Assembly: GCA_002162875.1 (NCBI GenBank)
Contig: MABA01000025.1
Location: forward strand, 1 to 64,000
DNA length: 64,000 nt
Source: Rhodobacterales bacterium 52_120_T64
GTDB lineage: Bacteria; Pseudomonadota; Alphaproteobacteria; Rhodobacterales; Rhodobacteraceae
Direction of reading: 5' to 3'
Below the pieces are notes generated by a model. The model searched no databases. It was not told the DNA's origin and worked only from the letters and a program-made list of their open reading frames with translations. This document shows, piece by piece, positions 1-64,000 of the stretch (its first letter is position 1; every line of letters begins with the position of its first letter). The translations under genes were made by a program, and so were the position numbers.

Positions 1-270
1 CTCACGGGGCTGGCTCCAATGACCAGGCAATCGGGAAAGTGGCGCGGCAAAGCCACCATTCAAGGTGGGAGAAAACAACTGCGTGACGCGCTCTATATGC
101 CTGCTCTCGTTGCATCTCGGCACAACCCGGACATGTGCGACAAATACAAAGCCATGATCAAACAAGGTAAACCACAAAAGGTCGCTCTAACAGCCATAAT
201 GCGAAAGCTCATTGAACTCGCAAACACCTTGGTGAAAGCAGATCGCGAATGGGTTCATTATGGTACTTGA
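1..270 (+). CDS. IS110-family transposase, 3' end only
   Basis: The frame is open from base 1 (reading LTGLAPMTRQSGK) and stops at 270, so only the last ~89 residues are in the window. The pattern GLAP...SGKW.GKA.IQGGR..LR.ALYM, followed by a basic stretch ending in a short helix, is the C-terminal transposase_20 region of IS110-family enzymes, which holds the DEDD-type transposase's second domain. It differs clearly from the IS110 transposase at 50133-51170, so this is a second IS110 lineage. Bases 271-423 hold no gene. The upstream part is outside the window, so whether this copy is intact cannot be judged. Confidence 0.8.
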   Translation, partial: LTGLAPMTRQSGKWRGKATIQGGRKQLRDALYMPALVASRHNPDMCDKYKAMIKQGKPQKVALTAIMRKLIELANTLVKADREWVHYGT

Positions 271-423
271 CCATAACGGATACTCTAAGCGGTCATCTGA
301 CGCTTTCACTCAGGAATAGTTGTCGTTTAGGGACACCAAAGGTCGGCTAAGCGGACGAAGCCACCTTCTATCGCAGCGTATTCAATGACTGCATTGCGGA
401 ACACCAACCATGCGTAAAAATTA

Positions 424-990
424 CTATTTCTTTCGCAAAGTTGGTATTTTTAGCCCTGCTTCAGATGACGCAATCAATATGCCAAACCTTCTTAATCGTG
501 TTTCTTCTTTCTTGGCGCTCATGACCCACCAGATAGAATCTCTTTTGTAGGATGGTGCCAAATTAGTAAGAAATAGCCAAGCAGGTTGGTTAGCCTTGAT
601 TTGCGCCTCAAACTCGGCGGCAAGTGGCACATTTCGGTCTTCGGAGGTGTAGCCTTGTGTATCGGATCGGTTGTTAAAGACGTGCATTCCTGCTGGTTTC
701 ATCTTTCCAAGAGGGATGAGTGCTTCTACCTTCTTTACGTTCACAGCGCTCCATACGCTCTTAATTTTGCGCGGCGTAAAACGTATCATATAGCTTTGTT
801 CATCAATGGTTTTCCGGATACCGTCGATCCACCCAAAGCAAAGAGCGACATCTACTGATGTAGACCACGTAAGGCTTGCACGCCCTGTACTTTTCCTGAA
901 ATAGCCCACCCAAAGTTCACTGGCTTCCGCATGTTCTTCTAGCCAAACGCTAAACTCTTCTTGGTTTTCAAAAAAAATTGCATCCACCAT
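424..990 (-). CDS. YdeI/OmpD-associated family protein
   Basis: A 188-residue protein of the YdeI family, small cytoplasmic proteins linked in some bacteria to envelope or peptide resistance; the biochemical role is unknown. Visible family features are the N-terminal F...EF..WLEEH segment, the core VALCFGWIDGIRK near residue 50, a following TPRK..S.WS..N motif, and a helical C-terminal half ending in basic residues. The length matches the family (about 185-200). It lies between an IS110 end and a phage tail module, in the opposite direction to the latter, so it probably belongs to the host DNA flanking the phage-derived block. Confidence 0.85.
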   Translation of the reverse strand: MVDAIFFENQEEFSVWLEEHAEASELWVGYFRKSTGRASLTWSTSVDVALCFGWIDGIRKTIDEQSYMIRFTPRKIKSVWSAVNVKKVEALIPLGKMKPAGMHVFNNRSDTQGYTSEDRNVPLAAEFEAQIKANQPAWLFLTNLAPSYKRDSIWWVMSAKKEETRLRRFGILIASSEAGLKIPTLRKK

Positions 991-1249
991 CCTTTAGTCT
1001 CCATACTTAGCCACCAACGTTTGCACCCTTTGGTCAAACCGGAGGGCATGCTTAACCTTGAAACGCTTTTGGTGCTAGGTGGCAGGTACAAGAAAGCGGG
1101 CATTGATGGCTTCCGCAGCATTGGGCGCATCTGGTTCGAAGCGGTCCACTGACAAGAATAACCGAGCACCATGCCAAGGCCGCTAGCGAAACTTCACCAC
1201 AAAGCAAAACTGCATTTATAGCCTTCCCTCACCATCCTTAAGTGAAACC
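991..1249. other. Intergenic junction, no intact gene
   Basis: This spacer separates the YdeI-like gene from the first tail gene. On the minus strand a short open stretch (about 1005-1150) reads like protein but is broken by a stop and has no start, so it may be gene debris. No head, portal or connector gene remnant can be recognised here, although such genes would normally lie just upstream of a tail terminator. Confidence 0.4.
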
Positions 1250-1681
1250 ATGCCCACACCCCGAGAAACCATCCTGCAAGCCCTGCTTGCGGCTCTGCAA
1301 ACCATGCCCAATGCAACCATGCTGCGTGGGGCGATCCTGCCCGAGAGGATACCATCCGGTGGCCTGTTGATCCTACACGATGGTGATCCCGGCACGCCCG
1401 AGGTTACACTGTCCCCGCTGCAGTACCATTTTGAACATCGCGCCGAAATCGAAGTAATCGTGCAAGGCAAAACACCCGCCGCTCGTGATGTTGCGTTTGA
1501 CGTGCTGCTGGCAGAATTAGCCACAACGATCACGGTCGACCGCACCCTCGGCGGCCTCTGCGACTGGGTCGAGGCTGAAGCCCCACGGCCTGTCGATCTA
1601 CCCGTTGAGGGTGCCGAGGCGTTAAAAGCGGCGATCGTCCCTATCAATCTGATCTATACCACCGCCGATCCCTTGGGATGA
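1250..1681 (+). CDS. Phage tail terminator-like protein
   Basis: A 143-residue protein at the head of the tail module, in the place of the tail terminator of siphoviruses and GTAs (the ring that caps the tail tube and joins it to the head). The sequence shows an N-terminal helix (ETILQALLAALQTM), then beta-rich segments around HRAEIEVIVQGK and a C-terminal strand ...VPINLIYTTADPLG, a fold pattern like short minor tail proteins. Identification rests on size and gene order more than on motifs. The next gene, 59 bases downstream in the same direction, is the tube protein. Other small head-tail joining proteins are possible. Confidence 0.6.
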   Translation: MPTPRETILQALLAALQTMPNATMLRGAILPERIPSGGLLILHDGDPGTPEVTLSPLQYHFEHRAEIEVIVQGKTPAARDVAFDVLLAELATTITVDRTLGGLCDWVEAEAPRPVDLPVEGAEALKAAIVPINLIYTTADPLG

Positions 1682-1740
1682 CCCCTATGGAATGACCTCC
1701 ATCGGCTGATTTCTCTCACGACAACATAAAGGAAAACAAT

Positions 1741-2679
1741 ATGGCACGTGCGCAAGGCGCGCGGTCGCTGATGGCGGCTGCGTTCGAGACAACTTATGGC
1801 ACCTCGCCGGTTGGCGGTTACATGCAGATGCCGTTTGCCAGCACTTCGCTGGGGGCAGAACAACCGCTGCTGGGCTCGGAATTGTTAGGCTACGGCCGCG
1901 ATCCCTTGGCCCCTATCAAAGATGCGGTGACGGCAGACGGCGATGTGGCGGTGCCAATTGACGCCGAAGCTTTCGGATTTTGGCTAACGGCGGCCTTTGG
2001 TGATCCGGTCACCACCGGAACTGGCCCCTATACGCATGTGTTCACATCGGGCAGTTGGACATTACCAAGCATGTCGATCGAGACCGCCATGCCCGAAGTA
2101 CCACGCTTTGCGATGTATTCCGGCTGCGTGCTCGACCAGATTTCCTGGCAGATGCAGCGCTCGGGACTTTTAACCGCTACCGCAAAACTGATCGCACAGG
2201 GTGAAGCCGTGGCCACGTCGTCAGCCACAGGAACACCCACCGGTTGGAACCTGCAACGGTTCGGACACTTCAACGGCTCGATCAAACGCAACGGAACCGC
2301 GCTGGGCAATATCGTCTCGGCCGACATTCAATACGCCAATAATCTCGACCGGATCGAGACTATCCGTTCGGACGGGCGTATCGACGGGGCTGATCCCTCA
2401 ATTGCCGCGCTGACCGGCAAAATGGATGTGCGCTTTGCCGATCAGGTGCTGATGACACAGGCCATGGATGGCACACCAGCCGAGTTGGAGTTCGCCTACA
2501 ATCTTGGAACAGGCGAAAGCCTGACCTTCACCGCCCACGCTGTTTACCTGCCCCGCCCACGTGTCGAAATTCAGGGGCCCCAAGGCGTGCAAGCCAGCTT
2601 TGACTGGCAGGCAGCTTACGGTGCCACCGCCGGTCAGATGTGCACCGTCACCCTTGTCAACGATATCGCAACCTACTGA
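1741..2679 (+). CDS. Phage major tail tube protein
   Basis: A 312-residue protein whose N-terminus (MARAQGARSLMAAAFETTYG) and beta-rich body match the tail tube proteins of temperate Rhodobacterales and Rhizobiales siphophages. It should polymerise as stacked rings forming the non-contractile tube. There is no signal peptide or membrane segment. A ribosome site (aaggaaa, about 1730) lies just before the ATG. Eight bases after the stop comes the tail chaperone gene, the usual tube-then-chaperone-then-tape-measure order. The C-terminal ~80 residues (LGTGESLTFTAHAVYLPRP...) may be an Ig-like decoration domain, which is inferred. Confidence 0.75.
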   Translation: MARAQGARSLMAAAFETTYGTSPVGGYMQMPFASTSLGAEQPLLGSELLGYGRDPLAPIKDAVTADGDVAVPIDAEAFGFWLTAAFGDPVTTGTGPYTHVFTSGSWTLPSMSIETAMPEVPRFAMYSGCVLDQISWQMQRSGLLTATAKLIAQGEAVATSSATGTPTGWNLQRFGHFNGSIKRNGTALGNIVSADIQYANNLDRIETIRSDGRIDGADPSIAALTGKMDVRFADQVLMTQAMDGTPAELEFAYNLGTGESLTFTAHAVYLPRPRVEIQGPQGVQASFDWQAAYGATAGQMCTVTLVNDIATY

Positions 2680-2687
2680 GGAACAAC

Positions 2688-3125
2688 ATGATCCGTCTTG
2701 ATCTATCAAACAAACCCGTCTGGCTTGATCTCGGCCACTGTGTCCGCCTGCATTTGCAACCCCTGACCACGGCCATGATGGTGGCCTCGCGCAGTGATCC
2801 GTCTGTGGCAGCTTTGAGCGAGGATGCAACCGACGAGGAAAGCGCGCTGGTGTTTGCCAAGGCACTGGCCTGCAACGCCACGCTCGACTGGGAGGGTGTC
2901 GGGGACAGTGACGGCAATGTCATTCAAATTACCCCTGAGGGTATATCGGCCCTGCTTGATGTCTGGCCACTGTTCGAGGCCTTCCAGACCGGATACGTGG
3001 CCAAGGGTCTGGTACTGGATCAGGAAAAAAACGTCTCGTCGCTCTTGCCGAATGGGTCTTCGGCGGGGGCGACGGATACTGCCAAGCCTGCTCGCAAACC
3101 TGCGAAGACTGCCCGCAAATCCTGA
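2688..3125 (+). CDS. Tail assembly chaperone, short (G-like) form
   Basis: A 145-residue protein starting at the ATG at 2688 (MIRLDLSNKPVWLDLG) behind a gaggaaca ribosome site. It occupies the slot between tube and tape measure that holds the tail assembly chaperone in long-tailed phages. Such proteins coat the tape measure during tail assembly and are absent from the finished tail. The 0-frame C-terminus (AKPARKPAKTARKS) is low complexity and lysine-rich, as expected for a tail made by reading the wrong frame after a recoding site. A slippery heptamer at codons 113-115 gives access to a second, better-conserved C-terminal domain (separate entry). Confidence 0.75.
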   Translation: MIRLDLSNKPVWLDLGHCVRLHLQPLTTAMMVASRSDPSVAALSEDATDEESALVFAKALACNATLDWEGVGDSDGNVIQITPEGISALLDVWPLFEAFQTGYVAKGLVLDQEKNVSSLLPNGSSAGATDTAKPARKPAKTARKS

Positions 3126-3355
3126 ACCAGCCGCAAAGCTATGAGGGTTGGCAGGTCTGGGATCTGGTTGCCCGCCTCGGTGGTCAATTGCGTATTGCTC
3201 CCTCTGGCGGCGTCATCGGCTGGGATATTGGCACGGCCCTGTCATTAGCCTCGGCGCTTGGGGCCTGTCAGGTCACGGCCGCCGAAATACTCCCCGCTAT
3301 CGAAGCCGTAATGGTGCGCAAACTTAACGAACAAATGGATCAAAACAATGGCTGA
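2688..3355 (+). CDS. Tail assembly chaperone, -1 frameshift fusion (GT-like)
   Basis: If ribosomes slip back one base at 3026-3032, translation continues from the codon at 3032 in the -1 frame to the TGA at 3353-3355, giving a 222-residue fusion. The added domain starts KKRLVALAEWVFGGGDGYCQ and has no start codon of its own in a useful position. It contains four cysteines (YCQACSQTCEDC) that could bind a metal, then YEGWQVWDLVARLGGQLR and a helical end. This -1 frame domain looks much more like real protein than the low-complexity 0-frame tail it replaces. The fusion ends 8 bases inside the tape measure gene (ATG 3348). The G/GT arrangement is conserved in lambda-like tails; the ratio here is unknown. 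Confidence 0.75.
3026..3032 (+). promoter_or_regulatory. Programmed -1 ribosomal frameshift site (A AAA AAC)
   Basis: Seven As at 3025-3031 are followed by C. In the chaperone frame the codons are GAA AAA AAC, so bases 3026-3032 form the classical X XXY YYZ heptamer A AAA AAC in exactly the required phase. The downstream -1 frame is open for 107 codons. A stimulatory hairpin or pseudoknot may lie in the GC-rich sequence at about 3040-3080, but I did not fold it. Confidence 0.75.
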
Positions 3356-5480
3356 AAAGCGTGTGTCCGTGCGCCTTGCGGCGGTGGGCGGCAAACAGGT
3401 CAAAGCCGAGTTTGAAGGTATTGGCGAAGCGGGTAAGCGTGGCTTTGGCAAAGCCTCGCGAGAGATGGAAATCGCCAATGCACGCCTGGCCCGCTTTGCA
3501 CGGCGCGCCAAGATTGCGGCCGGTATTATGGCTGCGGCTGCTGTGGCTGCGGGCATATCGATGGTGCGTTCCAGCCTGCAGACCATAGACGAACAAGCAA
3601 AGATGGCAGCCTCCTTGCGCACCACCACCGAAAGTATGCAGGTTCTCTCCCGCGCTGGCGATCTGGCAGGTATTTCTATGGGCGAGATTGAGCAGGCTAC
3701 GATCCAGCTCACCAAGCGCTTGTCTCAGGCTGCCGCGGGAACGGGTCCGGCTGTAGATGCGTTGCAAAAACTCCACCTCTCGGCAACTGATCTCGAAGGC
3801 CTCACTGTTGATGCCAAGATTTCCACCATTCAGGACGCAATTGCCAAATTCATCCCGAGTGCGCAGCAGGCCGCGATTGCCTCGCAGATTTTTGGCGATC
3901 GCGCAGGACTTATTTTTACCCGCATCGACAGCGCTACCCTGCGACAGGCCACACAGGATGTGCAGGATTTCGGGGTGGCAGTCTCTGAAGCTGATGCCGC
4001 ACAGATAGAGCGCACCAATGACGCGCTCTCGCGTATGGGGCTGCTCTGGCGTGGCATCTCCAACCAACTGGCGGTGGCTGCCGCCCCGGCGCTCGAAGCA
4101 ATGGCCAACGCCATGGCAGCGATCGGCAAAACCACTGGTCCATTGGGACGCGCCATCAAAGGCCTGTTTAACCATATCGGCGAGATATCAACCATTACCG
4201 CCACTTTCGTCACCGTGCTGGGTGGCCGGCTGGTGCTCTCTCTGGCCAAAGCGGCACTCGGGATCAAAGGCGTTTCGCTTTCCCTCAGCGTTTTACGCGG
4301 AGCGCTAATCCGCACCGGTATCGGCGCACTGATTATTGGTGCGGGCGAGCTGATCTATTGGTTCGGGCGACTTGTAAAGGGCGCCGGCGACTTTGGCGAG
4401 GCCATGCGTCTACTCAAGGATGTGGCGATCGAGGTCTGGGATCGAGTTAAGCTTGGCGCAAAGTCCCTCGGCACGGCGCTCTCTTCGGTCTGGGCGCGGA
4501 TCAAGGCGGGTTGGTTGACTATGCTGGCAGACATCCAGAAAACATGGACGGACTTCCTGCACGCAATGACGCGGGGTATTGCCAATATCCCGGGCATGGA
4601 CAGCGCCACGCTTGCGCTGAGCAATGCCGCAATCATGGCTGGATCTGCTTATTACGAGATGGCAGGCAGCGCCGAAGATGCACGCGCCGCTGCTGACGGC
4701 CTAGTAAATTCCTCCCGCGAAATGGCCCGTGCTGCTTTAGCTCCGCTCACATCCATGCAGGCATTGCGCGAAGCCATGAAAGCAAGCGCCGAGGATGGCG
4801 AAAACGGACTTGCCGGAACCACCACCGCTGCCGAAGCATTGGCGCAAGCCGTTACCGGCGCAGGCGGGGCTTCACGCAGCGCGGCAGAAGTTGCCAAAAC
4901 CGCGTGGGAAATGGCCACGGATTCCCTCAAGGACTACGCCACCAAGGCTACGGACGTGGGCAAGGGTATTGGCAACGCTCTAGTCGGAGCATTTACCAGC
5001 GCCGAGAACGCCATCGGTGAATTCGTCAAAACCGGCAAACTGGATTTCAGGTCACTCGTGATCTCTTTTCTGGCTGATATGGCCAAACTTTCGGCTAAAC
5101 GATTCATTCTCGGACCGCTGGCGGGGGCTTTATCCGGTGCTCTGGGCGGTCTTGGTAGCATTTTTGCGCCTGTGTTACATGCCGGTGGCATGGTGGGCGG
5201 GGCAGCGCCACAGAGAATGGTGCCGGCTACGGCATTCGCCGGTGCGCCGCGCATGCATTCCGGTGGCTGGGCGGGGCTACGGCCGGACGAAGTGCCCGCC
5301 ATCCTACAAACGGGCGAGCGGGTGCTGTCGCGGCGCGAGGCTCAAGGTTATGGGCAAAGCTCCGCCCAAAATATCATCATCAACATCCAGACCAGGGATG
5401 CCGAAAGCTTTCGGCAATCACGCACCCAAGTCTCGGCCGACATTGCCCGCGCGGTCGCTATGGGAAGGAGAGGTATGTAG
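3348..5480 (+). CDS. Phage tail tape measure protein
   Basis: A 710-residue protein that sets tail length and later helps DNA pass the cell envelope. The N-terminus (SVRLAAVGGKQVKAEFEGIG) is typical of lambda-family tape measures. Long helical stretches rich in Ala follow, with hydrophobic segments near residues 60-75 and 290-345 and a Gly/Ala-rich C-terminal part (GALSGALGGLGSIFAP) that precedes the PRMHSGGWAGLRPDEVPAIL region common in these proteins. The length implies a short tail, on the order of 100 nm by the usual rule of thumb. It overlaps the end of the frameshift fusion and abuts the next gene with no gap. Confidence 0.88.
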   Translation: MAEKRVSVRLAAVGGKQVKAEFEGIGEAGKRGFGKASREMEIANARLARFARRAKIAAGIMAAAAVAAGISMVRSSLQTIDEQAKMAASLRTTTESMQVLSRAGDLAGISMGEIEQATIQLTKRLSQAAAGTGPAVDALQKLHLSATDLEGLTVDAKISTIQDAIAKFIPSAQQAAIASQIFGDRAGLIFTRIDSATLRQATQDVQDFGVAVSEADAAQIERTNDALSRMGLLWRGISNQLAVAAAPALEAMANAMAAIGKTTGPLGRAIKGLFNHIGEISTITATFVTVLGGRLVLSLAKAALGIKGVSLSLSVLRGALIRTGIGALIIGAGELIYWFGRLVKGAGDFGEAMRLLKDVAIEVWDRVKLGAKSLGTALSSVWARIKAGWLTMLADIQKTWTDFLHAMTRGIANIPGMDSATLALSNAAIMAGSAYYEMAGSAEDARAAADGLVNSSREMARAALAPLTSMQALREAMKASAEDGENGLAGTTTAAEALAQAVTGAGGASRSAAEVAKTAWEMATDSLKDYATKATDVGKGIGNALVGAFTSAENAIGEFVKTGKLDFRSLVISFLADMAKLSAKRFILGPLAGALSGALGGLGSIFAPVLHAGGMVGGAAPQRMVPATAFAGAPRMHSGGWAGLRPDEVPAILQTGERVLSRREAQGYGQSSAQNIIINIQTRDAESFRQSRTQVSADIARAVAMGRRGM

Positions 5481-6107
5481 ATGGCGTTTCACGAAATACG
5501 CTTTCCCGACAATATCAGCCGGGGTGCGCGCGGTGGGCCGGAGCGGCGCACGCAGATTGTCGAGCTGGCCTCGGGTGACGAGGAGCGCAACGCCAGCTGG
5601 GCCAACTCGCGCCGTCGCTATGATGCCGCCTATGGCGTCCGCCGCGCCGATGATCTGGCCGCCGTCGTGGCGTTCTTTGAGGCCCGCAACGGTCGGCTTT
5701 ACGGGTTTCGCTGGAAGGATTGGGGCGATTACAAATCCTGCTTGCCTTCGGGAATACCATCCGCAACCGACCAACCGATCGGTACCGGTGATGGGGCGAC
5801 CACAGCATTCCAATTAATTAAAGCCTATATCTCCGGTGCACAAACATGGACACGCACCATCACCAAACCGGCGGCCGGAACTGTCACGGTGGCGCTTGAC
5901 GGGATCGATCAGGCTTCTGGCTGGTCATTGAACACCACCACGGGCCTTGTCACGTTCACGGCTCCACCGCCAGGTGGCACCGCCATCACCGCAGGTTTCG
6001 AATTCGACGTGCCCGTGCGTTTCGATACCGACCAGCTCGACGTCACCCACGATATCGAACGGCTCGGCTCCATCACATCCATTTCCTTAGTCGAGGTCCG
6101 TCGATGA
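5481..6107 (+). CDS. Distal tail protein, DUF2460 (GTA gp12-like)
   Basis: A 208-residue member of the DUF2460/TIGR02217 family, the counterpart of GTA ORFg12, a distal tail protein that caps the tube and joins it to the baseplate hub. Diagnostic parts are the start MAFHEIRFPDNISRGARGGP, the RRTQIVELASGDEERNASW block and the FYGFRWKDW-like motif (here LYGFRWKDWGDYKSC). The C-terminal half (after residue ~95) is a beta-domain ending in SISLVEVRR, normal for the family. Its stop overlaps the next ATG (ATGA), so translation is coupled to the hub protein. Confidence 0.92.
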   Translation: MAFHEIRFPDNISRGARGGPERRTQIVELASGDEERNASWANSRRRYDAAYGVRRADDLAAVVAFFEARNGRLYGFRWKDWGDYKSCLPSGIPSATDQPIGTGDGATTAFQLIKAYISGAQTWTRTITKPAAGTVTVALDGIDQASGWSLNTTTGLVTFTAPPPGGTAITAGFEFDVPVRFDTDQLDVTHDIERLGSITSISLVEVRR

Positions 6108-6988
6108 AACAGTTTTCAGGAAGCCTTCAAACCCATCTTGATAGCGGCACGACAACGCTGGCCTGGTGCTGGCGTCTTACGCGCAGTGACGGGGTGATAT
6201 TCGGCTTCACGGATCATGATCTTTCGCTGACGTTCGACGGCACTACGTTTGAACCGGAGTCCGGCTTTACCGCCTCGGAAATCCGCTCCGGCTCCGATCT
6301 ATCGGTCGACGCGCAGGAGGCCGAAGGGGTGCTGACCTCCAACACCATCACCGAGACCGACATTCTCGACGGTCGCTGGGACAATGCGACAGTGGAAATC
6401 TGGCGGGTAAACTGGGCCGACACTGCAAGCCGCGCTCTGCTGCGCCGCGGGGCCATCGGCCAGCTCCGGCGCGGACGGTTGCATTTCGTGGCCGAGATGC
6501 GCTCCCTCGCCCATGTACTCGGTCAGACCATCGGGCGTACATTTCAGGCAAGTTGTGATACGGCATTGGGGGATGCGCGCTGCGGCATGGGTCTAGACAA
6601 TCCGGCTTTCAAGGCAACCGGCACCGTGGTGAGTATTTCCGGTGATCGCGGTTTTACGGTCTCCGGCCTCTCGGGCTTTGCCGAGAGCTGGTTCGCGCTT
6701 GGCGCGCTGCAATGGCTGACCGGTGCCAATACGGGGCGCAAGGCCGAAGTGCTGAGCCACGGGATAACCGGCGCGGATGTAATTGTAACTCTGCTTGAGG
6801 CACCAGTGCGTACTGTAGAGGTTGGCAATACCTTTGATATTTTCGCTGGATGCAACAAGCGTTTTGAAACTTGCCAGAGCAAATTCGCCAACGCGGTCAA
6901 TTTCCGCGGCTTTCCACATATCCCCGGACAAGACACCGTCATCCGCTATGCCGCCAAGGGCGATGCCAATGCAGGGGCGGTGTTGTGA
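6104..6988 (+). CDS. Tail hub protein, DUF2163/BR0599 (GTA gp13-like)
   Basis: A 294-residue protein of the DUF2163 (TIGR02218) family with a C-terminal BR0599 domain, matching GTA ORFg13, the baseplate hub. The N-terminal domain includes LAWCWRLTRSDGVIFGFTDHD. Four cysteines are spaced as in the family: C151 and C160 (CDTALGDARCG) and C250 and C257 (CNKRFETCQSKF). From memory of the GTA structure, the corresponding cysteines hold an iron-sulphur cluster, so the same is inferred here. The motif NFRGFPHIPGQD near residue 266 is the family signature. The stop overlaps the GTG start of the peptidase gene. Confidence 0.92.
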   Translation: MKQFSGSLQTHLDSGTTTLAWCWRLTRSDGVIFGFTDHDLSLTFDGTTFEPESGFTASEIRSGSDLSVDAQEAEGVLTSNTITETDILDGRWDNATVEIWRVNWADTASRALLRRGAIGQLRRGRLHFVAEMRSLAHVLGQTIGRTFQASCDTALGDARCGMGLDNPAFKATGTVVSISGDRGFTVSGLSGFAESWFALGALQWLTGANTGRKAEVLSHGITGADVIVTLLEAPVRTVEVGNTFDIFAGCNKRFETCQSKFANAVNFRGFPHIPGQDTVIRYAAKGDANAGAVL

Positions 6989-7443
6989 ATCATTCTCCGG
7001 CCGCCTCTGCGCGCATCGTCAAGGCAACGCGACTCTGGATTGGCACGCCCTATCACGATCAGGCCTCGGTCCGCGGCGTCGGTTGTGATTGCCTCGGGCT
7101 ATTGCGTGGTGTCTGGCGCGACGTCGTGGGTCCGGAACCAATGCTGGTGCCACCATATTCCCGCGACTGGGGCGAAGCAGGACCGGTCGAGGTGTTAGCC
7201 GAAGCGGCGCGTGCGGCGATGCTTGAAATCCCCATCACACAAACCCGAACAGGCGACATCATTCTGTTTCGCATGCGCGCTGGAGCGATCGCCAAGCATG
7301 TCGGCATTCTCGGCAGCAGGGACGCCTTCATCCATGCTTATGAGCGCACCGGCGTGATTGAAGAACATCTGACCAACGCCTGGCGGCGTCGCATCACCTA
7401 CGCATTCCGCTTTCCCGAGTGCAAACGCCCACCGCGGAGATAA
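6985..7443 (+). CDS. NlpC/P60 cell-wall peptidase of the tail (GTA gp14-like)
   Basis: Starting at the GTG at 6985, which overlaps the hub stop (GTGA), this is a 152-residue NlpC/P60 peptidase, the counterpart of GTA ORFg14 that opens peptidoglycan during DNA entry. An upstream ATG at 6871 is in frame, but using it would place over 100 bases inside the hub gene. Catalytic residues are visible: Cys36 in GVGCDCLGLLRG and His105 in IAKHVGILG, with His117 in FIHAY as a possible third member. The start segment ARIVKATRLWIGTPYHDQAS is the family's N-terminal signature. It sits between hub and megatron as in GTAs. Confidence 0.9.
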   Translation: MNHSPAASARIVKATRLWIGTPYHDQASVRGVGCDCLGLLRGVWRDVVGPEPMLVPPYSRDWGEAGPVEVLAEAARAAMLEIPITQTRTGDIILFRMRAGAIAKHVGILGSRDAFIHAYERTGVIEEHLTNAWRRRITYAFRFPECKRPPRR

Positions 7444-7446
7444 ATC

Positions 7447-10400
7447 ATGGCTTCCATTCTTCTGGCCTCTGCCGGCGCCGCGATCGGCGGCAGCATTGGC
7501 GGAGCTATCCTCGGTGTGTCCGCTGTAACCATCGGCGGGGCAATCGGATCGTTTGCCGGCTCGATGATCGACAGCTGGATTGTTTCCTCACTCGCACCCG
7601 GTCAACGCATTGAAGGCCAACGGCTCGAAAACCTGCAAATCACCACCTCGACCGAAGGCGCCATCATCCCCCGTGTTTATGGCCGCATGCGCATCGGCGG
7701 TAATATCATCTGGGCGACGGATTTCACCGAAACGGTCAACACGACCACGCAAGGAGGCGGCAAAGGCGGTGGGCCAACGATCACCACGACCGCCTATCTT
7801 TATTCAGCTTCCTTTGCGGTGGCGCTTTGCGAGGGGCCAATTTCGGGCATCGGACGCATCTGGGCGGACGGTAAGCCGCTCGATCTCTCCGGCGTCACGT
7901 GGCGGATATATCCGGGCGATGAAGCCCAGCAACCGGACCCGTTCATTGAAGCGAAAATGGGCACGGGCAATGCACCCGCCTATCGCGGTACGGCCTATGT
8001 GATGTTCGAGGCGTTAGCACTGGAACAATTCGGCAATCGCATCCCGCAGCTCTCCTTCGAGGTATTCCGCCCGATCATTGAGCCCGACACCGCCGAAGGA
8101 ATGCTTCGCGCAATCACCCTCATTCCCGGCACTGGTGAATTCATCTACGCAACCGAGCCGATCTCGCGCGGCACGCACGGCGTGAGCGGAATGGGCGGCA
8201 ACACGGCCTCCGAAAATGTCCATACCACCAATGCCGTGTCCGACATCGTCGCCTCGCTCGACCAGTTGCAAGCAGCAGCGCCGAACATCGAGAGCGTCTC
8301 GCTGGTGGTCAGCTGGTTTGGCACTGACCTGCGGGCTGGCGATTGTCAGATCGTGCCCGGTGTCGAGAACATCACCAAGGTTACGACCCCGAAAAGCTGG
8401 GCCGTGAATGGCGTCGCGCGCGCCAATGCCCATGTGATCAGCCTCGATGCCAATGGTCGCACAGCCTATGGAGGCACACCCGCAGACTTTGCCGTCGTGC
8501 AGGCGATAAAGGAAATCAAAGCGCGCGGAATGCGGGTTACGTTTTATCCGTTTCTGCTGATGGACATTCCGGAGGGCACCATCCTGCCCGACCCCTACTC
8601 CGATAATGCTGCCACCATTGGGCAGCCCTCCTATCCCTGGCGCGGGCGGATTACCTGCTCCCCTGCCGCCAATTACGCGGGCACGGCCGACAAGACCGCC
8701 AGCGCCGGGACGCAGATTGCAGCCTTTTTTGGCAATGCTCAGGTGGCGGATTTCAGCGTGTCGGGCGAGAATATCAACTGGGCTGGCCCCGCCAGCGATT
8801 GGGGTTATCGGCGGATGATCCTGCATTACGCGCATCTCTGCGCGGCGGCGGGTGGGGTGGATTCCTTCCTGCTTGGCTCGGAACTGCGAGGCCTCACCAC
8901 CATTCGCAACAACGCCACAGATTATCCGGCGGTAACAGCCCTCAAGCAACTGGCCGGTGAGGTTGCGGGGATTCTGGGTGCCGGAACCGCCATCAGCTAC
9001 GCCGCCGACTGGTCGGAGTATTTCGGGCATCAGCCGCAGGACGGCTCGGGCGATCTGTTTTATCACCTTGATCCACTCTGGGCTGATCCGGACATCAACT
9101 TCATCGGCATCGACAACTACATGCCGCTTTCCGATTGGCGCGACGGGTTTGATCATCTTGATGCTCAGGCTGGCTGGGCCTCGATCCGGGATCTCGATTA
9201 CCTGCACAGTAATATCGAGGGCGGCGAGAGTTTCGATTGGTTCTACGGCTCCGATGCGGATCGCGTCGCCCAGATGCGCACACCCATCACCGACGGGGCC
9301 TATGGCAAACCCTGGGTGTTCCGCCCCAAGGACATCCGGTCGTGGTGGTCAAACCCGCATTTTGATCGCCCGAGCGGTATCGAGGCCGCCAGCCCCACAG
9401 ACTGGATACCCCAATCAAAACCCGTCCGTTTTACCGAGCTCGGCTGCCCCGCCGTCGATCGCGGCACCAACCAGCCCAACGTTTTTTACGATCCCAAATC
9501 GGCCGAAAGCGCACTGCCGCATTTTTCGCGAGGCTGGCAGGACGAAGCCATCCAGCGGCGATACATCGAGGCAATGCTGGGGTATTGGGGTGATCCGTTA
9601 AAGAACCCGGTCTCGACAGTTTACGCAGCACAGATGATAAATATGGGAGGGGCCGCAGTTTGGACTTGGGACGCACGACCCTATCCCGACTTTCCAGCCC
9701 GCGAGGATGTCTGGACCGATGCCCCGAACTGGCGTCTCGGTCATTGGTTGAACGGACGGCTCGGAGCGGTGGGCCTCGGGGCTCTTGTGCGCGAGCTTTG
9801 TCTGCGCGCGGGGTTGCAGGACAATCTGGTTGATGTGAGCGAGCTGTCAGATGTCGTTCCGGGGTTTGTCATTGCAGCATTGGAAAGTCCGCGCGCCTCG
9901 ATCTCGGGGCTGGCGCGGCATTTCGGGTTTGATGCGGTGGAAAGTGGCGGTGTTATCCGGTTTGTTTCACGCGGGCAGCGGGCAATTTCGATCATTGCAC
10001 CGGACGACATGGTGGCGGCCGCGGGCGAAGTCATGGAACTCATCCGTGGACAGGAAACCGAATTGCCCCAAGCCCTCAAATGGCAGATGGTGCGCCCGGA
10101 CGAGGAATATGACACCGCCACCGTCGAAGCGCGCCGCGTTACGGTTGAAGCTTCGCGCGTGGCCTCCGAGAGCTTCCCACTGGCGGTTTCGCTGGAAGAG
10201 GCCGATCGTCGTTGTCGTCGCGCCCTGATGGAGGGCTGGTTCGGGCGCGAGACGCTGTCTGCCCAACTGCCGCCTTCCCGCCTGTCACTTGATCCCGGAG
10301 ACGTTGTCAGTCTCGCCAACGACGGGCGGCTGGTTGATTACCGCATCACCCGCATCAGTGACGCTGGCGCACGCTCCATCGAGGCAATTCGGACCGACGC

Positions 10401-11415
10401 CGCCATTTACGATCAGCCACCTGGCCAATACCGCTCCGCAAAACTGCCCAACACAATCGTTTATGGACCCGCCAATATTGCGCTGATGGATTTGCCCCAG
10501 ATGTCTGATGTTGTTCCTGCACACAGGCCCTACGCGGCGGTGTTCGCAAAACCGTGGTATGGAACGGCGGCCGTCTGGCGCAGTGCCACCACCTCGGGGT
10601 TTGCGCTACTCGATACCATCGGCCAATCTGCACATATGGGTGTTCTGGCCGCTGACTTGCCAGCGGGGCCGTTCAACCGCTTTGATAATGGCAATGAACT
10701 GCAGGTCGATCTTTCATCCGGCACGTTGACCAGCGTCACCGACACGGAGTTGTTCGCAGGCGCCAACGCGCTGGGCATCGAGAGCTCGGCCGGCATCTGG
10801 GAAATCATCCAGTTCGGCAACGCCGAGCTGGTTTCCACAGGGCGTTATCGCCTCACACGCCTGCTGCGCGGACAACGGGGAACTGAAGACGCGATAGCCA
10901 AACCGGCCCCGTCTAATGCACGAGTTATAGTGCTGGATTCAGCCATCCAGCCACTCTCGACATCTGAAGCCGATCTTGGCTTGCCCTGGAACTGGCGAAT
11001 CGGTCCGGCTAGTGCCGCACCTTCCGACCCGCTGATGAGCGTAGAGAATTTCACACCAAATGGCCGGGGGTTAAAACCCTTTGCGCCCGCGCGATTGCGG
11101 ATGCGCCGTGAAGCCAATGGTGATCTGGCTCTGCGCTGGATGCGTTGCGACCGCTCCCTCTCGGCTGACAGCTGGGTGTTGATGGATGTGCCGATGTCGG
11201 AGGCCGCCGAGACCTATGATCTGGAAATCTTGTCCGGAGCAACCGTCAAGCGATCCTTGACCGTTGCCAGCCCCGCCGTCACCTACACCGCCGCAATGCA
11301 AACAGCAGATTTTGGCGGGCCGGTCACCAACCTCTCGGTCCGTATCTTCCAGATCGGGGCGCTGGGCCGCGGTGTACCGCTCATAAAAACCCTGCCCATC
11401 AAGGAAAGCCTATGA
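7447..11415 (+). CDS. Megatron tail protein (GTA gp15-like)
   Basis: A 1322-residue protein matching the GTA ORFg15 'megatron', which forms the central baseplate and contacts the cell surface. In order: a glycine-rich hydrophobic N-terminus (about residues 5-40), the IIPRVYGRMRIGGNIIW block shared with phage tail fibre J-type proteins, a GTA-TIM barrel domain in the middle (ADWSEYFGHQPQDGSGD and NFIGIDNYMPLSDWRDG, near residues 520-565), then the phage-tail_3 domain and C-terminal fibronectin-like repeats. Its length is in the usual 1250-1350 range and the frame is uninterrupted. The stop overlaps the ATG of the fibre-like gene (ATGA). Confidence 0.93.
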   Translation: MASILLASAGAAIGGSIGGAILGVSAVTIGGAIGSFAGSMIDSWIVSSLAPGQRIEGQRLENLQITTSTEGAIIPRVYGRMRIGGNIIWATDFTETVNTTTQGGGKGGGPTITTTAYLYSASFAVALCEGPISGIGRIWADGKPLDLSGVTWRIYPGDEAQQPDPFIEAKMGTGNAPAYRGTAYVMFEALALEQFGNRIPQLSFEVFRPIIEPDTAEGMLRAITLIPGTGEFIYATEPISRGTHGVSGMGGNTASENVHTTNAVSDIVASLDQLQAAAPNIESVSLVVSWFGTDLRAGDCQIVPGVENITKVTTPKSWAVNGVARANAHVISLDANGRTAYGGTPADFAVVQAIKEIKARGMRVTFYPFLLMDIPEGTILPDPYSDNAATIGQPSYPWRGRITCSPAANYAGTADKTASAGTQIAAFFGNAQVADFSVSGENINWAGPASDWGYRRMILHYAHLCAAAGGVDSFLLGSELRGLTTIRNNATDYPAVTALKQLAGEVAGILGAGTAISYAADWSEYFGHQPQDGSGDLFYHLDPLWADPDINFIGIDNYMPLSDWRDGFDHLDAQAGWASIRDLDYLHSNIEGGESFDWFYGSDADRVAQMRTPITDGAYGKPWVFRPKDIRSWWSNPHFDRPSGIEAASPTDWIPQSKPVRFTELGCPAVDRGTNQPNVFYDPKSAESALPHFSRGWQDEAIQRRYIEAMLGYWGDPLKNPVSTVYAAQMINMGGAAVWTWDARPYPDFPAREDVWTDAPNWRLGHWLNGRLGAVGLGALVRELCLRAGLQDNLVDVSELSDVVPGFVIAALESPRASISGLARHFGFDAVESGGVIRFVSRGQRAISIIAPDDMVAAAGEVMELIRGQETELPQALKWQMVRPDEEYDTATVEARRVTVEASRVASESFPLAVSLEEADRRCRRALMEGWFGRETLSAQLPPSRLSLDPGDVVSLANDGRLVDYRITRISDAGARSIEAIRTDAAIYDQPPGQYRSAKLPNTIVYGPANIALMDLPQMSDVVPAHRPYAAVFAKPWYGTAAVWRSATTSGFALLDTIGQSAHMGVLAADLPAGPFNRFDNGNELQVDLSSGTLTSVTDTELFAGANALGIESSAGIWEIIQFGNAELVSTGRYRLTRLLRGQRGTEDAIAKPAPSNARVIVLDSAIQPLSTSEADLGLPWNWRIGPASAAPSDPLMSVENFTPNGRGLKPFAPARLRMRREANGDLALRWMRCDRSLSADSWVLMDVPMSEAAETYDLEILSGATVKRSLTVASPAVTYTAAMQTADFGGPVTNLSVRIFQIGALGRGVPLIKTLPIKESL

Positions 11416-12692
11416 CCAATACCCCGAACCTCGCCCTGCCCTATCTGGCCGCTGCGCAGGCCCAGAAACATGTCACCGTTAACGAGGCGCTGGGCCTGAT
11501 CGATGCACTGACGCAATTGGCCGTGAACTCTGTCGGGGAGACGTCTCCGCCTGCCACGCCAGCCGAGGGCGAGCGCTATATCATCGGGGCGGGTGCGATC
11601 GATGCCTGGGCTGGTTGGGATGACAGTATCGCGTTATTTTCCGGCGGAGCATGGTTACGCCTGATCCCGCAGCTCGGCTGGAAAACATGGGATGTATCTG
11701 CGGGAGAACTGCTGATCTGGTTCGGCAGTGCGTGGGGCGCATATACGCCGAGCCTGCAGAACCTCGCCGGCATCGGCATCGGCACGTCATTTGATGCCAC
11801 CAACAAACTATCCGTCTCAGCCGCCGCTACCCTCCTTAACCACGCAGGCAACGGCCATCAGCTTAAAATCAACAAGGCCACCGACACCAACACTGCCAGC
11901 CTGCTGTTCCAGACCGGTTGGTCGGGGCGCGCAGAGATGGGCACCGCAGGAAACGATGATTTTTCCATCAAGGTCAGTGCCGACGGCAGCAGTTTTCTCG
12001 AGGGGATACGCATTAACCAAAACTCTGGAGCGGTCAGTTTTCCGGGTGGCATGGAGCCGGAACGCCATAGCGTCGGCAGCATCACCAAAGCTGGCGGATC
12101 GGACTGGTGGGGCGCAGTTGATCCCTTCACCCTGAGCTACAGTTCTTCCTCCCAACAGGCCCTCTCGCAAAACCGGATGTTTTTCATGGCATTCCATGTG
12201 GATCGCCCGATCCAGCTGCTCGGAGCATTCGTTTCCCTGAACATAGCCTCGACCACGGCAGGCGCCTTGCTTCGATGCGGGATTTACAAGCTCGGAGCGC
12301 CGAACGGGGACCTCTGGGATATCGGCGATCGGGTGGCTGATTTCGGAACATTGCCTGCCGATGTGGCTGATAACAAAGAGTTCAATCTGGGCGCCCCGCA
12401 AACTCTAACGAAAGGATGGTATGTAACGGCGATGGGCGTCAGTGGCGCCGGTGCCTACGCACGCTATGCCCGCTGGATGACGCCAGGCCTAACCCGCTTT
12501 TATCCTCACGCAAGCGGTACAAGCGCTTATCCCCAGACCGTCGCCCCACAGGTCTATCTTTATGCAAGCTCGAGCAATGCCGAAATCACCGGAGGGCTGC
12601 CCACGACCTGGACCAGTAATCCCGTCACCACCATGACCTCGACCAACAACTGGGTCTACCAGATGGTCTTCCCGAAATGGCGTGAAGTCTGA
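11412..12692 (+). CDS. DUF2793 tail fibre/receptor-binding candidate
   Basis: A 426-residue protein. The first ~110 residues are a DUF2793 domain (NTPNLALPYLAAAQAQKHVT and NEALGLIDALTQL), which anchors variable tip proteins in phages and GTAs of this order. The rest is beta-rich and repetitive in Gly, Ser and Thr, with GWSGRAEMGTAGNDDFSIK near residue 160, and ends in a carbohydrate-binding-like region. By position and composition it is the likely host-recognition protein. The C-terminal half is expected to vary between strains; that is inferred, not visible here. Confidence 0.8.
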   Translation: MTNTPNLALPYLAAAQAQKHVTVNEALGLIDALTQLAVNSVGETSPPATPAEGERYIIGAGAIDAWAGWDDSIALFSGGAWLRLIPQLGWKTWDVSAGELLIWFGSAWGAYTPSLQNLAGIGIGTSFDATNKLSVSAAATLLNHAGNGHQLKINKATDTNTASLLFQTGWSGRAEMGTAGNDDFSIKVSADGSSFLEGIRINQNSGAVSFPGGMEPERHSVGSITKAGGSDWWGAVDPFTLSYSSSSQQALSQNRMFFMAFHVDRPIQLLGAFVSLNIASTTAGALLRCGIYKLGAPNGDLWDIGDRVADFGTLPADVADNKEFNLGAPQTLTKGWYVTAMGVSGAGAYARYARWMTPGLTRFYPHASGTSAYPQTVAPQVYLYASSSNAEITGGLPTTWTSNPVTTMTSTNNWVYQMVFPKWREV

Positions 12693-12718
12693 GCCAGTCC
12701 AAAACAAAAGGAGCCCCC

Positions 12719-13000
12719 ATGACCCCGCCCAAACTTGAAGCGGGCTTTGTTCGTATGCCCGAGGACGAGTTCGAAGCCATGCTGGCCCGTGCTGCCGAGC
12801 AAGGCGCGCGCCGCGCCCTCGCCAACGTCGGACTCGATGGTCCCGAAGCCGCTATCGACATTCACGACCTGCGCACATTGCTCGATAGCCTGCGCATGGC
12901 GCGCCGTACCGCCTGGCAGACCATCATCCGCTTGATGACCACCGGCCTGCTTCTTGCCCTGATCGCGGGCATTGCTGTCAGGCTGAAGCTATTCGGCTAA
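12719..13000 (+). CDS. Small membrane protein (DUF6127-like), possible holin
   Basis: A 93-residue protein with a charged N-terminal half (PEDEFEAMLARAAEQGARRAL) and a single C-terminal membrane segment at about residues 66-90 (TGLLLALIAGIAVRLKLFG). I think it belongs to a small family (DUF6127) found between the fibre and endolysin genes in Rhodobacterales prophages, but I am not certain of the name. Position next to an endolysin and one membrane helix make a holin or antiholin role possible. A rho-independent terminator follows it. No motif proves the function. Confidence 0.55.
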   Translation: MTPPKLEAGFVRMPEDEFEAMLARAAEQGARRALANVGLDGPEAAIDIHDLRTLLDSLRMARRTAWQTIIRLMTTGLLLALIAGIAVRLKLFG

Positions 13001-13027
13001 TGCCGCCCTAAACCATCCCGACCACGT

Positions 13028-13050
13028 ACCCGCCATCCAGCGGGTTTTTT
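13028..13050 (+). terminator. Short intrinsic terminator
   Basis: ACCCGC (13028-13033) pairs with GCGGGT (13040-13045) around a six-base loop, followed by a run of Ts to 13050. The stem is short, so it may attenuate rather than stop transcription before the endolysin gene. Confidence 0.5.
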
Positions 13051-13063
13051 ATTGGAGATTTCT

Positions 13064-13756
13064 ATGACCACACAGTATTTCGCCGACTGGCGCAATGTCC
13101 CCGAAACCCTTTGGCGTTGGGCGAACTTTTCACCACAAGAGATATCCTGTCGCGGTGACGGGACGATCCGCGTCGATGAGGTGGCCCTCGATAAATTGCA
13201 AGCGCTGCGAGAAAAACTCGGCGTGCCGCTGATCGTGCATTCGGCCTATCGCAGCCCGGAGTATAACCGGAAGGTCGGTGGCGCCGAGCACTCCATGCAC
13301 CTGCAGGGGGCTGCCTTTGATATTTCTATGGCCAACCATGATCCCGATGTCTTTGAAGCGGCGGCGCGTACCGTTGGCTTTACCGGCTTTGGATATTATC
13401 CACGGCAGAATTTCATGCACATCGACATCGGTCGTGCCCGCCAGTGGGGTGATCCGTTTCCGCCCCGCGCCACCCGCAGTGGTCGCACCACCCGGTTTGC
13501 ACCGGAACCTCCGCGCCTTCGTGAAAGCCTGACCGATAGTCGCACCATGAAAGGAAGTGGCGCAGCTGGCGTTGCAACTATGGGAGCGGCAGGTGTCGAG
13601 GTGCTGCAAGACGCTCTGACTGATACGCAGTCTACAATTCAGCCGCTGATCCCCTACCTTGATACCCTGCACTGGGTGTTGATTGCCGTAGCGATGATCG
13701 GTGTCGGGGTTACCGTCTATTCCCGTTGGGATGATTGGCGGAAAGGGCGGCACTGA
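13064..13756 (+). CDS. M15 peptidase endolysin with C-terminal membrane anchor
   Basis: A 230-residue protein starting at the ATG at 13064, which has ttggaga six bases upstream (a TTG at 13052 is too close to that site). Residues 1-125 are a peptidase M15_3 (zinc D-Ala-D-Ala carboxypeptidase) domain: the motif HLQGAAFD gives zinc ligands His79 and Asp86, and His119 in FMHIDIG is the third ligand. It should cut peptide links in peptidoglycan during lysis. After a Pro/Arg-rich linker, residues ~202-222 (WVLIAVAMIGVGVTVYSRW) form a membrane segment, giving an anchored endolysin, unlike classical soluble ones. Its stop overlaps the i-spanin start. Confidence 0.87.
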   Translation: MTTQYFADWRNVPETLWRWANFSPQEISCRGDGTIRVDEVALDKLQALREKLGVPLIVHSAYRSPEYNRKVGGAEHSMHLQGAAFDISMANHDPDVFEAAARTVGFTGFGYYPRQNFMHIDIGRARQWGDPFPPRATRSGRTTRFAPEPPRLRESLTDSRTMKGSGAAGVATMGAAGVEVLQDALTDTQSTIQPLIPYLDTLHWVLIAVAMIGVGVTVYSRWDDWRKGRH

Positions 13757-14010
13757 TGGGCGCGCTATTCACATGGATCACCGGCAGTCGATTTGCATTG
13801 GCCGTCGGGAAATGGGCGGCTATCGCCCTCGCAATATCTCTGTTCCTCCTGTCCCTGCGCCGCTCTGGCGAGAGAGCCGGACGGCTGGCAGAACGTCTTG
13901 AAAATCAGGAGAAGGTAAATGAGATTCAACGCAAAATGCTTGAAGCCACGGCTCGCCGCCTTCGCAATCGTGACGAGCTTGCCAAGCGCCTGCTCGACGG
14001 TCAGTTCTGA
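13756..14010 (+). CDS. Inner-membrane spanin (Rz-like)
   Basis: The ATG at 13756 overlaps the endolysin stop (TGATG) and gives an 84-residue protein with one N-terminal membrane helix (residues ~13-35, FALAVGKWAAIALAISLFLL) followed by a charged coiled-coil-like region (RLAERLENQEKVNEIQRKML). That is the layout of an i-spanin, which spans the periplasm and fuses inner and outer membranes in the last lysis step. The partner lipoprotein starts inside this gene in another frame at 13919, the arrangement seen for Rz/Rz1. Sequence similarity was not tested; the call is from topology and context. Confidence 0.72.
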   Translation: MGALFTWITGSRFALAVGKWAAIALAISLFLLSLRRSGERAGRLAERLENQEKVNEIQRKMLEATARRLRNRDELAKRLLDGQF

Positions 14011-14170
14011 GCCTGTTGTCGGAGTATGCCCGCCAGTAGTGGAATATAGCCGGGCAGAACAAGCGCTCGTGGCAATTGAAATTGAAAGCTTGCCAGAGAA
14101 TACCGTAATTGTCGATTGGTTGGCTGACTACAGTCTGCTCAAAAAGCAGGTCAGCACCTGCGGTTCGTGA
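13919..14170 (+). CDS. Outer-membrane spanin lipoprotein (Rz1-like), overlapping frame
   Basis: An 83-residue protein starting inside the i-spanin gene (92-base overlap, different frame). It has a basic start, a hydrophobic stretch and a lipobox LPSAC with Cys25 as the expected lipidation site, then a ~58-residue mature part. This is what an o-spanin (Rz1) looks like, and the gene-in-gene position supports it strongly. It would be anchored in the outer membrane and bind the i-spanin's C-terminus. This is the last gene of the tail/lysis block. Confidence 0.72.
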   Translation: MRFNAKCLKPRLAAFAIVTSLPSACSTVSSEPVVGVCPPVVEYSRAEQALVAIEIESLPENTVIVDWLADYSLLKKQVSTCGS

Positions 14171-14501
14171 CACTTTGAAAAATCAGGCGTTTCTCTCCCA
14201 TCGAGACTCTATTTGAACCGTCAATTAAGGCGGAGTGCGGACTTTCGCTGCAGGTGCGAACATATAAGCCGATTTCAACAAAGCGGACATTCGCATCGTT
14301 TGGGCGAATGGTAAGTCAGCCAATAGCGGCTAACCATTGAGGAGTGGAACATGAGACAGACAACTGGAACACGCAAAAGCTAACGATCAGGCAACAAGGC
14401 CGCGAGGGCGCAAAAGCCGAGCATAAACTTAATGCCGAGGAAGGGGCGGTTCGGGTCATCGTGAGGATCTATGGCTACGCCTGTCGCGGTATATTTTGAC
14501 T
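14171..14501. other. Non-coding spacer after the lysis genes
   Basis: No gene is seen. A small inverted repeat, CATTCGC (about 14290) with GGCGAATG (about 14304), and the phrase GCGGACATTCGCAT also seen in similar form near 48876, look like dispersed intergenic spacer sequence. The phage block appears to end here. Confidence 0.35.
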
Positions 14502-14660
14502 TCAGCAGTTAGGCACATTTACGGCCAATCCACCAAGTGCCGTTTCCTTATACTTCTCGCTCATATCCTTGCCGGTCTGTCGCATCGTTTCAATAGCAGC
14601 GTCCAGTGGGACAAGATGTGTGCCGTCACCTCGTTTAGCAAGGGATGCAGCTGACACGGC
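14502..14660 (-). pseudogene. sdaA: L-serine dehydratase (SdaA) C-terminal fragment
   Basis: The last ~52 codons of an L-serine ammonia-lyase survive: [19 protein letters not shown] and the ending [17 protein letters not shown] are the conserved C-terminus of this iron-sulphur enzyme. The final Cys of the family's cluster-related tail is present. The gene is cut at 14660, exactly at the left end of the IS6-family element, and no other part of it is found in the window, so it is a dead stub. The open frame continues into the IS by chance. Confidence 0.85.
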
Positions 14661-15478
14661 GGTGCTGTCAGACAATTGCGAACTAGTCTCAGTTTCCTGT
14701 AAGTCGCCGGAACCTATGCGGAACAAAGCTGCCGCCACTCGGAGAGTGCGGCGCAGCGGTTGAGTTTGAAATTTTCTCGTGAATAAAGATGACGTTCTTG
14801 GTTGAAATGATTGTGGATAGAAGAGTGAATTGAGACAAACTTTTGCAAACTCCGCATGCGCCGGAACCGTAACATGGCACGTTCTCGTCGTCGAAACGGG
14901 AGGTGCGAATTCTCTGCCCGGTTATTCTTCCAGCGGCCCACTGTTTGCCTTTCTGCATTACCGATCACCTTCATCGCTGCTCCGTATGAGCGCAATCTAT
15001 CTGTCACAATTACCGCAGGAGAACCGTATCGTTTCATCAATTTTCTGAGGAATTTCAATGCCGCTTTGCGATCTCGCCACTTTGTAACATAGGTTTCTAG
15101 AACTTCACGCTCATGGTCGACATCCCGCCAGAGGTAGTGGATTTCGCCGTTGATCTTCACGAAGACTTCGTCCAAATGCCACTGCCAATTTGAGTAAGAA
15201 CGCATCCGATTAATCCGTTTCCGCCGGATCTCAGATGCGAACATAGGACCAAATCTATTCCACCAGAACCGTACGGTTTCGTGACTGATTTCGACACCAC
15301 GCTCGTGGAGCAAATCCTCCACATTCCGGAGTGATAGTGGGAAGCGAACATACAACATCACAGCGAGACGAATGATCTCGGGCGACGTTTTGAAGTAACG
15401 AAATGGGTTTGGTTTGATCATCTGTCGAGGCTAGGTGAACCACCTGCCCTCTTCAACTAAGTTTAATCTGACAGTGCC
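14661..15478. mobile_element. IS6-family insertion sequence, apparently complete
   Basis: An 818-base element bounded by imperfect inverted ends: GGTGCTGTCAGACAATT at 14661 and, on the other strand, GGCACTGTCAGATTAAAC reading in from 15478. The length and single transposase match the IS6/IS26 family. The eight bases on each side (gacacggc at 14653-14660, tctcaatt at 15479-15486) are different, so no target-site duplication remains. This fits an adjacent deletion or cointegrate resolution after insertion, in line with the truncated serine dehydratase on its left. Confidence 0.8.
14714..15421 (-). CDS. IS6-family DDE transposase
   Basis: A 235-residue transposase, full length for the IS6 family. 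Motifs: [20 protein letters not shown] at the N-terminus, [18 protein letters not shown] (helix-turn-helix), then the DDE core with [10 protein letters not shown] (first Asp), [13 protein letters not shown] (second Asp) and [14 protein letters not shown] (Glu region). It reads through without frameshift, so the element could be active. Two more remnants of the same family lie at 40945-41148 and 48213-48345. Confidence 0.93.
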
Positions 15479-15700
15479 TCTCAATTCATTCGTTTCGGGA
15501 GGTATTCAATTGGGCTATGACGAAGCCGCGCAGTTTCTTCGCGAAATAGCGATCGATGCGAACGAACTGCAAAACCCTGCTGCTCTAATTGAAAAGCGAG
15601 CGCAAAAGAATGCTCGTAAGCCCCGCTAACAATTTTGTCTGGCGATGTTCACCTAGCTTGCCAAGGACAAATTGATAAGTCCTTTGATGGCGTAAAAACG
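15479..15700. other. IS-flanking stretch, no convincing gene
   Basis: The frame entering from the IS continues to 15629 (LGYDEAAQFLREIAIDANEL...KNARKPR) and looks protein-like, but it has no own start. It may be the 3' end of a gene cut by the IS; no family is recognised. Confidence 0.3.
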
Positions 15701-15979
15701 ATGACAATTGATCAGCTCACCGCTTCAGGAATAGTTCACCCCGCACCAGCAAGCCTTATGGGGTGTGTGCTCGACCTTCTCAGTAACAATCCTGAACAAA
15801 TTGACCAAGAAATTGTTGCAACAATGAACGAATTTATCGCGATACGAAAGAAATATCTCCTAGAACGAAATTATCTTTCTCTTGAGCCGGATGATCGAGG
15901 CCGAGTTTGGGAAAATTGGAATGTAGAAGGATTTGAAAGTGTTCTTACCAAAGTAATCCATCCGTTATCAAAGGAGTAG
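15701..15979 (+). CDS. Hypothetical small protein
   Basis: A possible 92-residue protein from the ATG at 15701 (MTIDQLTASGIVHPAPASLM) with acidic, helix-rich composition and a clear stop at 15979. No family is recognised and no strong ribosome site precedes the ATG. An in-frame extension to 15635 exists. It lies beside an IS element in a low-coding stretch, so it may be a fragment. Kept because its amino-acid composition is that of a normal soluble protein. Confidence 0.35.
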   Translation: MTIDQLTASGIVHPAPASLMGCVLDLLSNNPEQIDQEIVATMNEFIAIRKKYLLERNYLSLEPDDRGRVWENWNVEGFESVLTKVIHPLSKE

Positions 15980-16334
15980 GTGGGCTTAACAAGAGTGCTC
16001 ATCATCTTCTATCTTAGAGTCACATGCCGTGTACCTTTATAAATGTGTATCTTGCTTTTGCCTTGGCGATCCGCTCTTCTATCGACACCCTGTGTTCAAG
16101 AGAAAGCTTTCGGGCGGCAATCAATTGTCATTATGGACATCCTGCCGATTGGTTTTTCAACAAACATATCGCAGTATTCAGTCAAATACGGAATAGACAG
16201 AAAACTTTGCGACAGAACCAAGTCGCGCCCAGTTGCCACTGGTTTGTTGAGCGGACTTCAGTTTCCCAGTCTTTGGAAATTCGTGGCTGCCGATCGCCAA
16301 GCTGCGCTCGACTGCCAACTGCGTTATTCTTGAT
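15980..16334. other. Non-coding or decayed stretch
   Basis: Two overlapping plus-strand frames here read like random sequence and neither is convincing. No RNA gene or clear terminator was seen. The next real gene is the GAPDH on the minus strand. Confidence 0.35.
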
Positions 16335-17327
16335 TTAAGGCCGCGCTGCAAGTAAGCGAGACATTTCAATCATTCGAGCTGAGAAGCCCCACTCGTTGTC
16401 GTACCACCCGAACAGGCGGATCTGTGTATCTCCCACAATGACGGTCTCAGGAAGCGCAAGAATCAGCGACTCTGGTCGCGCTCTCAGATCTCGAGATACG
16501 CAAGGGTCCACAACCTGCCCGATGACAGGTAAGTTCTCTGCCGATGCCTTAAGAATATCTGTCGATGACATGCCAACCGAATTTACCAGCTGCAGCGTAG
16601 CGTCAATTGCTGATACGCTTAGGCTAGGAACCCTCACTGATGAGATACTTGTTCGAGATCCTACATCCGGCAAGATCTTCTGAAGTTCTTTTGCAGCGCT
16701 TGTTGTTGTGGGAACAATGGATTCTGCTGCCGCTCGACTACGCGCCGCGTCGCAGCGCGGCGCATCGACCAACGGTTGACTGTTTGTATAACAGTGGATT
16801 GTGGTGATATGGGCGCGCTCAACTCCAAGACATTTGTCTATGTAATTGAGCAATGGCGCGATAGCATTGGTGGTGCAAGATGAATTGGAAACGATTTTTG
16901 CGTCTTGGATTGCACCTTCATTGGCGCCGATAACCGCCGTAACATCAGCGTGATCCGATGGACCCGATATCACAACTGCACGAGCGCCAGCGGCCAGACC
17001 CTGCTCAGCAACCTTACGAGAGCGCACATTTCCAGTGCACTCCAATACAACATCGACATCTGATAGGTCGAGGGCGGTAAATTCTGCTGAATTAAAAAAC
17101 GGTATTTTTTTTGTATTGACTACCAGATTTGACCCATCGGTCGATACGCTGTCAGACAGCGGCCCAAAGGCGCTATCGTACTTAAAAAGATAGGCAAGGG
17201 TCTCTATTGAGGCGATGTCGTTGATACAAACTACAGTGATATCGCCATTGTGTTTCAGACTAAGAATTTGACGCAAAATTGTACGCCCAATTCGGCCAAA
17301 GCCATTAATTGCGATCCGTATTGTCAT
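16335..17327 (-). CDS. gap: Glyceraldehyde-3-phosphate dehydrogenase, type I
   Basis: A 330-residue GAPDH, full length. It converts glyceraldehyde-3-phosphate, NAD and phosphate to 1,3-bisphosphoglycerate. Visible parts: the Rossmann start INGFGRIGRTILRQI, YLFKYDSAFG, the catalytic SNSSCTTNAIAPL with Cys151, and His178 in TTIHCYTNSQPLVDAP, then the C-terminal VGDTQIRLFGWYDNEWGFS. It is divergent in places (HCYTNSQ where HSYTNDQ is usual). It starts 4 bases after the truncated iminosuccinate reductase, so it reads as the last gene of that operon. It may be an extra copy; related erythrose-4-phosphate dehydrogenases cannot be excluded. Confidence 0.9.
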   Translation of the reverse strand: MTIRIAINGFGRIGRTILRQILSLKHNGDITVVCINDIASIETLAYLFKYDSAFGPLSDSVSTDGSNLVVNTKKIPFFNSAEFTALDLSDVDVVLECTGNVRSRKVAEQGLAAGARAVVISGPSDHADVTAVIGANEGAIQDAKIVSNSSCTTNAIAPLLNYIDKCLGVERAHITTIHCYTNSQPLVDAPRCDAARSRAAAESIVPTTTSAAKELQKILPDVGSRTSISSVRVPSLSVSAIDATLQLVNSVGMSSTDILKASAENLPVIGQVVDPCVSRDLRARPESLILALPETVIVGDTQIRLFGWYDNEWGFSARMIEMSRLLAARP

Positions 17328-17330
17328 TCT

Positions 17331-17723
17331 TCAAAACCTAAAACGGGCGGAAAATTTAGTGCGCGCGTAGCTTGTGGATTCGAACGCGTTTCCATTGGGT
17401 GGTCGCTTGCGCGGATAGAGATTCAATGCTGAAAATCCCTCTAACTTTTTCGAGCGAATAGAGTTTCCGTCAGTTTCTTCCAGCTTTGGTTCGGGAAGGT
17501 TATTCGGCCCATAACCGCCAGCTTTTAAGTCGAGCGTCAGCTCCGCATGATCAAATTCGCCTTTATAACCGTATAAGGCATCCTCTTGGTCGATGACTTC
17601 GTGCACAACCGGAAAATTATAGAATTCAACTGCAGCTATGGCGGCAAAAACTTTTTCCACCGCACCAAAAGACGCTTCGCGGGTCAACAAATCGGCGGTT
17701 TCGCGCTCAGGTACCATTAGCAT
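17331..17723 (-). pseudogene. bhcD: Truncated iminosuccinate reductase (BhcD-like)
   Basis: From the ATG at 17723 (MLMVPERETADLLTREASFG, ribosome site aggtagg) the first ~75 codons match the N-terminus of the ornithine cyclodeaminase/iminosuccinate reductase family, including NFPVVHEVI..EDALYGYKGEFD and LDLKAGGYGPNN. After that, similarity stops and the frame runs on to 17331 as unrelated sequence. The whole NAD-binding domain (about 240 residues) is gone, so no reductase can be made. In an intact beta-hydroxyaspartate cycle this enzyme reduces iminosuccinate to aspartate. It follows the aldolase gene by 11 bases, the normal bhcC-bhcD order. Confidence 0.78.
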
Positions 17724-17734
17724 TTTTCCTACCT

Positions 17735-18898
17735 TCAATAGGCCTTGCCACGGGCGGATACTGGCCAAAGTGTTTCAACTTTGCCGTTGCGCAGGCCGAC
17801 ATACCAATCATGTACGTTGCAGGTTGGATCGCAGTGGCCGGGTACCAATTTCAGCTTGTCATTGACTTTAAGCACACCGTCTGGATCGCCAACCACGCCA
17901 TGTTCATCAGAACATTTCAGATATTCGACATCGTCGCGACCAAAAACAGTTGGCAGACCGGAATCGACTGATTGTGCCTTTAGGCCCGCGTCCACGATCG
18001 CTTTGTCAGACTTTGAATGGCTCATTACCGTTGTCAGGATGAACAGTGCGTTTTCCCATTCTCCGTCGTCGATGCGCTTACCTTTTTTGTCCAGAATGCG
18101 TCCATAATCCGCATCCATGAATGCATACGAGCCGCACTGCAATTCGTTATATACCTCTGACGTGCTCTCAAAATAGTAAGAGCCGGTGCCACCACCGCCA
18201 ACAATGTCACATTCCAGACCTTGAGATTTGAGCGCCCGAACCGCGTCACCAACTTGGGCAATCGCTGCGTCTAGCTTGACCTTGCGATCCTCGTATAGGT
18301 CAAGATGCTGCATTGCACCCTGATAGGCTTGAATTCCTGCAAATTTCAAGCCGGGAGCTGCGTCGATCAATTTGGCAATATTCACAACATCCTGAGACGA
18401 ACTGACACCGCACCGCCCCGCGCCACAGTCGATTTCAACCAAGGCTTCGAGTTGAGTACCATGTTTTGCGGCTGCATCCGAAAGGTTTCTAACGTTTTCA
18501 GGGTCGTCCACACAAACCAGAATACGAGCGCCAAGCTTGGGCATGCGCGCCAAACGGTCGATCTTTGCTGGCTCGGTAACTTGATTGGAGACCATCACGT
18601 CTTTAATGCCACCGCGGGCAAATACTTCTGCTTCGGAAACTTTTTGACAGCACACGCCAATCGCAGCACCCATATCTTGTTGCAGTTTCAGCACGTCAAC
18701 AGACTTGTGCATCTTACCGTGGGCGCGGTGCCGCATGCCATTTGCAGCGGCATAGTCACCCATCTTTTTTACGTTCCGCTCCAGCGCGTCCAAATCAAGA
18801 ATGAGGCAGGGCGTTTGAATGTCCGCTTCATCCATTCCGGGCTTGGCTGGAATGTCGTAGCCAACGTCGAAGTTGTCGAGGTTTACATGTGTGTTCAT
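17735..18898 (-). CDS. bhcC: 3-hydroxyaspartate aldolase (BhcC-like, PLP)
   Basis: A 387-residue fold-type III PLP enzyme of the D-threonine aldolase/DSD1 family. The start (DNFDVGYDIPAKPGMDEADI) and TPCLILDLDALERNV match beta-hydroxyaspartate aldolase, which joins glycine and glyoxylate into 3-hydroxyaspartate (or splits it). The PLP lysine is Lys62 in HRAHGKMHKS; the metal-binding end of the family is present as PGHCDPTCNVHDWYVG near residue 355. The frame is intact. It overlaps the broken dehydratase by 4 bases (ATGA), so the four genes form one operon. With both flanking cycle enzymes dead, the aldolase may now act only in hydroxyaspartate or D-hydroxy amino acid cleavage. Confidence 0.88.
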   Translation of the reverse strand: MNTHVNLDNFDVGYDIPAKPGMDEADIQTPCLILDLDALERNVKKMGDYAAANGMRHRAHGKMHKSVDVLKLQQDMGAAIGVCCQKVSEAEVFARGGIKDVMVSNQVTEPAKIDRLARMPKLGARILVCVDDPENVRNLSDAAAKHGTQLEALVEIDCGAGRCGVSSSQDVVNIAKLIDAAPGLKFAGIQAYQGAMQHLDLYEDRKVKLDAAIAQVGDAVRALKSQGLECDIVGGGGTGSYYFESTSEVYNELQCGSYAFMDADYGRILDKKGKRIDDGEWENALFILTTVMSHSKSDKAIVDAGLKAQSVDSGLPTVFGRDDVEYLKCSDEHGVVGDPDGVLKVNDKLKLVPGHCDPTCNVHDWYVGLRNGKVETLWPVSARGKAY

Positions 18899-19642
18899 AG
18901 TTTAAGCTCCCTTAAATTCAACCAAGGCAGGAGGTCGAGATCGACATTCCCACAAGTGATGATGACGCCAACTCGCTTGCCCGCAAACCGGTCTCTATTT
19001 TTCAAAATGGTGGCAAGTGGCACGGCGCTGCTGGCTTCCATTACAATTTTCATACGTTTCCATTTCAGTTTCATAGCATCAACGATTTCATCCTCGGATC
19101 CCGTCAAGATGTCGGTCACATAGCTTGTCAAAAAATGCCACGTGAGGTTTTTAAGCGGAACTTTTTACCCGTCGGCGACGGTACTTGGCGGATCATTGTA
19201 GGGATGCACAAAGTTGTCGCCCGTTCGTGCCTGCACTTCGGCAAACACGGCTTCACGCAAGGTTGTTGAAGTTTCACATTCAGCGATCACACCGCCATAG
19301 CCTCCCACAGCGTCTTTCTTGGCTTGTGGCGCTGTGTGTGGTAATCACCACATTACACGGAATGCCACGGCGCCCCGCTGCATAGGAGAGCGACAACGCA
19401 TGATTGCCAGAGGACTGTTTGCAAACACCATTTGTTGCCTCTTGATCGGTCAACCCAAACACCGTATTTGAAGCGCCGCGAACTTTGAACGCCCCGGCTT
19501 TTTGGAAGTTCTCACATTTGAAGAACAGCTGTGCGCCGGTGAGTTCGTTGAGGAAAGACGATGTGAGCACCAACGTATGTTGGTTGTAGGGTTTAATCCG
19601 GTCATGTGCGGTGGTCATGTCTTCAAATGTTGGGATGATCAT
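18895..19642 (-). pseudogene. bhcB: Broken beta-hydroxyaspartate dehydratase (BhcB-like)
   Basis: A threonine-dehydratase-like PLP gene in pieces. The N-terminal part (from the ATG at 19642) is intact, with KCENFQKAGAFKVRGASNT carrying the PLP lysine and SSGNHALSLSYAAG. Near 19330 a frameshift moves the match to another frame (APQAKKDAVGGYGGVIAECE). That frame meets a stop near 19165, and between YNDPP and the C-terminal piece (18895-19150, LTSYVTDILTGSEDEIVDAM) roughly 100 codons of the expected middle are missing. So there is a frameshift and an internal deletion. The intact enzyme dehydrates 3-hydroxyaspartate to iminosuccinate. Confidence 0.85.
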
Positions 19643-20892
19643 GTAACCACCTCGCTTGTAACCAATTCAGAAACAATTTCAGCTGTAGCGGCCGATAGCG
19701 TCCAGCCCAGATGGCCATGTCCAGTATTGTAGAAAACGCCGGGCCGATTTCCGGCGCCAACCTTAGGAAGCATGTTCGGCATCATCGGGCGCAGCCCTGC
19801 CCAGGAAATGAAGCTTTCCGTGCTCATTCCGGGAAAATGGCGGTGACACCATTTCAACATGGGTTCAATGCGTTTCCAGACGATATCCTTGCTGTAGCCG
19901 TTGAATTCAGCGGTTCCAGCCACGCGAAAACGAGTTGGACCAAGTCTGCTTGTTACGAGTTTCGCATTGTCATCCAGAAGGCTGGTTCTGGGGGCAGCGT
20001 TCTGATTGTCTTCGTCTTCCAGGTTGACCGTGATCGAATATCCCTTAACCGGGTAAATATTGATTCTGTCACCTAACATCGTCGCAAGATTGCGCGAATG
20101 TACACCTGCACAGACAACGACGCTGTCGAAGACTTCTTTGGCCAAGCCGGGCGAAGAGCTGCCGCGATTGTCGTCAAAACGGCTAAAAATTTCGATCTTG
20201 CCGTTTGCAGTTCTCAGCTTCTCAACGCTGGTTGACATCCGCATTTCGACGCCGCACCTTTTACACGCGCTTGCCAGACCGCTGGAGAATTTGTGGATGT
20301 CACCGGTGAAGTCACTCTTGGTGAAGAATCCACCATAAATATCACCTTTGAGGTTGGGTTCGATCTTACGAATTTCCTCTGGCGTGACAGGCTGGCGCTC
20401 CAACCCACCCTTCTTCAGAAGTGCGCTCACTTTTTCCGCAACTGCGAATTGTTTTTTGGTTTCGTAGAAGTGAAGGATACCTGTCTCTTCACGATCAAAA
20501 CGCACGTCTTCTTCTTTGGCCATACTCACCAAGTGCTCGCGGGCATCGAGCGCCCATTTAACTGTTTGGACCGTATTCTTCTCATAGTTGGGAATTGCGG
20601 CTACAAACTCTGCCAGCCACGAATACTTGTGCCAAGATGGCTTGGGGTTCATCAAAAGCGGTGCACCCGCTGAAAACATCCACCCCACACCTTTCACTAC
20701 TGTAGAAGCACTATTCCAAACCTCTGCATTTGAAGCCGAAAGCTGACCGCCATTCGCGTAACTCGTCTCCATTGCAGGATAGCTGTTGGATTCGAAAATT
20801 GTGACATCAGCACCTTTTTTTGCAAGCCGGTACGCGGTTGTCACCCCGGTGATTCCAGCCCCAATGACCGCAACTTTTTTTACTGTAGACAC
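19639..20892 (-). CDS. dadA: D-amino acid dehydrogenase (DadA-like)
   Basis: A 417-residue FAD enzyme that oxidises D-amino acids to 2-oxo acids. The GTG start at 20892 has a strong aaaggagg seven bases upstream. Residues 7-27 are the FAD-binding VAVIGAGITGVTTAYRLAKKG; MPNMLPKVG and FYNTGHGHLGWTLSAATA near the C-terminus are the second FAD signature. The length matches DadA (about 415-430). It overlaps the broken dehydratase by 4 bases and is preceded by a glycine riboswitch, so glycine level probably controls this operon. Its closest partner in the locus is the hydroxyaspartate aldolase. A glycine or sarcosine oxidase activity is less likely. Confidence 0.87.
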   Translation of the reverse strand: MSTVKKVAVIGAGITGVTTAYRLAKKGADVTIFESNSYPAMETSYANGGQLSASNAEVWNSASTVVKGVGWMFSAGAPLLMNPKPSWHKYSWLAEFVAAIPNYEKNTVQTVKWALDAREHLVSMAKEEDVRFDREETGILHFYETKKQFAVAEKVSALLKKGGLERQPVTPEEIRKIEPNLKGDIYGGFFTKSDFTGDIHKFSSGLASACKRCGVEMRMSTSVEKLRTANGKIEIFSRFDDNRGSSSPGLAKEVFDSVVVCAGVHSRNLATMLGDRINIYPVKGYSITVNLEDEDNQNAAPRTSLLDDNAKLVTSRLGPTRFRVAGTAEFNGYSKDIVWKRIEPMLKWCHRHFPGMSTESFISWAGLRPMMPNMLPKVGAGNRPGVFYNTGHGHLGWTLSAATAEIVSELVTSEVVT

Positions 20893-20914
20893 GGTAACCT
20901 CCTTTTACTTTCTG

Positions 20915-21010
20915 GTGGTTAAGTCGCCCCCTCTGTCATTGGCCTGAGAGTTTCCGGGGCGGTTGTTCCTTCGGCGCTGTCATTTAACTCAGCTCGCCCG
21001 TCGAGATTTT
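20915..21010 (-). promoter_or_regulatory. Glycine riboswitch (gcvT-type aptamer)
   Basis: On the minus strand the leader of dadA contains GCGCCGAAGGAACAACC, GCCCCGGAAACTCTCAGGCC and AATGACAGAGGGGGC, the conserved core of the glycine aptamer. One aptamer is plain; a second upstream copy is not obvious. No terminator hairpin is seen between it and the gene, and the ribosome site lies close by, so control of translation start is the simpler reading. The ABC operon stops about 70 bases upstream. Confidence 0.85.
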
Positions 21011-21077
21011 GTTAGGCTAAGGAAGTTGCACAGTCAACTCGCTGAAACTCGACTTGGCTGTGCTCGGGTTCCCAGCG

Positions 21078-22163
21078 TTAGTGATCAAGTACGACAACGT
21101 CATTAAGCTCCCAATAACTCCACACATCGTCGCCAACCTGAAACTTCTCATGGAAGCCACGTGTTTCGTTTTGCAAATATGCGACAATTTCATGTCCATC
21201 AACATCAACGTACACATGGTTTTCACCGCCACAGTACATGATATTTTTCACTTTTCCTCGCATCTTAATAACGTCGCCCTCAGGTTCGCGACGGCGAACC
21301 TCAATTTTTTCAGGTCTGATGCCGACGACCAAATCAGGACTGTCGGTGACGATCTCGCGGCACTGAAATTCGCCGAAATGTGGAATCTCAATTTTACTAC
21401 CTGCGTTAGTGTCGCCTCTGTGTTTACCTGGAAACGTTGTCATCTTGCCTATAAAATCTGCAACGAATTTAGATTTCGGGTGTTCGTAAAGCTCTGACGG
21501 TGTTGCAATTTGGCGAACAACACCACCCTCGATAACGGCAACCCGGTCCGACATAGAAAGTGCTTCTTGTTGATCATGTGTCACAACCACAAATGTGATA
21601 CCAACCTCATGTTGAAGGGTTACAAGTTCAACTTGCATCTCTTCGCGTAGTTTTGCGTCTAGGGCTGACATCGGCTCGTCAAGCAGAAGCACTTTGGGCC
21701 GCTTGATCAGTGCACGTGCCAAAGCAACCCGTTGTCGCTGCCCTCCCGATAGTTGGTTTGGACGGCGGTCAGAAAACTGGGACATCCGCACCATCTCCAG
21801 ACCGTCTTTAACGCGCTTTTCGATTTCTGATTTGCCCAGCTTGTCGATTTGCAAGCCATAGGCGAGGTTTTCAGCAACCGTCATGTGCGGAAATACTGCG
21901 TAACTCTGGAACACCATGTTAACGGGACGCTTGTTTGGCGGTACGCCATGCATGTCCTGCCCACAGATTTCGATTGTGCCCTCTGTCAAGGTTTCAAACC
22001 CTGCGATCATCCGCATAAGGGTTGTCTTTCCACATCCCGACGGTCCCAGCAGGGTAAAGAACTCACCTTCTTTGATATCAAATTTGGCGTGGTCGACAGC
22101 TAGAACATTCCTACCGTAGCGCTTGCTAACGCCATCTATTTTGATTGCGATGGATTGCGTCAT
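21078..22163 (-). CDS. ABC transporter ATP-binding protein (PotA-type)
   Basis: A 361-residue ATPase of the polyamine (PotA/PotG) class. Motifs: Walker A GPSGCGKTT near residue 38, signature LSGGQRQRVALARAL near 138, Walker B VLLLDEPMSALD, and a C-terminal TOBE domain beginning near residue 280 (VVGIRPEKIEVRRR). It is the last gene of the first importer operon (binding protein, two permeases, ATPase), with a 4-base overlap with the permease upstream. The substrate is inferred to be a polyamine-like or small cationic compound; since the downstream genes handle hydroxyaspartate and D-amino acids, an amino-acid-like substrate is also possible. Confidence 0.92.
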   Translation of the reverse strand: MTQSIAIKIDGVSKRYGRNVLAVDHAKFDIKEGEFFTLLGPSGCGKTTLMRMIAGFETLTEGTIEICGQDMHGVPPNKRPVNMVFQSYAVFPHMTVAENLAYGLQIDKLGKSEIEKRVKDGLEMVRMSQFSDRRPNQLSGGQRQRVALARALIKRPKVLLLDEPMSALDAKLREEMQVELVTLQHEVGITFVVVTHDQQEALSMSDRVAVIEGGVVRQIATPSELYEHPKSKFVADFIGKMTTFPGKHRGDTNAGSKIEIPHFGEFQCREIVTDSPDLVVGIRPEKIEVRRREPEGDVIKMRGKVKNIMYCGGENHVYVDVDGHEIVAYLQNETRGFHEKFQVGDDVWSYWELNDVVVLDH

Positions 22164-23005
22164 AATTCTGAGTCCTTTTCGGAAGTTTTTGCATGCAGTA
22201 CTAACCCTACGGCGATGACAATGGAGGTGAGAACGATTAGCATCGTGGATGCCGCGTTTATCTCAGGGGTCACACTGAATTTAATCATGGAGTAGACTTG
22301 AATCGGGAACGTTGTAGAACCTGGCCCACCAGTAAAGAAGGTAATCACGAAGTCGTCGAGCGATACTGTGAAAGCTAGAAGTGCGCCGGCTATGATACCT
22401 GGTGCTAACTGTGGAAGCGTGATGCGCCAGAATGTCATTATACGGCTCGCCCCAAGATCGTAAGACGCCTCTTCCATTGCAGGGTCAATTGTCGCTGCGC
22501 GGGCTCGGACGACTATAGCAACAAACGGAATGCAAAATGCGATATGGCTTGCGGTGATGGTGAACAATCCCAACGGAATCTTTACCAGAGCAAAGAAAGC
22601 CAGCAGTGACACCCCCATACAGACCTCGGGAATCATAATGGGCATGTGTGCCCAGGCATCGACCGGCCCCTTGCCTGGAAAGCGAAAGCGCTGCAAAGCT
22701 AGTCCAAGCATTGTTCCCAAAATAGTTGCAAAGAAAGTTGCCAACAGCGCCACCTGAAGTGAATTGGTCAAAGCTTCCATAAGCTGGTCATTCTTTAGTG
22801 TCTTCTCATAATACTTGAACGTAAACCCGCGCCATACGATATTACGTTTACTATCGTTGAAACTGAAAGCGATCAGTACGAGCAACGGTAGATAGAGGAA
22901 CAACAAATTTACGAAAATGACCAGTTTAATTACTGAACGCTTGGTATACGCTAAAGGCTCAATCACTTTAGATTTGCCGATCCGCTTGGATGAAAAAGTT
23001 CTCAT
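22160..23005 (-). CDS. ABC transporter permease (PotC-type)
   Basis: A 281-residue inner-membrane permease. The ATG at 23005 (MRTFSSKRIGK) has aggag nine bases upstream; an in-frame ATG at 23056 lies within the previous gene. There are six hydrophobic segments, and the EAA loop (MEEASYDLGASRIMTFWRITLPQL) contacts the ATPase. It partners the PotB-type permease at 23019-23927. Confidence 0.9.
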   Translation of the reverse strand: MRTFSSKRIGKSKVIEPLAYTKRSVIKLVIFVNLLFLYLPLLVLIAFSFNDSKRNIVWRGFTFKYYEKTLKNDQLMEALTNSLQVALLATFFATILGTMLGLALQRFRFPGKGPVDAWAHMPIMIPEVCMGVSLLAFFALVKIPLGLFTITASHIAFCIPFVAIVVRARAATIDPAMEEASYDLGASRIMTFWRITLPQLAPGIIAGALLAFTVSLDDFVITFFTGGPGSTTFPIQVYSMIKFSVTPEINAASTMLIVLTSIVIAVGLVLHAKTSEKDSEL

Positions 23006-23018
23006 AATGTCCGGACTC

Positions 23019-23927
23019 CTATCGCTTAGCATCGCGCTGCTCGAGACGGGCCGCATAGATCGACCTCAGCCAGAGCAGGATGAAAGTTGCATATAGAATT
23101 ACGAATGACAGTGCGGCGCCAAAGGGCCAATCTCGTGCCGCTCCGAATTGGCGTGCAATCTGGTTGCCTATCATCAAGCTGTTTGTGCCACCAAGTACAT
23201 CTGCAACAATAAAATTGCCAAGCGTGAGAACGAATACCAGCATTGCCCCGGAGACAATTCCCGTCATGCAAAGCGGCATCATCACACGGAAGATAGTTCT
23301 CATCTGGCTGGAGCCAAGATCAAGGCTTGCCTCAAGAAAAGACTTATCTAGTTTTTCCATTGTAGCATAGATCGGCAAGATCATGAATGGAATGTGTACG
23401 TAGACCAGACCAATGACGACGGCTTTGTCGTTGTATAAGATTTCCCATGGGACAAATTTGGGTATTTCTTCGACACCATAGCCAATGAGACTGTACCATG
23501 TGTCGTGAATCCACTTCAATCCACCATTCAGAATGCCACGTGGTCTAAGGATGGCGATCCAAGCATAAGTTCGGATCAACAAATTGGTCCAGAAAGGCAG
23601 AATCACCAACATCAGAAGACGAAGTTTCCATTTTCCTGGTGCAAATGAGATCGCCATGGCCATAGGAAAACCGAAGGCAAAGCACAGCGCCGTAACAATT
23701 ATTGTGATCCACACAGTTTTCCATAAGATCGCCATATGAACTAGTTCGAAGGCGCGAACATAGTTTACTAGGGTGAAACCAAGATTGGTTTCACCCAGCG
23801 GGCCACGGTTGCCAAAGGAATAAACCCAGACAACGACGAGTGGTAGCGTAAAGAACGTCACCAGCCAGAACGCTGGCGGCAGCATCAAGATGCTGAATTC
23901 ATTCTTTTCATCTCGCCAATTTTGCAT
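23019..23927 (-). CDS. ABC transporter permease (PotB-type)
   Basis: A 302-residue permease with six membrane segments and an EAA loop FLEASLDLGSSQMRTIFRVMMP that binds the ATPase. The start MQNWRDEKNEFSILMLPPAF is typical of PotB/PotH proteins. It forms the heterodimeric channel with the PotC-type protein just downstream, and starts 25 bases after the stop of the binding protein gene. Confidence 0.9.
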   Translation of the reverse strand: MQNWRDEKNEFSILMLPPAFWLVTFFTLPLVVVWVYSFGNRGPLGETNLGFTLVNYVRAFELVHMAILWKTVWITIIVTALCFAFGFPMAMAISFAPGKWKLRLLMLVILPFWTNLLIRTYAWIAILRPRGILNGGLKWIHDTWYSLIGYGVEEIPKFVPWEILYNDKAVVIGLVYVHIPFMILPIYATMEKLDKSFLEASLDLGSSQMRTIFRVMMPLCMTGIVSGAMLVFVLTLGNFIVADVLGGTNSLMIGNQIARQFGAARDWPFGAALSFVILYATFILLWLRSIYAARLEQRDAKR

Positions 23928-23952
23928 ATCGAAACCCTTGATTTTTTGAGAT

Positions 23953-25026
23953 TTAGGAAGAGCGAATCACGGTCCACGCATCGTCATAGAGACGGTTTGC
24001 GTGACCCACGTCGATAATTGGTTCGGTTTTTCCCCAAACCTCGGCAGGCGGATAGACTACCGGACTGTTCACGTCATCTGGATTGATGAACTCTTTCGCT
24101 GCTGCATTCGCAGTACCGTAGCGAATTGTGTTCTGGATCTCAGCCTGTACACGCGGATCCCAGACGTGGTTGATCCACTTCATTGCGTTTTCAGGATGTG
24201 GCGCGCCAGTCGGAACCGCCCAATGGTCGCCCCATGCTAAGCCACCCTCTTTTGGAACTGCGAAGTCTAGATCGTCATCTTCCAGCATCACTTGCAGAAT
24301 ATCACCGCTCCATTCAAGCGCAGCATGCACGGTACCGGCTGCCAGTAGATCCTGACCGGAGTCTGGCGCGAAGGTTAGTATGCCTTCATTCGCGGCGATT
24401 AGAAGATCGCGAGCCTCGTGAATTTCTTTTTCCTCGACAGTGTTAACCGAATACCCAAGGAACTGAAGTGCGATGCCCATCGTCAGGCGCGATCCGTCAT
24501 ACAGCGACTTCTTGCCACTAAGTATCGCATTGTCGAAGTAGATGCCCCAGCTCGAAGCGTCTTCACGGCTAATTTCGGATTTCCGGAAACCTGTGCCGAT
24601 CGTGCTGATCGCATGTGGCAGAGAATAAATTCGGCCAGGATCGAAAACCGGATTCCTAAATCCTTCTTCTAGGTGGTCCCCATTCGGGATCAAATCATAA
24701 TTTAGTGGCAGCAGAAGGTCCTGCTTGCGCAGCAGATCGACAGCATAGTCCGATGCCACAACGACGTCATATCCAGGGTTGCCTGCGCTAAGCTTGCCGA
24801 TGAGCTCCTCATTTGATGCGAAGAGATCATAGCGCACACGGGTGCCTGTGGTCTCTTCAAATGTTTCGATCGTCGTTTCGCCGATATAGGTGGGCCAGTT
24901 GTAGACATTGACAATGTCTTCCTGTGCCCACGCCGGTTTTGAACCGACGCTTACGCTTACACCGACCGCTGCTGTCCCCTGTAGGAAAGTGCGGCGAGAT
25001 ACTCCATGGTTTGGTTTGTTTAGCAT
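23953..25026 (-). CDS. ABC transporter substrate-binding protein (PotD/F-type, Tat signal)
   Basis: A 357-residue periplasmic binding protein. The N-terminus has a twin-arginine signal (SRRTFLQGTAAVG) and cleaves after PAWA (about residue 34). The mature start DIVNVYNWPTYIGETTIETFEETTG is the polyamine-binding family hallmark. It differs from the second binding protein (29369-30406), which uses a Sec signal, so the two importers probably have different ligands or different histories. First gene of its operon; a sigma-70-like promoter lies at 25074-25103. Confidence 0.9.
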   Translation of the reverse strand: MLNKPNHGVSRRTFLQGTAAVGVSVSVGSKPAWAQEDIVNVYNWPTYIGETTIETFEETTGTRVRYDLFASNEELIGKLSAGNPGYDVVVASDYAVDLLRKQDLLLPLNYDLIPNGDHLEEGFRNPVFDPGRIYSLPHAISTIGTGFRKSEISREDASSWGIYFDNAILSGKKSLYDGSRLTMGIALQFLGYSVNTVEEKEIHEARDLLIAANEGILTFAPDSGQDLLAAGTVHAALEWSGDILQVMLEDDDLDFAVPKEGGLAWGDHWAVPTGAPHPENAMKWINHVWDPRVQAEIQNTIRYGTANAAAKEFINPDDVNSPVVYPPAEVWGKTEPIIDVGHANRLYDDAWTVIRSS

Positions 25027-25073
25027 TACAATCTCCCTTGATGTGTTGCTTGAGGTAATGTTTTTGTAGGTAT

Positions 25074-25103
25074 ATAAAAAGCAACTAATTGTACTACTGT
25101 CAA
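25074..25103 (-). promoter_or_regulatory. Sigma-70-like promoter of the first ABC operon
   Basis: Reading on the minus strand: TTGACA at 25103-25098, then 18 bases, then TTTTAT at 25079-25074 (alternatives one base either way), about 50 bases before the ATG. The preceding AGG makes the -35 region AGGTTGACA, also found ahead of the aminotransferase operon. Confidence 0.4.
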
Positions 25104-25360
25104 CCTAAAAAACATATTTTTGAAAAATTCACGGAAAATCGCCTAACGAAGTTACCTCGAATTTTTCACGCCAGCCCAATGAACGGTTTTTCATGGTGCA
25201 TGAGGAATGTGCCAGTTTTGACCGGAAAGGTATGAAGGATGGCTTGTGATCGAAGCAGAGCAAGACCCCTCCGTGCGATATCCGTTGAAGTACCAATCAA
25301 TGAGGCTGATCGCGCTTAAGAAATTGCCCGTTCGGCCGGTTTGGATAAAGGATAATTCTG

Positions 25361-25618
25361 ATGGCTGATTTATTGCGCAAACCCACAGAAACCATAGGTA
25401 AAGTGCACAATGTAACTGCGGAAAGTGCCGGATGGGGCTATGTAGGCGTCGGCCTTTTCCGCCTAAAGGCGGGTATCATGTACGCGACCTCGATACCGGC
25501 TAGGGTGGCCAAACACGCCCTGCTTGGCATGACCAAGTCACTTGGTTTTGAATATGCGAGCAAAGGGATCAGGGTAAAAGCTCTGGCTCCCGGGTATCCT
25601 AGTTTGTTTAGCGCATGA
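25361..25618 (+). pseudogene. Short-chain dehydrogenase (SDR) fragment
   Basis: The second half of this frame, YATSIPARVAKHALLGMTKSLG and FEYASKGIRVKALAPGY, is the catalytic-helix region (Tyr...Lys) of a short-chain dehydrogenase. The normal Tyr-X3-Lys spacing is disturbed by an insertion-like segment (IPARV). The Rossmann domain is missing and the frame ends right after PGY, where 40 or more residues should follow. Upstream (25250-25360) there are further scraps of protein-like sequence. It is a decayed remnant. The remaining non-coding sequence from 25027 to 25360 and 25619 to 25779 shows no gene. Confidence 0.7.
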
Positions 25619-25779
25619 AACTCCGATTTGATGTTCGGCGCAATCGATAATCAAATCTTTGCTACAAAGCCCTTTTTCAAGCCTATGGAAGAAAAAAGAA
25701 CTATGGCAATGGGTTTTTAAGTACGTGCAGAGGAACTAGAGCATTTTTTTAGCACTGGGTTTCTGTTTCTATTGTCGAT

Positions 25780-26679
25780 TCAATTTTGGCCTGCCGAGCG
25801 GCTACTAAAATCAGGGCCTGCATCTTTTGCTCGTTGCAGGTGCTCCCTCATTACAATCGCCGCCTCTTCGCGATTACCGACTTCTAACAGGTTCAGAATT
25901 TCGATATGTTCTTTGCAAGATTCTGTCAGCCTCCCTGCGTCGATTAAAGTTTGATTTTCCATCAGTCGTCTCAAACGGTTCTGATGCGCGATAGCTTGAA
26001 CTACAAATCGATTTTTGGAACATCGTGCAATAAATTCGTGGAAATCTTCGTCCAGTCGAATGATCTCGGCCAAATCAAATTTTATCTGACTATTTAGCAC
26101 TTGTTCGTGGCGTTTGAGCAGCATTTTTGCCTTCGAAAGTTCAAACTTGAACGCCGGATTCAGGATCGAGGCAGGTTCAGTTATCATCCGGAAATCATAG
26201 CTTTCATCATGCGCCGATGCAGTGTCCAAAGTAGGTTCGAACCGCCAACCGTAGCCTGGCATTCGCGACACAAACCCCTCTTCGGCGAGCGAGCCGAGGA
26301 TGCGCGAGGCAGTCATTTTACCAAGATCATACTTATTTCGAAATTCGCTCTCAGAAAATTCCTCTGGCGCTCCACCAAAAAACCAATCCTTAGCAATCTG
26401 TTCCTTAATCTTAGTTTCGTCCTCTTTAGGCAACAGTTCTATGAGCTTCAGTGCTTTCTGCACGTCCACTTTGACAAAGAAACCTCTGTTTGCTTTCTTC
26501 TCCAGCGCCCCAATTGCCTCGAGATAAGTCAGAGTTGCGCGGATTGGCGTTCTGGATACGCTAAATCGCTTGGAAAGTTCGACCTCTCGCAAGTGGCTGC
26601 CCGATTGAATCTCACCATCTGCTACGAGTTTCAACAATTTATGTGCTAGGCGAACCTGCAGATCACTTTTTGAATTCAT
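25780..26679 (-). CDS. GntR-family (FadR/FCD) transcription regulator
   Basis: A 299-residue regulator. The ATG at 26679 is chosen because gaggaag lies six bases upstream; in-frame starts at 26703 (ATG) and 26739 (TTG) lack such a site. It has an N-terminal winged helix-turn-helix (LREVELSKRFSVSRTPIRATL), a second DNA-binding-like segment near residues 105-140 (YDLGKMTASRILGSLAEEGFV), and a C-terminal FCD ligand domain ending in a helical H-rich stretch (AIVMREHLQRA). Two DNA-binding-like segments are unusual for GntR proteins. It follows the formamidase genes directly and probably controls them. Confidence 0.87.
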   Translation of the reverse strand: MNSKSDLQVRLAHKLLKLVADGEIQSGSHLREVELSKRFSVSRTPIRATLTYLEAIGALEKKANRGFFVKVDVQKALKLIELLPKEDETKIKEQIAKDWFFGGAPEEFSESEFRNKYDLGKMTASRILGSLAEEGFVSRMPGYGWRFEPTLDTASAHDESYDFRMITEPASILNPAFKFELSKAKMLLKRHEQVLNSQIKFDLAEIIRLDEDFHEFIARCSKNRFVVQAIAHQNRLRRLMENQTLIDAGRLTESCKEHIEILNLLEVGNREEAAIVMREHLQRAKDAGPDFSSRSAGQN

Positions 26680-26742
26680 CGCTTCCTCAATTGCATTTTC
26701 CATAGGGTATAACACAATCTCTGACCACTTAAAACCCAATTA

Positions 26743-28968
26743 TTATTGTGGTGGTTTAAACGGAGTTTCCTGATCGAATCTTTTCAAGACATTCTCGGTA
26801 ATCTTAGATATTTCATTGTCATACCCGTTCCACGCCATCGCTCCTGCCCAAGCAATGGACCCGGTTGAGAAAACCGCACCACCACCAATTGTTTCAAAAA
26901 AGGTGAGGTCTGCGCGGATAATATCGGCTTGTGTACCGCTCCAATCAGGCGTGGGATCCAGTATGTCTTCGGGCGTCATCAAATAGATATCGGTGTGACG
27001 TTCAGATGACGCCAATACAAGCGCATGTTCGGGTGTTCCTTGCGCGACATCTGCGCGGTCAACCTCTAGGCCCGCAGCGCCGCCACCTGCCAAACCAAAT
27101 TCTCCGATTTTTGGTCCTTCGACTCCCTCAAATATGAAAGCTGCGCGAGGATCGGACGCATCCGGCCCGAGCACATAAGGTTCAGAAATATCAAACCCCT
27201 GTGAGGTCATGCCAACACCGCACAGGTGGTTCGGCGGGTGGTCGTTGCGCCGCCACAGCCCACCATATTCGCCGGTGAACCCGTGATAAAACTGTCCATG
27301 ACCCGGTTCCCACGGGCGAATACCAGCTTCGGAGCGGCGACATTCCATAATTCCCGGCATATCTTCATTAAAGCTGACCACCCAATAGAAACCATTCCCA
27401 CCCAAATACATCAGGCGGCCGCCTCTATCTGTGAAGCCCTGCAGGGCTTCTACCATATTGCGGGTGTAATATTCTGGATGCGTTCCGGTTAGGATAACAT
27501 TGTAGCGTTGCAACAATCGCAACCCGTCTTCATGCATATCTTCGTCAGTAACGACATCGTAATCTTGTTCGATGGCGTCAAGCCAACCCAAAATATGTGT
27601 ATCTGCATTAAACTGCCAAATGTTGGAGCCGAACCCACCAAGGAATGATTTTACTTTAGGTTGCATGTCGACAATTGGCCGAAGCCTTGAAGAGTGAAAC
27701 ACGCCTTGTTCATCGTCATGTGTCTCATAGACCGAAAAGCCGATGCCAGGGTTTTCCTGAAGAAACATGTGATGGCGGTCCAGTTCAACCGCGCGTCCCA
27801 TGCCAATTTCGGTACCGGGCACATCCATCGCAAGTCGATGGTTGGCATAGGCCATATAGCTACAAGTCGGGAACAGGAATGCCACGGTATTGCCCGATGG
27901 TTTACCCCGAGGTGGCCGGACAGCAAAAACACAGTAATACGCGTCATCTTCATTGCCATCGGGCACGAGGCGCACAGAATAAACACCGCTTTTCAGCTTG
28001 TCTGGAATTGTCACAGAAAAATCCATATCCCAACCAGCGTCATACATGTCGGTTGAGTGAAAATGAATCGCTGTGTAAAGATCAGGTCGCAGCTTCCAAT
28101 CCAGCTCCTGCCCTTTCCAAAGCCAGCCGGTCATCGCGCGGGTCGGCGCGTTATGAATGCGGCCGTGCAATTGATAAGGCGAAATATCGCGGATCACCTG
28201 AGTCATCATTTTGCGCGAAAAATCCCATGCACCCAATAAAGAACGCTGGCGGCGTAACAATGAAAAATCTGCGAGCAAATTGCGTAGGACATCAGGAGCG
28301 ATGGTGCGGTCGAACACAGCGGGACGATCAATTTTTCCGTCCAAATAATCGACCATTTCCCCGTCTGTGCCTCGAGTTGCTGCAATCAAACATTCGGTTG
28401 CCATGCAAGGCTGTAAATCAGTTTCGAGCGATACGATTTCAGGGCGCGGTGGTTCGCTTGCAGCATCGCGATCTTGCGCAATGGAAAGTGTTAGTTGACG
28501 CGCGGCGCTGTCATAGCTCAACGAAACAATATGCCAATGTTCGTTTGAGAGGCGCAGCGTACTGACCAGCATCTGATCGCTGAAATTACCCGTCAAATGA
28601 TCGTTTTCATCAATACCAATCTCGGCGAAACCAGGCAATGCAATGATGCTCCGTCGTCGGCCGTCTAGCAGTGATGGTTTGACCACGGCGGCCAGCGTGA
28701 AGTCTTTGATGCCTGCAAACGTTTTATGGGCAGGAATGACAACACATGACCCCGGGCGAAAGGGTTTTGCTATCGCTTTTCGCTCACCGCCCAAATCAAT
28801 TTCGATTTTCCTGTCTTGGTATCCCGGTCCATCTGGGTTAGTGTCTCCTTGAATAATCTGGCGAAAGTCGGCCTGATAAGACTTTGCGCCGAACGAGCTG
28901 ACCATGACGTCAACGGTCTCGCCTGGCTCGGCGGTCAATTTATTTGTATATCCTACAATCGGCAGCAT
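26743..28968 (-). CDS. dmfA2: N,N-dimethylformamidase-like large subunit
   Basis: A 741-residue protein of the DMFase large-subunit (beta) family, which with a small subunit hydrolyses dimethylformamide to dimethylamine and formate using mononuclear iron. The ATG at 28968 (MLPIVGYTNKLTAEPGETVD) has aaggaaa upstream and sits 14 bases after the small subunit. Visible family parts: an N-terminal Ig-like domain to ~100, a lectin-like domain to ~250, and a C-terminal glutamine-amidotransferase-like domain with FPTCSYMAYANHR, LTGTHPEYYT and GGNGFYWVVSF, where tyrosines and a Glu bind iron in the known enzyme. I cannot align the exact ligands. The natural substrate may be another N-formyl or N-alkyl amide. 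Confidence 0.88.
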   Translation of the reverse strand: MLPIVGYTNKLTAEPGETVDVMVSSFGAKSYQADFRQIIQGDTNPDGPGYQDRKIEIDLGGERKAIAKPFRPGSCVVIPAHKTFAGIKDFTLAAVVKPSLLDGRRRSIIALPGFAEIGIDENDHLTGNFSDQMLVSTLRLSNEHWHIVSLSYDSAARQLTLSIAQDRDAASEPPRPEIVSLETDLQPCMATECLIAATRGTDGEMVDYLDGKIDRPAVFDRTIAPDVLRNLLADFSLLRRQRSLLGAWDFSRKMMTQVIRDISPYQLHGRIHNAPTRAMTGWLWKGQELDWKLRPDLYTAIHFHSTDMYDAGWDMDFSVTIPDKLKSGVYSVRLVPDGNEDDAYYCVFAVRPPRGKPSGNTVAFLFPTCSYMAYANHRLAMDVPGTEIGMGRAVELDRHHMFLQENPGIGFSVYETHDDEQGVFHSSRLRPIVDMQPKVKSFLGGFGSNIWQFNADTHILGWLDAIEQDYDVVTDEDMHEDGLRLLQRYNVILTGTHPEYYTRNMVEALQGFTDRGGRLMYLGGNGFYWVVSFNEDMPGIMECRRSEAGIRPWEPGHGQFYHGFTGEYGGLWRRNDHPPNHLCGVGMTSQGFDISEPYVLGPDASDPRAAFIFEGVEGPKIGEFGLAGGGAAGLEVDRADVAQGTPEHALVLASSERHTDIYLMTPEDILDPTPDWSGTQADIIRADLTFFETIGGGAVFSTGSIAWAGAMAWNGYDNEISKITENVLKRFDQETPFKPPQ

Positions 28969-28982
28969 GGGTCCAAATTTCC

Positions 28983-29309
28983 TTACAAAGATTGAGACAG
29001 CAGGGTTTCGACATTCTGGCCGGTCAAATCTTTCCACCGGCGCTTAAATATATCGCGTTCGGCTTCCAACAGATCAGTGTAAACTACACCCTCAATCAGT
29101 GTAACCTTTGAACCACGTTTTATGGGCAGCTTGGCCAGCCGCCATTTCGAATGGCGCTCTTCGGTAACCAAAATATATTTGAAAGCCCAATCAGCCCCGC
29201 GCATCCTGTTCAATACCCGCTGCAAACCGGGGCTATGATAGCCAATGGGCTCCGCCAAAAATTCGCTTGCAAAGAGGAGGTCACTGTCGGAAATCTGGTA
29301 ACGTGCCAC
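28983..29309 (-). CDS. dmfA1: N,N-dimethylformamidase-like small subunit
   Basis: A 108-residue protein, the small (alpha) subunit that packs against the large DMFase chain. The GTG at 29309 has ggag seven bases upstream; the open frame extends further but through a terminator hairpin. Core sequence: LLFASEFLAEPIGYHSPGLQRVLNRM and KYILVTEERHSKWRLAKLP. It is somewhat shorter than the ~130 residues of known subunits. It lies between the second ABC importer and the large subunit, all in one direction. Confidence 0.85.
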   Translation of the reverse strand: MARYQISDSDLLFASEFLAEPIGYHSPGLQRVLNRMRGADWAFKYILVTEERHSKWRLAKLPIKRGSKVTLIEGVVYTDLLEAERDIFKRRWKDLTGQNVETLLSQSL

Positions 29310-29323
29310 GATAGTCTCCAAAT

Positions 29324-29352
29324 AAAAAAACCGAGGCAAATGAATGCCCCGG
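29324..29352 (-). terminator. Intrinsic terminator/attenuator between importer and dmfA1
   Basis: On the minus strand CCGGGGC (29352-29346) pairs with GCCTCGG (29337-29331) with one G-U pair around an eight-base loop, followed by seven Ts. It ends only ~15 bases before the dmfA1 start, so it would lower formamidase expression relative to the importer, or be overcome by a separate signal. Confidence 0.65.
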
Positions 29353-29368
29353 CAAGTTGCGGGAGAAG

Positions 29369-30406
29369 TTAGTTTGTTTTGATACGATCCCAAGCGCGGG
29401 TATAAAGCCTAAGTGCTTTTCCAAGATCATCAAAGATCTGCAGCGTTGCACGTACTTCTGCGGTCGGGTTCACGGCTGGGTGGCCTTTTAGCTCTTCTGG
29501 CAGCAATTCGATTGCAGCGGTATTCACTGACCCGTTTGTCAGGCGCTCTGTATTCATTGCCGAAATGTCTGGACGCATCATGAATTGCATGAACAATTTT
29601 GCGTTGTCAGAGTTTTCCGCAGATGCCAGCAGGCAAATATCTTCTTGATACATCGTCGCGCCCTCTTCAGGAACCACAAAGCCCAAAAGGTCAGGGTTTT
29701 GGTTTACGTTCAAAACTGCACCAACGTACCAATGTGACGCGGCCATGTCACCTGACGTAACCAGCGGAATAACATCATAGCGGAAAGCACCGATATTTGG
29801 CTTCTGCTCCATGATATAAGCTTCAGCTGCTGCAATCTCATCAGGGTCGCCCGTGTTAACCGAGCTGCCCGTCATAATAAGCCCGACGCCGATTGTTTCA
29901 CGTAGGTCGTCCAACATGGTCACACGGCCGGGATTTTCGCGCGCATATTCAAAAAACTGCTCCCAAGATGTCAGTTCAGGGATCAGTTCTTTGTTGTAAA
30001 AAATGCCAACGGCGCCCCAAGCATAAGGAAGACAATATTCAGCCGTCGGATCTTCGATTGAGCGAATTGCACCAGGATCAATGTTTTCGAAGCCAGGCAT
30101 CTGATTAACATAAGCTGGTTGTAGCAAGCCAGTTTTCTGCATGATGTCATGCATGTGAACTGACGGCCAAACCAAGTCATACCCAGTAGCGCCTGCTTGA
30201 AGGCGGGCGAGCATCTCTTCGTTGGTGGAATACGTGTCGAGTGTGACTTCAACATCAAATTCCGCGCTGAATTTCTCGATAACTTGCGGGTTAATATATT
30301 CACCCCAGTTATAGAGGCTCAAATTGCCTTCGGCTGATGCCATTGATGCAGATAGTGCAAGCATCGTTGCAGCACCTGCTAGTTTTGATTTTTGTTGGTT
30401 TTTCAT
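29369..30406 (-). CDS. ABC transporter substrate-binding protein (PotD/F-type, Sec signal)
   Basis: A 345-residue periplasmic protein. The ATG at 30406 (MKNQQKSKLAGAATMLALSA) follows gggaaagag; an upstream in-frame ATG at 30442 overlaps the permease. The signal peptide cleaves near ASA-EG (residue ~26). The mature start GNLSLYNWGEYINPQVIEKFSAEF is the polyamine-binding family signature. It ends the second importer operon before the terminator and dmfA1. Confidence 0.9.
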   Translation of the reverse strand: MKNQQKSKLAGAATMLALSASMASAEGNLSLYNWGEYINPQVIEKFSAEFDVEVTLDTYSTNEEMLARLQAGATGYDLVWPSVHMHDIMQKTGLLQPAYVNQMPGFENIDPGAIRSIEDPTAEYCLPYAWGAVGIFYNKELIPELTSWEQFFEYARENPGRVTMLDDLRETIGVGLIMTGSSVNTGDPDEIAAAEAYIMEQKPNIGAFRYDVIPLVTSGDMAASHWYVGAVLNVNQNPDLLGFVVPEEGATMYQEDICLLASAENSDNAKLFMQFMMRPDISAMNTERLTNGSVNTAAIELLPEELKGHPAVNPTAEVRATLQIFDDLGKALRLYTRAWDRIKTN

Positions 30407-30438
30407 CTCTTTCCCTTTTGTTGGTTTTAGTGTGAAGT

Positions 30439-31281
30439 TCATTTTTTGCGGCTCCTCAAATAGAGACCGATAGCAGCGACGATGAAGGTAAATAGAAGCA
30501 AAAGCACTGCCAATGCGTTGATCTGTGGGCGCAACCCTCGACGCATCATAGCTAGGATGAACAATGGCAAGGTTTGTCCACCGACACCTGCGATAAAGTA
30601 CGTTATGACCACATCGTCCAGCGAGATGATAAATGCCAACAGGAAACCACCAACAACGCCCGGCATGATCTGAGGCAATGTTACGCGTCTGAAAGTGGTG
30701 ATTGGACCAGCGCCTAGATCGGCTGAAGCCTGTTCAAGACTTGTGTCCATTCCCGCAAGGCGGGCGCTGACGACAACGAAAACATAGCTGGATAAAAAGG
30801 TTGTATGCCCGATAATAACCGTCAGCAAGCTTAGCTTAAATCCAGCGCCGACAAAAAAGATCAACAAAGCAATGCCCAGAACAATATCTGGCACGATCAT
30901 CGGCAGGATCAAAAAGGCTTGATACAACCGTTTTCCAAAGAATTGGAACCGCGCCAAAGCAATGGCCGTGGCAGTTCCGATCACCGTCGAGACAGTACTA
31001 GCAGTAAGAGCAACAATGGCGCTGTTTTTTACAACGTCAAATATGCGAGCGGGCGACTCTGTAAAAGCTGCATCGAATGATGACTGGGAATTGGCACCGC
31101 CAAAAATCGTCAGATACCAGTCAAAAGTAAAGCCGGTCCAGACGGCCATATTGATAGCGTTGGCATTGAACGAATAGACAAAAATCAACCCAAGCGGCAG
31201 ATAGAGAAATGTAAGGAAAAGCAGCCCGTAGCCCTTAAAAAGAAAGGACCAGATTTTGCTATCGAGGATCTTGTCAAACAT
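30439..31281 (-). CDS. ABC transporter permease (PotC-type), second importer
   Basis: A 280-residue permease with six membrane segments; the EAA loop is LEQASADLGAGPITTFRRVTLPQ near residue 180. The start overlaps the stop of the preceding permease gene by one base, showing tight coupling. Confidence 0.9.
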   Translation of the reverse strand: MFDKILDSKIWSFLFKGYGLLFLTFLYLPLGLIFVYSFNANAINMAVWTGFTFDWYLTIFGGANSQSSFDAAFTESPARIFDVVKNSAIVALTASTVSTVIGTATAIALARFQFFGKRLYQAFLILPMIVPDIVLGIALLIFFVGAGFKLSLLTVIIGHTTFLSSYVFVVVSARLAGMDTSLEQASADLGAGPITTFRRVTLPQIMPGVVGGFLLAFIISLDDVVITYFIAGVGGQTLPLFILAMMRRGLRPQINALAVLLLLFTFIVAAIGLYLRSRKK

Positions 31282-32186
31282 CAGGAAACTCCTCGTGCTT
31301 CAGCTTTGGCCTGACGGTTGAGCTGGATGACTACAAGAATTACGACGGAAGCCATAATAAGAAGGGCAAGTGCCGCGCCAAAAGGCCAGTCGCGCGATTG
31401 CAGGAACGATCTTTCAATCAGATTGCCTGTCATCTGCACTTTTGATCCCCCAAGGAATGACGGCACAATGAAGTTGCCAAGTGCTGGAATGAAAACAATG
31501 ATTGAGCCGCCAAGAATTCCAGGCGCGGTTAGCGGCAAGATGACCCGCCGAAATGTTTGCAACGGGTTCGCTCCCAAATCTTGCGATGCGCGAACCAGCG
31601 AATAATCAAGTTTTTCGACATTGGCGTAGATCGGTAGAAACATGAAAGGCGTTAGGATATAGACCATGCCGATGATGACCGCGAAATTGTTGAATAACAG
31701 ATCCAGCGGCTCCATGATTAGACCTGCGGATTGCAAAACGGTATTGAAAAAACCTGTTGGACGCAGCAACAACAACCACGCGTAGATGCGCACAAGTAAA
31801 TTGGCAAAGAAGGGCAAGGTAATCAAAAACAACGCGAAATTCTTTTTGGCACCTTTCATTCTGCTTACCCAGAAAGCTGCCGGATAACTCAGCAAGAAAG
31901 TGCAAATCACGGTCATCAGAGCAATCTGAAGCGAGTTGAGGAAGATTTTCAGGTAGATAGGCTCAAATTCCTCAAAGTCATTGAGCGGCCAACCGATAAT
32001 CCGGCCGTAATTATAAGGATACCAGTTCCATTCAACCCCGCCATACAAGCCGGGTTCAAGAAAGCTGTAGACCATCATGATGCCCAGCGGGATTAGGAAG
32101 AAAACCGATAGCATAATCGAAAATGGCGCCAACAAAAGGACCAGCGTCCGACGTTTTCGTTTCAGGATCGTGTCAGCGCTGCTCAT
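31281..32186 (-). CDS. ABC transporter permease (PotB-type), second importer
   Basis: A 301-residue permease starting at the ATG at 32186 (MSSADTILKRKRRTLVLLLA), which has ggtggagg upstream and begins one base after the ATPase stop. Six membrane segments and an EAA loop LVRASQDLGANPLQTFRRVILP are visible. Pairs with the permease at 30439-31281. Confidence 0.9.
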   Translation of the reverse strand: MSSADTILKRKRRTLVLLLAPFSIMLSVFFLIPLGIMMVYSFLEPGLYGGVEWNWYPYNYGRIIGWPLNDFEEFEPIYLKIFLNSLQIALMTVICTFLLSYPAAFWVSRMKGAKKNFALFLITLPFFANLLVRIYAWLLLLRPTGFFNTVLQSAGLIMEPLDLLFNNFAVIIGMVYILTPFMFLPIYANVEKLDYSLVRASQDLGANPLQTFRRVILPLTAPGILGGSIIVFIPALGNFIVPSFLGGSKVQMTGNLIERSFLQSRDWPFGAALALLIMASVVILVVIQLNRQAKAEARGVS

Positions 32187-32187
32187 G

Positions 32188-33291
32188 TCAGTCCTCCACC
32201 AATTCAATCAAGTGCGCTGCATTGGGTGAATAATAGAGCTTAACATCGGTGCCCACTTCGATACGTTCACCTTCGTCGCCTCTATTATGGCGGTGATGAA
32301 CAATTGCGGTGCGGCCCTTGCCGACATTAACATGTAGGTGCATTTCTGAGCCTACAAAAATGCTGGCCTCGACCGTGCCTTCAATGCAACATTCGGAAAT
32401 TTCATTGCCGTCGGGCGACAGTTTCATATGTTCAGGTCTTAGAATAACTTGAACCTGATCACCCAAATTAAAATGATCCGAAGTAGCGAGAACCTGACGT
32501 TCGTTAGCTGTTTCTATCTTGAGGTTTTTGCCATTCTGCTCGACAACTTTGCCAGTAAAAATGTTGCTGGTGCCAACGAAATTTGCCACAAATGCGTTTG
32601 CAGGTTCGTCGTAGATTTCTGTTGGAGTCGCCAGTTGCTGAACTTTGCCATTTGCGACAACTGCAATCCGGTCAGACATAGCAAGGGCTTCTTCCTGATC
32701 ATGCGTAACAAATACAAACGTGATCCCCACTGAATTTTGGAGGTTTTTCAGCTCAATCTGCATATTTTCGCGCATTTTGCGGTCCAGCGCTGAAAGTGGC
32801 TCATCCAAAAGCAACACGCGTGGCTTAAGAACCAAAGACCGCGCGAGCGCAACGCGTTGCTGTTGGCCACCCGAAAGCTGGTTAGGTTCTCGTTTGCCGA
32901 ACCCTTTTAGGCCAACAAGCTCCATCGCTTCTTCAACACGATCGGCACGCTCCTTTTTAGGGACGCGGGCAACATCAAGGCCATAGCCAACATTGTCGGA
33001 GATGTTGAGATGGGGAAAAAGTGCATAGTTTTGGAAAACCGTGTTGAACGGGCGGCGGTGTGCGGGTACGCCCTTCAAGCTTTGGTCTTCTAAAGATATA
33101 TTGCCCGAGTCGATGTCCTCAAAACCCGCGATACATTTCAGCAATGTTGTTTTGCCGCAACCCGATGGCCCAAGCAGCGTCAGAAATTCGTTGTTGCGCA
33201 CGTTTAGCGAGACATCGTCCAAAGCATGTATAAAACCACCTTCCGGCGTTCGGTAAGCTTTGCGCGCCGATGTGATATTTAAGAAATTCAT
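32188..33291 (-). CDS. ABC transporter ATP-binding protein (PotA-type), second importer
   Basis: A 367-residue ATPase. The ATG at 33291 (MNFLNITSARKAYRTPEGGF) follows gaggagagg. Motifs: Walker A GPSGCGKTTLLKC near 41, signature LSGGQQQRVALARSL near 140, Walker B LLLDEPLSALD, and a C-terminal TOBE part (IEVGTDVKLYYSPNAAHLI). It is the first gene of the operon, unlike the first importer where it is last, so the two importers were not made by a recent local duplication. Confidence 0.92.
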   Translation of the reverse strand: MNFLNITSARKAYRTPEGGFIHALDDVSLNVRNNEFLTLLGPSGCGKTTLLKCIAGFEDIDSGNISLEDQSLKGVPAHRRPFNTVFQNYALFPHLNISDNVGYGLDVARVPKKERADRVEEAMELVGLKGFGKREPNQLSGGQQQRVALARSLVLKPRVLLLDEPLSALDRKMRENMQIELKNLQNSVGITFVFVTHDQEEALAMSDRIAVVANGKVQQLATPTEIYDEPANAFVANFVGTSNIFTGKVVEQNGKNLKIETANERQVLATSDHFNLGDQVQVILRPEHMKLSPDGNEISECCIEGTVEASIFVGSEMHLHVNVGKGRTAIVHHRHNRGDEGERIEVGTDVKLYYSPNAAHLIELVED

Positions 33292-33310
33292 TTCTGACCT
33301 CTCCTCAAAA

Positions 33311-33343
33311 TTTTGCATTGTTTGTTTTTGTAATAATGCAAAA
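33311..33343. promoter_or_regulatory. Inverted repeat, possible operator
   Basis: TTTTGCATT (33311-33319) and AATGCAAAA (33335-33343) form nine-base perfect arms around 15 bases, between the promoter and start of the second importer operon. A repressor such as the GntR/FCD protein could bind here; this is inferred. Confidence 0.4.
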
Positions 33344-33352
33344 TACAGTGTA

Positions 33353-33382
33353 CTTGTAGTACTTGCAAAAACAGTTTGTCAA
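33353..33382 (-). promoter_or_regulatory. Sigma-70-like promoter of the second importer operon
   Basis: On the minus strand TTGACA (33382-33377), 18 bases, TACAAG (33358-33353). The spacer carries GTACTACAAGTAC, a GTAC...GTAC repeat; GTACTAC/GTAGTAC also occurs beside the promoter at 25074-25103. Confidence 0.4.
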
Positions 33383-33437
33383 CGATAAATCTCAAGTTCC
33401 GCTGACGCAGATCAGCTCGATAACGACGAGGTGCAAG

Positions 33438-34544
33438 ATGAAAAAGAAACGCGCGCGCGAATTAGGTATGTATTTTCAAGGTATTGTGGGGAACTTGAAC
33501 TGCATTACAGACGTACCTGGCCTGATTGTCGGACAAACAACGCAAAACAATTTTTTAGCAATGAATAAAGACAAAAGCCTACCCCAGGTCAGAACCGGTG
33601 TTACAGCTATCCTTCCATTCGGACATGATTCTGACCCAAAAATCGCCCATGCAGGAATGTTCGCCCTTAACGGAAATGGCGAGATGACGGGCACGCATTG
33701 GATCAAAGACGCCGGCTATTTCTTTGGGCCTATCTGCCTGACCAACACGCATAGTGTCGGGATCGCCCATCATGCAGCGACAAAATGGATGATTACCCAA
33801 TACGCGGCTGCTTTTGAGCAAAACCACCTTTGGGCCATGCCCGTTATCGCAGAAACTTATGACGGGGTTTTGAATGACATCAATGGGCAGCATATAACTG
33901 AACAAGATGTGCTAAACGCGTTGAACTCGGCCAAAGCTGGCCCGGTTGAAGAAGGCAATTCCGGCGGCGGCACAGGCATGATCTGTTACGAGTTTAAGGG
34001 CGGCACCGGCACGTCCTCTCGCGTGATCGAAATTGGCGGCGAGAACTATACGCTCGGCGTTCTTGTACAGGCTAACCATGGTAAGCGCGAATGGTTGACG
34101 ATACTGGGAGAGCCGGTGGGGAAGTCCATGCGGAACGATCTGTTGTTTGACAAGGAAACCGGCTCCATCATTGTTATCATAGCCACCGATGCTCCTCTGC
34201 GTCCTGACCAGCTGGCGCGCTTGGCGAAACGAGGTGCAATCGGGATCAGCAGAACCGGAACCCCTGGGGGCAACGACTCTGGCGACATCTTTTTAGCCTT
34301 TAGCACCGGGAATGCTCGGGATGTGCCCAACGTTGATACACCACATCAAAATATGCGACATCTAAATGATGGATGTCTAGACGATCTATATTTGGCCGCG
34401 GTTGAGGCCATCGATGAAAGCATTATCAATGCGATGTTGGCTGCCAAAGATACCGACACACTTAGACCTAAAGGAAATGTATGTAGAGCCATCGACCCAG
34501 ACGCACTGGTTGCGCTGCTGCATAAAGCGGGAAAATGTAAATAA
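33438..34544 (+). CDS. P1/DmpA-family aminopeptidase (Ntn-type)
   Basis: A 368-residue protein of the DmpA/BapA (S58) family: peptidases that cleave themselves and then remove N-terminal residues, often D- or beta-amino acids. The ATG at 33438 has gagg upstream (another at 33468 is possible). The family pattern is clear: ITDVPGLIVGQTT at the start, the EEGNSGGGTGMICYEFKGGTG block near residue 171, and the autocleavage site before Ser281 in NDSGDIFLAFST. Cytoplasmic by lack of a signal. It is transcribed away from the second importer and converges with the aldehyde dehydrogenase. It may release an amine or beta-amino acid from an imported amide or peptide. Confidence 0.87.
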   Translation: MKKKRARELGMYFQGIVGNLNCITDVPGLIVGQTTQNNFLAMNKDKSLPQVRTGVTAILPFGHDSDPKIAHAGMFALNGNGEMTGTHWIKDAGYFFGPICLTNTHSVGIAHHAATKWMITQYAAAFEQNHLWAMPVIAETYDGVLNDINGQHITEQDVLNALNSAKAGPVEEGNSGGGTGMICYEFKGGTGTSSRVIEIGGENYTLGVLVQANHGKREWLTILGEPVGKSMRNDLLFDKETGSIIVIIATDAPLRPDQLARLAKRGAIGISRTGTPGGNDSGDIFLAFSTGNARDVPNVDTPHQNMRHLNDGCLDDLYLAAVEAIDESIINAMLAAKDTDTLRPKGNVCRAIDPDALVALLHKAGKCK

Positions 34545-34567
34545 GTGATTTTCCCGCCGCAGCAAGC

Positions 34568-35974
34568 TTATTCAGGTTGCGCACGCAGATGGTAGGATTT
34601 CAAACGCGTTAAATGCGTGTAAGCATGAGAAGAAAGCGAACAGCCACGCCCAGTGTCTTTGACTCCGGTCCAAGCCAACCCGGGATCAAGATAATCACAC
34701 CGATTGGCAAAGCATGTGCCGGTTTCCAGCCGTTCCGACAATGCTTCCGCCGCCGCTATGTCAGCTGTCCAGATAGACGTTGTTAACCCAAATTCGCTGT
34801 CATTCATTAGTTGCACTGCTTGCGCGTCGCTATCAACGGCTATTATACCAATAACGGGCCCAAAACTTTCTTCGGTCATCACCCGCATATCATGGGTAAC
34901 GTCGACCAACACCTGTGGCGCAAGATAGGCCGTACCGCCCACATCAGCCGGAAATTTGGCCGGGTCTATCAACGCCCTTGCACCAGCGGTAACAGCTTCA
35001 TTAATCTGCCCACGCACAAAATCCGCAGAAGCAGTTTTGACCACTGGGCCTAGATTGACTTCGACGTTAGTTGGATCGCCCAACCGATAAGCGTTCACAA
35101 ACTCAACCACCTTGGCAACAAAGGGCTGATATACGTCCCTATGAACATAAATCCGTTCAATTCCGCAACAAGACTGCCCCGAATTGAAAAACGCCCCATC
35201 AACCAGACTTTCAGCGGCGAAATCCACGTTGGCATCGGCCCGTACATAGGCCGGATCCTTTCCTCCCAACTCCAGATCAATGCCGGAAAAGTTCACGGCA
35301 TCGGCCTGCTGCAAAGAACGGCCAACCCCGACCGAGCCGGTGAAAACGATATGATCGTGGTGCCCCTCCGTGATCAGCGTAGTTGTGTCGTCATTTGTTG
35401 TAAGAATTAATTGGAAAGCGTCGGCGGGGAGCCCGGCGGCAGCAAAGGCTTCGGAGAATCTTTCGCCACAGACAAGGGTCTGGGCAGAATGCTTTAACAC
35501 GACCGCATTTCCGGCGGCCAAAGCTGGAAATATGGCGTTTGTTGCGGTCAAATATGGAAAATTCCACGGCGCGATTACGAGAACCGTGCCGACCGCCTCG
35601 CGCCGGATGGTGCGCAGCGCAAGCCCGTTTTGCGGCAAGGAATCTTGGGCCATCGCTTGGGGTGCGATATCGATCATATGTCGCGCGCGTTCTTCAAGCC
35701 CACTGATTTCTCCAGCCCCTTGTGAGACTGGGCGGCCCATTTGCCAAGCCAACTCAGTTGCGATGTCCGATTTAACGGACACGAAATGATCCACTGCCTT
35801 ATGCAACAACGCACATCGTTCAGCCAATGGCAAATTCGCCCATTTTTTTTGGGCTTTAGCGGCGCTGGCGAAAACCGTGCGCGCATCTCCAAGTGATGTT
35901 GCAGAACGTTCTGCATAGACGCTACCGTCCACCGGCGAGATACATTGGATTGTACAAGGGAATGTGTTTGACAT
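34568..35974 (-). CDS. NAD(P)-dependent aldehyde dehydrogenase
   Basis: A 468-residue aldehyde dehydrogenase. Motifs: VLVIAPWNFPYLTATNAIFP near residue 130, the Glu-containing LELGGKDPAYV near 240, and the nucleophile Cys in FFNSGQSCCGIERIYVH near 275. It oxidises an aldehyde to an acid. As the last gene of the aminotransferase-ligase operon, the natural substrate is the semialdehyde made by the aminotransferase, as in gamma-glutamyl-polyamine breakdown; this is inferred from order. Similar enzymes act on succinate semialdehyde or lactaldehyde. Confidence 0.9.
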   Translation of the reverse strand: MSNTFPCTIQCISPVDGSVYAERSATSLGDARTVFASAAKAQKKWANLPLAERCALLHKAVDHFVSVKSDIATELAWQMGRPVSQGAGEISGLEERARHMIDIAPQAMAQDSLPQNGLALRTIRREAVGTVLVIAPWNFPYLTATNAIFPALAAGNAVVLKHSAQTLVCGERFSEAFAAAGLPADAFQLILTTNDDTTTLITEGHHDHIVFTGSVGVGRSLQQADAVNFSGIDLELGGKDPAYVRADANVDFAAESLVDGAFFNSGQSCCGIERIYVHRDVYQPFVAKVVEFVNAYRLGDPTNVEVNLGPVVKTASADFVRGQINEAVTAGARALIDPAKFPADVGGTAYLAPQVLVDVTHDMRVMTEESFGPVIGIIAVDSDAQAVQLMNDSEFGLTTSIWTADIAAAEALSERLETGTCFANRCDYLDPGLAWTGVKDTGRGCSLSSHAYTHLTRLKSYHLRAQPE

Positions 35975-36024
35975 TCTAACCTCCTAAAGGTGCAAGTTAT
36001 TAAAATTGAATGGTGGAAACCGGG

Positions 36025-37398
36025 TCAGAGTATTTCGAAATAGCGTCTGAGTTCCCAATCCGTGACCGCGCGTCCGAACTCTCGCGCTTCAAAAATTCTT
36101 GAAGCTGCGAAATGTTCGACGAAAGCGTCCCCAAAGAGTTCTTTCGCGGCTTCGGACTCGCCGAACAGAATGCCTGCGCTTTCTAGGTTTGTGGGCAATT
36201 GTCTGTCCAAAGGTACGTTCAGATCATATGCATTGCCCGTGGCTGGGTCGCCTGGCTCAATGCCTTGTTCAATTCCCAATAGCCCCGAGCCAATCGCCGC
36301 TGCCATAGATAAGTAGGGGTTCACGTCCGATCCCGGAATCCGATATTCCAACCGATGCGATTTCTCAGATCCAGGAATAACCCGAATGCCCACGGTTCTA
36401 TTGTCCACCCCCCAAGTTGCCGAGGTCGGCGCCCAATGGCCGGGCGTCAGACGTGAAAAGCTGTTCACGTTAGGAGCGATCATGGCGGAGAACTCACGCA
36501 AGTGGGCGAGCTGACCGCCAAGAAAATTGCGCATAATCGGGCTCATCTGGAAATCGCCAGCGGGGTCAAAAAATTGCGGTGTGCCGTCAAGGGACCAAAG
36601 AGACATATGTGTATGCCCACTTTGACCCGACAAATTCTGATTCCATTTGGCCATAAACGTGGCCATTAATCCGCGTTTCTGGGCAAGGATTTTCATAAAT
36701 GCCTTAAAGATTGATGCATTGTCAGCCATGCGCAGCGCATCATCCACGGCAATTGCGGTTTCAATCACACCGGGACCGGTTTCGGCGTGCAGACCTTCCA
36801 ATTCGATCCCGATTGAACTGAATGTTTCCAGTATCTCGTGATATAAATCTTCGTGTACGATGGAACGCAATGCAGAGTAGCTGAAACTTCCGGGGCTTAA
36901 AGTATTCAAATCTCGAAAGCCCTTTTCTTCCAGGCTATCCGGGCTTTCCTTAAACATGAAAAATTCAAACTCCATGGCCGATTTGACAACAAATCCCATG
37001 TCTTTGGCGCGTTGCAAAACCCTGCGCAGCACGGCGCGCGGACAAATCGCTTCGGAACGGCCTGCAAATTCGGACGAGAAGAATGGCGTTTCATGGTCAA
37101 ATGGCAGGATCATACCGCTCTCTGGTATAATCCGTAGGTTTGCATCGGGAAAACCCGTATGCCAACCGGTAAATTTGGAGTTGTCGTAGAGCGTGTCTGC
37201 TACATCCCAGCCCAGAACAGAATCGCAAAATCCGTAGCCATCAGTCAGCGCTGACAAAAACTTTTCTTTTGCAATAAATTTACCACGGAACACGCTGTCG
37301 ATATCAAAGAAACCGACTTTTACGTGTTTGTGATCCTTTTCGGAGATGTATTGCCGAACGTCCTCGACGGATTTCAGTTTAAGGTTTTGACCTACCAT
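36025..37398 (-). CDS. Glutamine synthetase-like ligase (PuuA/GlnA family)
   Basis: A 457-residue member of the glutamine synthetase superfamily, of the type that joins glutamate to amines. Seen: N-terminal beta-grasp (VGFFDIDSVFRGKF), catalytic SAMEFEFFMF near residue 140, ETGPGVIE near 205, SGHTHMSLWS near 260 and the NRTVGIRVIP.....LEYRIPGSDVNPYL block. No adenylylation-loop tyrosine motif of true GlnA is obvious. Next to an aminotransferase, an aldehyde dehydrogenase and polyamine importers, gamma-glutamylation of an imported amine is the best guess; N-methyl or ethanolamine substrates are possible given the formamidase nearby. Confidence 0.88.
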   Translation of the reverse strand: MVGQNLKLKSVEDVRQYISEKDHKHVKVGFFDIDSVFRGKFIAKEKFLSALTDGYGFCDSVLGWDVADTLYDNSKFTGWHTGFPDANLRIIPESGMILPFDHETPFFSSEFAGRSEAICPRAVLRRVLQRAKDMGFVVKSAMEFEFFMFKESPDSLEEKGFRDLNTLSPGSFSYSALRSIVHEDLYHEILETFSSIGIELEGLHAETGPGVIETAIAVDDALRMADNASIFKAFMKILAQKRGLMATFMAKWNQNLSGQSGHTHMSLWSLDGTPQFFDPAGDFQMSPIMRNFLGGQLAHLREFSAMIAPNVNSFSRLTPGHWAPTSATWGVDNRTVGIRVIPGSEKSHRLEYRIPGSDVNPYLSMAAAIGSGLLGIEQGIEPGDPATGNAYDLNVPLDRQLPTNLESAGILFGESEAAKELFGDAFVEHFAASRIFEAREFGRAVTDWELRRYFEIL

Positions 37399-37414
37399 GG
37401 CGTGTATCCTTGAG

Positions 37415-38242
37415 TTAAAGGTTGTGGGCGCTTGCGAAATCTTCGAGAGATTGCGCCAGCAAAGTTGCCCAGCACTCTATTTGTTTTTCTGTTTGCAAAA
37501 GATCGTTTCGCACTTCGATCATCGTATTTGGAACGCTTCGTGCTTCGGCTTGAACGCGCAATGTATGATCGACAGCATCAATCGGGGAATAAGGCTGATT
37601 GTCACCAACAAGGTAATCGGTATTACTGCGAAACCAGTCGATCAAAAACCGCGACAACTGTGGCTGTTGGTTGTAGATAAATCCTATGTGCCATGGGCGC
37701 TGCTCTCCGCGGACCTGATCATTAAAACTGTGCACGGCAACATAGGAGAACCGCTCACCTGACCTAAGGCGCCGATCTATCAAATCGCTTAACCCGCTGT
37801 GAAACGGCCGATAAATCGCCCGCTCCCGTTGTTGTTTTTCTTCCTTGCTTAGTTTTACGTTGCCCGAAACATGCGACCCGTCAGCATCTATTACGAAGGC
37901 TCCCGGATGGTCGAGCGTGCGGTTACAGTCATAAACCAACCGAGAATAGCGTTGCAAAACAGCCGGGCTATCCAGTTTTTCTGATAGCTTTTCCGTTAGT
38001 TGCGCGGTACCGATATCCCAAGCGATGTGCCGTGTACGCTCCGCATCCGATAGGCCAAGCGTACCGAGCGCTTTTGGTATGCGATTACCGGCATGCTCAC
38101 ATCCAAGCACAAAAGCGCCCTGACCACCCTTATTAAGCAAGTTTACGGGCGCAGGGTCATCTGCGCTCAAGAACTTTTGCGAATAGTGACCTACGTCTTT
38201 GGGATCTTTGTGTTCGCCACGATTTTGGTTAGAGGCCAACAT
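37415..38242 (-). CDS. N-formylglutamate amidohydrolase family protein
   Basis: A 275-residue protein of the N-formylglutamate amidohydrolase (HutG2-like) family, zinc-dependent hydrolases that remove a formyl or acyl group. The start of the domain is FVLGCEHAGNRIPKALGTLG, with RHIAWDIGTAQLTEKLSEKL, YSRLVYDCNRTLDHPGAF and VHSFND as further family blocks (metal-binding Glu/His in CEHAGN and VHSF). It overlaps the aminotransferase end by 14 bases. In this operon it may release glutamate from a gamma-glutamyl or N-formyl intermediate rather than take part in histidine breakdown, since no hut gene is near. Confidence 0.85.
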   Translation of the reverse strand: MLASNQNRGEHKDPKDVGHYSQKFLSADDPAPVNLLNKGGQGAFVLGCEHAGNRIPKALGTLGLSDAERTRHIAWDIGTAQLTEKLSEKLDSPAVLQRYSRLVYDCNRTLDHPGAFVIDADGSHVSGNVKLSKEEKQQRERAIYRPFHSGLSDLIDRRLRSGERFSYVAVHSFNDQVRGEQRPWHIGFIYNQQPQLSRFLIDWFRSNTDYLVGDNQPYSPIDAVDHTLRVQAEARSVPNTMIEVRNDLLQTEKQIECWATLLAQSLEDFASAHNL

Positions 38243-39599
38243 CAGCGAACACCTCAGTTATCGTTTCTTCGAGAATATCAAACATCTCATCGATCTGTTT
38301 CTCAGTGATGATGAAAGGTGGGCCAAGCACAATCGCTGCGCCCAGCGGCCGACAGATCAAGCCTTTTTGCAAAGCCTTATTTGCAATTCGCTCAGAAATT
38401 TGCAGATCGCCCGGCAACGCTTCTTTGGTCGCTTTGTCGGCAACCAATTCTACAGCACCCATTAAGCCGACGCCGCGCGCCTCACCTGCATATTTATGCT
38501 CACCAAGTTTATGCAACCGCTCCTGAAAGCGTGGGCTTACACGGTTCACATTTTCCAAAAGACCTTCGTTCTCCAGCACGTCAAGCGCTTTCAACGCAAC
38601 CGCACTACCCAGTGGGTTACCTCCGGCAGTAAAACCATGCGGGAATTCTTCGGCTTCTTCAGAAACCCGGGTCAACTCGTCACTCAGATCTTTACCGAGA
38701 ATAATAGCCCCCATCGGGAAATACCCCGCGGTTATACATTTGGACGCGATGATGACATCTGGCTCCATGTTGTACTTAACACTTCCCCACATCTCGCCGG
38801 TGCGGCCAAATCCAGTGATGACTTCATCCGCGATAAATGGAATGCCGTATTTGCGCAGGATCGGCCGAATTGCCTCGAAATACCCATCAGAAGGAGGAAT
38901 CACGCCACCCGCGCCCATCACGGGCTCCGCCCACATACCAGCAATAGTATCCGGACCTTCTTTGATAATCAATTCTTCCAGATTTCGCGCGAGGCGTTCA
39001 GAAAACTCTAGTTCGGATTCTCCTTCGAGCCCGTAGCGCCAATAATGAGGACAATCGGCGTGTAAAAATCCCGGTAGCGGCAAACCGAATTCTGCATTAT
39101 AGGCTTTTCCGGTCATCGATGCCGATACCGCAGTAACCCCATGATAAGCATTTAGCCGTGAAATGATTTTGCGACGCTGTGGTTGCCCGTTACGGCGATG
39201 CAGCATCCACAACATCTTGACCATGGTGTCGTTTGCTTCGGAGCCTGAATTGGTGTAATATACTTTGCCTTCGCTAAAGGGCGAAACTTCCACCAGCTTT
39301 TCCGACAACGCGACTGTTGTGTCTGCGATCCGTCCAAAAAAGGCGTGATAACCTGGAAACCGTTGCGCCTGTTCGCAGATCGTATCAATCAAACCCTGAT
39401 GGTTGAAACCGGCAACGTTGTTCCACAGGCCCGAATTGGCATCCATGTAGCGGTTCCCGTGCACGTCGACCACGAACATACCTTCGCCGTGTGTTAAAAC
39501 AACCGGCCCATTCGAATTCAACGTCTCAAGATCTGTGAACCCATGAAAAACATTGGCCATGTCCTTCTGCTCCCAAGAATTTGTAGTTTGTTTGCCCAT
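38229..39599 (-). CDS. Class III aminotransferase (PLP)
   Basis: A 456-residue omega-aminotransferase. The ATG at 39599 follows a gggaatcaga site. Family blocks: VDVHGNRYMDANSGLWNNVAG near residue 50, YYTNSGSEANDTMVKMLW near 110, ADEVITGFGRTGEMWG near 245, the PLP lysine in IIASKCITAGYFPMGA, and EFPHGFTAGGNPLGSAVALK. Such enzymes pass an amino group from a diamine, beta-amino acid or taurine-like compound to pyruvate or 2-oxoglutarate. First gene of the operon that continues with the amidohydrolase, ligase and aldehyde dehydrogenase. Confidence 0.9.
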   Translation of the reverse strand: MGKQTTNSWEQKDMANVFHGFTDLETLNSNGPVVLTHGEGMFVVDVHGNRYMDANSGLWNNVAGFNHQGLIDTICEQAQRFPGYHAFFGRIADTTVALSEKLVEVSPFSEGKVYYTNSGSEANDTMVKMLWMLHRRNGQPQRRKIISRLNAYHGVTAVSASMTGKAYNAEFGLPLPGFLHADCPHYWRYGLEGESELEFSERLARNLEELIIKEGPDTIAGMWAEPVMGAGGVIPPSDGYFEAIRPILRKYGIPFIADEVITGFGRTGEMWGSVKYNMEPDVIIASKCITAGYFPMGAIILGKDLSDELTRVSEEAEEFPHGFTAGGNPLGSAVALKALDVLENEGLLENVNRVSPRFQERLHKLGEHKYAGEARGVGLMGAVELVADKATKEALPGDLQISERIANKALQKGLICRPLGAAIVLGPPFIITEKQIDEMFDILEETITEVFADVGL

Positions 39600-39636
39600 T
39601 GTCTGATTCCCATTGTTCTTTGATGAATGTAAAAAA

Positions 39637-39664
39637 CATATAGCCATAGATGGACTTTAGTCAA
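39637..39664 (-). promoter_or_regulatory. Sigma-70-like promoter of the aminotransferase operon
   Basis: On the minus strand TTGACT (39664-39659), 16 bases, TATATG (39642-39637), about 40 bases before the ATG at 39599. It shares the AGGTTGAC context with the promoter at 25098-25103, so the operons may be co-regulated. Confidence 0.5.
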
Positions 39665-39919
39665 CCTCAAAAACAATAAAACAATAGCGGCTACTCTTTT
39701 TGTCAAGTTTCAAAGGGTTCCAAGCATCGAAAGGCAAAATTTTTTGATATTTTGGATGAACTTAAAATAGCGATTGCATTGTGCGGCGCCCAGCTCCCAC
39801 AAAATTTTGCTCCAGCCAGACAGCTCACCACTGTCGAGTGGGTAGAGCTAATTAGATCAGAGTGCTGCCACCACAAATTCGCTGAACAATGAAACCAATC
39901 AGATAAGCCAAATCCCAAA

Positions 39920-40210
39920 TTAGGCTAGCTCATTCATGCGATCGAGATCGATGTTGATACCCAGTTGCTCTGCAATTGCCGCAAGATGGATTACAGCGTT
40001 CGTGGAACCAGACGCAGCCAACAAAACCCGCAGTGCATTTTCGGTAGCTTCATTTGTGATCAATTTATCTGGTGTCGGCCCGCCGATTACAGCCATCTTC
40101 ACCGCCAATTCGCCGGTTTCTTCAGAGGCACGTAACCTATCTGCATGTACTGCCGGAATACTGGCTGTTCCAGGCAACATCATTCCCAGCAGCTCCGCAA
40201 TTAACGCCAT
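39920..40210 (-). pseudogene. Dihydroxyacid dehydratase/Edd (IlvD family) fragment
   Basis: About 92 codons from the middle of an IlvD/Edd-type iron-sulphur dehydratase: LGMMLPGTASIPAVHADRLR and NALRVLLAASGSTNAVIHLA followed by LGINIDLDRMNELA. These correspond to roughly residues 215-310 of a ~570-residue enzyme; both ends are missing. It joins, in a different frame, an aldo/keto reductase scrap at its 5' side (about 40205), so the join is a deletion junction. The stretch from 39665 to 39919 has no recognised gene. Confidence 0.8.
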
Positions 40211-40347
40211 TGTTCTTGCCGTCCCCGACCATATAGCTCGGCAGTATCGAAGTGTAGTATCCCTAGATCAAGCGCCGCATGGATAGTGAAAATCGCTTGG
40301 TTCCTGTCGGCCTTTCCGTAGAGACCTGAGTTAGGCGTATGCCACAT
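40201..40347 (-). pseudogene. Aldo/keto reductase N-terminal fragment
   Basis: The frame reads MWHTPNSGLYGKADRNQAIF and then TIHAALDLGILHFDTAELYG, the N-terminal beta-alpha unit of an aldo/keto reductase with its catalytic Asp (FDTA) and Tyr (ELYG). It stops after ~49 codons at the junction with the IlvD fragment. The rest of the TIM barrel (about 270 residues) is absent. Confidence 0.75.
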
Positions 40348-40435
40348 GAATGATACCCAAAGCATCTCTTTTCGGCTTCAGATCAAAATCCTACATCGTC
40401 AATTTCGCGCGATTTTCCCAGCGGCCTCTTCAAAC

Positions 40436-40456
40436 GTTGAGGTGGCGTTGATGTGG
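40436..40456 (+). repeat. Arm-type repeat unit, left of tRNA half
   Basis: GTTGAGGTGGCGTTGATGT contains two near-identical TTGAGGT-like units 11 bases apart. The same unit occurs right of the tRNA fragment (40708) and at 51273. Repeats with about one helical turn spacing on both sides of a tRNA core resemble integrase arm sites. Confidence 0.45.
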
Positions 40457-40520
40457 ATGCGTGCTTACAATACACGAGTGTTTCTCTCGGGTTTTAAGTA
40501 TTTGTTTTTGTTAAATGATT

Positions 40521-40567
40521 TGGTTGCGGGGGTAGGATTTGAACCTACGACCTTCAGGTTATGAGCC
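40521..40567 (-). tRNA. Initiator tRNA-Met (CAT) 3' half, att-site relic
   Basis: On the minus strand the 47 bases run from the anticodon loop (GGCTCATAACC) through the T-arm (GGTTCAAATCC) to the encoded CCA (CCCCGCAACCA). They match the 3' half of a bacterial initiator tRNA. The sequence 5' of GGCTCAT (TTTC instead of an anticodon-stem partner) no longer pairs, so no functional tRNA is made. Half-tRNAs of this type are what site-specific integration into tRNA genes leaves behind. Confidence 0.85.
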
Positions 40568-40707
40568 GAAATTGCAACGATTCCAATAACTTAACAATAT
40601 CAACCACTTACGGCATAAGCGTTTGATCTTGCAACATTTCTGTTCTTGCATTGGCCGACACGCACCGGATTGCACCGACGCGGACCGTACGAAAACGGCG
40701 TATGCGG

Positions 40708-40830
40708 GTTGAGGTGGCGTTGAGGTAAACCGATTAACAGCGATCGTACAATCGTAAGCTTCAGGTTGTTAACGGGGACTTATCCGGTGGCAAAAATCCA
40801 AAACCAACCCTTCAGTTTTACTATCCTATT
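40708..40830 (+). repeat. Dispersed ~120-base repeat, copy 1
   Basis: Starts with GTTGAGGTGGCGTTGAGGT (direct TTGAGGT units) and continues with TCGTACAATCGTAAGCTTCA, AACGGGGACTTATCC and CCAAAACCAACCCTTCAGTTTTAC. By eye about three quarters of the bases match the block at 51272-51395. Non-coding on both strands. Confidence 0.6.
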
Positions 40831-40944
40831 ACGCGCTGTCGGCCCAAAGCTGCTGATCGCGGGTAATTCCATTGCTGCGGCGCAACAGTCGGAAAGCAGC
40901 CTTTTAAGCCCAACTCCTGAATATCATATCGTAATGGAAACCAA

Positions 40945-41148
40945 ATAGCTTCATGGCTGACATCAATTCCGCGTTCGTGAAGCAAATCCTCCACATTCCG
41001 AAGCCATAGTGGGAAGCGAACGTACAACATCACGGCTAGGCGAATGATCTCGGGCGACGTTTTGAAGTAGCGGAACGGGCTAAGTTTTGTCATCCGGCGA
41101 CGCAAAGTGCCAACTGCCCTCTTCGACTAAGTTTTATGTGACAGTGCC
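40945..41148 (-). mobile_element. IS6-family remnant, transposase N-terminus
   Basis: From the inverted end GGCACTGTCACATAAAAC (reading in from 41148 on the minus strand) the transposase starts at 41093 ([20 protein letters not shown]) and matches the IS6 transposase at 14714-15421 through LLHERGIDVSHEAIWF, then diverges near 40950. The catalytic domain is absent, so it is dead. No target duplication can be assessed. Confidence 0.85.
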
Positions 41149-41213
41149 TTCTCGACCCACACACCCAATTCAGCGCATGTCTGGCGGACCATCTGACTGC
41201 CTGCGGAATTCCG

Positions 41214-42563
41214 CTAGTAAAGCAGATCGGACTTGTTCAGGCCAAGCTTGACTATCTTCTCGTTCAACGTGCGCCGCCCGATCCCTAACGCCTCGGCTAT
41301 TTCATCCATGCGGCCTTGGTGCTTACGGATCGCGTTTGCTATTAACTGTCTCTCAAATGCGGCAACCGCCTCGCGCAGAGTTTCGGGCACATCATCCGCT
41401 TCAAAATCCCGTTTAATTGCGACAGCAACTGATCCGCGCCCCCGTCGTGCAGCCAAAATTCGACGCTCGGCTGTGTGGCGCAGTTCACGCACATTACCTG
41501 GCCAATCGTAGGTCATAAGGGCAGCGATATCCTCGGCGGCAAGCTCCGGGATGCCAATTTCATTAACCGAAGCATTCTGTACAAGAAAATGCGTAAATAG
41601 CAGCGGAATATCATCCCGACGCTCGCGCAGGGGCGGGACGTCGATGACAAAGGCATTCAGCCGAAAAAACAAATCTTCGCGAAAACGCTTCTCGGCCACC
41701 GCCACATCCAGCTTTTCGTTAGAGGCCGATATAACTCGGATATCGACCGTCACCGGCATCGTTGCCCCCACGGGAGTGAATTCCTGTGTCTCAATCACGC
41801 GAAGCATCTTGGCTTGCACCGCTTCAGAACATGCGCCGAGTTCATCCAGAAATAGCGTCCCCCGGTTTGCGCTGGCAATTGTACCGAGAGCACCGTCGGC
41901 CCTGCCAAACATCTCTTCTTCAAAGTTCTGCTCCGAAATAGTTGCGCAGTTCAGTGCAATGAATGGGCCAGATATGCGGGCGCTTAAATCATGCAAAGCA
42001 TGGGCAACCAGCTCCTTGCCGGTGCCGGTTTCGCCCAAAATCATCACAGGGGCCTCGGTTTCCGCCATGTCGAGGATATCTTCACGCAAATCACGAATCA
42101 CGTTTGTGTCTCCTAATAAAATGCGATCAAGACCAGACAGCCTTGATAAGCGTTGTCGCAGTCGATCTGCGTCGCGAGCAAGTCGATAGTTTTCGGAAGC
42201 ATGACCAAGAATTGTTAGTAACCGCCGGGGATCAAAAGGCTTTTCGACAAAGCTATAAGCGCCGTCCCGCATTGCCGTCACCGCCATCTCGATATCTCCG
42301 TGCGCGGAAATCAAGACGACAGGAGGGAAACCATCGCCCTGCATCGCGTTCAACAATTCGAGGCCGCTCATCCCAGGCATTCGGACGTCGCTAAGTACTA
42401 CGTCGGGATTAGTCTCGCGAACCGCCTTGATGGCACCGGCGGCTTGCGCATATGCATCAACATGCCATCCGGCGCGTTCAAGTAAATGTATTAGAGACTC
42501 GCGCATCTCACGGTCGTCATCGACAACTAATACGTGATATCGGGATTCAGGTTTTTTGTTCAT
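41214..42563 (-). CDS. DctD-like response regulator lacking GAFTGA
   Basis: A 449-residue NtrC-family regulator. In order: receiver domain with phospho-acceptor Asp59 (VVLSDVRMPGMSG) and Lys108 (VEKPFDP); AAA+ domain with Walker A GETGTGKE (177-184) and Walker B GTLFLDE (235-241); C-terminal helix-turn-helix (DEIAEALGIGRRTLNEKIVK). In place of the sigma-54-binding GAFTGA loop stands the shortened EEEMFGRADGALGTIASANR (215-234). So contact with sigma-54 is probably lost, as known for Rhodobacter NtrC, which works with sigma-70. Its start overlaps the sensor kinase stop (ATGA). It most likely controls the TRAP genes upstream of it. Confidence 0.9.
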   Translation of the reverse strand: MNKKPESRYHVLVVDDDREMRESLIHLLERAGWHVDAYAQAAGAIKAVRETNPDVVLSDVRMPGMSGLELLNAMQGDGFPPVVLISAHGDIEMAVTAMRDGAYSFVEKPFDPRRLLTILGHASENYRLARDADRLRQRLSRLSGLDRILLGDTNVIRDLREDILDMAETEAPVMILGETGTGKELVAHALHDLSARISGPFIALNCATISEQNFEEEMFGRADGALGTIASANRGTLFLDELGACSEAVQAKMLRVIETQEFTPVGATMPVTVDIRVISASNEKLDVAVAEKRFREDLFFRLNAFVIDVPPLRERRDDIPLLFTHFLVQNASVNEIGIPELAAEDIAALMTYDWPGNVRELRHTAERRILAARRGRGSVAVAIKRDFEADDVPETLREAVAAFERQLIANAIRKHQGRMDEIAEALGIGRRTLNEKIVKLGLNKSDLLY

Positions 42564-44323
42564 TCCACACCATCGGAGCGGTTCAAGGGGATTTGCATCG
42601 TAAAGATAGCACCTCCACCTTCCCGGTTATTAGCGCTAAGTGTTCCATTATGCTCATTAATAATTGCCGAAGAAATCGCCAAACCCAATCCCATCCCCTG
42701 ACCCGAAGCACGTGTAGTGTGAAACGGCTCCAACAGTTGTTCCGTAGCTTGCCCCGACAATCCATGCCCGTTATCACCTACAGATACGCAGGCCATGTCT
42801 GCGCCACTGGAGATCTCAATCCATATCACCCTATCATCCATCTCGGCGGTGGCATCAATACTGTTGCGCACCAAATTTACCAACACTTGTTCGAGCCGTA
42901 GACGGTTCCCTTTAACAATTACTGGATTGCTAGGAATGTTGACGTGAACCGTTATACCAAGGCTTTTAAAATCTGGTCCAAGCAACACTTCTGCTCCCTC
43001 TACAAGCCGGCGCAAATCAACTTCTACCAATCTACGCTCGCTTGGACTTGCGAAGAATTTCAGCTGTTTGGTAATGCTCTCCATTCGTGTTGCAATTCGA
43101 CCTAGGCGTACAAAAATTCCAGTTGGATCACCAACCTCATCAAACTCTGCCGCCGTCAGATAATTCCGCATTGCTGCGATAGGCTGGCCGAGCTCGTGGG
43201 TAACAGATGCTGACAATTGACCAAGAACAGCTAAACGGCTGGCTGCCGCCAACTCCTGTTGCGCATTGCTCAAGCGACGCTCAGCTTTGCGCCGATCCTC
43301 AATTTCTTGTTCAAGTTCGGAATTCATCCGCCGTAGCGTTCGGCGTTCGGCTTGCGAAGATTCCAGTGCAATGCGAATACGTTGTGAACGTTGAAATATC
43401 GCAATGGCAAGCGACAGCAACATTACCGCCGCGAAGCTGGCGACGAACACGCCGGCCCGCTCGGTAACACGGACAATATTGGCTAGGTAATGTAGCGTCC
43501 AGTAGGCACGGTTTATAGAAGTCTCGACATGTAAATATGAACGCCCATCAAGGTTGACAGTCCCTCTGTTGTAATTGTCCCAATTCATTTCCGCCAAAGG
43601 TTCGTCTCCAAATTGTCTGGCAGCGATTATGGATTGCCGACGTTTCTCATTCAATGGCCCGATTGCCCGATATCGCCAAGCCGGTTCTGAGGCCAGGATC
43701 ACTATCCCATCAGCATTCGAAACAAAAACAGACTCGCCCCCGCTCGACCAAGCGTCTGTTAAGTTGGTGAGGTTAACTTTAATCGCGATGACGCCTATAA
43801 TATCATCAGTTATGCTGCGCACCGGTTCTGCTATGAAATAGCCAGGGCGGGATGTTGTCGCGCCGACGGCAAAAAACGAACCGCGTTCACCGCTTGCAGC
43901 TTGTTGAAAATATGGCCGAAACCCGTAGTTTTGCCCAAGAAAAGTAAGCTCGGCATTCCAGTTGGAGGTCGCTATTGTCAGCCCCTGCATATCCATCAAA
44001 TAGATAGCGTCAAGCCGCGCTTGATCAGCAAATTCAGCCAGCCGAATATTCAACAGGTCACGCCCATGTCCTTCGGCACCGGCAATAACGAATGTATCAT
44101 GCGCCAGCATGAACGGAACATGTTGGAACTGTTCTAGCGCAGCCGAGAGCGTGCTTTCGTAGAGAGATAACCGGCTCTCTGCCCTGTCAGTCTCGACATC
44201 TTTGAAATATTGATAGGCGCCGATATAGCTAATAATAAGAACCAAGAAAGCGACCGATAACAGTCCTACGAACCTGAGCGACCAGGACACACCAACAGTT
44301 TTTAGACGCAAAAAAATGTTCAT
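42560..44323 (-). CDS. DctB-like sensor histidine kinase
   Basis: A 587-residue membrane kinase. A membrane segment at ~15-38 (LLSVAFLVLIISYIGAYQYF), a large periplasmic Cache-type sensor domain to ~285 (ATSNWNAELTFLGQNYGFRP, the DctB/KinD pattern), a second membrane segment near 285-310, then a coiled coil (EQEIEDRRKAERRLSNAQQEL), a HisKA with the phospho-His in SASVTHELGQPIAAMRNYL and a HATPase with LVRNSIDAT, DNGHGLS and GMGLGLAISSAI. It should sense a small carboxylate-like ligand in the periplasm and phosphorylate the regulator at 41214-42563. Confidence 0.92.
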   Translation of the reverse strand: MNIFLRLKTVGVSWSLRFVGLLSVAFLVLIISYIGAYQYFKDVETDRAESRLSLYESTLSAALEQFQHVPFMLAHDTFVIAGAEGHGRDLLNIRLAEFADQARLDAIYLMDMQGLTIATSNWNAELTFLGQNYGFRPYFQQAASGERGSFFAVGATTSRPGYFIAEPVRSITDDIIGVIAIKVNLTNLTDAWSSGGESVFVSNADGIVILASEPAWRYRAIGPLNEKRRQSIIAARQFGDEPLAEMNWDNYNRGTVNLDGRSYLHVETSINRAYWTLHYLANIVRVTERAGVFVASFAAVMLLSLAIAIFQRSQRIRIALESSQAERRTLRRMNSELEQEIEDRRKAERRLSNAQQELAAASRLAVLGQLSASVTHELGQPIAAMRNYLTAAEFDEVGDPTGIFVRLGRIATRMESITKQLKFFASPSERRLVEVDLRRLVEGAEVLLGPDFKSLGITVHVNIPSNPVIVKGNRLRLEQVLVNLVRNSIDATAEMDDRVIWIEISSGADMACVSVGDNGHGLSGQATEQLLEPFHTTRASGQGMGLGLAISSAIINEHNGTLSANNREGGGAIFTMQIPLNRSDGVE

Positions 44324-44641
44324 TGCAGTTGCTTGCTTTTCAGTTCGTAAGATTTTCTGTGTTTTACCAATTTATTTTTTACGCGTTAGGTTAATAGGTG
44401 AACTCATCTGTTACCGCCAGATTGGCGAGGCATCTTTGCAAATCCCAATTCTGGAGAAGCGTAGTGTATTCTGCACAGAAGCGCATGTGAAGTTGAAGAA
44501 GTTTTGCAATCTATGTCGTAAGTGAATATTGCCACAAATGGTATTTTCGCACGTTGATGATTAGAAAGGTTAGCTGCCTGTCTCTACTTCCGTAGTGATA
44601 TGACTATTCAATGGTCTGTAATGACCAACCTCCTTTCGATG

Positions 44642-44675
44642 CTTCCCGCCGCCCTTGGAATAGGGTGGCGGGAAG
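44642..44675. terminator. Strong hairpin after the TRAP permease gene
   Basis: CTTCCCGCCGCCCT (44642-44655) pairs with AGGGTGGCGGGAAG (44662-44675), one mismatched or wobble pair, six-base loop. It lies downstream of the permease stop at 44733 on the minus strand. No T-run follows in either direction, so factor-dependent termination or mRNA 3'-end protection is likely. The rest of 44324-44732 has no gene. Confidence 0.5.
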
Positions 44676-44732
44676 TGAATGAATAGATCGTCAAACCTAA
44701 TACTGAAAACCAAAATTACTTGACAAATAGTG

Positions 44733-46928
44733 CTAGATTATCGGCAATACGGCGGTGATTTGTCTATTGCGTGACGTTATGATCACGGCCACCACTAGGC
44801 ACGCGCCGATGATATTCGCAAGAAAATTCAATGGCCAAAACGAGCCGATTACCCCCGCGACAAGCACCGGGTATACCCAGTAGGCAAGTGGACCCTCGGC
44901 GTAATTCTGGATCAACGAATTCAGTGCATATATACCAAATAATGCGAATCCACCAATCTGAATAACTTCCCAAAAATCGCCCGATATCAGTGGAGTGTAG
45001 GCAAACATTAGTGGCACGATGTACAGGCCTTTGGCGATTTTCCAGGCCTGAAACCCAGTCGCCATCGGTTTCGACCCCGCGATCCCAGCGGCTGTAAACG
45101 CAGCCAGACATACCGGTGGCGTGACATTGCTGTCCTGACTAAGCCAGAAGATAATAAGATGCGCGGTGAGTAAAAAAACCACCTGACTGTCTGGATCGAC
45201 CAGCAGTGGTCTCAACACGACCGCCAACTCAAACGGAACTGACGCCATTAGTGAAGCGGCATCTGCCCGACTTAAGCCCTGGCCGATGTTGGCGATATGC
45301 GGGCTGTCGACCAGCGCAAACATTGCAGTTTTCACTGGGTCGGTTATGCCGACCACCAGCTGATCGATAATCAACGTATCCGACATGATCCCGGCTAACG
45401 CAGGTGCGGTCAGGATCGCCAGAATGATATAGGCCGCCGTTACCGGCAGACCCATGCCCAGCACCAACGATGCCAAACCGATCAGCGCCATCGCCACCAC
45501 AATCGAACCCTGCGACCATTGGGCAATCATCAGCGACAACCCATTACCAACGCCGCTGGTAACGATCGCATTGTTCATGATGCCAATGCTAACCAGCAGG
45601 ATTCCTGTCATGATTGAAGACTTGATCCCGATCAACAGTGCTTCGGTGATCAGACGATGATCCATCAGCACAGGGGCAAACGCCGCGTTGCCGATCAGCT
45701 TGGATGCGACCCAAGTTCCCCAGGAAACAACCACTAGCGAGGCTATTGCCCAGGATGCCGCAAAGCTGGGGGTAACGCCAGACATCAGCAGCCAGATCAT
45801 GACTGTCAACGGTAGCACAAATGTCAGACCGCCCGACACCAGTTTGCCATAATCTATGGTTAAGTCCTGACCATCGCCCACCTGATATTTCACGGCCTCG
45901 ATACGCACAATGAACGCGACCGACAGGAAATACAGGATTGCAGGTACTATCGATACAGTAACAATTGTAGAATATGGAATGGATGTGTAACTGGCCATTA
46001 CAAACGCCCCGGCACCCATGATCGGTGGCATCAACTGGCCGCCAGTTGAGGCTGCTGCCTCCACCCCCGCAGCGAATTTAGCACGGAATCCGTTTGATTT
46101 CATAAGTGGGATAGTGACCACACCAGTTGACGCAGTGTTGGCAATCGCCGAACCGCTAATGGTGCCGGTCAGTGCTGATGCTAACACTGCGACAAAAGCC
46201 GCGCCGCCGCGAATGCGCCCGGCCACAAGTTTTGACAACTCGATAACGAAATCGCTGGCGCCCGACGCGACCAAAAATCCGCCAAATATCATGAACAAAG
46301 TGATATTAGTGGATGAGATACTAGCAAGAATACCAAACATACCTTCGTCATTGTACAGCGTTCTGAACATCACGTCATTTAAAGGCAGGCTGGCGGCGCG
46401 AAACACACCGGGCATGTAAGAGCCCATAAACAAGATGTAGGACAACGAAACGATGATTAAGATCGGGATCACAATTCCCGCAATACGGCGCGAAAAGTCA
46501 ATGGCTGCAATTACCAGCAACAAACCCGCCGCCCAATCGATAACTGTAAATTGCCATTGCTGTCCGGTTATAGCCAGCGTTCGTTCATATAGTCCACTTT
46601 CTGCACCGGCCACCCAAAGGGCAGCGGCAGCAATTGTCACACCGTAGCAAATATCAAATATTATGGCAAAACGGCTGTTTATACGGTTTCCAAAAGGGCT
46701 GTGGACCACGGAGGCAAGAAAGGCGAAACCACCGAAGTGAATCGCGTTCTGCCACAAGCCGGATTCAACCAGATAGATGTTAGTAAGAATGTGCCAAATA
46801 CCAAAAAGCACAGCCAAGATGGCCACCATTAAACTGGTCGGGCTACGAGTGGCCCCTGCAAGCGATAACCAATCTCCGCGATCCTTGGTGTCGATATCTG
46901 GCTCTGATATTGCTGTTGTTTTGGTCAC
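44733..46928 (-). CDS. TRAP transporter fused permease (DctQM, TAXI type)
   Basis: A 731-residue membrane protein starting at the GTG at 46928, which has gggaga upstream; the in-frame ATG at 46958 has no site. It fuses the small 4-helix (DctQ-like, to ~residue 150) and large 12-helix (DctM-like) subunits of a TRAP importer, the usual form for TAXI systems. Typical blocks are GGFLVASGASDFVIELSKLVAGRIRGG, SGSAIANTASTGVVTIPLMK, and ASTGGQLMPPIMGAGAFVMA. It imports an organic acid driven by a sodium or proton gradient. The binding protein gene lies 97 bases upstream. Confidence 0.92.
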   Translation of the reverse strand: MTKTTAISEPDIDTKDRGDWLSLAGATRSPTSLMVAILAVLFGIWHILTNIYLVESGLWQNAIHFGGFAFLASVVHSPFGNRINSRFAIIFDICYGVTIAAAALWVAGAESGLYERTLAITGQQWQFTVIDWAAGLLLVIAAIDFSRRIAGIVIPILIIVSLSYILFMGSYMPGVFRAASLPLNDVMFRTLYNDEGMFGILASISSTNITLFMIFGGFLVASGASDFVIELSKLVAGRIRGGAAFVAVLASALTGTISGSAIANTASTGVVTIPLMKSNGFRAKFAAGVEAAASTGGQLMPPIMGAGAFVMASYTSIPYSTIVTVSIVPAILYFLSVAFIVRIEAVKYQVGDGQDLTIDYGKLVSGGLTFVLPLTVMIWLLMSGVTPSFAASWAIASLVVVSWGTWVASKLIGNAAFAPVLMDHRLITEALLIGIKSSIMTGILLVSIGIMNNAIVTSGVGNGLSLMIAQWSQGSIVVAMALIGLASLVLGMGLPVTAAYIILAILTAPALAGIMSDTLIIDQLVVGITDPVKTAMFALVDSPHIANIGQGLSRADAASLMASVPFELAVVLRPLLVDPDSQVVFLLTAHLIIFWLSQDSNVTPPVCLAAFTAAGIAGSKPMATGFQAWKIAKGLYIVPLMFAYTPLISGDFWEVIQIGGFALFGIYALNSLIQNYAEGPLAYWVYPVLVAGVIGSFWPLNFLANIIGACLVVAVIITSRNRQITAVLPII

Positions 46929-47025
46929 GATATTCTCCCAGAAATCTGGCCCACACATTTACTGGGCAAGGATAAATTTTGGATGGCCAAGTTTAACTGG
47001 CCACCCAAGTTGTCTTTGATTGTGG

Positions 47026-48033
47026 TTATTCTGCAGCAATCAGATCTGCAGGTATGTCCAGACCCATTTCCAGGTAATAGCGCAAGGCCCCAGCATGCAG
47101 CGGAACAGGAAGTCCGCCGACGGATTTTTCAATCGCCATTGCATTTGTGGCCGGATGGATGGCCTGCAAAAAGCCCAAGTTTTCATAAAGGGCTTTGGTC
47201 AACAGATAGACATGTTCTTCATCCACGCTTTCGTTCACCGCCAAAAAGTTGGGCTGAGCGATCGTGCTCACATCGCTAGTTTGACCCGGGTATGTGCCTG
47301 CAGCAATTGTGTAAGGCACCCAAAGTTTGCGGCCGCCATCCATTGCAGTTGCCTGCTCAGCCGTGACGTTTAGAATAGTGAATTTCCCCTCGTTTGATGC
47401 CATCAACTTGGTAATCGCACCGGTTGGTGGACCTGATGGCATGCCTGCGCCCACAGCCTGGCCGTTGGCCAAGGCGTCAACAGTTGGGCCATATCCGGCA
47501 AAAACCAAGTCATAATCACTGTCAATGTCCACCCCAAGTCCACCCATCAACACAGTGTTAGATCCCAGCGTACCTGAATTCTGCTTGCCCATTCCTATGG
47601 CCATGCCTTTGACCGCAACCAAATCACCGACTGTGCCGGTGTTTACATATTCGTTGGATAGTAAGAACTGCTCAACGTTTTGCCACAGCATGGTAATAGA
47701 TCGGATGTTTGGCTGTGGTGCAGAAATAGGACCGGTGCCGGTGGCAGCATAAGACCCGTAAAGACCCTGCAAAATCGCAAAATCAGCGGTCCCAGCACCG
47801 AGCGCCTGAACATTCGCACCGGAGCCCGCCGAGTTAACCGCCGTCAGGCTGAATTTTTCCGTAGGCAACAATTTTATTTTCGACAACGTCGAAATCGCAG
47901 TACCCACAGGGTGATATGTGCCCCCTGTTGAAGCAGTGTTAAGCACGTAATCCGTGGATTGAGATGATGCTGTAGATGCGCTCATTGCCAACACAACTAG
48001 TGCTACGGCCACATTCTTGGTAAATTTAACCAT
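47026..48033 (-). CDS. TAXI-family TRAP solute-binding protein
   Basis: A 335-residue periplasmic binding protein. Signal peptide to ~residue 25 (VALVVLAMSASTASSQS). The mature start YVLNTASTGGTYHPVGTAIS is the TAXI family signature (substrate recognition of amino-acid or dicarboxylate-like ligands). It is first in the TRAP operon; the leader (48034-48210) contains no clear -24/-12 promoter, in agreement with the altered regulator. Confidence 0.92.
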   Translation of the reverse strand: MVKFTKNVAVALVVLAMSASTASSQSTDYVLNTASTGGTYHPVGTAISTLSKIKLLPTEKFSLTAVNSAGSGANVQALGAGTADFAILQGLYGSYAATGTGPISAPQPNIRSITMLWQNVEQFLLSNEYVNTGTVGDLVAVKGMAIGMGKQNSGTLGSNTVLMGGLGVDIDSDYDLVFAGYGPTVDALANGQAVGAGMPSGPPTGAITKLMASNEGKFTILNVTAEQATAMDGGRKLWVPYTIAAGTYPGQTSDVSTIAQPNFLAVNESVDEEHVYLLTKALYENLGFLQAIHPATNAMAIEKSVGGLPVPLHAGALRYYLEMGLDIPADLIAAE

Positions 48034-48212
48034 TTGTTTTCCTCCCTTTGAAAGCGCGCCGGTTGAATCCGACCGCTAGCCCGGTTTTTACATTTTTTAG
48101 ATTGTGTTGAATATGAACATATCCGCAGGATGGTTAGTCAAAGGCTTGCGGTTTTTCGCATAGGGCATTGTTACGAATCGTCGAGTGTCTGCTCGATACA
48201 ATGCGCGAACCC

Positions 48213-48345
48213 GGCACTGTCGGGCAAAACTTAGTTGAAGAAGGTAGTTGGCACTTAGCGTCGCCGGATGACAAAACCGAGCCCATTTCCGCTATTTCAA
48301 AACTTCGCCCGAGATCACTCCTCTTGCCGTGATGTTGTTTGTTGG
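48213..48345 (+). mobile_element. IS6-family remnant, third copy
   Basis: An inverted end GGCACTGTCGGGCAAAAC at 48213 is followed by TTAGTTGAAGAAGGTAGTTG, TCGCCGGATGACAAAACC and a degraded transposase start (MTKPSPFPLFQNF then frameshifted). The order and spacing match the end of the IS6 copy at 41148 reading on the opposite strand. Only about 130 bases survive. Confidence 0.75.
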
Positions 48346-48598
48346 AGAAGTTAAAGTTCGAACTTCCAGGACGATTACTGACACCGGCCCAAGAAGGCGG
48401 ACTTCAGAAACCTTCGGCGCAAGTTGCATATTTTCGCTTCGCTTGCATCTTAGACATTGGTCCGAGTCCGCATAGTTGCCGTTGAGGACCCATGTTACCC
48501 CAACTTGGAGTCTATGTCCGCTTTTGGTAAGCCATGCGTATCATTTCGCATCTGCAACAAATGTCTCTTTCCCGCCCTAAGTGACCGAGTCTGCTTCC
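48346..48598. other. Non-coding spacer
   Basis: No convincing gene. The open frame across 48457-48669 looks like random sequence. Nothing regulatory was recognised. Confidence 0.35.
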
Positions 48599-48822
48599 GA
48601 CCTATTCTGTTGAAAAACCCCAATATTTGGATTTCGAAAATTTCCACCAAAAGCATATCTTTGCTGTAACTCATTGAGGATTGCCACGAAAGGCTCCAGG
48701 GAGCCGTAACAACGCATAAAGCCCATTTTAGCCGAAACCCTCGCCAAAATTCTCATCCAGCTCTGTGCAGGGAAATATTTTCCGATTTTGACTGAAATCG
48801 GAGTTTTTCAACAGAATAGACC
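48599..48822. mobile_element. MITE-like element or IS end piece with inverted ends
   Basis: CCTATTCTGTTGAAAAACCCC at the left (48601) and, on the other strand, GGTCTATTCTGTTGAAAAAC reading in from 48822 form inverted termini around ~220 bases. The minus-strand interior is open without a start (SWMRILARVSAKMGFMRCYG), which may be the tail of a transposase or chance. Too small to encode a transposase. Confidence 0.5.
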
Positions 48823-48927
48823 CTAAGCTCCCTTTCACGACTACAACTTGATGCTGCGGTGCGGCCCGTCATTCCGGACATTCGCATGTATTGAACGAAT
48901 GTCTGCTTCAAACCAGCGACGCTACTA

Positions 48928-49545
48928 CTATTCCTCCACCCAAAAACGATCGCTCGCCTTGCCACGAGATTTGAGGATCCGCTGTACGACTGCGTCGCTC
49001 CCGAAGACTTCGACCGGATCAAATAAAAATTTTTGAAAGGTCATCTTGCTTATCCCTGCATCGTCGAGAGCTTCCTGGGCCGCATTCAATTTGACACTAA
49101 AGTTCTCCTGCATGAACTTGATGGCTAACGGAAGCATGCGTTCTAGACATTCAAGCGTTTCACGATTCCAAGTTGTTTCATTGGTTGCTGCTGCGGGTAT
49201 CCACTGCCCAGTCCCATTGGGCACAGCAAACAGAGATACCTTGTGCCAAACCCGAGTTCCCATTTTGTGCTCAGGATTTACGTGGGCCAGAGCTTGGTTT
49301 CGAAGCATGAGGAGAGCACTATGATCTTCTTTTTGGTCTTTCGTTAATTGTCTTTTGTTCAACTGAATTGAGCCTCGCTCTCCAAGCTTTCCGCCAGTTG
49401 ATGTTGCGCGAACATACAAGCTAACGGCGGTCGTTTGGAGCGCTTTGACAGTTGTTTGCTCTTTAGGCCCAAACGTTTCACCTTTCTCGTCCACCTTGGC
49501 TCTAAGGATTTTGCAACAGTCACTTGCTTGTAATAGGTCACCCAA
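48928..49545 (-). CDS. Hypothetical protein in IS-rich region
   Basis: A protein of ~205 residues with normal composition but no family I can name. A central block SALLMLRNQALAHVNPEHKM resembles the LRNQALAH-type motif seen in AbiV- or HEPN-like proteins, which is a weak hint only. The C-terminal half is helical with DRFWVEE at the end. The start is unclear: the TTG at 49545 lacks a good ribosome site, and the frame runs on upstream to about 49590, so the 5' end may be lost. Confidence 0.45.
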   Translation of the reverse strand: MGDLLQASDCCKILRAKVDEKGETFGPKEQTTVKALQTTAVSLYVRATSTGGKLGERGSIQLNKRQLTKDQKEDHSALLMLRNQALAHVNPEHKMGTRVWHKVSLFAVPNGTGQWIPAAATNETTWNRETLECLERMLPLAIKFMQENFSVKLNAAQEALDDAGISKMTFQKFLFDPVEVFGSDAVVQRILKSRGKASDRFWVEE

Positions 49546-50132
49546 ACATGCTTCAGCACGCCATGCTTGGACGAGAAGATTATTTAGTTTTTTTGTTTAT
49601 TGGTTCGATTAAGGCTCTTGGAAAGTGCTAGAAGATCAACGAATGGCGGGTAATTCATATAACACTTCCTTATGCTTCTTACTATTTGATGCAGCATATA
49701 GCACAAAATCAAGTCCGTAGCTTTGGTTGTCCAACCTTAATTCGGTTTTGGGCACTTGCGGCACTGTTTTGAATGGCCGCAATGACGGCTCGAAGTTACC
49801 ATAGAACACCGAAAAGGACTTGGGTGTTGTCCGAGCGTCCGCTTCTCTAATTGAGTGCTTAGGTCAAGCTCTTTTTCCTTTGTTTAATCGGGTCATTGTC
49901 TCTCATCCGGGTCACGCTTCTCTCCGCAGTCTGGTTGATGCCGTGATGGCATCGCTGCATGCATGTGTTGGATTGGCTGTGGAGAGCCCCGCTTTCCGGC
50001 GCGCTTCAAGATGCGCAGCAGACATTTTCGGCTTCATCTATTACCTGACAGGGCATGTTTACATGCCCGAGAGGGCACAAACCTCGTCCAGTGAGGACGA
50101 CCCCGTTAGGATTCGGTGGGTGGCGTTTTAGA
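49546..50132. other. 587-base stretch without a clear gene
   Basis: A plus-strand frame at 49820-50131 has poor coding character. The right part borders the IS110 transposase and probably belongs to that element's non-coding end. No RNA gene was recognised. Confidence 0.35.
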
Positions 50133-51170
50133 TCATGCCGTTCCCCCCACCTGTTCCTGACGGAATTCTGTACCATCAATCCACATGCGGTGCATTAGGA
50201 CAGCCAACTTGCGTGCAACCGCAACAACTGCTCGGCGTCGCCCTTTTGTGCGCATCAGCCGCATACCCCAAGATTTGATCTGTGAGCCTGCCATCGTTCG
50301 CATGAGCAGCGCATTTGCGGCAGCGTATAGCGCCGCGCGGACATCTCGATCCCCAGCCTTTGATATACGGCCAGGATTATCGCGCTCCCCGGATTGGTAT
50401 CGTCGGGGCGTAAGTCCAAAATGTGCCCCAACAGTGCGAGACCGCTTGAATCGTGTAGGATCATCAACGGCACTTTTAAACGTCAGTGCTGTAATGGGAC
50501 CAACCCCTGGAATAGTCATCAATCTCATACAGACCACATCGTGGCTTGCTGCACGGTTGACCCGTCGATCCAGTTCGAGGAAATGCTGATAGAGTATCAC
50601 CCTTGCATCGAGCAGAGGCACAAGGGCGTGTGCCAGAACATCGTCTATTAGGATCATTGGTCTGACGACATCATCAAAGCTGCCATGCTTCACAGTCTTG
50701 GGCAGACGGATACCGAAGATTTTCAACAATCCACGGACTTCGTTTGCAAGGTCCATCGTTTTCTTCAGAAGTGCCTTTCGCGCACTCAGCAGCGCGCGAT
50801 TGCCATGGGCTTCGCGGCTCTTCATATGAACCGGGCTGAACCAGCCGGTGCGCAGAACATGCGCGATTCCCCGGGCATCATTCTTATCGGTCTTGTTTCT
50901 CATCGCCGACAGGGCCGCGTTCACTTGTCGCGCTTCCATGCAAACGACATCAAAACCTGCAGCCTCCAGTCCAAAGTAAAGGTGCTGGCTCATCGTCCCC
51001 GCCTCAAAGCCGACACGCTCAATCGGGAACGCGCAATCAGAAAGGCACTCTACAATGTCATCAATCTCGCAAGCCAGCTCACGTTCAAGAATAACATTGC
51101 CCTTCGTATCAACGATGCAAAGTGCACATGACCGAAGTGATACATCTAGTCCAACAAAGTAATCCATCAT
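50133..51170 (-). CDS. IS110-family transposase, full length
   Basis: A 345-residue transposase. The N-terminal DEDD domain starts YFVGLDVSLRSCALCIVD and includes DKNDARGIAHVLRTGWF; the C-terminal transposase_20 domain has MTIPGVGPITALTFKSAV and GLTPRRYQSGERDNPGRISK. The frame is intact. IS110 elements have no clear inverted repeats, so the ends cannot be placed. Its insertion next to the Hsp70-like operon may have removed genes that once followed it. Confidence 0.94.
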   Translation of the reverse strand: MMDYFVGLDVSLRSCALCIVDTKGNVILERELACEIDDIVECLSDCAFPIERVGFEAGTMSQHLYFGLEAAGFDVVCMEARQVNAALSAMRNKTDKNDARGIAHVLRTGWFSPVHMKSREAHGNRALLSARKALLKKTMDLANEVRGLLKIFGIRLPKTVKHGSFDDVVRPMILIDDVLAHALVPLLDARVILYQHFLELDRRVNRAASHDVVCMRLMTIPGVGPITALTFKSAVDDPTRFKRSRTVGAHFGLTPRRYQSGERDNPGRISKAGDRDVRAALYAAANALLMRTMAGSQIKSWGMRLMRTKGRRRAVVAVARKLAVLMHRMWIDGTEFRQEQVGGTA

Positions 51171-51271
51171 CTATCTCCCTTGTTCACAGCTATCCTGTGA
51201 TCTTAGTGGGAACTCGGCCTAAAAGCGAAAGGCAGCCCAATTACGCATGCTTCCCGCCCTAAGTACCTACG

Positions 51272-51395
51272 GCTTGAGGTGGCGTTGAGGTAACGCGAAT
51301 AATAGTGATCATACAATCTTAAGCTGCAAGTTGTTGATAAGGGCTTATCCAGCAGCCCAAAAATCCCAAACCAGCCGTTCAACTTTACCGCCCCA
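51272..51395 (+). repeat. Dispersed ~120-base repeat, copy 2
   Basis: CTTGAGGTGGCGTTGAGGTAA is followed by ATCATACAATCTTAAGCTGC, GGGCTTATCC and CCCAAACCAGCCGTTCAACTTTAC, matching 40708-40830 in order. It lies just 5' of the IS110 transposase. The rest of 51171-51559 has no gene. Confidence 0.6.
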
Positions 51396-51559
51396 ATGCC
51401 AGCAACCGGCGGTGGGCTCAACTGATCTCTGCAGCCCGTCATTGCAGACGTAGAGCGTGCAGCATTTTGGGTCGATTAAGCTCTGTGTACGTCAGAAGTC
51501 AGTTTTCAAAAAAATAGAGTTTCACAAATTTGTGGCAGTATTTTGACGAAGCTTTGGCA

Positions 51560-53197
51560 TCACTGATGCGGACTTGTGTAAACCGGAAGTAGTGCCTTCT
51601 CCCCTGGATCGACGATCCCCTCGCTAATGCTTCTAATCTGAGTAGGAAGTGAAGGAAGTGCCCCTCCCACGGCTACGGCCAACTGTGAATAAACCGGCAT
51701 CAAAGATGGATAGGAGGGCTTTAAGTCATCAGGCATTGCATCGCGAAGCTTTAGCTGAATGTTTCGTCTGCCTTTTCTCAACGGCTCCGCTATAAGGAAG
51801 TCTATGACTGGGAGGCGCGACCCACCTCCCGTAGGGACCAAGAATACTGTTCCTTCAGAGCCTGAAACCAAAAATGCTGCTTCTGCAACGATCTCTTTGA
51901 TGTCACCAAACAGCTTCTTCATTGGTTGGGATTCTAAGAAATTATCAAGCTCAATTTCTATAGTTTCCCCTGTTGCAAGTGGCACAACAACGAACCCATC
52001 ATTGAAAAGAGACTCCTTCAGAGATCGAACAGATTTCCGAAGGATTTGGCGAGTTCGTTCATATTCTGTTGTGCCGCGGGCAAGTGAGCACTCTTCGAAG
52101 ATTACCTTAAGCAACGCGCTATCAATGATATTGCCTGCTCGATTGAGAGCTTTCGCGGCAGGCGTTACTTCTGCGACTCGGACCTGATCGCTTCTCGGGT
52201 CATTTATGCAAATACAACCGGCCACGTCCGTAGTGCCTGCGCCAATATCAAGAATTACGAATGCCTGGCGCTTGCCGGGATCAGTTTCCATCAGGGCGCC
52301 AGCACCGGCAGCAGTTGCTTCACGAACTGAGTCTTTAAGCAGCTCAAAGGGAAGAGCTTCAGTTGCTGTCTCTCTGGCGGCAATTGCAAGTTTTTGTGCG
52401 CGATCGACTGAAGTCTTTTCCGCAAAGTCACCAGGAAACAGATGTGCCAATGCTACTGCTTCAGCCATAATTCTGGCCATGGCTTCACCATTGGCTTTCT
52501 CAGATGATTTTTCCCATGCCGGATGCGCATATCGCCTCAAGATATCAATTGAGTGGCCGCTATCCTCTAACGAAATACTGACCATCCGATTTAAGTGCGC
52601 TAAGTAGAGTACGAGGACGTCTCTTTGACTAAAGCTCTGGGAAGCGTCCTGTTCCGAGCGAAGTGGCTTTTGATTGAGTTCCGCAACGTCCGTTCCGAGT
52701 GTCATATACTGCTTTGGGTTATCGATAAGACGATCTTGGCTGGCCTCAACAAGGTTAAACTTGCGCCGTGCCGTGGCACCAAAATGAATTTCGCCACCAT
52801 GAATGAAAATTTCTGACGGCAGCAGAAATTGAGGTTGCCCACTTTCGTCCTTACCGAATGTTACGTCTATAAGCTTAGGAACTTCATCTGAATCATCCCC
52901 TTCACAAACAAAGGCTTTCGAGAAGGATGTCCCAAAATCTAGGCACAACATTGTGCTCTGATCGGGCTTGTCACTCGGATGCCAAACGACTTTCGGCGTA
53001 AATGGAGGTGTTTCTGGCGCAATTACTAGCGATGCCTCAATATCCGTCTGCGTTTGTCCCTTAGTATCTCCCTGCTCTGGACCGAACAGCTCCTGAATTG
53101 CAGCAAGCTCGGCCGAGGTAAGAACTACTGGACCACCTGCTCCGGTTGCACGCTCGCAAAGGCTAGACAAAATCAGACCTGCAGTACTTTTATCCAT
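51560..53197 (-). CDS. Hsp70-like ATPase without substrate-binding domain
   Basis: A 545-residue actin/Hsp70-fold ATPase. An N-terminal extension of ~80 residues (unlike DnaK) precedes phosphate-1 motif CLDFGTSFSKAF (86-96), phosphate-2 motif VILDIGAGTTDVAG (314-327) and the adenosine motif LVPTGGGSRLP (453-463). The protein ends shortly after YSQLAVAVGGALP near 530, where DnaK would carry ~200 residues of substrate-binding and lid domain. It overlaps the stop of the GrpE-like partner by one base (TAATG). ATP-driven regulation of another protein is inferred; defence or plasmid-like partition roles are possible alternatives. Confidence 0.82.
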   Translation of the reverse strand: MDKSTAGLILSSLCERATGAGGPVVLTSAELAAIQELFGPEQGDTKGQTQTDIEASLVIAPETPPFTPKVVWHPSDKPDQSTMLCLDFGTSFSKAFVCEGDDSDEVPKLIDVTFGKDESGQPQFLLPSEIFIHGGEIHFGATARRKFNLVEASQDRLIDNPKQYMTLGTDVAELNQKPLRSEQDASQSFSQRDVLVLYLAHLNRMVSISLEDSGHSIDILRRYAHPAWEKSSEKANGEAMARIMAEAVALAHLFPGDFAEKTSVDRAQKLAIAARETATEALPFELLKDSVREATAAGAGALMETDPGKRQAFVILDIGAGTTDVAGCICINDPRSDQVRVAEVTPAAKALNRAGNIIDSALLKVIFEECSLARGTTEYERTRQILRKSVRSLKESLFNDGFVVVPLATGETIEIELDNFLESQPMKKLFGDIKEIVAEAAFLVSGSEGTVFLVPTGGGSRLPVIDFLIAEPLRKGRRNIQLKLRDAMPDDLKPSYPSLMPVYSQLAVAVGGALPSLPTQIRSISEGIVDPGEKALLPVYTSPHQ

Positions 53198-54630
53198 TAT
53201 TCAGAAACCTCGACTTTAAGTATCAACATCTTAGGTCTGCCGGGCTCCGACCTGAATGCTCCCGGCGTGACCACACGAACTTTTGAGCCAATAGTCAATT
53301 TATCATCTCCCTGATGAATAGCAGGGTCATAGGAAATGGTGTCTCCCCGCTCACCGACAAGTTCAACGTATCTGCTGCGCGCAATCGCTCGAGCCCACTG
53401 ATTTACCTGTGCCAGTCTTGCTGCGGCCATCGAAACTATAGCGGCTTCTTCCGGCATTAAATCTTCCACCCGTTCGGCGGCAAATGTAAGTGACTTAGAG
53501 CTTGCCTCTGGCCCACTCGACGAAACCAAAAGGCGACCGATGTATTCGTCCAGCCGGGTAGAGCTCAGCTGATCAATTGCTTCCGTCGTTCGTCGTTCCT
53601 CAAGCTCACGGCCTGTAACAAGCCAATGTGAGATGTTTTCCTCAAGACTACTGTCTTCAGCTGTTATAGCTCGAGCCAAGTTTTGTATATTATCGGCACC
53701 CGTGCTTTGAACTAAGGCATTTCTCAGTGGACTATTCTGGACGCCTTGGCGCGCAAAAATATGTAGCGCTTCCATTCCGGCTTTTGCCAGACGACGTATC
53801 GCTTGCTCAAGTTGTAGAGGAGGCGATGCAGGAACCCACCATACTTTAACATCGGAAGCAATGAGGTAGACGGCGGGGTCAGAACCAGCCGAAAAGTTCA
53901 ATCTCACAATACGATGTAGTGAATTTACAATTTCCACTGAAAATGCGGCGCGCAGGTCCCTATCTTCTGGTCCTTGTTTGCCAAATGGTCCAGTAAAGAA
54001 CTTTTTTAATTCTATTCCATACCCAGTTCCTGAAGGGATGTCGCTAGTTATCAAAGGTTCTAGAATGGTGGAGCCAATGCGTCTCATTCTACGCGCGAGT
54101 GCGTCAGCATTCATGGCTTCAATATCGGCATTATCAGAAAGCTGTGCATTCACCTTTTTTAGAAATTCTTCTTTGGAAAGTGATTTATCCAACGCAATTT
54201 TTAGCCAGACATTTCTGGCCTTTTCGGCGACATCTTCTCCGACGAGTTCCTTGAACGCTCTGACAACGATCTCTTCTGTCGACCCGAACTTCAATGCCTT
54301 TGCAAGATAATATCGATCTTCACCATCAGGTAATGCAGTAAACTCGGGACCTCCCTTCGATATTAAATCTAGGATAATTGGCTTCAGTTCTTTTTCTGCA
54401 GGTTTTGAAACACTTGCTGCCCTACCCAAATATGATAATGCGAGCCAATAGTTTTCAACGTCGGTTTGGTTTGAGGTATCTAAGAGCGCCGAGCGTGCTC
54501 TTGAGAACTCCATGGACGCCAGGAATTCTTTTGTTAGCCGTCGTTCCTGCACGACAGTTCTAAGCAGATGAATCGCCCAAATTTCGGGCGAATCAGTTTT
54601 GTTAACGGAGTTTGATGTATCGCTGTTCAT
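53197..54630 (-). CDS. Unknown partner with GrpE-like C-terminal end
   Basis: A protein of ~477 residues from the ATG at 54630 (a TTG at 54654 is in frame; neither has a clear ribosome site). Most of it is helical with repeat-like segments (ENYWLALSYLGRAAS; DRYYLAKALKFGS) and no known domain to me. The last ~50 residues change to beta-type: ISYDPAIHQGDDK then IGSKVRVVTPGAFR...LILKVEV. That resembles the GrpE end (FDP..HEAV, then a beta-wing with RPGYR..VLR.A.V), the part that opens Hsp70 ATPases. Paired with the Hsp70-like gene, a nucleotide exchange or co-chaperone role is inferred. Confidence 0.72.
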   Translation of the reverse strand: MNSDTSNSVNKTDSPEIWAIHLLRTVVQERRLTKEFLASMEFSRARSALLDTSNQTDVENYWLALSYLGRAASVSKPAEKELKPIILDLISKGGPEFTALPDGEDRYYLAKALKFGSTEEIVVRAFKELVGEDVAEKARNVWLKIALDKSLSKEEFLKKVNAQLSDNADIEAMNADALARRMRRIGSTILEPLITSDIPSGTGYGIELKKFFTGPFGKQGPEDRDLRAAFSVEIVNSLHRIVRLNFSAGSDPAVYLIASDVKVWWVPASPPLQLEQAIRRLAKAGMEALHIFARQGVQNSPLRNALVQSTGADNIQNLARAITAEDSSLEENISHWLVTGRELEERRTTEAIDQLSSTRLDEYIGRLLVSSSGPEASSKSLTFAAERVEDLMPEEAAIVSMAAARLAQVNQWARAIARSRYVELVGERGDTISYDPAIHQGDDKLTIGSKVRVVTPGAFRSEPGRPKMLILKVEVSE

Positions 54631-54654
54631 GGCATACGATAGACCATGATCCAA

Positions 54655-54988
54655 ATGCGCCGCAAGATGGTGCGTTGGGAAACGACTGCATTTTCGTCAC
54701 ACGTGGGAGCACTGAACTATGCGGCTAGTTACACGGTGATTCGGACGATGATTAGTTTTCAAGCCTAGGGACGTTTCAAATACAACAATTTGAAGGTCTG
54801 CTTTTGTTGATCTGAAATTTTGACCATGCATCCGCCGAGAATGTCAACTGTCCGCCCTTTCCGACGCCCATTTTTTCCGGCTGAACGTCTGGCTTTTAAT
54901 TGGCAGGCCAGTTCTCGCACCGATCGGAAATAACGGCTAGCAGATCGACCTACATTTTCAATCCAATCATCGCCAACCCATAAAACAC
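54655..54988. other. Intergenic region between the Hsp70-like operon and the integrase
   Basis: Divergent promoters for both sides should lie here. A minus-strand frame at 54765-55052 is rich in Arg and Gly and is probably not a gene. No tRNA or obvious att core was found. Confidence 0.35.
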
Positions 54989-55044
54989 AGGGGTGGCACG
55001 CCCCTCTGCCTTTCACCGCCACCCTGCGCCACCCCGCCACCCCT
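54989..55044. promoter_or_regulatory. GGGGTGGC/GCCACCCC element ahead of the integrase
   Basis: AGGGGTGGC (54989-54997) faces a 28-base block at 55017-55044 with three GCCACCC units. The identical 28-base block stands at 57331-57358. Both blocks end about 70 bases before a start codon (55113 and 57431), so they look like a shared operator or regulatory element of the mobile element. Confidence 0.6.
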
Positions 55045-55112
55045 CTCTTCATGCTTCACTTGATAAAGGCGCGATTCTACGCCTGTGTGAAGTCTGATTG
55101 GAGGTGCAACTC

Positions 55113-56372
55113 ATGCCCAAGCGAATACGATTGAACGAAAAATCAGTACGGGAGGCCCCGCTGATAAAAGGTCGGGACTATCAGGTGTTTGACACCGAGG
55201 TACGTGGCTTTGCTATATGCATATACCGCTCCGGCAACCGGGCTTTTACGCTCGATTACCGCAGCGCTGGGCGTCAGCGTCGGATGACCATCGGGCGCTG
55301 GCCGGAATGGAGCACGACGGCAGCCCGCGACCGCGCCAAGGAACTGCGGCGCGAGATTGATGCCGGTGCCGATCCGCTCGGTAATCGGGAACAGGGTCGC
55401 GATGCTCCCCGTTTCAAAGATCTGATTGATCGGTATATTGAAGAACACCTGCCGCATTTGGCCCCAACCAATGCATCGGACCAAAAGTCCATGCTGCGTA
55501 AACTTGTTGAGCCTGATTGGGGCAATCGCCTTGTTGCCGACATCACCTCATCCGACGTGGAAAAGCTGCTGACCAAGATCGCCGCAGGTCGCGCCCGCCC
55601 CTCGAAAGCCAAACCGAACAATCGCGCCCGTAAATTACAGGGATCAAAACCCACACCGATCCGCGCCAACCGGACCGGCGAGGTGCTCCGAAAGATGTTC
55701 ACCCTTGCTGTTGGCTGGAAGTGGCGGGCCGATAATCCCGCCTCGGGTTTCCGGCGCCGCCTGGAAAACGAGCGCGAGCGTTTCCTATCCAAAGAAGAAA
55801 TCGGCAAGCTGGCCGAAGCCTTAGATCGCGCCGAGGATCAGCGCGCCGCCACCATCATCCGAATGTGCCTTCTAACCGGCGCGCGCGTCGGCGAAGTTCG
55901 CCAAGCCCGGTTCGAGCATTTTAATCTGGAACTCGGCAGCTGGTCCAAGCCGGCCACCACCACCAAGCAGCGCAAAATCCACCGCCTGCCAATATCGGAC
56001 GAGGTGGGCACTATCGTGCGGCAACGTCAGCTGATTGTGCCGAGTGGCATCCCCTGGCTGTTTCCGGGCGACGTGCCCGGCCAACCGGTGATCGAAATCC
56101 GGCGGTTCTGGCGCTCCATCCAGAAGAAGGCAGATTTGGAGGATGTGCGCATCCACGATCTGCGCCACACTTTTGCATCGCTGCTGGTTAGCGGCGGGGC
56201 TTCGCTGGAAATGATCGGCAAGTTGCTGGGCCATTCGCAGCTGAAAACAACCCAGCGCTATGCCCACCTAATGGATTCACCCCTGCGCGCTGGCGTTGAC
56301 GCTGTTGCCGACGCGTTCCGGCCGCGCCCGAAGCTTGTGCATGATTCCGACGGGGATCGAAAAAGCGCATAA
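55113..56372 (+). CDS. Tyrosine recombinase (phage-type integrase)
   Basis: A 419-residue integrase starting at the ATG at 55113 (ggaggtg upstream; the ATG at 55098 is a weaker choice). N-terminal arm-binding DUF4102 domain (DTEVRGFAICIYRSGNRAFT), a core-binding helix domain, then the catalytic domain with Arg in LLTGARVGEVRQAR, HDLRHTFASLL (His and Arg), LLGHSQLKTTQRYAHL (His and the Tyr nucleophile). All catalytic residues are present. It converges with the gene at 56388. It is the likely mover of the 55-62.5 kb block. Confidence 0.94.
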   Translation: MPKRIRLNEKSVREAPLIKGRDYQVFDTEVRGFAICIYRSGNRAFTLDYRSAGRQRRMTIGRWPEWSTTAARDRAKELRREIDAGADPLGNREQGRDAPRFKDLIDRYIEEHLPHLAPTNASDQKSMLRKLVEPDWGNRLVADITSSDVEKLLTKIAAGRARPSKAKPNNRARKLQGSKPTPIRANRTGEVLRKMFTLAVGWKWRADNPASGFRRRLENERERFLSKEEIGKLAEALDRAEDQRAATIIRMCLLTGARVGEVRQARFEHFNLELGSWSKPATTTKQRKIHRLPISDEVGTIVRQRQLIVPSGIPWLFPGDVPGQPVIEIRRFWRSIQKKADLEDVRIHDLRHTFASLLVSGGASLEMIGKLLGHSQLKTTQRYAHLMDSPLRAGVDAVADAFRPRPKLVHDSDGDRKSA

Positions 56373-56387
56373 TCCGTTGCGCTTGTA

Positions 56388-56984
56388 TTAACAGGGATCC
56401 CGCAGCGCCTTCCAGATCGGGTTAAGCCTTCGGCGGATGGTGCGCTCGTCCGGCACTTCTCCGGTCTTTGAGCGCGCAATAAACCATTTCTGCATCTCTC
56501 CGACCCATGCGGCCTGTGTCGAGGGCACCCCTTGATCATGCACCCGCTGGATTAGGGCGAGATACATGCCGTCCCAGTCATATTTTGCGGATGAACCAAT
56601 GTGCGCAGCCGGACGTTGCAACAGGTTGCATTCCTCCTCGAACCGGCGGACCTGATCAGCCATGATCACCAGATCCTCGAGAGTAGTTGTAATCCCGTTC
56701 GCCGGCTCCGTAACCACGGACCAGTCTTGGGCGCCAATCCCCCGTATACGGCGCAGATGCCCATGAGACGGACCCGTGCCATTTCGGCGAAACATCGGCA
56801 GGATGTCAGCGACCGAGACAGTCACAAACCCCGCCAGAAGCGCCTCGCCGCATTGGGTGGGCCCGATCCCGATAACGATGTCGAACCGGCCGACAGAGGC
56901 CCAACCTGCGATATCCGACAGGCTGCAATCCCAGCGCACTGCGGCCTCGAAAAGTGAATAATATGCCCTTGGTGGTAAACCCAT
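56388..56984 (-). CDS. Hypothetical mobile-element protein
   Basis: A 198-residue protein of unknown family. The first ~80 residues (RAYYSLFEAAVRWDCSLSDI and GRFDIVIGIG) look like a small N-terminal DNA-binding module of the type that precedes a MerR-like helix; the C-terminus (KWFIARSKTGEVPDERTIRR) is basic. It ends 15 bases from the integrase stop and is transcribed towards it, divergent from the excisionase-like gene. A repressor or regulator of the element is possible, but not shown. Confidence 0.6.
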   Translation of the reverse strand: MGLPPRAYYSLFEAAVRWDCSLSDIAGWASVGRFDIVIGIGPTQCGEALLAGFVTVSVADILPMFRRNGTGPSHGHLRRIRGIGAQDWSVVTEPANGITTTLEDLVIMADQVRRFEEECNLLQRPAAHIGSSAKYDWDGMYLALIQRVHDQGVPSTQAAWVGEMQKWFIARSKTGEVPDERTIRRRLNPIWKALRDPC

Positions 56985-57188
56985 CCTTGCTCTGCCTTCC
57001 TGTGTAACTAATGCGCGAAACCTTCTTTTTCTCGAGGTTTTTGCACAGTTTTAAATTCGTGGCCCAACGCATCCGGACACGACCAAACCCTCCGCAGAAC
57101 AGCGGTTTCAATCGACGTTTAAATGACGTGAGCTATCCCGTAATTCGGTCATCGCACCCCGATTCTACAAGCGAACAATTCGGCATTT

Positions 57189-57203
57189 GTTCTACTATTG
57201 TTC
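57189..57203. promoter_or_regulatory. LexA-type SOS box (GTTC-N7-GTTC)
   Basis: GTTC (57189-57192), tactatt, GTTC (57200-57203) is the exact alphaproteobacterial LexA pattern. TTGACG follows at 57204-57209 and could be a -35 element, though a good -10 is not clear. GAACAA at 57174 and TTGTTC at 57187 also form an inverted pair. Placed between two divergent genes, it suggests control of the element by DNA damage. Confidence 0.65.
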
Positions 57204-57302
57204 TTGACGCGAATTACATCGCGATTCGCCCGTCAGTTGTCGGGCGCGGCTAACGCCCATCTCCGTGCCAAACGCATCAAACTCCTCAAAGCCCATAAAA
57301 TA

Positions 57303-57358
57303 AGGGGTGGCATGAGGGGTGGCGAATGAACGCCACCCTGCGCCACCCCGCCACCCCT
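57303..57358. promoter_or_regulatory. GGGGTGGC/GCCACCCC element ahead of the excisionase-like gene
   Basis: Two AGGGGTGGC units (57303-57311, 57315-57323) face the 28-base GCCACCC block at 57331-57358, which is identical to 55017-55044. The following leader sequences (cttcatgctt and gttcatatgctc) are also similar. See the matching element ahead of the integrase. Confidence 0.6.
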
Positions 57359-57430
57359 GTTCATATGCTCTGTGCAGTTCACCGACATCGGCCCGCACAA
57401 ACCCGTGCTCGCGATGCAAAGGGGACAGAC

Positions 57431-57676
57431 ATGAAACCAATCGGAATAGGTACACAGGAACACTCCAAAGCTCTGCTGGCGGGGTGGATCAGCCGCAAGG
57501 AACTGGCAGGCGAGCTCGACCTTGCCGTCGATACATTGGCGCGCTGGGAGGCACGGCGCGTTGGGCCGCCTTGTGTGCGTGCCGGGCGAAAAGTGCTCTA
57601 TCGACGTAGCGCCGTGCAGGACTGGCTGCAGGCACAGGAAATGCCGCGCGCCAAAAAAGCAGGTGGCCGGCGATGA
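57431..57676 (+). CDS. Excisionase/MerR-like helix-turn-helix protein
   Basis: An 81-residue protein with a MerR-type winged helix (WISRKELAGELDLAVDTLAR then WEARRVGPPCVRAGRKVLYR), typical of helix_turn_helix_17 excisionases and phage regulators. The ATG at 57431 follows aaaggggac. Its stop overlaps the next start (ATGA). As the first gene of the lower operon beside an integrase, it is the best excisionase candidate; it may also be a transcription regulator. Confidence 0.82.
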   Translation: MKPIGIGTQEHSKALLAGWISRKELAGELDLAVDTLARWEARRVGPPCVRAGRKVLYRRSAVQDWLQAQEMPRAKKAGGRR

Positions 57677-57942
57677 GTGGCCGCAAGATGCTTGCAGAGA
57701 GCGGCTCTGCTGCGCTGAAACAATCCCACCCACCGGAATGGCATGCGGATCGCCTCAGCGAGGCACGTGGCATAGTCGCCGATGTGGCGCACCACCCCGA
57801 CACGCTGGTTCTGCTGGCCTGTAGAGTGATTTGCGCCCACAGCCTTGATCCCTTTGAACGGGTCGAGGCGCTGGGCTTGATACGTATTCTGGCGACCTCG
57901 ACGCCCAACGCCTCGCCGTCCCGTGTTGGAGGTGCGTCATGA
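57673..57942 (+). CDS. Hypothetical phage/element protein
   Basis: An 89-residue protein of unknown function, helical in the middle (SEARGIVADVAHHPDTLVLL), with ATGA-type overlaps at both ends (excisionase-like gene and HTH replication gene). Such overlap means strong coupling to replication functions. No motif assigned. Confidence 0.7.
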   Translation: MSGRKMLAESGSAALKQSHPPEWHADRLSEARGIVADVAHHPDTLVLLACRVICAHSLDPFERVEALGLIRILATSTPNASPSRVGGAS

Positions 57943-58898
57943 GCCACCACGGAACCAACTGGGCCATCATTCAGCGCGGGCTAAAACCCACCACAAGGAT
58001 CGTACTCTGGCACCTCTGTGATCGCCATAATCCCGACTATGGATGCTTCCCGACGCAGGCGCGTTTGGCGCACGATTGCGAGATTAGTCGCTCGACCCTG
58101 AACCTGCATCTAATCCGCCTCGAGAGTGCCGGTTTACTCCGCCGCATGACGCGCATTAATCCGGTATCAAAGCGGCAAATGTCGACGCGGTACTTCCTCG
58201 GATTCGAGGATGATTATCCGACAAAATCCGGGGGCAAAACTCCGGATCCTGAACCTCAATATGCCGAAAAGCCGTGTCTTGTTTCCGGACACGGAGCCGT
58301 GTCCGATTTAGAGCCAGAGCCGTGTCCGAAAAACAGCGATTACCGTGTCCTAAATTCGGACACTAACCCTGTAAGAGAACCTTTAAGAGAACCAGTAAAG
58401 GAGAAGGAGGAGCGCGCGGGGGCGCGAGATGGCTTTTTTGAGGAGTTTTTTGGCGAATTACTGAAAGCGCTGGGCTTCGATCCGAAGGGCGTTTTGCCGG
58501 CCTGGTGGCAGGGCCAATCCGCCAAGGCGAACGTGCGACGCTGGGGGGATGATCTCGGGCTAGATGAGGGCCAGATCCTCGAGGTTGCCGCAGAGACCCG
58601 AGGCAAGCACCCCACCCCGCCTGACGGCCCCAGAGCGCTCGATCGAGCCATGGAACGGGCCGCAGTGCGCCACAGGAGTCCACCTGACGGGGTATCGGGA
58701 TCAAAACGATACCGAGGGAGGGGTCGGACCCAGACGGACTCACGCGCAAGCCTGGAGCGGCAGTTGGAGTTTTACTCCGGCATGGTGAATTTCGACAAAT
58801 ATTTGCCCCAAAATATGATCAGCAGCGGCATGTGCGACGCGATGCTGGCGCATGGGCTTGTTACGCCAGAGCGGCTCCAGATGCGGGGTGTGCTATGA
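57939..58898 (+). CDS. HTH replication protein (phage replisome-type)
   Basis: A 319-residue protein with an N-terminal HTH_36 winged helix (LKPTTRIVLWHLCDRHNPDY and CEISRSTLNLHLIRLESAGL), as in phage replication organisers and plasmid initiators. A variable linker rich in Glu and Lys (about residues 95-170) precedes a C-terminal region resembling a replication loader (WWQGQSAKANVRRWGDDLGL). It likely recognises an origin, which may lie within the gene; no iterons were checked. Overlaps both neighbours by 4 bases. Confidence 0.78.
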   Translation: MSHHGTNWAIIQRGLKPTTRIVLWHLCDRHNPDYGCFPTQARLAHDCEISRSTLNLHLIRLESAGLLRRMTRINPVSKRQMSTRYFLGFEDDYPTKSGGKTPDPEPQYAEKPCLVSGHGAVSDLEPEPCPKNSDYRVLNSDTNPVREPLREPVKEKEERAGARDGFFEEFFGELLKALGFDPKGVLPAWWQGQSAKANVRRWGDDLGLDEGQILEVAAETRGKHPTPPDGPRALDRAMERAAVRHRSPPDGVSGSKRYRGRGRTQTDSRASLERQLEFYSGMVNFDKYLPQNMISSGMCDAMLAHGLVTPERLQMRGVL

Positions 58899-59542
58899 CC
58901 GTGCACAGACGCGTTAAGCCCAACACCCGTCAAAAACGCGCGCTGGGCGTACAGGCAATTCTGGAATGGGCGTTTCGGGTGGAAAAGGCCCAACTGGAAT
59001 TACTCCCACCCAAAAACGCTGGGGAAGAAAGCTCCGGATTTGGCATGGAATACGTTCTGATCCAGCGCGCCCAACTCGGATGCAAGATTGATGGTGGTCG
59101 GTACAAAATGGGCAGCTACACCCACGTGGACGCCGAGGTTGTGGCGGCCACGCTTGCTGGTATGCCTGACGCGCTGGGCGGGATCCGCATGGCTATTCGT
59201 GTGGCGGATCTCGCACGCGCCGGAATGACACCGGACTGGATGCCCAACACCGTGCCGCGTTGTGTGCCGATTGAGGTTCGGCGGAACCAGCATGGCGAGC
59301 GGGCTGTGACCGAGGTCATTGGGGTTGAGGGGGTGCAATATCGCGGCCGCTGGCGAATGGTTGAAGTTCTGGCTTGTCCGGTGACATGGTCGCCGCATCC
59401 GCAGCAGATCGAGAGTGCTCGGCACGCTTACGTCGATTGGTGGCAGGCGCTGGGCTGGGTGCGTGAGGGGTTGCTTGAGGGTGGGATGTTGCTGGATTTG
59501 GAGGTGACGGAGGCGATGCCGAGGGGGCAGTCATGGGGGTGA
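58895..59542 (+). CDS. Hypothetical phage/element protein
   Basis: A 215-residue protein starting at the ATG at 58895, which overlaps the upstream stop; the in-frame ATG at 58832 would lie inside that gene. The sequence is compact and alpha/beta, with RRVKPNTRQKRALGVQAILE at the start and WSPHPQQIESARHAYVDWWQ in the C-terminal third. It is often seen as a conserved hypothetical in this type of prophage, but I cannot give a function. Confidence 0.75.
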   Translation: MTVHRRVKPNTRQKRALGVQAILEWAFRVEKAQLELLPPKNAGEESSGFGMEYVLIQRAQLGCKIDGGRYKMGSYTHVDAEVVAATLAGMPDALGGIRMAIRVADLARAGMTPDWMPNTVPRCVPIEVRRNQHGERAVTEVIGVEGVQYRGRWRMVEVLACPVTWSPHPQQIESARHAYVDWWQALGWVREGLLEGGMLLDLEVTEAMPRGQSWG

Positions 59543-59708
59543 ATTGCAAGATTGGAAAATTGTATATGTCGGCGCACAACGTAACTGAAGCGTTGCGGAA
59601 AAGTGCTTGAAAACTCGATTGAAACGGGAATTCAACTTATTGGGGGTTTGCCCGTGAAGGTAACTCTGATCTATTCACTTTCGAGCAGACTCGGACAGGA
59701 TCGATGCA
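59543..59708. other. Intergenic spacer before the restriction gene
   Basis: About 165 bases with no gene. A promoter for the restriction gene should lie here; no clear -35/-10 pair was identified. Confidence 0.3.
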
Positions 59709-60695
59709 TTGGCTAAAAATTTCAGATACAATGGAAAGCATATTCAGGTTGACGATCCTGCAGATGTGGAGTTTCCGAGCGATTTTCATCGGAATGTCTA
59801 CGTTTTCGTCTACGGTATAATTGCTGAAGGGGACTATCTCCCTCAAATGGATGTAGATGCCCTCCACAATGGAGATCTTGGATTTGACATCCAGGCTAAT
59901 GCGCGTCGACACGGCATCGCAGTAAGGCAACCTTCGGCAAAAGCGAGCAACAAGGACAGACTGCTCACACAATTTCATATCCAGTTGTTTTTGAAAGAAT
60001 TCCCGATGTTTCTGGGGTTTTTCAACAACATTTCTGCGCCGGCGGAGATATCGATAAAGAGTGCCGAGCTTCTACTTGGCGAGCAATGCAATGCAGACAA
60101 CTTCATCGAAGTCAAAAGAGTTATTGATGACGTGAACCGGAAGATCTGGACGCGGGATAAAGACGTCAGCGAGCGCCAGGCAGGTGTTTCAAATCTCGGA
60201 ACTATCTCTGAGTCCCTGCTGGCTAGCGCTTTTGAAGGCCTTGTCGATGATACCAATTTTTTCAAAGTCGGCCACAGCCAAGTACAATCCTACGGCGATT
60301 TCGTATTGATGTGCTTGCCAAACAATCTCTGGATATCCGTAAAATCCAATTTTGCCCGGGAGCGGTTATTGGCTTCAGGCTATAGCAACGACATTCTCGG
60401 CGTTGGCTTCTTCGAGAGTGCTGGTGAATTTACTGGTTCGGTTCGTGTGAGGAACTTTCAACGAGCCGGTTTCCTCGCAATGTACTGCCCGGACTTCCCT
60501 GTCTCGGAAGCCCAGCTCGAGGCGGAAACATCGACATACGGTGAAATTGTTACTCTACATGCTGGAAATGGCACCGATATGCCCAGAAATATTAATGGGA
60601 AGCCGTTCATAAGGCCACTTAGCGAGCTCCGGAATGATTTACAAACTCTTCTGGACGTGCCGGATATCCGGAGGAGATTCACGGTTGATTTCTGA
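59709..60695 (+). CDS. Probable type II restriction endonuclease
   Basis: A 328-residue protein from a TTG at 59709 (acagga upstream; no in-frame ATG is near). It has no named family to me, but the C-terminal half shows a PD-(D/E)XK-like core: Asp197 in SYGDFVLM and Lys212 in LWISVKSNFARERLL, preceded by Glu168 in GTISESLLASAF. Facing Vsr and a C5-methyltransferase across 30 bases, it is most likely the cutting enzyme of that system, its site being unknown. Its function is inferred chiefly from neighbours and the core pattern. Confidence 0.72.
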   Translation: MAKNFRYNGKHIQVDDPADVEFPSDFHRNVYVFVYGIIAEGDYLPQMDVDALHNGDLGFDIQANARRHGIAVRQPSAKASNKDRLLTQFHIQLFLKEFPMFLGFFNNISAPAEISIKSAELLLGEQCNADNFIEVKRVIDDVNRKIWTRDKDVSERQAGVSNLGTISESLLASAFEGLVDDTNFFKVGHSQVQSYGDFVLMCLPNNLWISVKSNFARERLLASGYSNDILGVGFFESAGEFTGSVRVRNFQRAGFLAMYCPDFPVSEAQLEAETSTYGEIVTLHAGNGTDMPRNINGKPFIRPLSELRNDLQTLLDVPDIRRRFTVDF

Positions 60696-60725
60696 TGGCC
60701 GGCGTTCATCAAGATGGTAACTGGC

Positions 60726-61193
60726 TTACGCCTCGGAATTTCCACGAATATCGGAGGTTTTCCATTCAGACGATACAATAAAATTCTTGATGCTGTCATC
60801 CAGTGTACTTGCCTTTAGTGCGGTCCTGCCTTTCAGAGCACATTCCCGGATCAAAAGGACCCGCCAACCCAGAACAAGGATCTGTGCCTGTTTCAGCTTG
60901 TCGCGCTCGATGTTCCCCGAAATTTTCTGCTCCCAGAATTCCGTCCTGCTCTTGGGAAGCCGAAACAAATGACAGTTCTCGTGCCCGTGCCAGAAGCAAC
61001 CGTGAACGAATATGGCCACCTTGTATTTGGGCAAAACAATATCGGGCTTTCCAGGGAGGTCTTTGCGGTGCAGCCGGAATCTGAACCCCGCAGCGTGCAA
61101 CATTTTGCGAACCTGTATCTCGGGCTTCGTGTTCTTGCCGCGGATACCGGCCATCATCCGGCTCCGCTTCTCCGGGCTAACGATGTCAGCCAC
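60726..61193 (-). CDS. vsr: Very-short-patch mismatch endonuclease (Vsr)
   Basis: A 155-residue Vsr. It nicks 5' of T in T:G mismatches that arise from deamination of 5-methylcytosine. Family blocks are MADIVSPEKRSRMMAGIRGK at the start, FRLHRKDLPGKPDIVLPKYK (with the metal-binding Asp), and VHGCFWHGHENCHLFRLPKS with the zinc ligands (His, Cys). Length is usual for the family. It overlaps the methyltransferase stop by 8 bases, so both are made together. Confidence 0.95.
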   Translation of the reverse strand: MADIVSPEKRSRMMAGIRGKNTKPEIQVRKMLHAAGFRFRLHRKDLPGKPDIVLPKYKVAIFVHGCFWHGHENCHLFRLPKSRTEFWEQKISGNIERDKLKQAQILVLGWRVLLIRECALKGRTALKASTLDDSIKNFIVSSEWKTSDIRGNSEA

Positions 61194-62466
61194 TGTTGCC
61201 CGTCCCGCCGTTTTTGATCGCAGGTGTTTCGGCGAGATGCGGAAGCATCAGGTTGGCAATTTCGCGGATCACCGGAACCGAAACCGAGTTACCGAATTGT
61301 TTGTAGGCTTGCGCATCAGAGACAGCATTAACGTTGAACTCCTCCGGAAAACCCTGAATACGGGCACATTCCCGCGGCGTCAGTTTTCGCGGGTTCCGGC
61401 CGAGTTCGGACTGGCCTATCAGGATTTCGCTACCATCCTTGTAATAGCGTGCACTGATGGTATTGCAGTAGGGGCTCTCCGTATTGAACAGGCTGAACCC
61501 GAAACCGTTACCCTTGGCTTTATGCTCTTTCAGACGGCGCTCGTGGCCCGCAAGCAACCTGTCGGAAATGGTGTATTTTGGATCAACGTCACCGTTTGCT
61601 TCGAGGATATCACCCAGCCGGGTCTTCGACTGCAACGTTTCCAATTCGTCGAAAATTGCTCCAACATCGACATCGGGAACAAGGCCGCGCTCGAACCCGA
61701 TGATGTAAATGCGTTCGCGTTTTTGTGGAACGCCGAAGTTGTTCGCTCGCAAGACACGGAAATCCACGTTGTAGTCGAGTTTGGTACCGAGACCACGACG
61801 GGCTTCTTCCGACATCGGGATATCAGATGGAATTTCGGGAACGGTTTCCCCTCGAAGGGTCGAGAGGATCGTTTGCAGCGTGCGGCCGCAATCATGGCCC
61901 TTCAGCTGTTTAACATTCTCCAACAGGAATGCTTTGGGCCTGTGAGCTGCAAGAATTCTCTGGATCTCGAAAAACATTGTGCCACGTGTGTCGTTGAAAC
62001 CCTGCTTTAAACCAGCCTGGGAAAAGGCCTGGCATGGAAACCCTGCCAGCAATACGTCATGCTTCGGAATATCGGCAGTGGGAATTGTTGTGATATCACC
62101 ATCTGGCAGCTCACCAAAGTTCGAGGCGTAGGTTTTCTTGGAAAACTTGTCCCACTCCGAGGTGAACACGCACTTGCCACCGACCTCCTGGAAAGGCAGG
62201 CGAATCCCGCCTATACCCGCAAAGAGGTCGATAAAACGGAACGTGTGATTTCTCCGGTTATTCCTGAACGGAATGTTGACGTCGAGCGAGTGGATAAGCT
62301 CGGCCTTTGAATTGGAAGGTCTGTGTTCTCCCCGTTCCCAGCCGCTGATTGTTCGCTCGCCCGAGGGTCCCATTCCCAGAAACTCTGCAAATTCCCTCTG
62401 GTTAAGGCCCAGCGCCTCCCGCTTTTGACGTATAGTGTTCGAAAGGGACTGTAATTGGTCAAGCAT
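61186..62466 (-). CDS. DNA (cytosine-5) methyltransferase with N-terminal HTH
   Basis: A 426-residue C5-methyltransferase. Residues 1-65 are a lambda-repressor-type helix-turn-helix (LGLNQREFAEFLGMGPSGER), probably used to control its own promoter. Then motif I FRFIDLFAGIGGIRLPF (~75-90), motif IV AGFPCQAFSQAG with the catalytic Cys, motif VI FLLENVKQL, motif VIII/IX region with PQKRERIYIIGF, and motif X near the C-terminus (QFGNSVSVPVIREIA). It protects the host DNA against the partner endonuclease; the resulting 5-methylcytosine explains the adjacent vsr. Confidence 0.95.
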   Translation of the reverse strand: MLDQLQSLSNTIRQKREALGLNQREFAEFLGMGPSGERTISGWERGEHRPSNSKAELIHSLDVNIPFRNNRRNHTFRFIDLFAGIGGIRLPFQEVGGKCVFTSEWDKFSKKTYASNFGELPDGDITTIPTADIPKHDVLLAGFPCQAFSQAGLKQGFNDTRGTMFFEIQRILAAHRPKAFLLENVKQLKGHDCGRTLQTILSTLRGETVPEIPSDIPMSEEARRGLGTKLDYNVDFRVLRANNFGVPQKRERIYIIGFERGLVPDVDVGAIFDELETLQSKTRLGDILEANGDVDPKYTISDRLLAGHERRLKEHKAKGNGFGFSLFNTESPYCNTISARYYKDGSEILIGQSELGRNPRKLTPRECARIQGFPEEFNVNAVSDAQAYKQFGNSVSVPVIREIANLMLPHLAETPAIKNGGTGNSG

Positions 62467-62885
62467 GTTATTCTCCAGTAGTTACTGTCTTGTGTCCCAA
62501 TAATTTCGCCGGGTCAATTGCTAGATAACATGATAAGATAAGAATAGTGAACATTTATCCATATATCTATCGCACGTTGCTCTGTAAAAGAGTTTCCTAG
62601 AAGGAATATTAGGGCAAGTTCCGACGGAAAACAGTCTCTAACGTGATCGCAACAAAGTTTTAAAGTAGGCAAATGACTCCTGATCTCGGATGATGAGGAC
62701 GAAGAGATATTGCGCAGCAAGAGCAAGTCGAGTGCCATCACCCGACTTGCTCTTGCTTTCGAGAAGACCGCAAATGCGGCCCAGTATAGCTCCTTTTCGA
62801 CGTAATAACAGTAGGTGCAACCGATGATACAGTTCGGATCGATTGGTTTGGTCATGATGTTGAAGGAATTTTTTGAGTTGCAGCC
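62467..62885. other. Island edge spacer with a large inverted repeat
   Basis: No gene is convincing here. The only notable structure is the 15-base inverted repeat at 62716-62757 (separate entry). This stretch is the likely boundary between the mobile element and chromosomal glycerate kinase. Confidence 0.35.
62716..62757. terminator. 15-base perfect inverted repeat
   Basis: AGCAAGAGCAAGTCG (62716-62730) and CGACTTGCTCTTGCT (62743-62757) form a perfect 15-base stem around 12 bases. It may end transcription from glycerate kinase (minus strand), though no T-run follows on either side. An operator for the methyltransferase HTH is another option. Confidence 0.45.
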
Positions 62886-64000
62886 TTAGACCTTTATCGC
62901 GATAATCAGATCCATGATATTCGTCCCTGTGGGTCCGGTCACAAATAGACCGCCGTGCGCGTTTAGCCATGTCCAAGCATCGGCCCGATGAAGTGCCTCT
63001 TGAGCGCTGTCAGTCCATGTGGATCCATCAACAATTGCGCCCGCGGCATCAGTTGGTCCGTCGGTGCCATCAGTGCCTGCCACAAGAACTGTTATACCTT
63101 GCATTCCTGAAATCTCGCGCGCAATGATCAAAGCCAGCGCCTGATTCCGTCCACCTTTTCCGGGATTTGGCGGCAGGGCCACGGTGGGTTCTCCGCCGAA
63201 TATCCATATGCCTGTCCCGCGGTCGCGCAGAGCACCCACTACCTTTTTTGCAGCTACTTCGACATCGCAATAAAGAGTCTCTTGGTTGGTGCGTACTGAG
63301 AGGCCCGCTTCCTCGGCGGCTTTTTGGACGGCGACGCGCGCGATCTGGTTCGAACCAACAATTTCGCAGTGATAATCAACGCCTTTCGGAGCGGGCAGTG
63401 CGCCGATACCCGACCCGATCAAGTCGATGCCATCACCTTCCACATCCGAAAGCCCTAGCGTCAGGATCGAAGCGCCATTGAAATGCGCGAGCAACTTGCC
63501 GGCCTTGACCTGCGATGTTATTTGACGCGCTGCGTTAATCTCGCCAATCGCCAGCCCCCCAGAAACTAACTTTTCGTTCTGTAGGGCAATATCGGTAAGT
63601 GTCAGCCCCTCTTCCGGCAGTTCCGCAATCGCCGATGCCCCGCCCGAGACAAGGAACAGAAGTCGATCTTTGGGACCCGCCTCGCGGACCCGGCGCAAGA
63701 GCTCCCGGCCAGCGCGCACAGAGTTTTCGTCCGGAGTAGGGTGACCTGAACAGATTGCCGACGTACATTTTTTGAAAACCTTGAGATGATTGTATTTCGT
63801 GGCAATGAAAAAGGGGATATCACGCGCGAAATGATCCGCCGCCGCCAGATACATCGGCTCGGCAGCCTTGCCCACGGCCAGAATTAGCGTGGGTGGATCA
63901 CTCGGATTGGCGGCAAAGAACGCATTGACACATAAACACCCTCCAACCGCGTTCACGCCTGACCACCATAGCGATGTCAGCGTCTCTATCGAATCGCTAG
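62886..64000 (-). CDS. Glycerate 2-kinase (MOFRL/GckA-type), 5' end cut by window
   Basis: About 371 residues are visible and the frame is open to the window edge, so the start is outside. The protein belongs to the glycerate kinase type 2 family that phosphorylates D-glycerate in the serine and glyoxylate pathways. Blocks: TLILAVGKAAEPMYLAAADH, FLVSGGASAIAELPEEGLTL, ASILTLGLSDVEGDG and, near the C-terminus, MOFRL domain residues VLVAGTDGTDGPTDAAGAIV and HGGLFVTGPTGTNIMDLIIA. No defect is visible. Confidence 0.92.
   Translation of the reverse strand, partial: SDSIETLTSLWWSGVNAVGGCLCVNAFFAANPSDPPTLILAVGKAAEPMYLAAADHFARDIPFFIATKYNHLKVFKKCTSAICSGHPTPDENSVRAGRELLRRVREAGPKDRLLFLVSGGASAIAELPEEGLTLTDIALQNEKLVSGGLAIGEINAARQITSQVKAGKLLAHFNGASILTLGLSDVEGDGIDLIGSGIGALPAPKGVDYHCEIVGSNQIARVAVQKAAEEAGLSVRTNQETLYCDVEVAAKKVVGALRDRGTGIWIFGGEPTVALPPNPGKGGRNQALALIIAREISGMQGITVLVAGTDGTDGPTDAAGAIVDGSTWTDSAQEALHRADAWTWLNAHGGLFVTGPTGTNIMDLIIAIKV

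What the first reader, a model, noticed from the sequence alone, without database searches (positions are those of the whole stretch)
51560..54630. Two-gene operon: lid-less Hsp70-like ATPase plus a partner with a GrpE-like end
The two genes overlap by one base. The ATPase keeps all three Hsp70/actin nucleotide motifs but lacks the substrate-binding and lid domains and carries an 80-residue N-terminal extension. The partner is mostly unrecognised helical sequence, but its last ~50 residues follow the GrpE pattern (YDPAIH then a beta-wing with TPG...LKVEV). An Hsp70 switch paired with its own exchange factor, without a J-protein or substrate domain, beside an integrase and an IS110, suggests an accessory, possibly defensive, signalling pair. 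It is the best candidate here for an undescribed system; function is inferred.
Basis: partly seen in the sequence, partly recalled or inferred. Interest (0 to 1): 0.72.

Follow-up and report, generated by a model that had tools for sequence, protein, structure and literature searches.

The report
Hsp70-type switch with GrpE-tipped partner
A mobile two-gene cassette in a bacterium encodes a stripped-down Hsp70-type ATPase and a helical partner that ends in its own GrpE-like exchange-factor domain; it matches an already catalogued but unexplained candidate antiviral system, PDC-M61.

Summary
Gene A (54630-53197, minus strand, 477 aa) and gene B (53197-51560, 545 aa) overlap by one base. B is an Hsp70-type nucleotide-binding domain without substrate-binding or lid domain. 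A is a predicted helical solenoid (about residues 14-342) followed by a GrpE-like domain (about 343-477), supported by a structural match to GrpE of the GrpE-DnaK crystal and a profile match better than all 300 shuffled controls. The system is not undescribed: PADLOC lists both proteins as PDC-M61A and PDC-M61B, a candidate phage-defence pair. No listed paper in my searches describes its mechanism. The pair is together at 7 of 7 clear loci; two distant B-like genes lack A. Window and a Sulfitobacter record share only the two genes plus about 80 bases upstream. Four of seven loci carry recognised defence genes nearby, from a hand-picked scan. It is rare: 3 of 394 genomes of the host's family, its own included. 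Best reading: a two-protein ATP switch whose solenoid senses something infection-linked and whose GrpE-like head sets B's nucleotide state. Architecture, pairing and mobility are shown; exchange, sensing and defence are inferred.

The parts
53197..54630 (-). Gene A, 477 aa, PDC-M61A: helical solenoid (about residues 14-342) plus GrpE-like C-terminal domain (about 343-477)
   Evidence: PADLOC PDC-M61A 4.9e-34; AlphaFold2 mean pLDDT 84.5; GrpE chain 1dkg_B, Z 7.6, rmsd 5.3, 107 residues aligned over model 343-477
53200..53604 (-). GrpE-like domain of A (codons of about residues 343-477): helices, a long helix 393-419, the (Y/F)DPxxH motif, then beta strands between 422 and 476 (wing)
   Evidence: Structure match; hhalign against 30 GrpE sequences, score 37.0, P 1.3e-5, maximum of 300 column shuffles 24.3, N-terminal part 13.9; D435, P436, H439, P456, G457 invariant in 7 of 7
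51560..53197 (-). Gene B, 545 aa, PDC-M61B: Hsp70-type nucleotide-binding domain (about residues 76-509), no substrate-binding or lid domain, N-terminal extension with predicted helices 3-19 and 28-38
   Evidence: PADLOC PDC-M61B 1.9e-75; DnaK 4ani_C Z 15.4, rmsd 10.2, 321 residues; profile score against DnaK NBD 69.9 over 328 columns
54631..54710 (-). Upstream stretch conserved with the Sulfitobacter copy L037, perhaps promoter and leader; no sigma-70 consensus reported there
   Evidence: DNA similarity with L037 covers window 51560-54710 only, 79 % identity; alignment; promoter scan
55098..56372 (+). Tyrosine integrase, divergent neighbour (context, not part of the conserved cassette)
   Evidence: PF00589 5.1e-24, PF13356 3.9e-15
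60726..62466 (-). C5-cytosine methyltransferase (61186-62466) and Vsr endonuclease (60726-61193) in the same region (context)
   Evidence: PADLOC MTase_II 5.8e-119, Vsr 2.6e-37
50133..51170 (-). IS110-family transposase (context)
   Evidence: PF02371 1.8e-23, PF01548 3.7e-16

Best explanation
The two genes form a complete two-protein ATP switch, a member of the candidate defence family PDC-M61. A's GrpE-like head docks on B's Hsp70-type nucleotide-binding domain and controls its nucleotide exchange. A's ARM/HEAT-like solenoid stands where ordinary GrpE has its long dimerising helices and serves as a receptor for a viral or infection-linked ligand, or for a host complex that infection disturbs. 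Ligand binding shifts B between ATP and ADP states, and the A-B complex then acts by gripping or blocking a target rather than by cutting nucleic acid. SHOWN: the two genes, their overlap, the predicted domain make-up, the pairing at 7 of 7 clear loci, and the exact cassette boundary against one relative. INFERRED: A-B binding, exchange activity, sensing and anti-phage effect.
For: PADLOC models for both proteins. AlphaFold2 model of A with mean pLDDT 84.5; its C-terminus matches GrpE from the GrpE-DnaK complex, the only one of the 50 rows shown that covers residues 343-477, while the other rows match the rest of the protein to ARM/HEAT proteins and designed repeats, among others. The profile match to GrpE lies only in C-terminal stretches: 37.0 for residues 345-477 and 36.8 for columns 361-485; 27.3 for columns 321-460, which hold part of the domain; at most 14.9 for windows ending at or before column 420; at most 12.9 for all windows of B; at most 24.3 in 300 shuffles; 14.4 reversed. 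B matches DnaK, Z 15.4, including DnaK chains solved with GrpE, and scores higher with the DnaK NBD (69.9 over 328 columns) than with MreB (51.3 over 184). Phosphate motifs invariant in 7 of 7, so ATP binding is likely. Pair present in 7 of 7 clear loci, overlapping by 1-8 bases or 9 bases apart. DNA similarity with L037 covers exactly the two genes plus about 80 bases. On the L038 contig the pair sits 547 bases after an aminotransferase-containing gene and 307 bases before a hydrolase gene, with no other ORF of 150 aa or more between, so two genes seem to suffice. A and B identities correlate at 0.97 over 21 non-independent locus pairs, one B being truncated. Recognised defence genes near 4 of 7 loci.
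Against: No wet-lab evidence. Pfam finds neither GrpE in A nor HSP70 in B for the window proteins with the limit set at E 10, though HMMER's filters drop most matches above about 0.1; B's best Pfam matches are DDR and MreB_Mbl, below cut-off. For the L041 homologue MreB_Mbl passes its cut-off (30.7 against 27) and HSP70 just misses (20.1 against 20.6). The GrpE structural match has Z 7.6 and rmsd 5.3 at rank 46, in the range the tool warns may be a common arrangement. The A-B complex was not modelled. The B model is mediocre (pLDDT 68.4), and MamK and MreB score within about 1 Z unit of DnaK. No effector domain was recognised. The PADLOC scan of relatives' neighbours used 10 ORFs that I picked from 3 of 6 relative loci, so 4 of 7 is not an enrichment test. 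Two distant B-like genes have no A nearby.
Confidence: 0.55

Rival explanations
1. Chaperone-cycle guard or hijacker: A's GrpE-like head acts on the host's own DnaK, with B as decoy or antidote, so infection by phages that need the DnaK system is blocked or detected.
For: A GrpE-like head could recognise other Hsp70 nucleotide-binding domains (inference); the host has its own GrpE and DnaK. A host chaperone can mediate phage sensing: DnaJ for bNACHT25 (PMC12169576, abstract and outline seen).
Against: A and B are paired at 7 of 7 clear loci and co-inherited, which points to B as A's natural partner; A is far diverged from GrpE (no Pfam match).
Confidence: 0.15
2. Accessory chaperone pair with a housekeeping or stress role and no defence function; its place in islands is passive hitch-hiking.
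For: On the L038 contig the pair stands among metabolic genes; short Hsp70-type proteins exist in the class sample and match B weakly, and the distant B-like genes L043 and L044 stand without a partner; PADLOC 'candidate' status is not proof.
Against: Very patchy distribution: 3 of 394 family genomes, and only the window's own genome among 289 class genomes at full length, 385 class genomes and 398 phylum genomes, samples that overlap; cassette-like transfer; mobile or defence neighbours at 5 of 7 loci.
Confidence: 0.2
3. Actin-like filament system: B polymerises like MreB or MamK and A is its nucleator or adaptor, for positioning or partition of the mobile element.
For: B's structural scores for MamK (14.8) and MreB (14.2) are close to DnaK (15.4); PF06723 passes its cut-off for the L041 homologue.
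Against: The partner carries a GrpE-like domain; profiles favour the DnaK NBD over MreB in local and global modes. No partition site was looked for.
Confidence: 0.07

Closest known systems
PDC-M61 (PADLOC-DB 2.0.0 candidate phage-defence system, proteins PDC-M61A and PDC-M61B)
   Same: Both proteins match their models over most of their length, as an adjacent pair.
   Different: The library output gives no description, and the text search for the name found 0 papers. The GrpE-like head and solenoid reading of A comes from this work.
GAP1-N2 GTPase-centred conflict systems with HSP70 and GrpE (Kaur et al. 2020, PMC7159879; 12 of 24 passages seen)
   Same: Conflict-system neighbourhoods with HSP70 and GrpE genes, a subset with a second protein that has only the HSP70 domain without its peptide-binding domain.
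   Different: Those are centred on GTPases with FNIII proteins fused to DnaJ or TPR, mostly in actinobacteria and firmicutes. Here the cassette has no GTPase, and the GrpE-like domain is fused to a solenoid.
CoCoNuT type III CnuD (PMC11090510; 12 of 14 passages seen)
   Same: Hsp70-like domains with HEAT-like repeats in restriction-type systems.
   Different: CnuD has both NBD and SBD, belongs with McrB/McrC homologues, and its Walker A-like motif is described as degenerate. Here there is no SBD, no McrBC in the cassette, and the phosphate motifs are intact.
GrpE nucleotide exchange factor (PF01025; 1dkg)
   Same: Helix, DPxxH motif and beta-wing at the C-terminus of A.
   Different: A is below PF01025 detection and carries a solenoid where GrpE has its long paired helices (the latter recalled).
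Short YegD-like Hsp70 proteins (name recalled; the sequences L003-L006 were read)
   Same: Hsp70-type nucleotide-binding domain, open frames of about 425-440 aa, without a substrate-binding domain.
   Different: No partner was looked for there; B is longer, with a partly conserved N-terminal extension.

Membership tests
PDC-M61 | Protein matching PDC-M61B | tested here: met
   1.9e-75, residues 74-520, model 115-563 of 588
PDC-M61 | Adjacent protein matching PDC-M61A | tested here: met
   4.9e-34, residues 35-470, model 37-474 of 482; three further M61A models also match
PDC-M61 | Protects against phage | not testable with these tools
   No experiment available; the library lists it as a candidate
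Hsp70 | Hsp70-type nucleotide-binding domain fold | tested here: met
   DnaK Z 15.4, rmsd 10.2, 321 residues, on a model of pLDDT 68.4; MamK and MreB within about 1 Z unit, so the fold alone does not single out Hsp70; profiles favour the DnaK NBD
Hsp70 | Passes the Pfam HSP70 (PF00012) cut-off | tested here: not met
   No HSP70 match listed for the window protein; homologues L041 (20.1) and L042 (14.8) fall below the cut-off of 20.6; the distant B-like genes L043 (32.3) and L044 (24.1) pass it
Hsp70 | Substrate-binding and lid domains | tested here: not met
   Protein ends about 36 residues after the matched nucleotide-binding domain
GrpE | GrpE beta-wing fold and motif | tested here: met
   1dkg_B Z 7.6, rmsd 5.3, 107 residues, model 343-477, a middling score; independent hhalign P 1.3e-5 with shuffle control
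GrpE | Passes the Pfam GrpE (PF01025) cut-off | tested here: not met
   No match listed for A; a PF01025 search of the genome gives one match, the host's own GrpE on another contig
GrpE | Nucleotide exchange on an Hsp70 | not testable with these tools
   Needs biochemistry
CoCoNuT / McrBC | McrB-type GTPase and McrC-type protein in the cassette | tested here: not met
   The conserved cassette holds only A and B, and neither has such a Pfam match; not every neighbouring ORF was scanned
GAP1-N2 GTPase systems | TRAFAC GTPase gene in the cassette | tested here: not met
   The conserved cassette holds only A and B, and neither has a GTPase match in Pfam

The most novel reading that the evidence does not exclude
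A minimal immune device in which the Hsp70 nucleotide cycle itself is both sensor readout and effector: a solenoid receptor carries its own exchange-factor head, so ligand binding directly resets a dedicated lid-less Hsp70 that then blocks the virus or a host process, without nuclease, second messenger or J-protein.
Probability: 0.25. Interest if true: 0.8.

Novelty: new member of a known kind. Interest (0 to 1): 0.5.

Why it matters
PDC-M61 is a catalogued candidate for which I found no explanation. Recognising a GrpE-like domain on one protein and an Hsp70-type domain on the other turns it into a testable biochemical proposal: an immune switch run by nucleotide exchange. The two genes also look like a complete, small, transferable unit, which makes it easy to clone and test. 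If confirmed, it would add chaperone-type exchange control to the known ways bacteria gate antiviral responses.

Tried and rejected
Rejected: 'undescribed system' (PADLOC models exist). No match on catalogued plasmids for A or B or in phage records for A (B was not searched there), at E 1e-5. The one viral-contig relative found is the same 37,505-base contig as L039. A single-sequence scan of viral contigs with B found no relative.

Rejected as false trail: matches of the M61B model in 34 other class genomes. Most cover fewer than 80 model positions around phosphate-2; a few run to 130-185. I first took them for FtsA; the four that I read (L003-L006) are short Hsp70-type proteins, and four longer ones (596-637 aa, lengths) were not read. 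Because that set was picked by similarity to M61B, its higher hhalign score with B (80.7 over 225 columns; 121.0 for the unfiltered set) was not used to rank families.

Led nowhere: the island ends. The flanking gene at 47026-48033 and that at 62886-63956 have no match at E 1e-50 in the 12 same-genus genomes searched, so no empty site could be shown. No tRNA was found in the window and no Rfam family over its gathering score in 46000-64000. Promoter- and terminator-like sites were about as many as in shuffles (4 against a mean of 3.7; 5 against 4.0). A's profile found no PDB sequence at E up to 10; B's found Hsc70 at 0.0016 and MreB at 0.0038. Catalytic residues beyond the phosphate and adenosine motifs could not be assigned: K162 aligns with a lysine of the short Hsp70 set but not with that of DnaK. 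Foldseek with the whole A model gave low-TM, mostly solenoid or helical matches.

Papers: search 9 (0 papers), 42 (6 listed of 7), 43 (15 of 26), 55 (1), 65 (3), 69 (9), 74 (12 of 89) and 75 (0). No listed title or abstract start describes this pair; bioRxiv and most subscription journals are not held.
Full report
WHAT IS THERE. Two genes on the minus strand, A (54630-53197, 477 aa) then B (53197-51560, 545 aa), share one base at the stop/start junction. Downstream lies an IS110 transposase (50133-51170); upstream and divergent lies a tyrosine integrase (55098-56372). Further along are a Vsr endonuclease and a C5-cytosine methyltransferase (60726-62466). G+C of A and B (47.1 and 49.1 %) is below that of the first 45 kb of the window (52.2 %) and of the integrase (59.5 %).

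WHAT THE PROTEINS ARE CALLED TODAY. Pfam lists no match for A and two weak ones for B below cut-off (DDR 0.0002, MreB_Mbl 0.032). NCBIfam gives nothing for A and three matches far below cut-off for B. PADLOC-DB 2.0.0 recognises both: B as PDC-M61B (1.9e-75), A as PDC-M61A (4.9e-34, 2.3e-29, 1.3e-16 and 3.6e-11 with four models). PDC stands for phage-defence candidate, M for multi-gene; this, and the link to work on candidates embedded in other defence systems, are recalled, not read. The text search for PDC-M61 found 0 papers.

PROTEIN B. The structure model (7 sequences, mean pLDDT 68.4) matches Hsp70 nucleotide-binding domains: Foldseek best E 1.5e-12; VIA-align DnaK 4ani_C Z 15.4, rmsd 10.2, 321 residues, model 78-509. 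MamK (14.8) and MreB (14.2) are close, so structure alone does not separate Hsp70 from its actin-like cousins. Profiles lean to Hsp70: against the nucleotide-binding parts of 22 PF00012 proteins the score is 69.9 over 328 columns (global mode P 1.2e-11); against 15 MreB proteins 51.3 over 184 (global mode P 0.57, no real alignment). Those sets were picked by motif and length from the loci (22 of 22 and 15 of 18 loci given) and not checked one by one. Pfam on homologues is mixed: L041 passes for MreB_Mbl and just misses HSP70, L042 passes neither, and the distant L043 and L044 pass HSP70. Phosphate-1 and phosphate-2 residues are invariant in 7 of 7. About 36 residues follow the domain. The N-terminal extension is partly conserved and may be a docking element (inference).

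PROTEIN A. The model (7 sequences, mean pLDDT 84.5, pTM 0.63) is helical to residue 419, then has beta strands between 422 and 476. Of the 50 VIA-align rows shown, 49 lie within residues 3-344, among them ARM/HEAT proteins and designed repeats (best Z 10.8; helical repeats match one another readily), and one covers 343-477: GrpE in the DnaK-GrpE crystal structure (1dkg_B, Z 7.6, rmsd 5.3, 107 residues, rank 46). By the tool's own note, Z below 8 can be a common arrangement, so an independent test was made. A's C-terminal alignment against 30 alphaproteobacterial GrpE sequences scores 37.0 (P 1.3e-5), aligning (Y/F)DPxxH with GrpE's FDPnxH. 300 column shuffles reach at most 24.3 and the reversed alignment 14.4. 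Windows of A ending at or before column 420 reach at most 14.9; window 321-460, which holds part of the domain, 27.3; windows of B at most 12.9. Two methods therefore agree that A ends in a GrpE-like domain. A PF01025 search of the genome gives one match, the host's own GrpE on another contig, so A is outside the Pfam family as defined.

PAIRING AND MOBILITY. One genome-contig scan with three B sequences returned 8 loci: six with clear B genes, one cut by a contig end (L037-L042), and two distant B-like genes in one Hyphomonadaceae assembly (L043, L044). A was found directly upstream in all six, and among no ORF of L043 or L044 at E 1e-3. Counting the window, that is 7 of 7 clear B genes with A; counting the two distant ones, 7 of 9. 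L035 and L036 are the same contigs as L038 and L039 by length and place, and L045 and L080 the same as L039, so they were not counted again. The genes overlap by 1 base (window, L037, L040), 4 (L042) or 8 (L038, L039), or are 9 bases apart (L041). DNA similarity between window 46001-64000 and L037 is one block, window 51560-54710, 79 % identity: both genes and about 80 bases upstream. On the contig of L038 the pair lies 547 bases after an aminotransferase-containing gene and 307 bases before an alpha/beta hydrolase gene, with no other ORF of 150 aa or more between; smaller ORFs were not listed. Two genes thus appear to be the whole unit. Pairwise identities of A and B correlate (r 0.97, 21 pairs, not independent; B of L040 is truncated).

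DISTRIBUTION. B: 3 of 394 genomes of the host's family; full-length M61B match in 1 of 289 class genomes (34 others have weaker, mostly short matches) and 1 of 398 phylum genomes at E 1e-12. A: 1 of 385 class genomes and, with another M61A model, 1 of 398 phylum genomes. In each of these counts the window's own genome is one positive, and the samples overlap. No match in plasmid records for A or B, nor in phage records for A.

NEIGHBOURS. Window: methyltransferase and Vsr. L037: AbiEi/AbiEii downstream, a PLD-like gene, a UvrD-like helicase. L041: PLD-plus-Snf2 helicase (C3a139, 5.3e-54). L042: C5 methyltransferase and PDC-M33A, B, C. L039: integrase, resolvase-type recombinase and Mutator-family transposase, on a contig that IMG/VR also holds. 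L038: metabolic genes. L040: contig ends inside B; one DUF2793 gene nearby. So 4 of 7 have a recognised defence gene and a fifth has mobile genes. I chose the 10 PADLOC-scanned ORFs from L037, L041 and L042 because they looked promising, and ran no PADLOC scan on the neighbours at L038-L040; this is context, not a statistic.

HOW IT MAY WORK. GrpE opens the Hsp70 nucleotide cleft with its wing (established for DnaK/GrpE, recalled; complex 1dkg). A has that head in place but carries a solenoid where GrpE has its long paired helices (recalled). Solenoids commonly bind proteins or peptides. The simplest reading is a receptor whose ligand state is passed by the GrpE-like head to B's nucleotide state. 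B has no substrate-binding domain, so classical refolding is unlikely, and no nuclease or other effector was recognised, so blocking or sequestering is more likely than cutting. None of these functional steps was tested.

COMPARISON. Kaur et al. [quoted passage not shown] CoCoNuTs (PMC11090510, passages seen) include Hsp70-like and HEAT-like parts tied to McrBC. DnaJ mediates phage sensing by bNACHT25 (PMC12169576, abstract and outline seen). No title or abstract start listed by searches describes this two-gene pair; two listed only 15 of 26 and 12 of 89.

VERDICT. A real, conserved, mobile two-gene cassette of the candidate family PDC-M61, with a clear and testable architecture. It is a new member of a listed but, as far as I could find, unexplained kind; the GrpE-like head on a solenoid is the new information.

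Noticed in passing
window 59709-60695 (+): A 328-aa protein without Pfam or PADLOC match at E 0.01 beside the Vsr and C5 methyltransferase genes; possibly the restriction enzyme of that system.
   Followed up: partly
L043:7974-9311 and L044:4650-6116: Two distant B-like, substrate-domain-less Hsp70-type genes in one Hyphomonadaceae assembly, without an A partner in the fetched DNA.
   Followed up: partly
L038 (JAHVJD010000005.1): Record titled Nocardioides marinus, but its contig has the length of one that the genome search places in the window's own family, and its A and B are 76 and 80 % identical to those of Alterinioella: the title looks wrong or the assembly mixed.
   Followed up: no
L042:11861-15353 (-): A PDC-M33A/B/C candidate defence cluster beside a C5 methyltransferase, near the M61 pair.
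   Followed up: no
window 47026-48033 and 62886-63956: Genes on either side of the region (NMT1_3-type binding protein; DUF4147/MOFRL protein) have no match in 12 same-genus genomes at E 1e-50, so the variable region may be larger than the stretch between them.
   Followed up: partly
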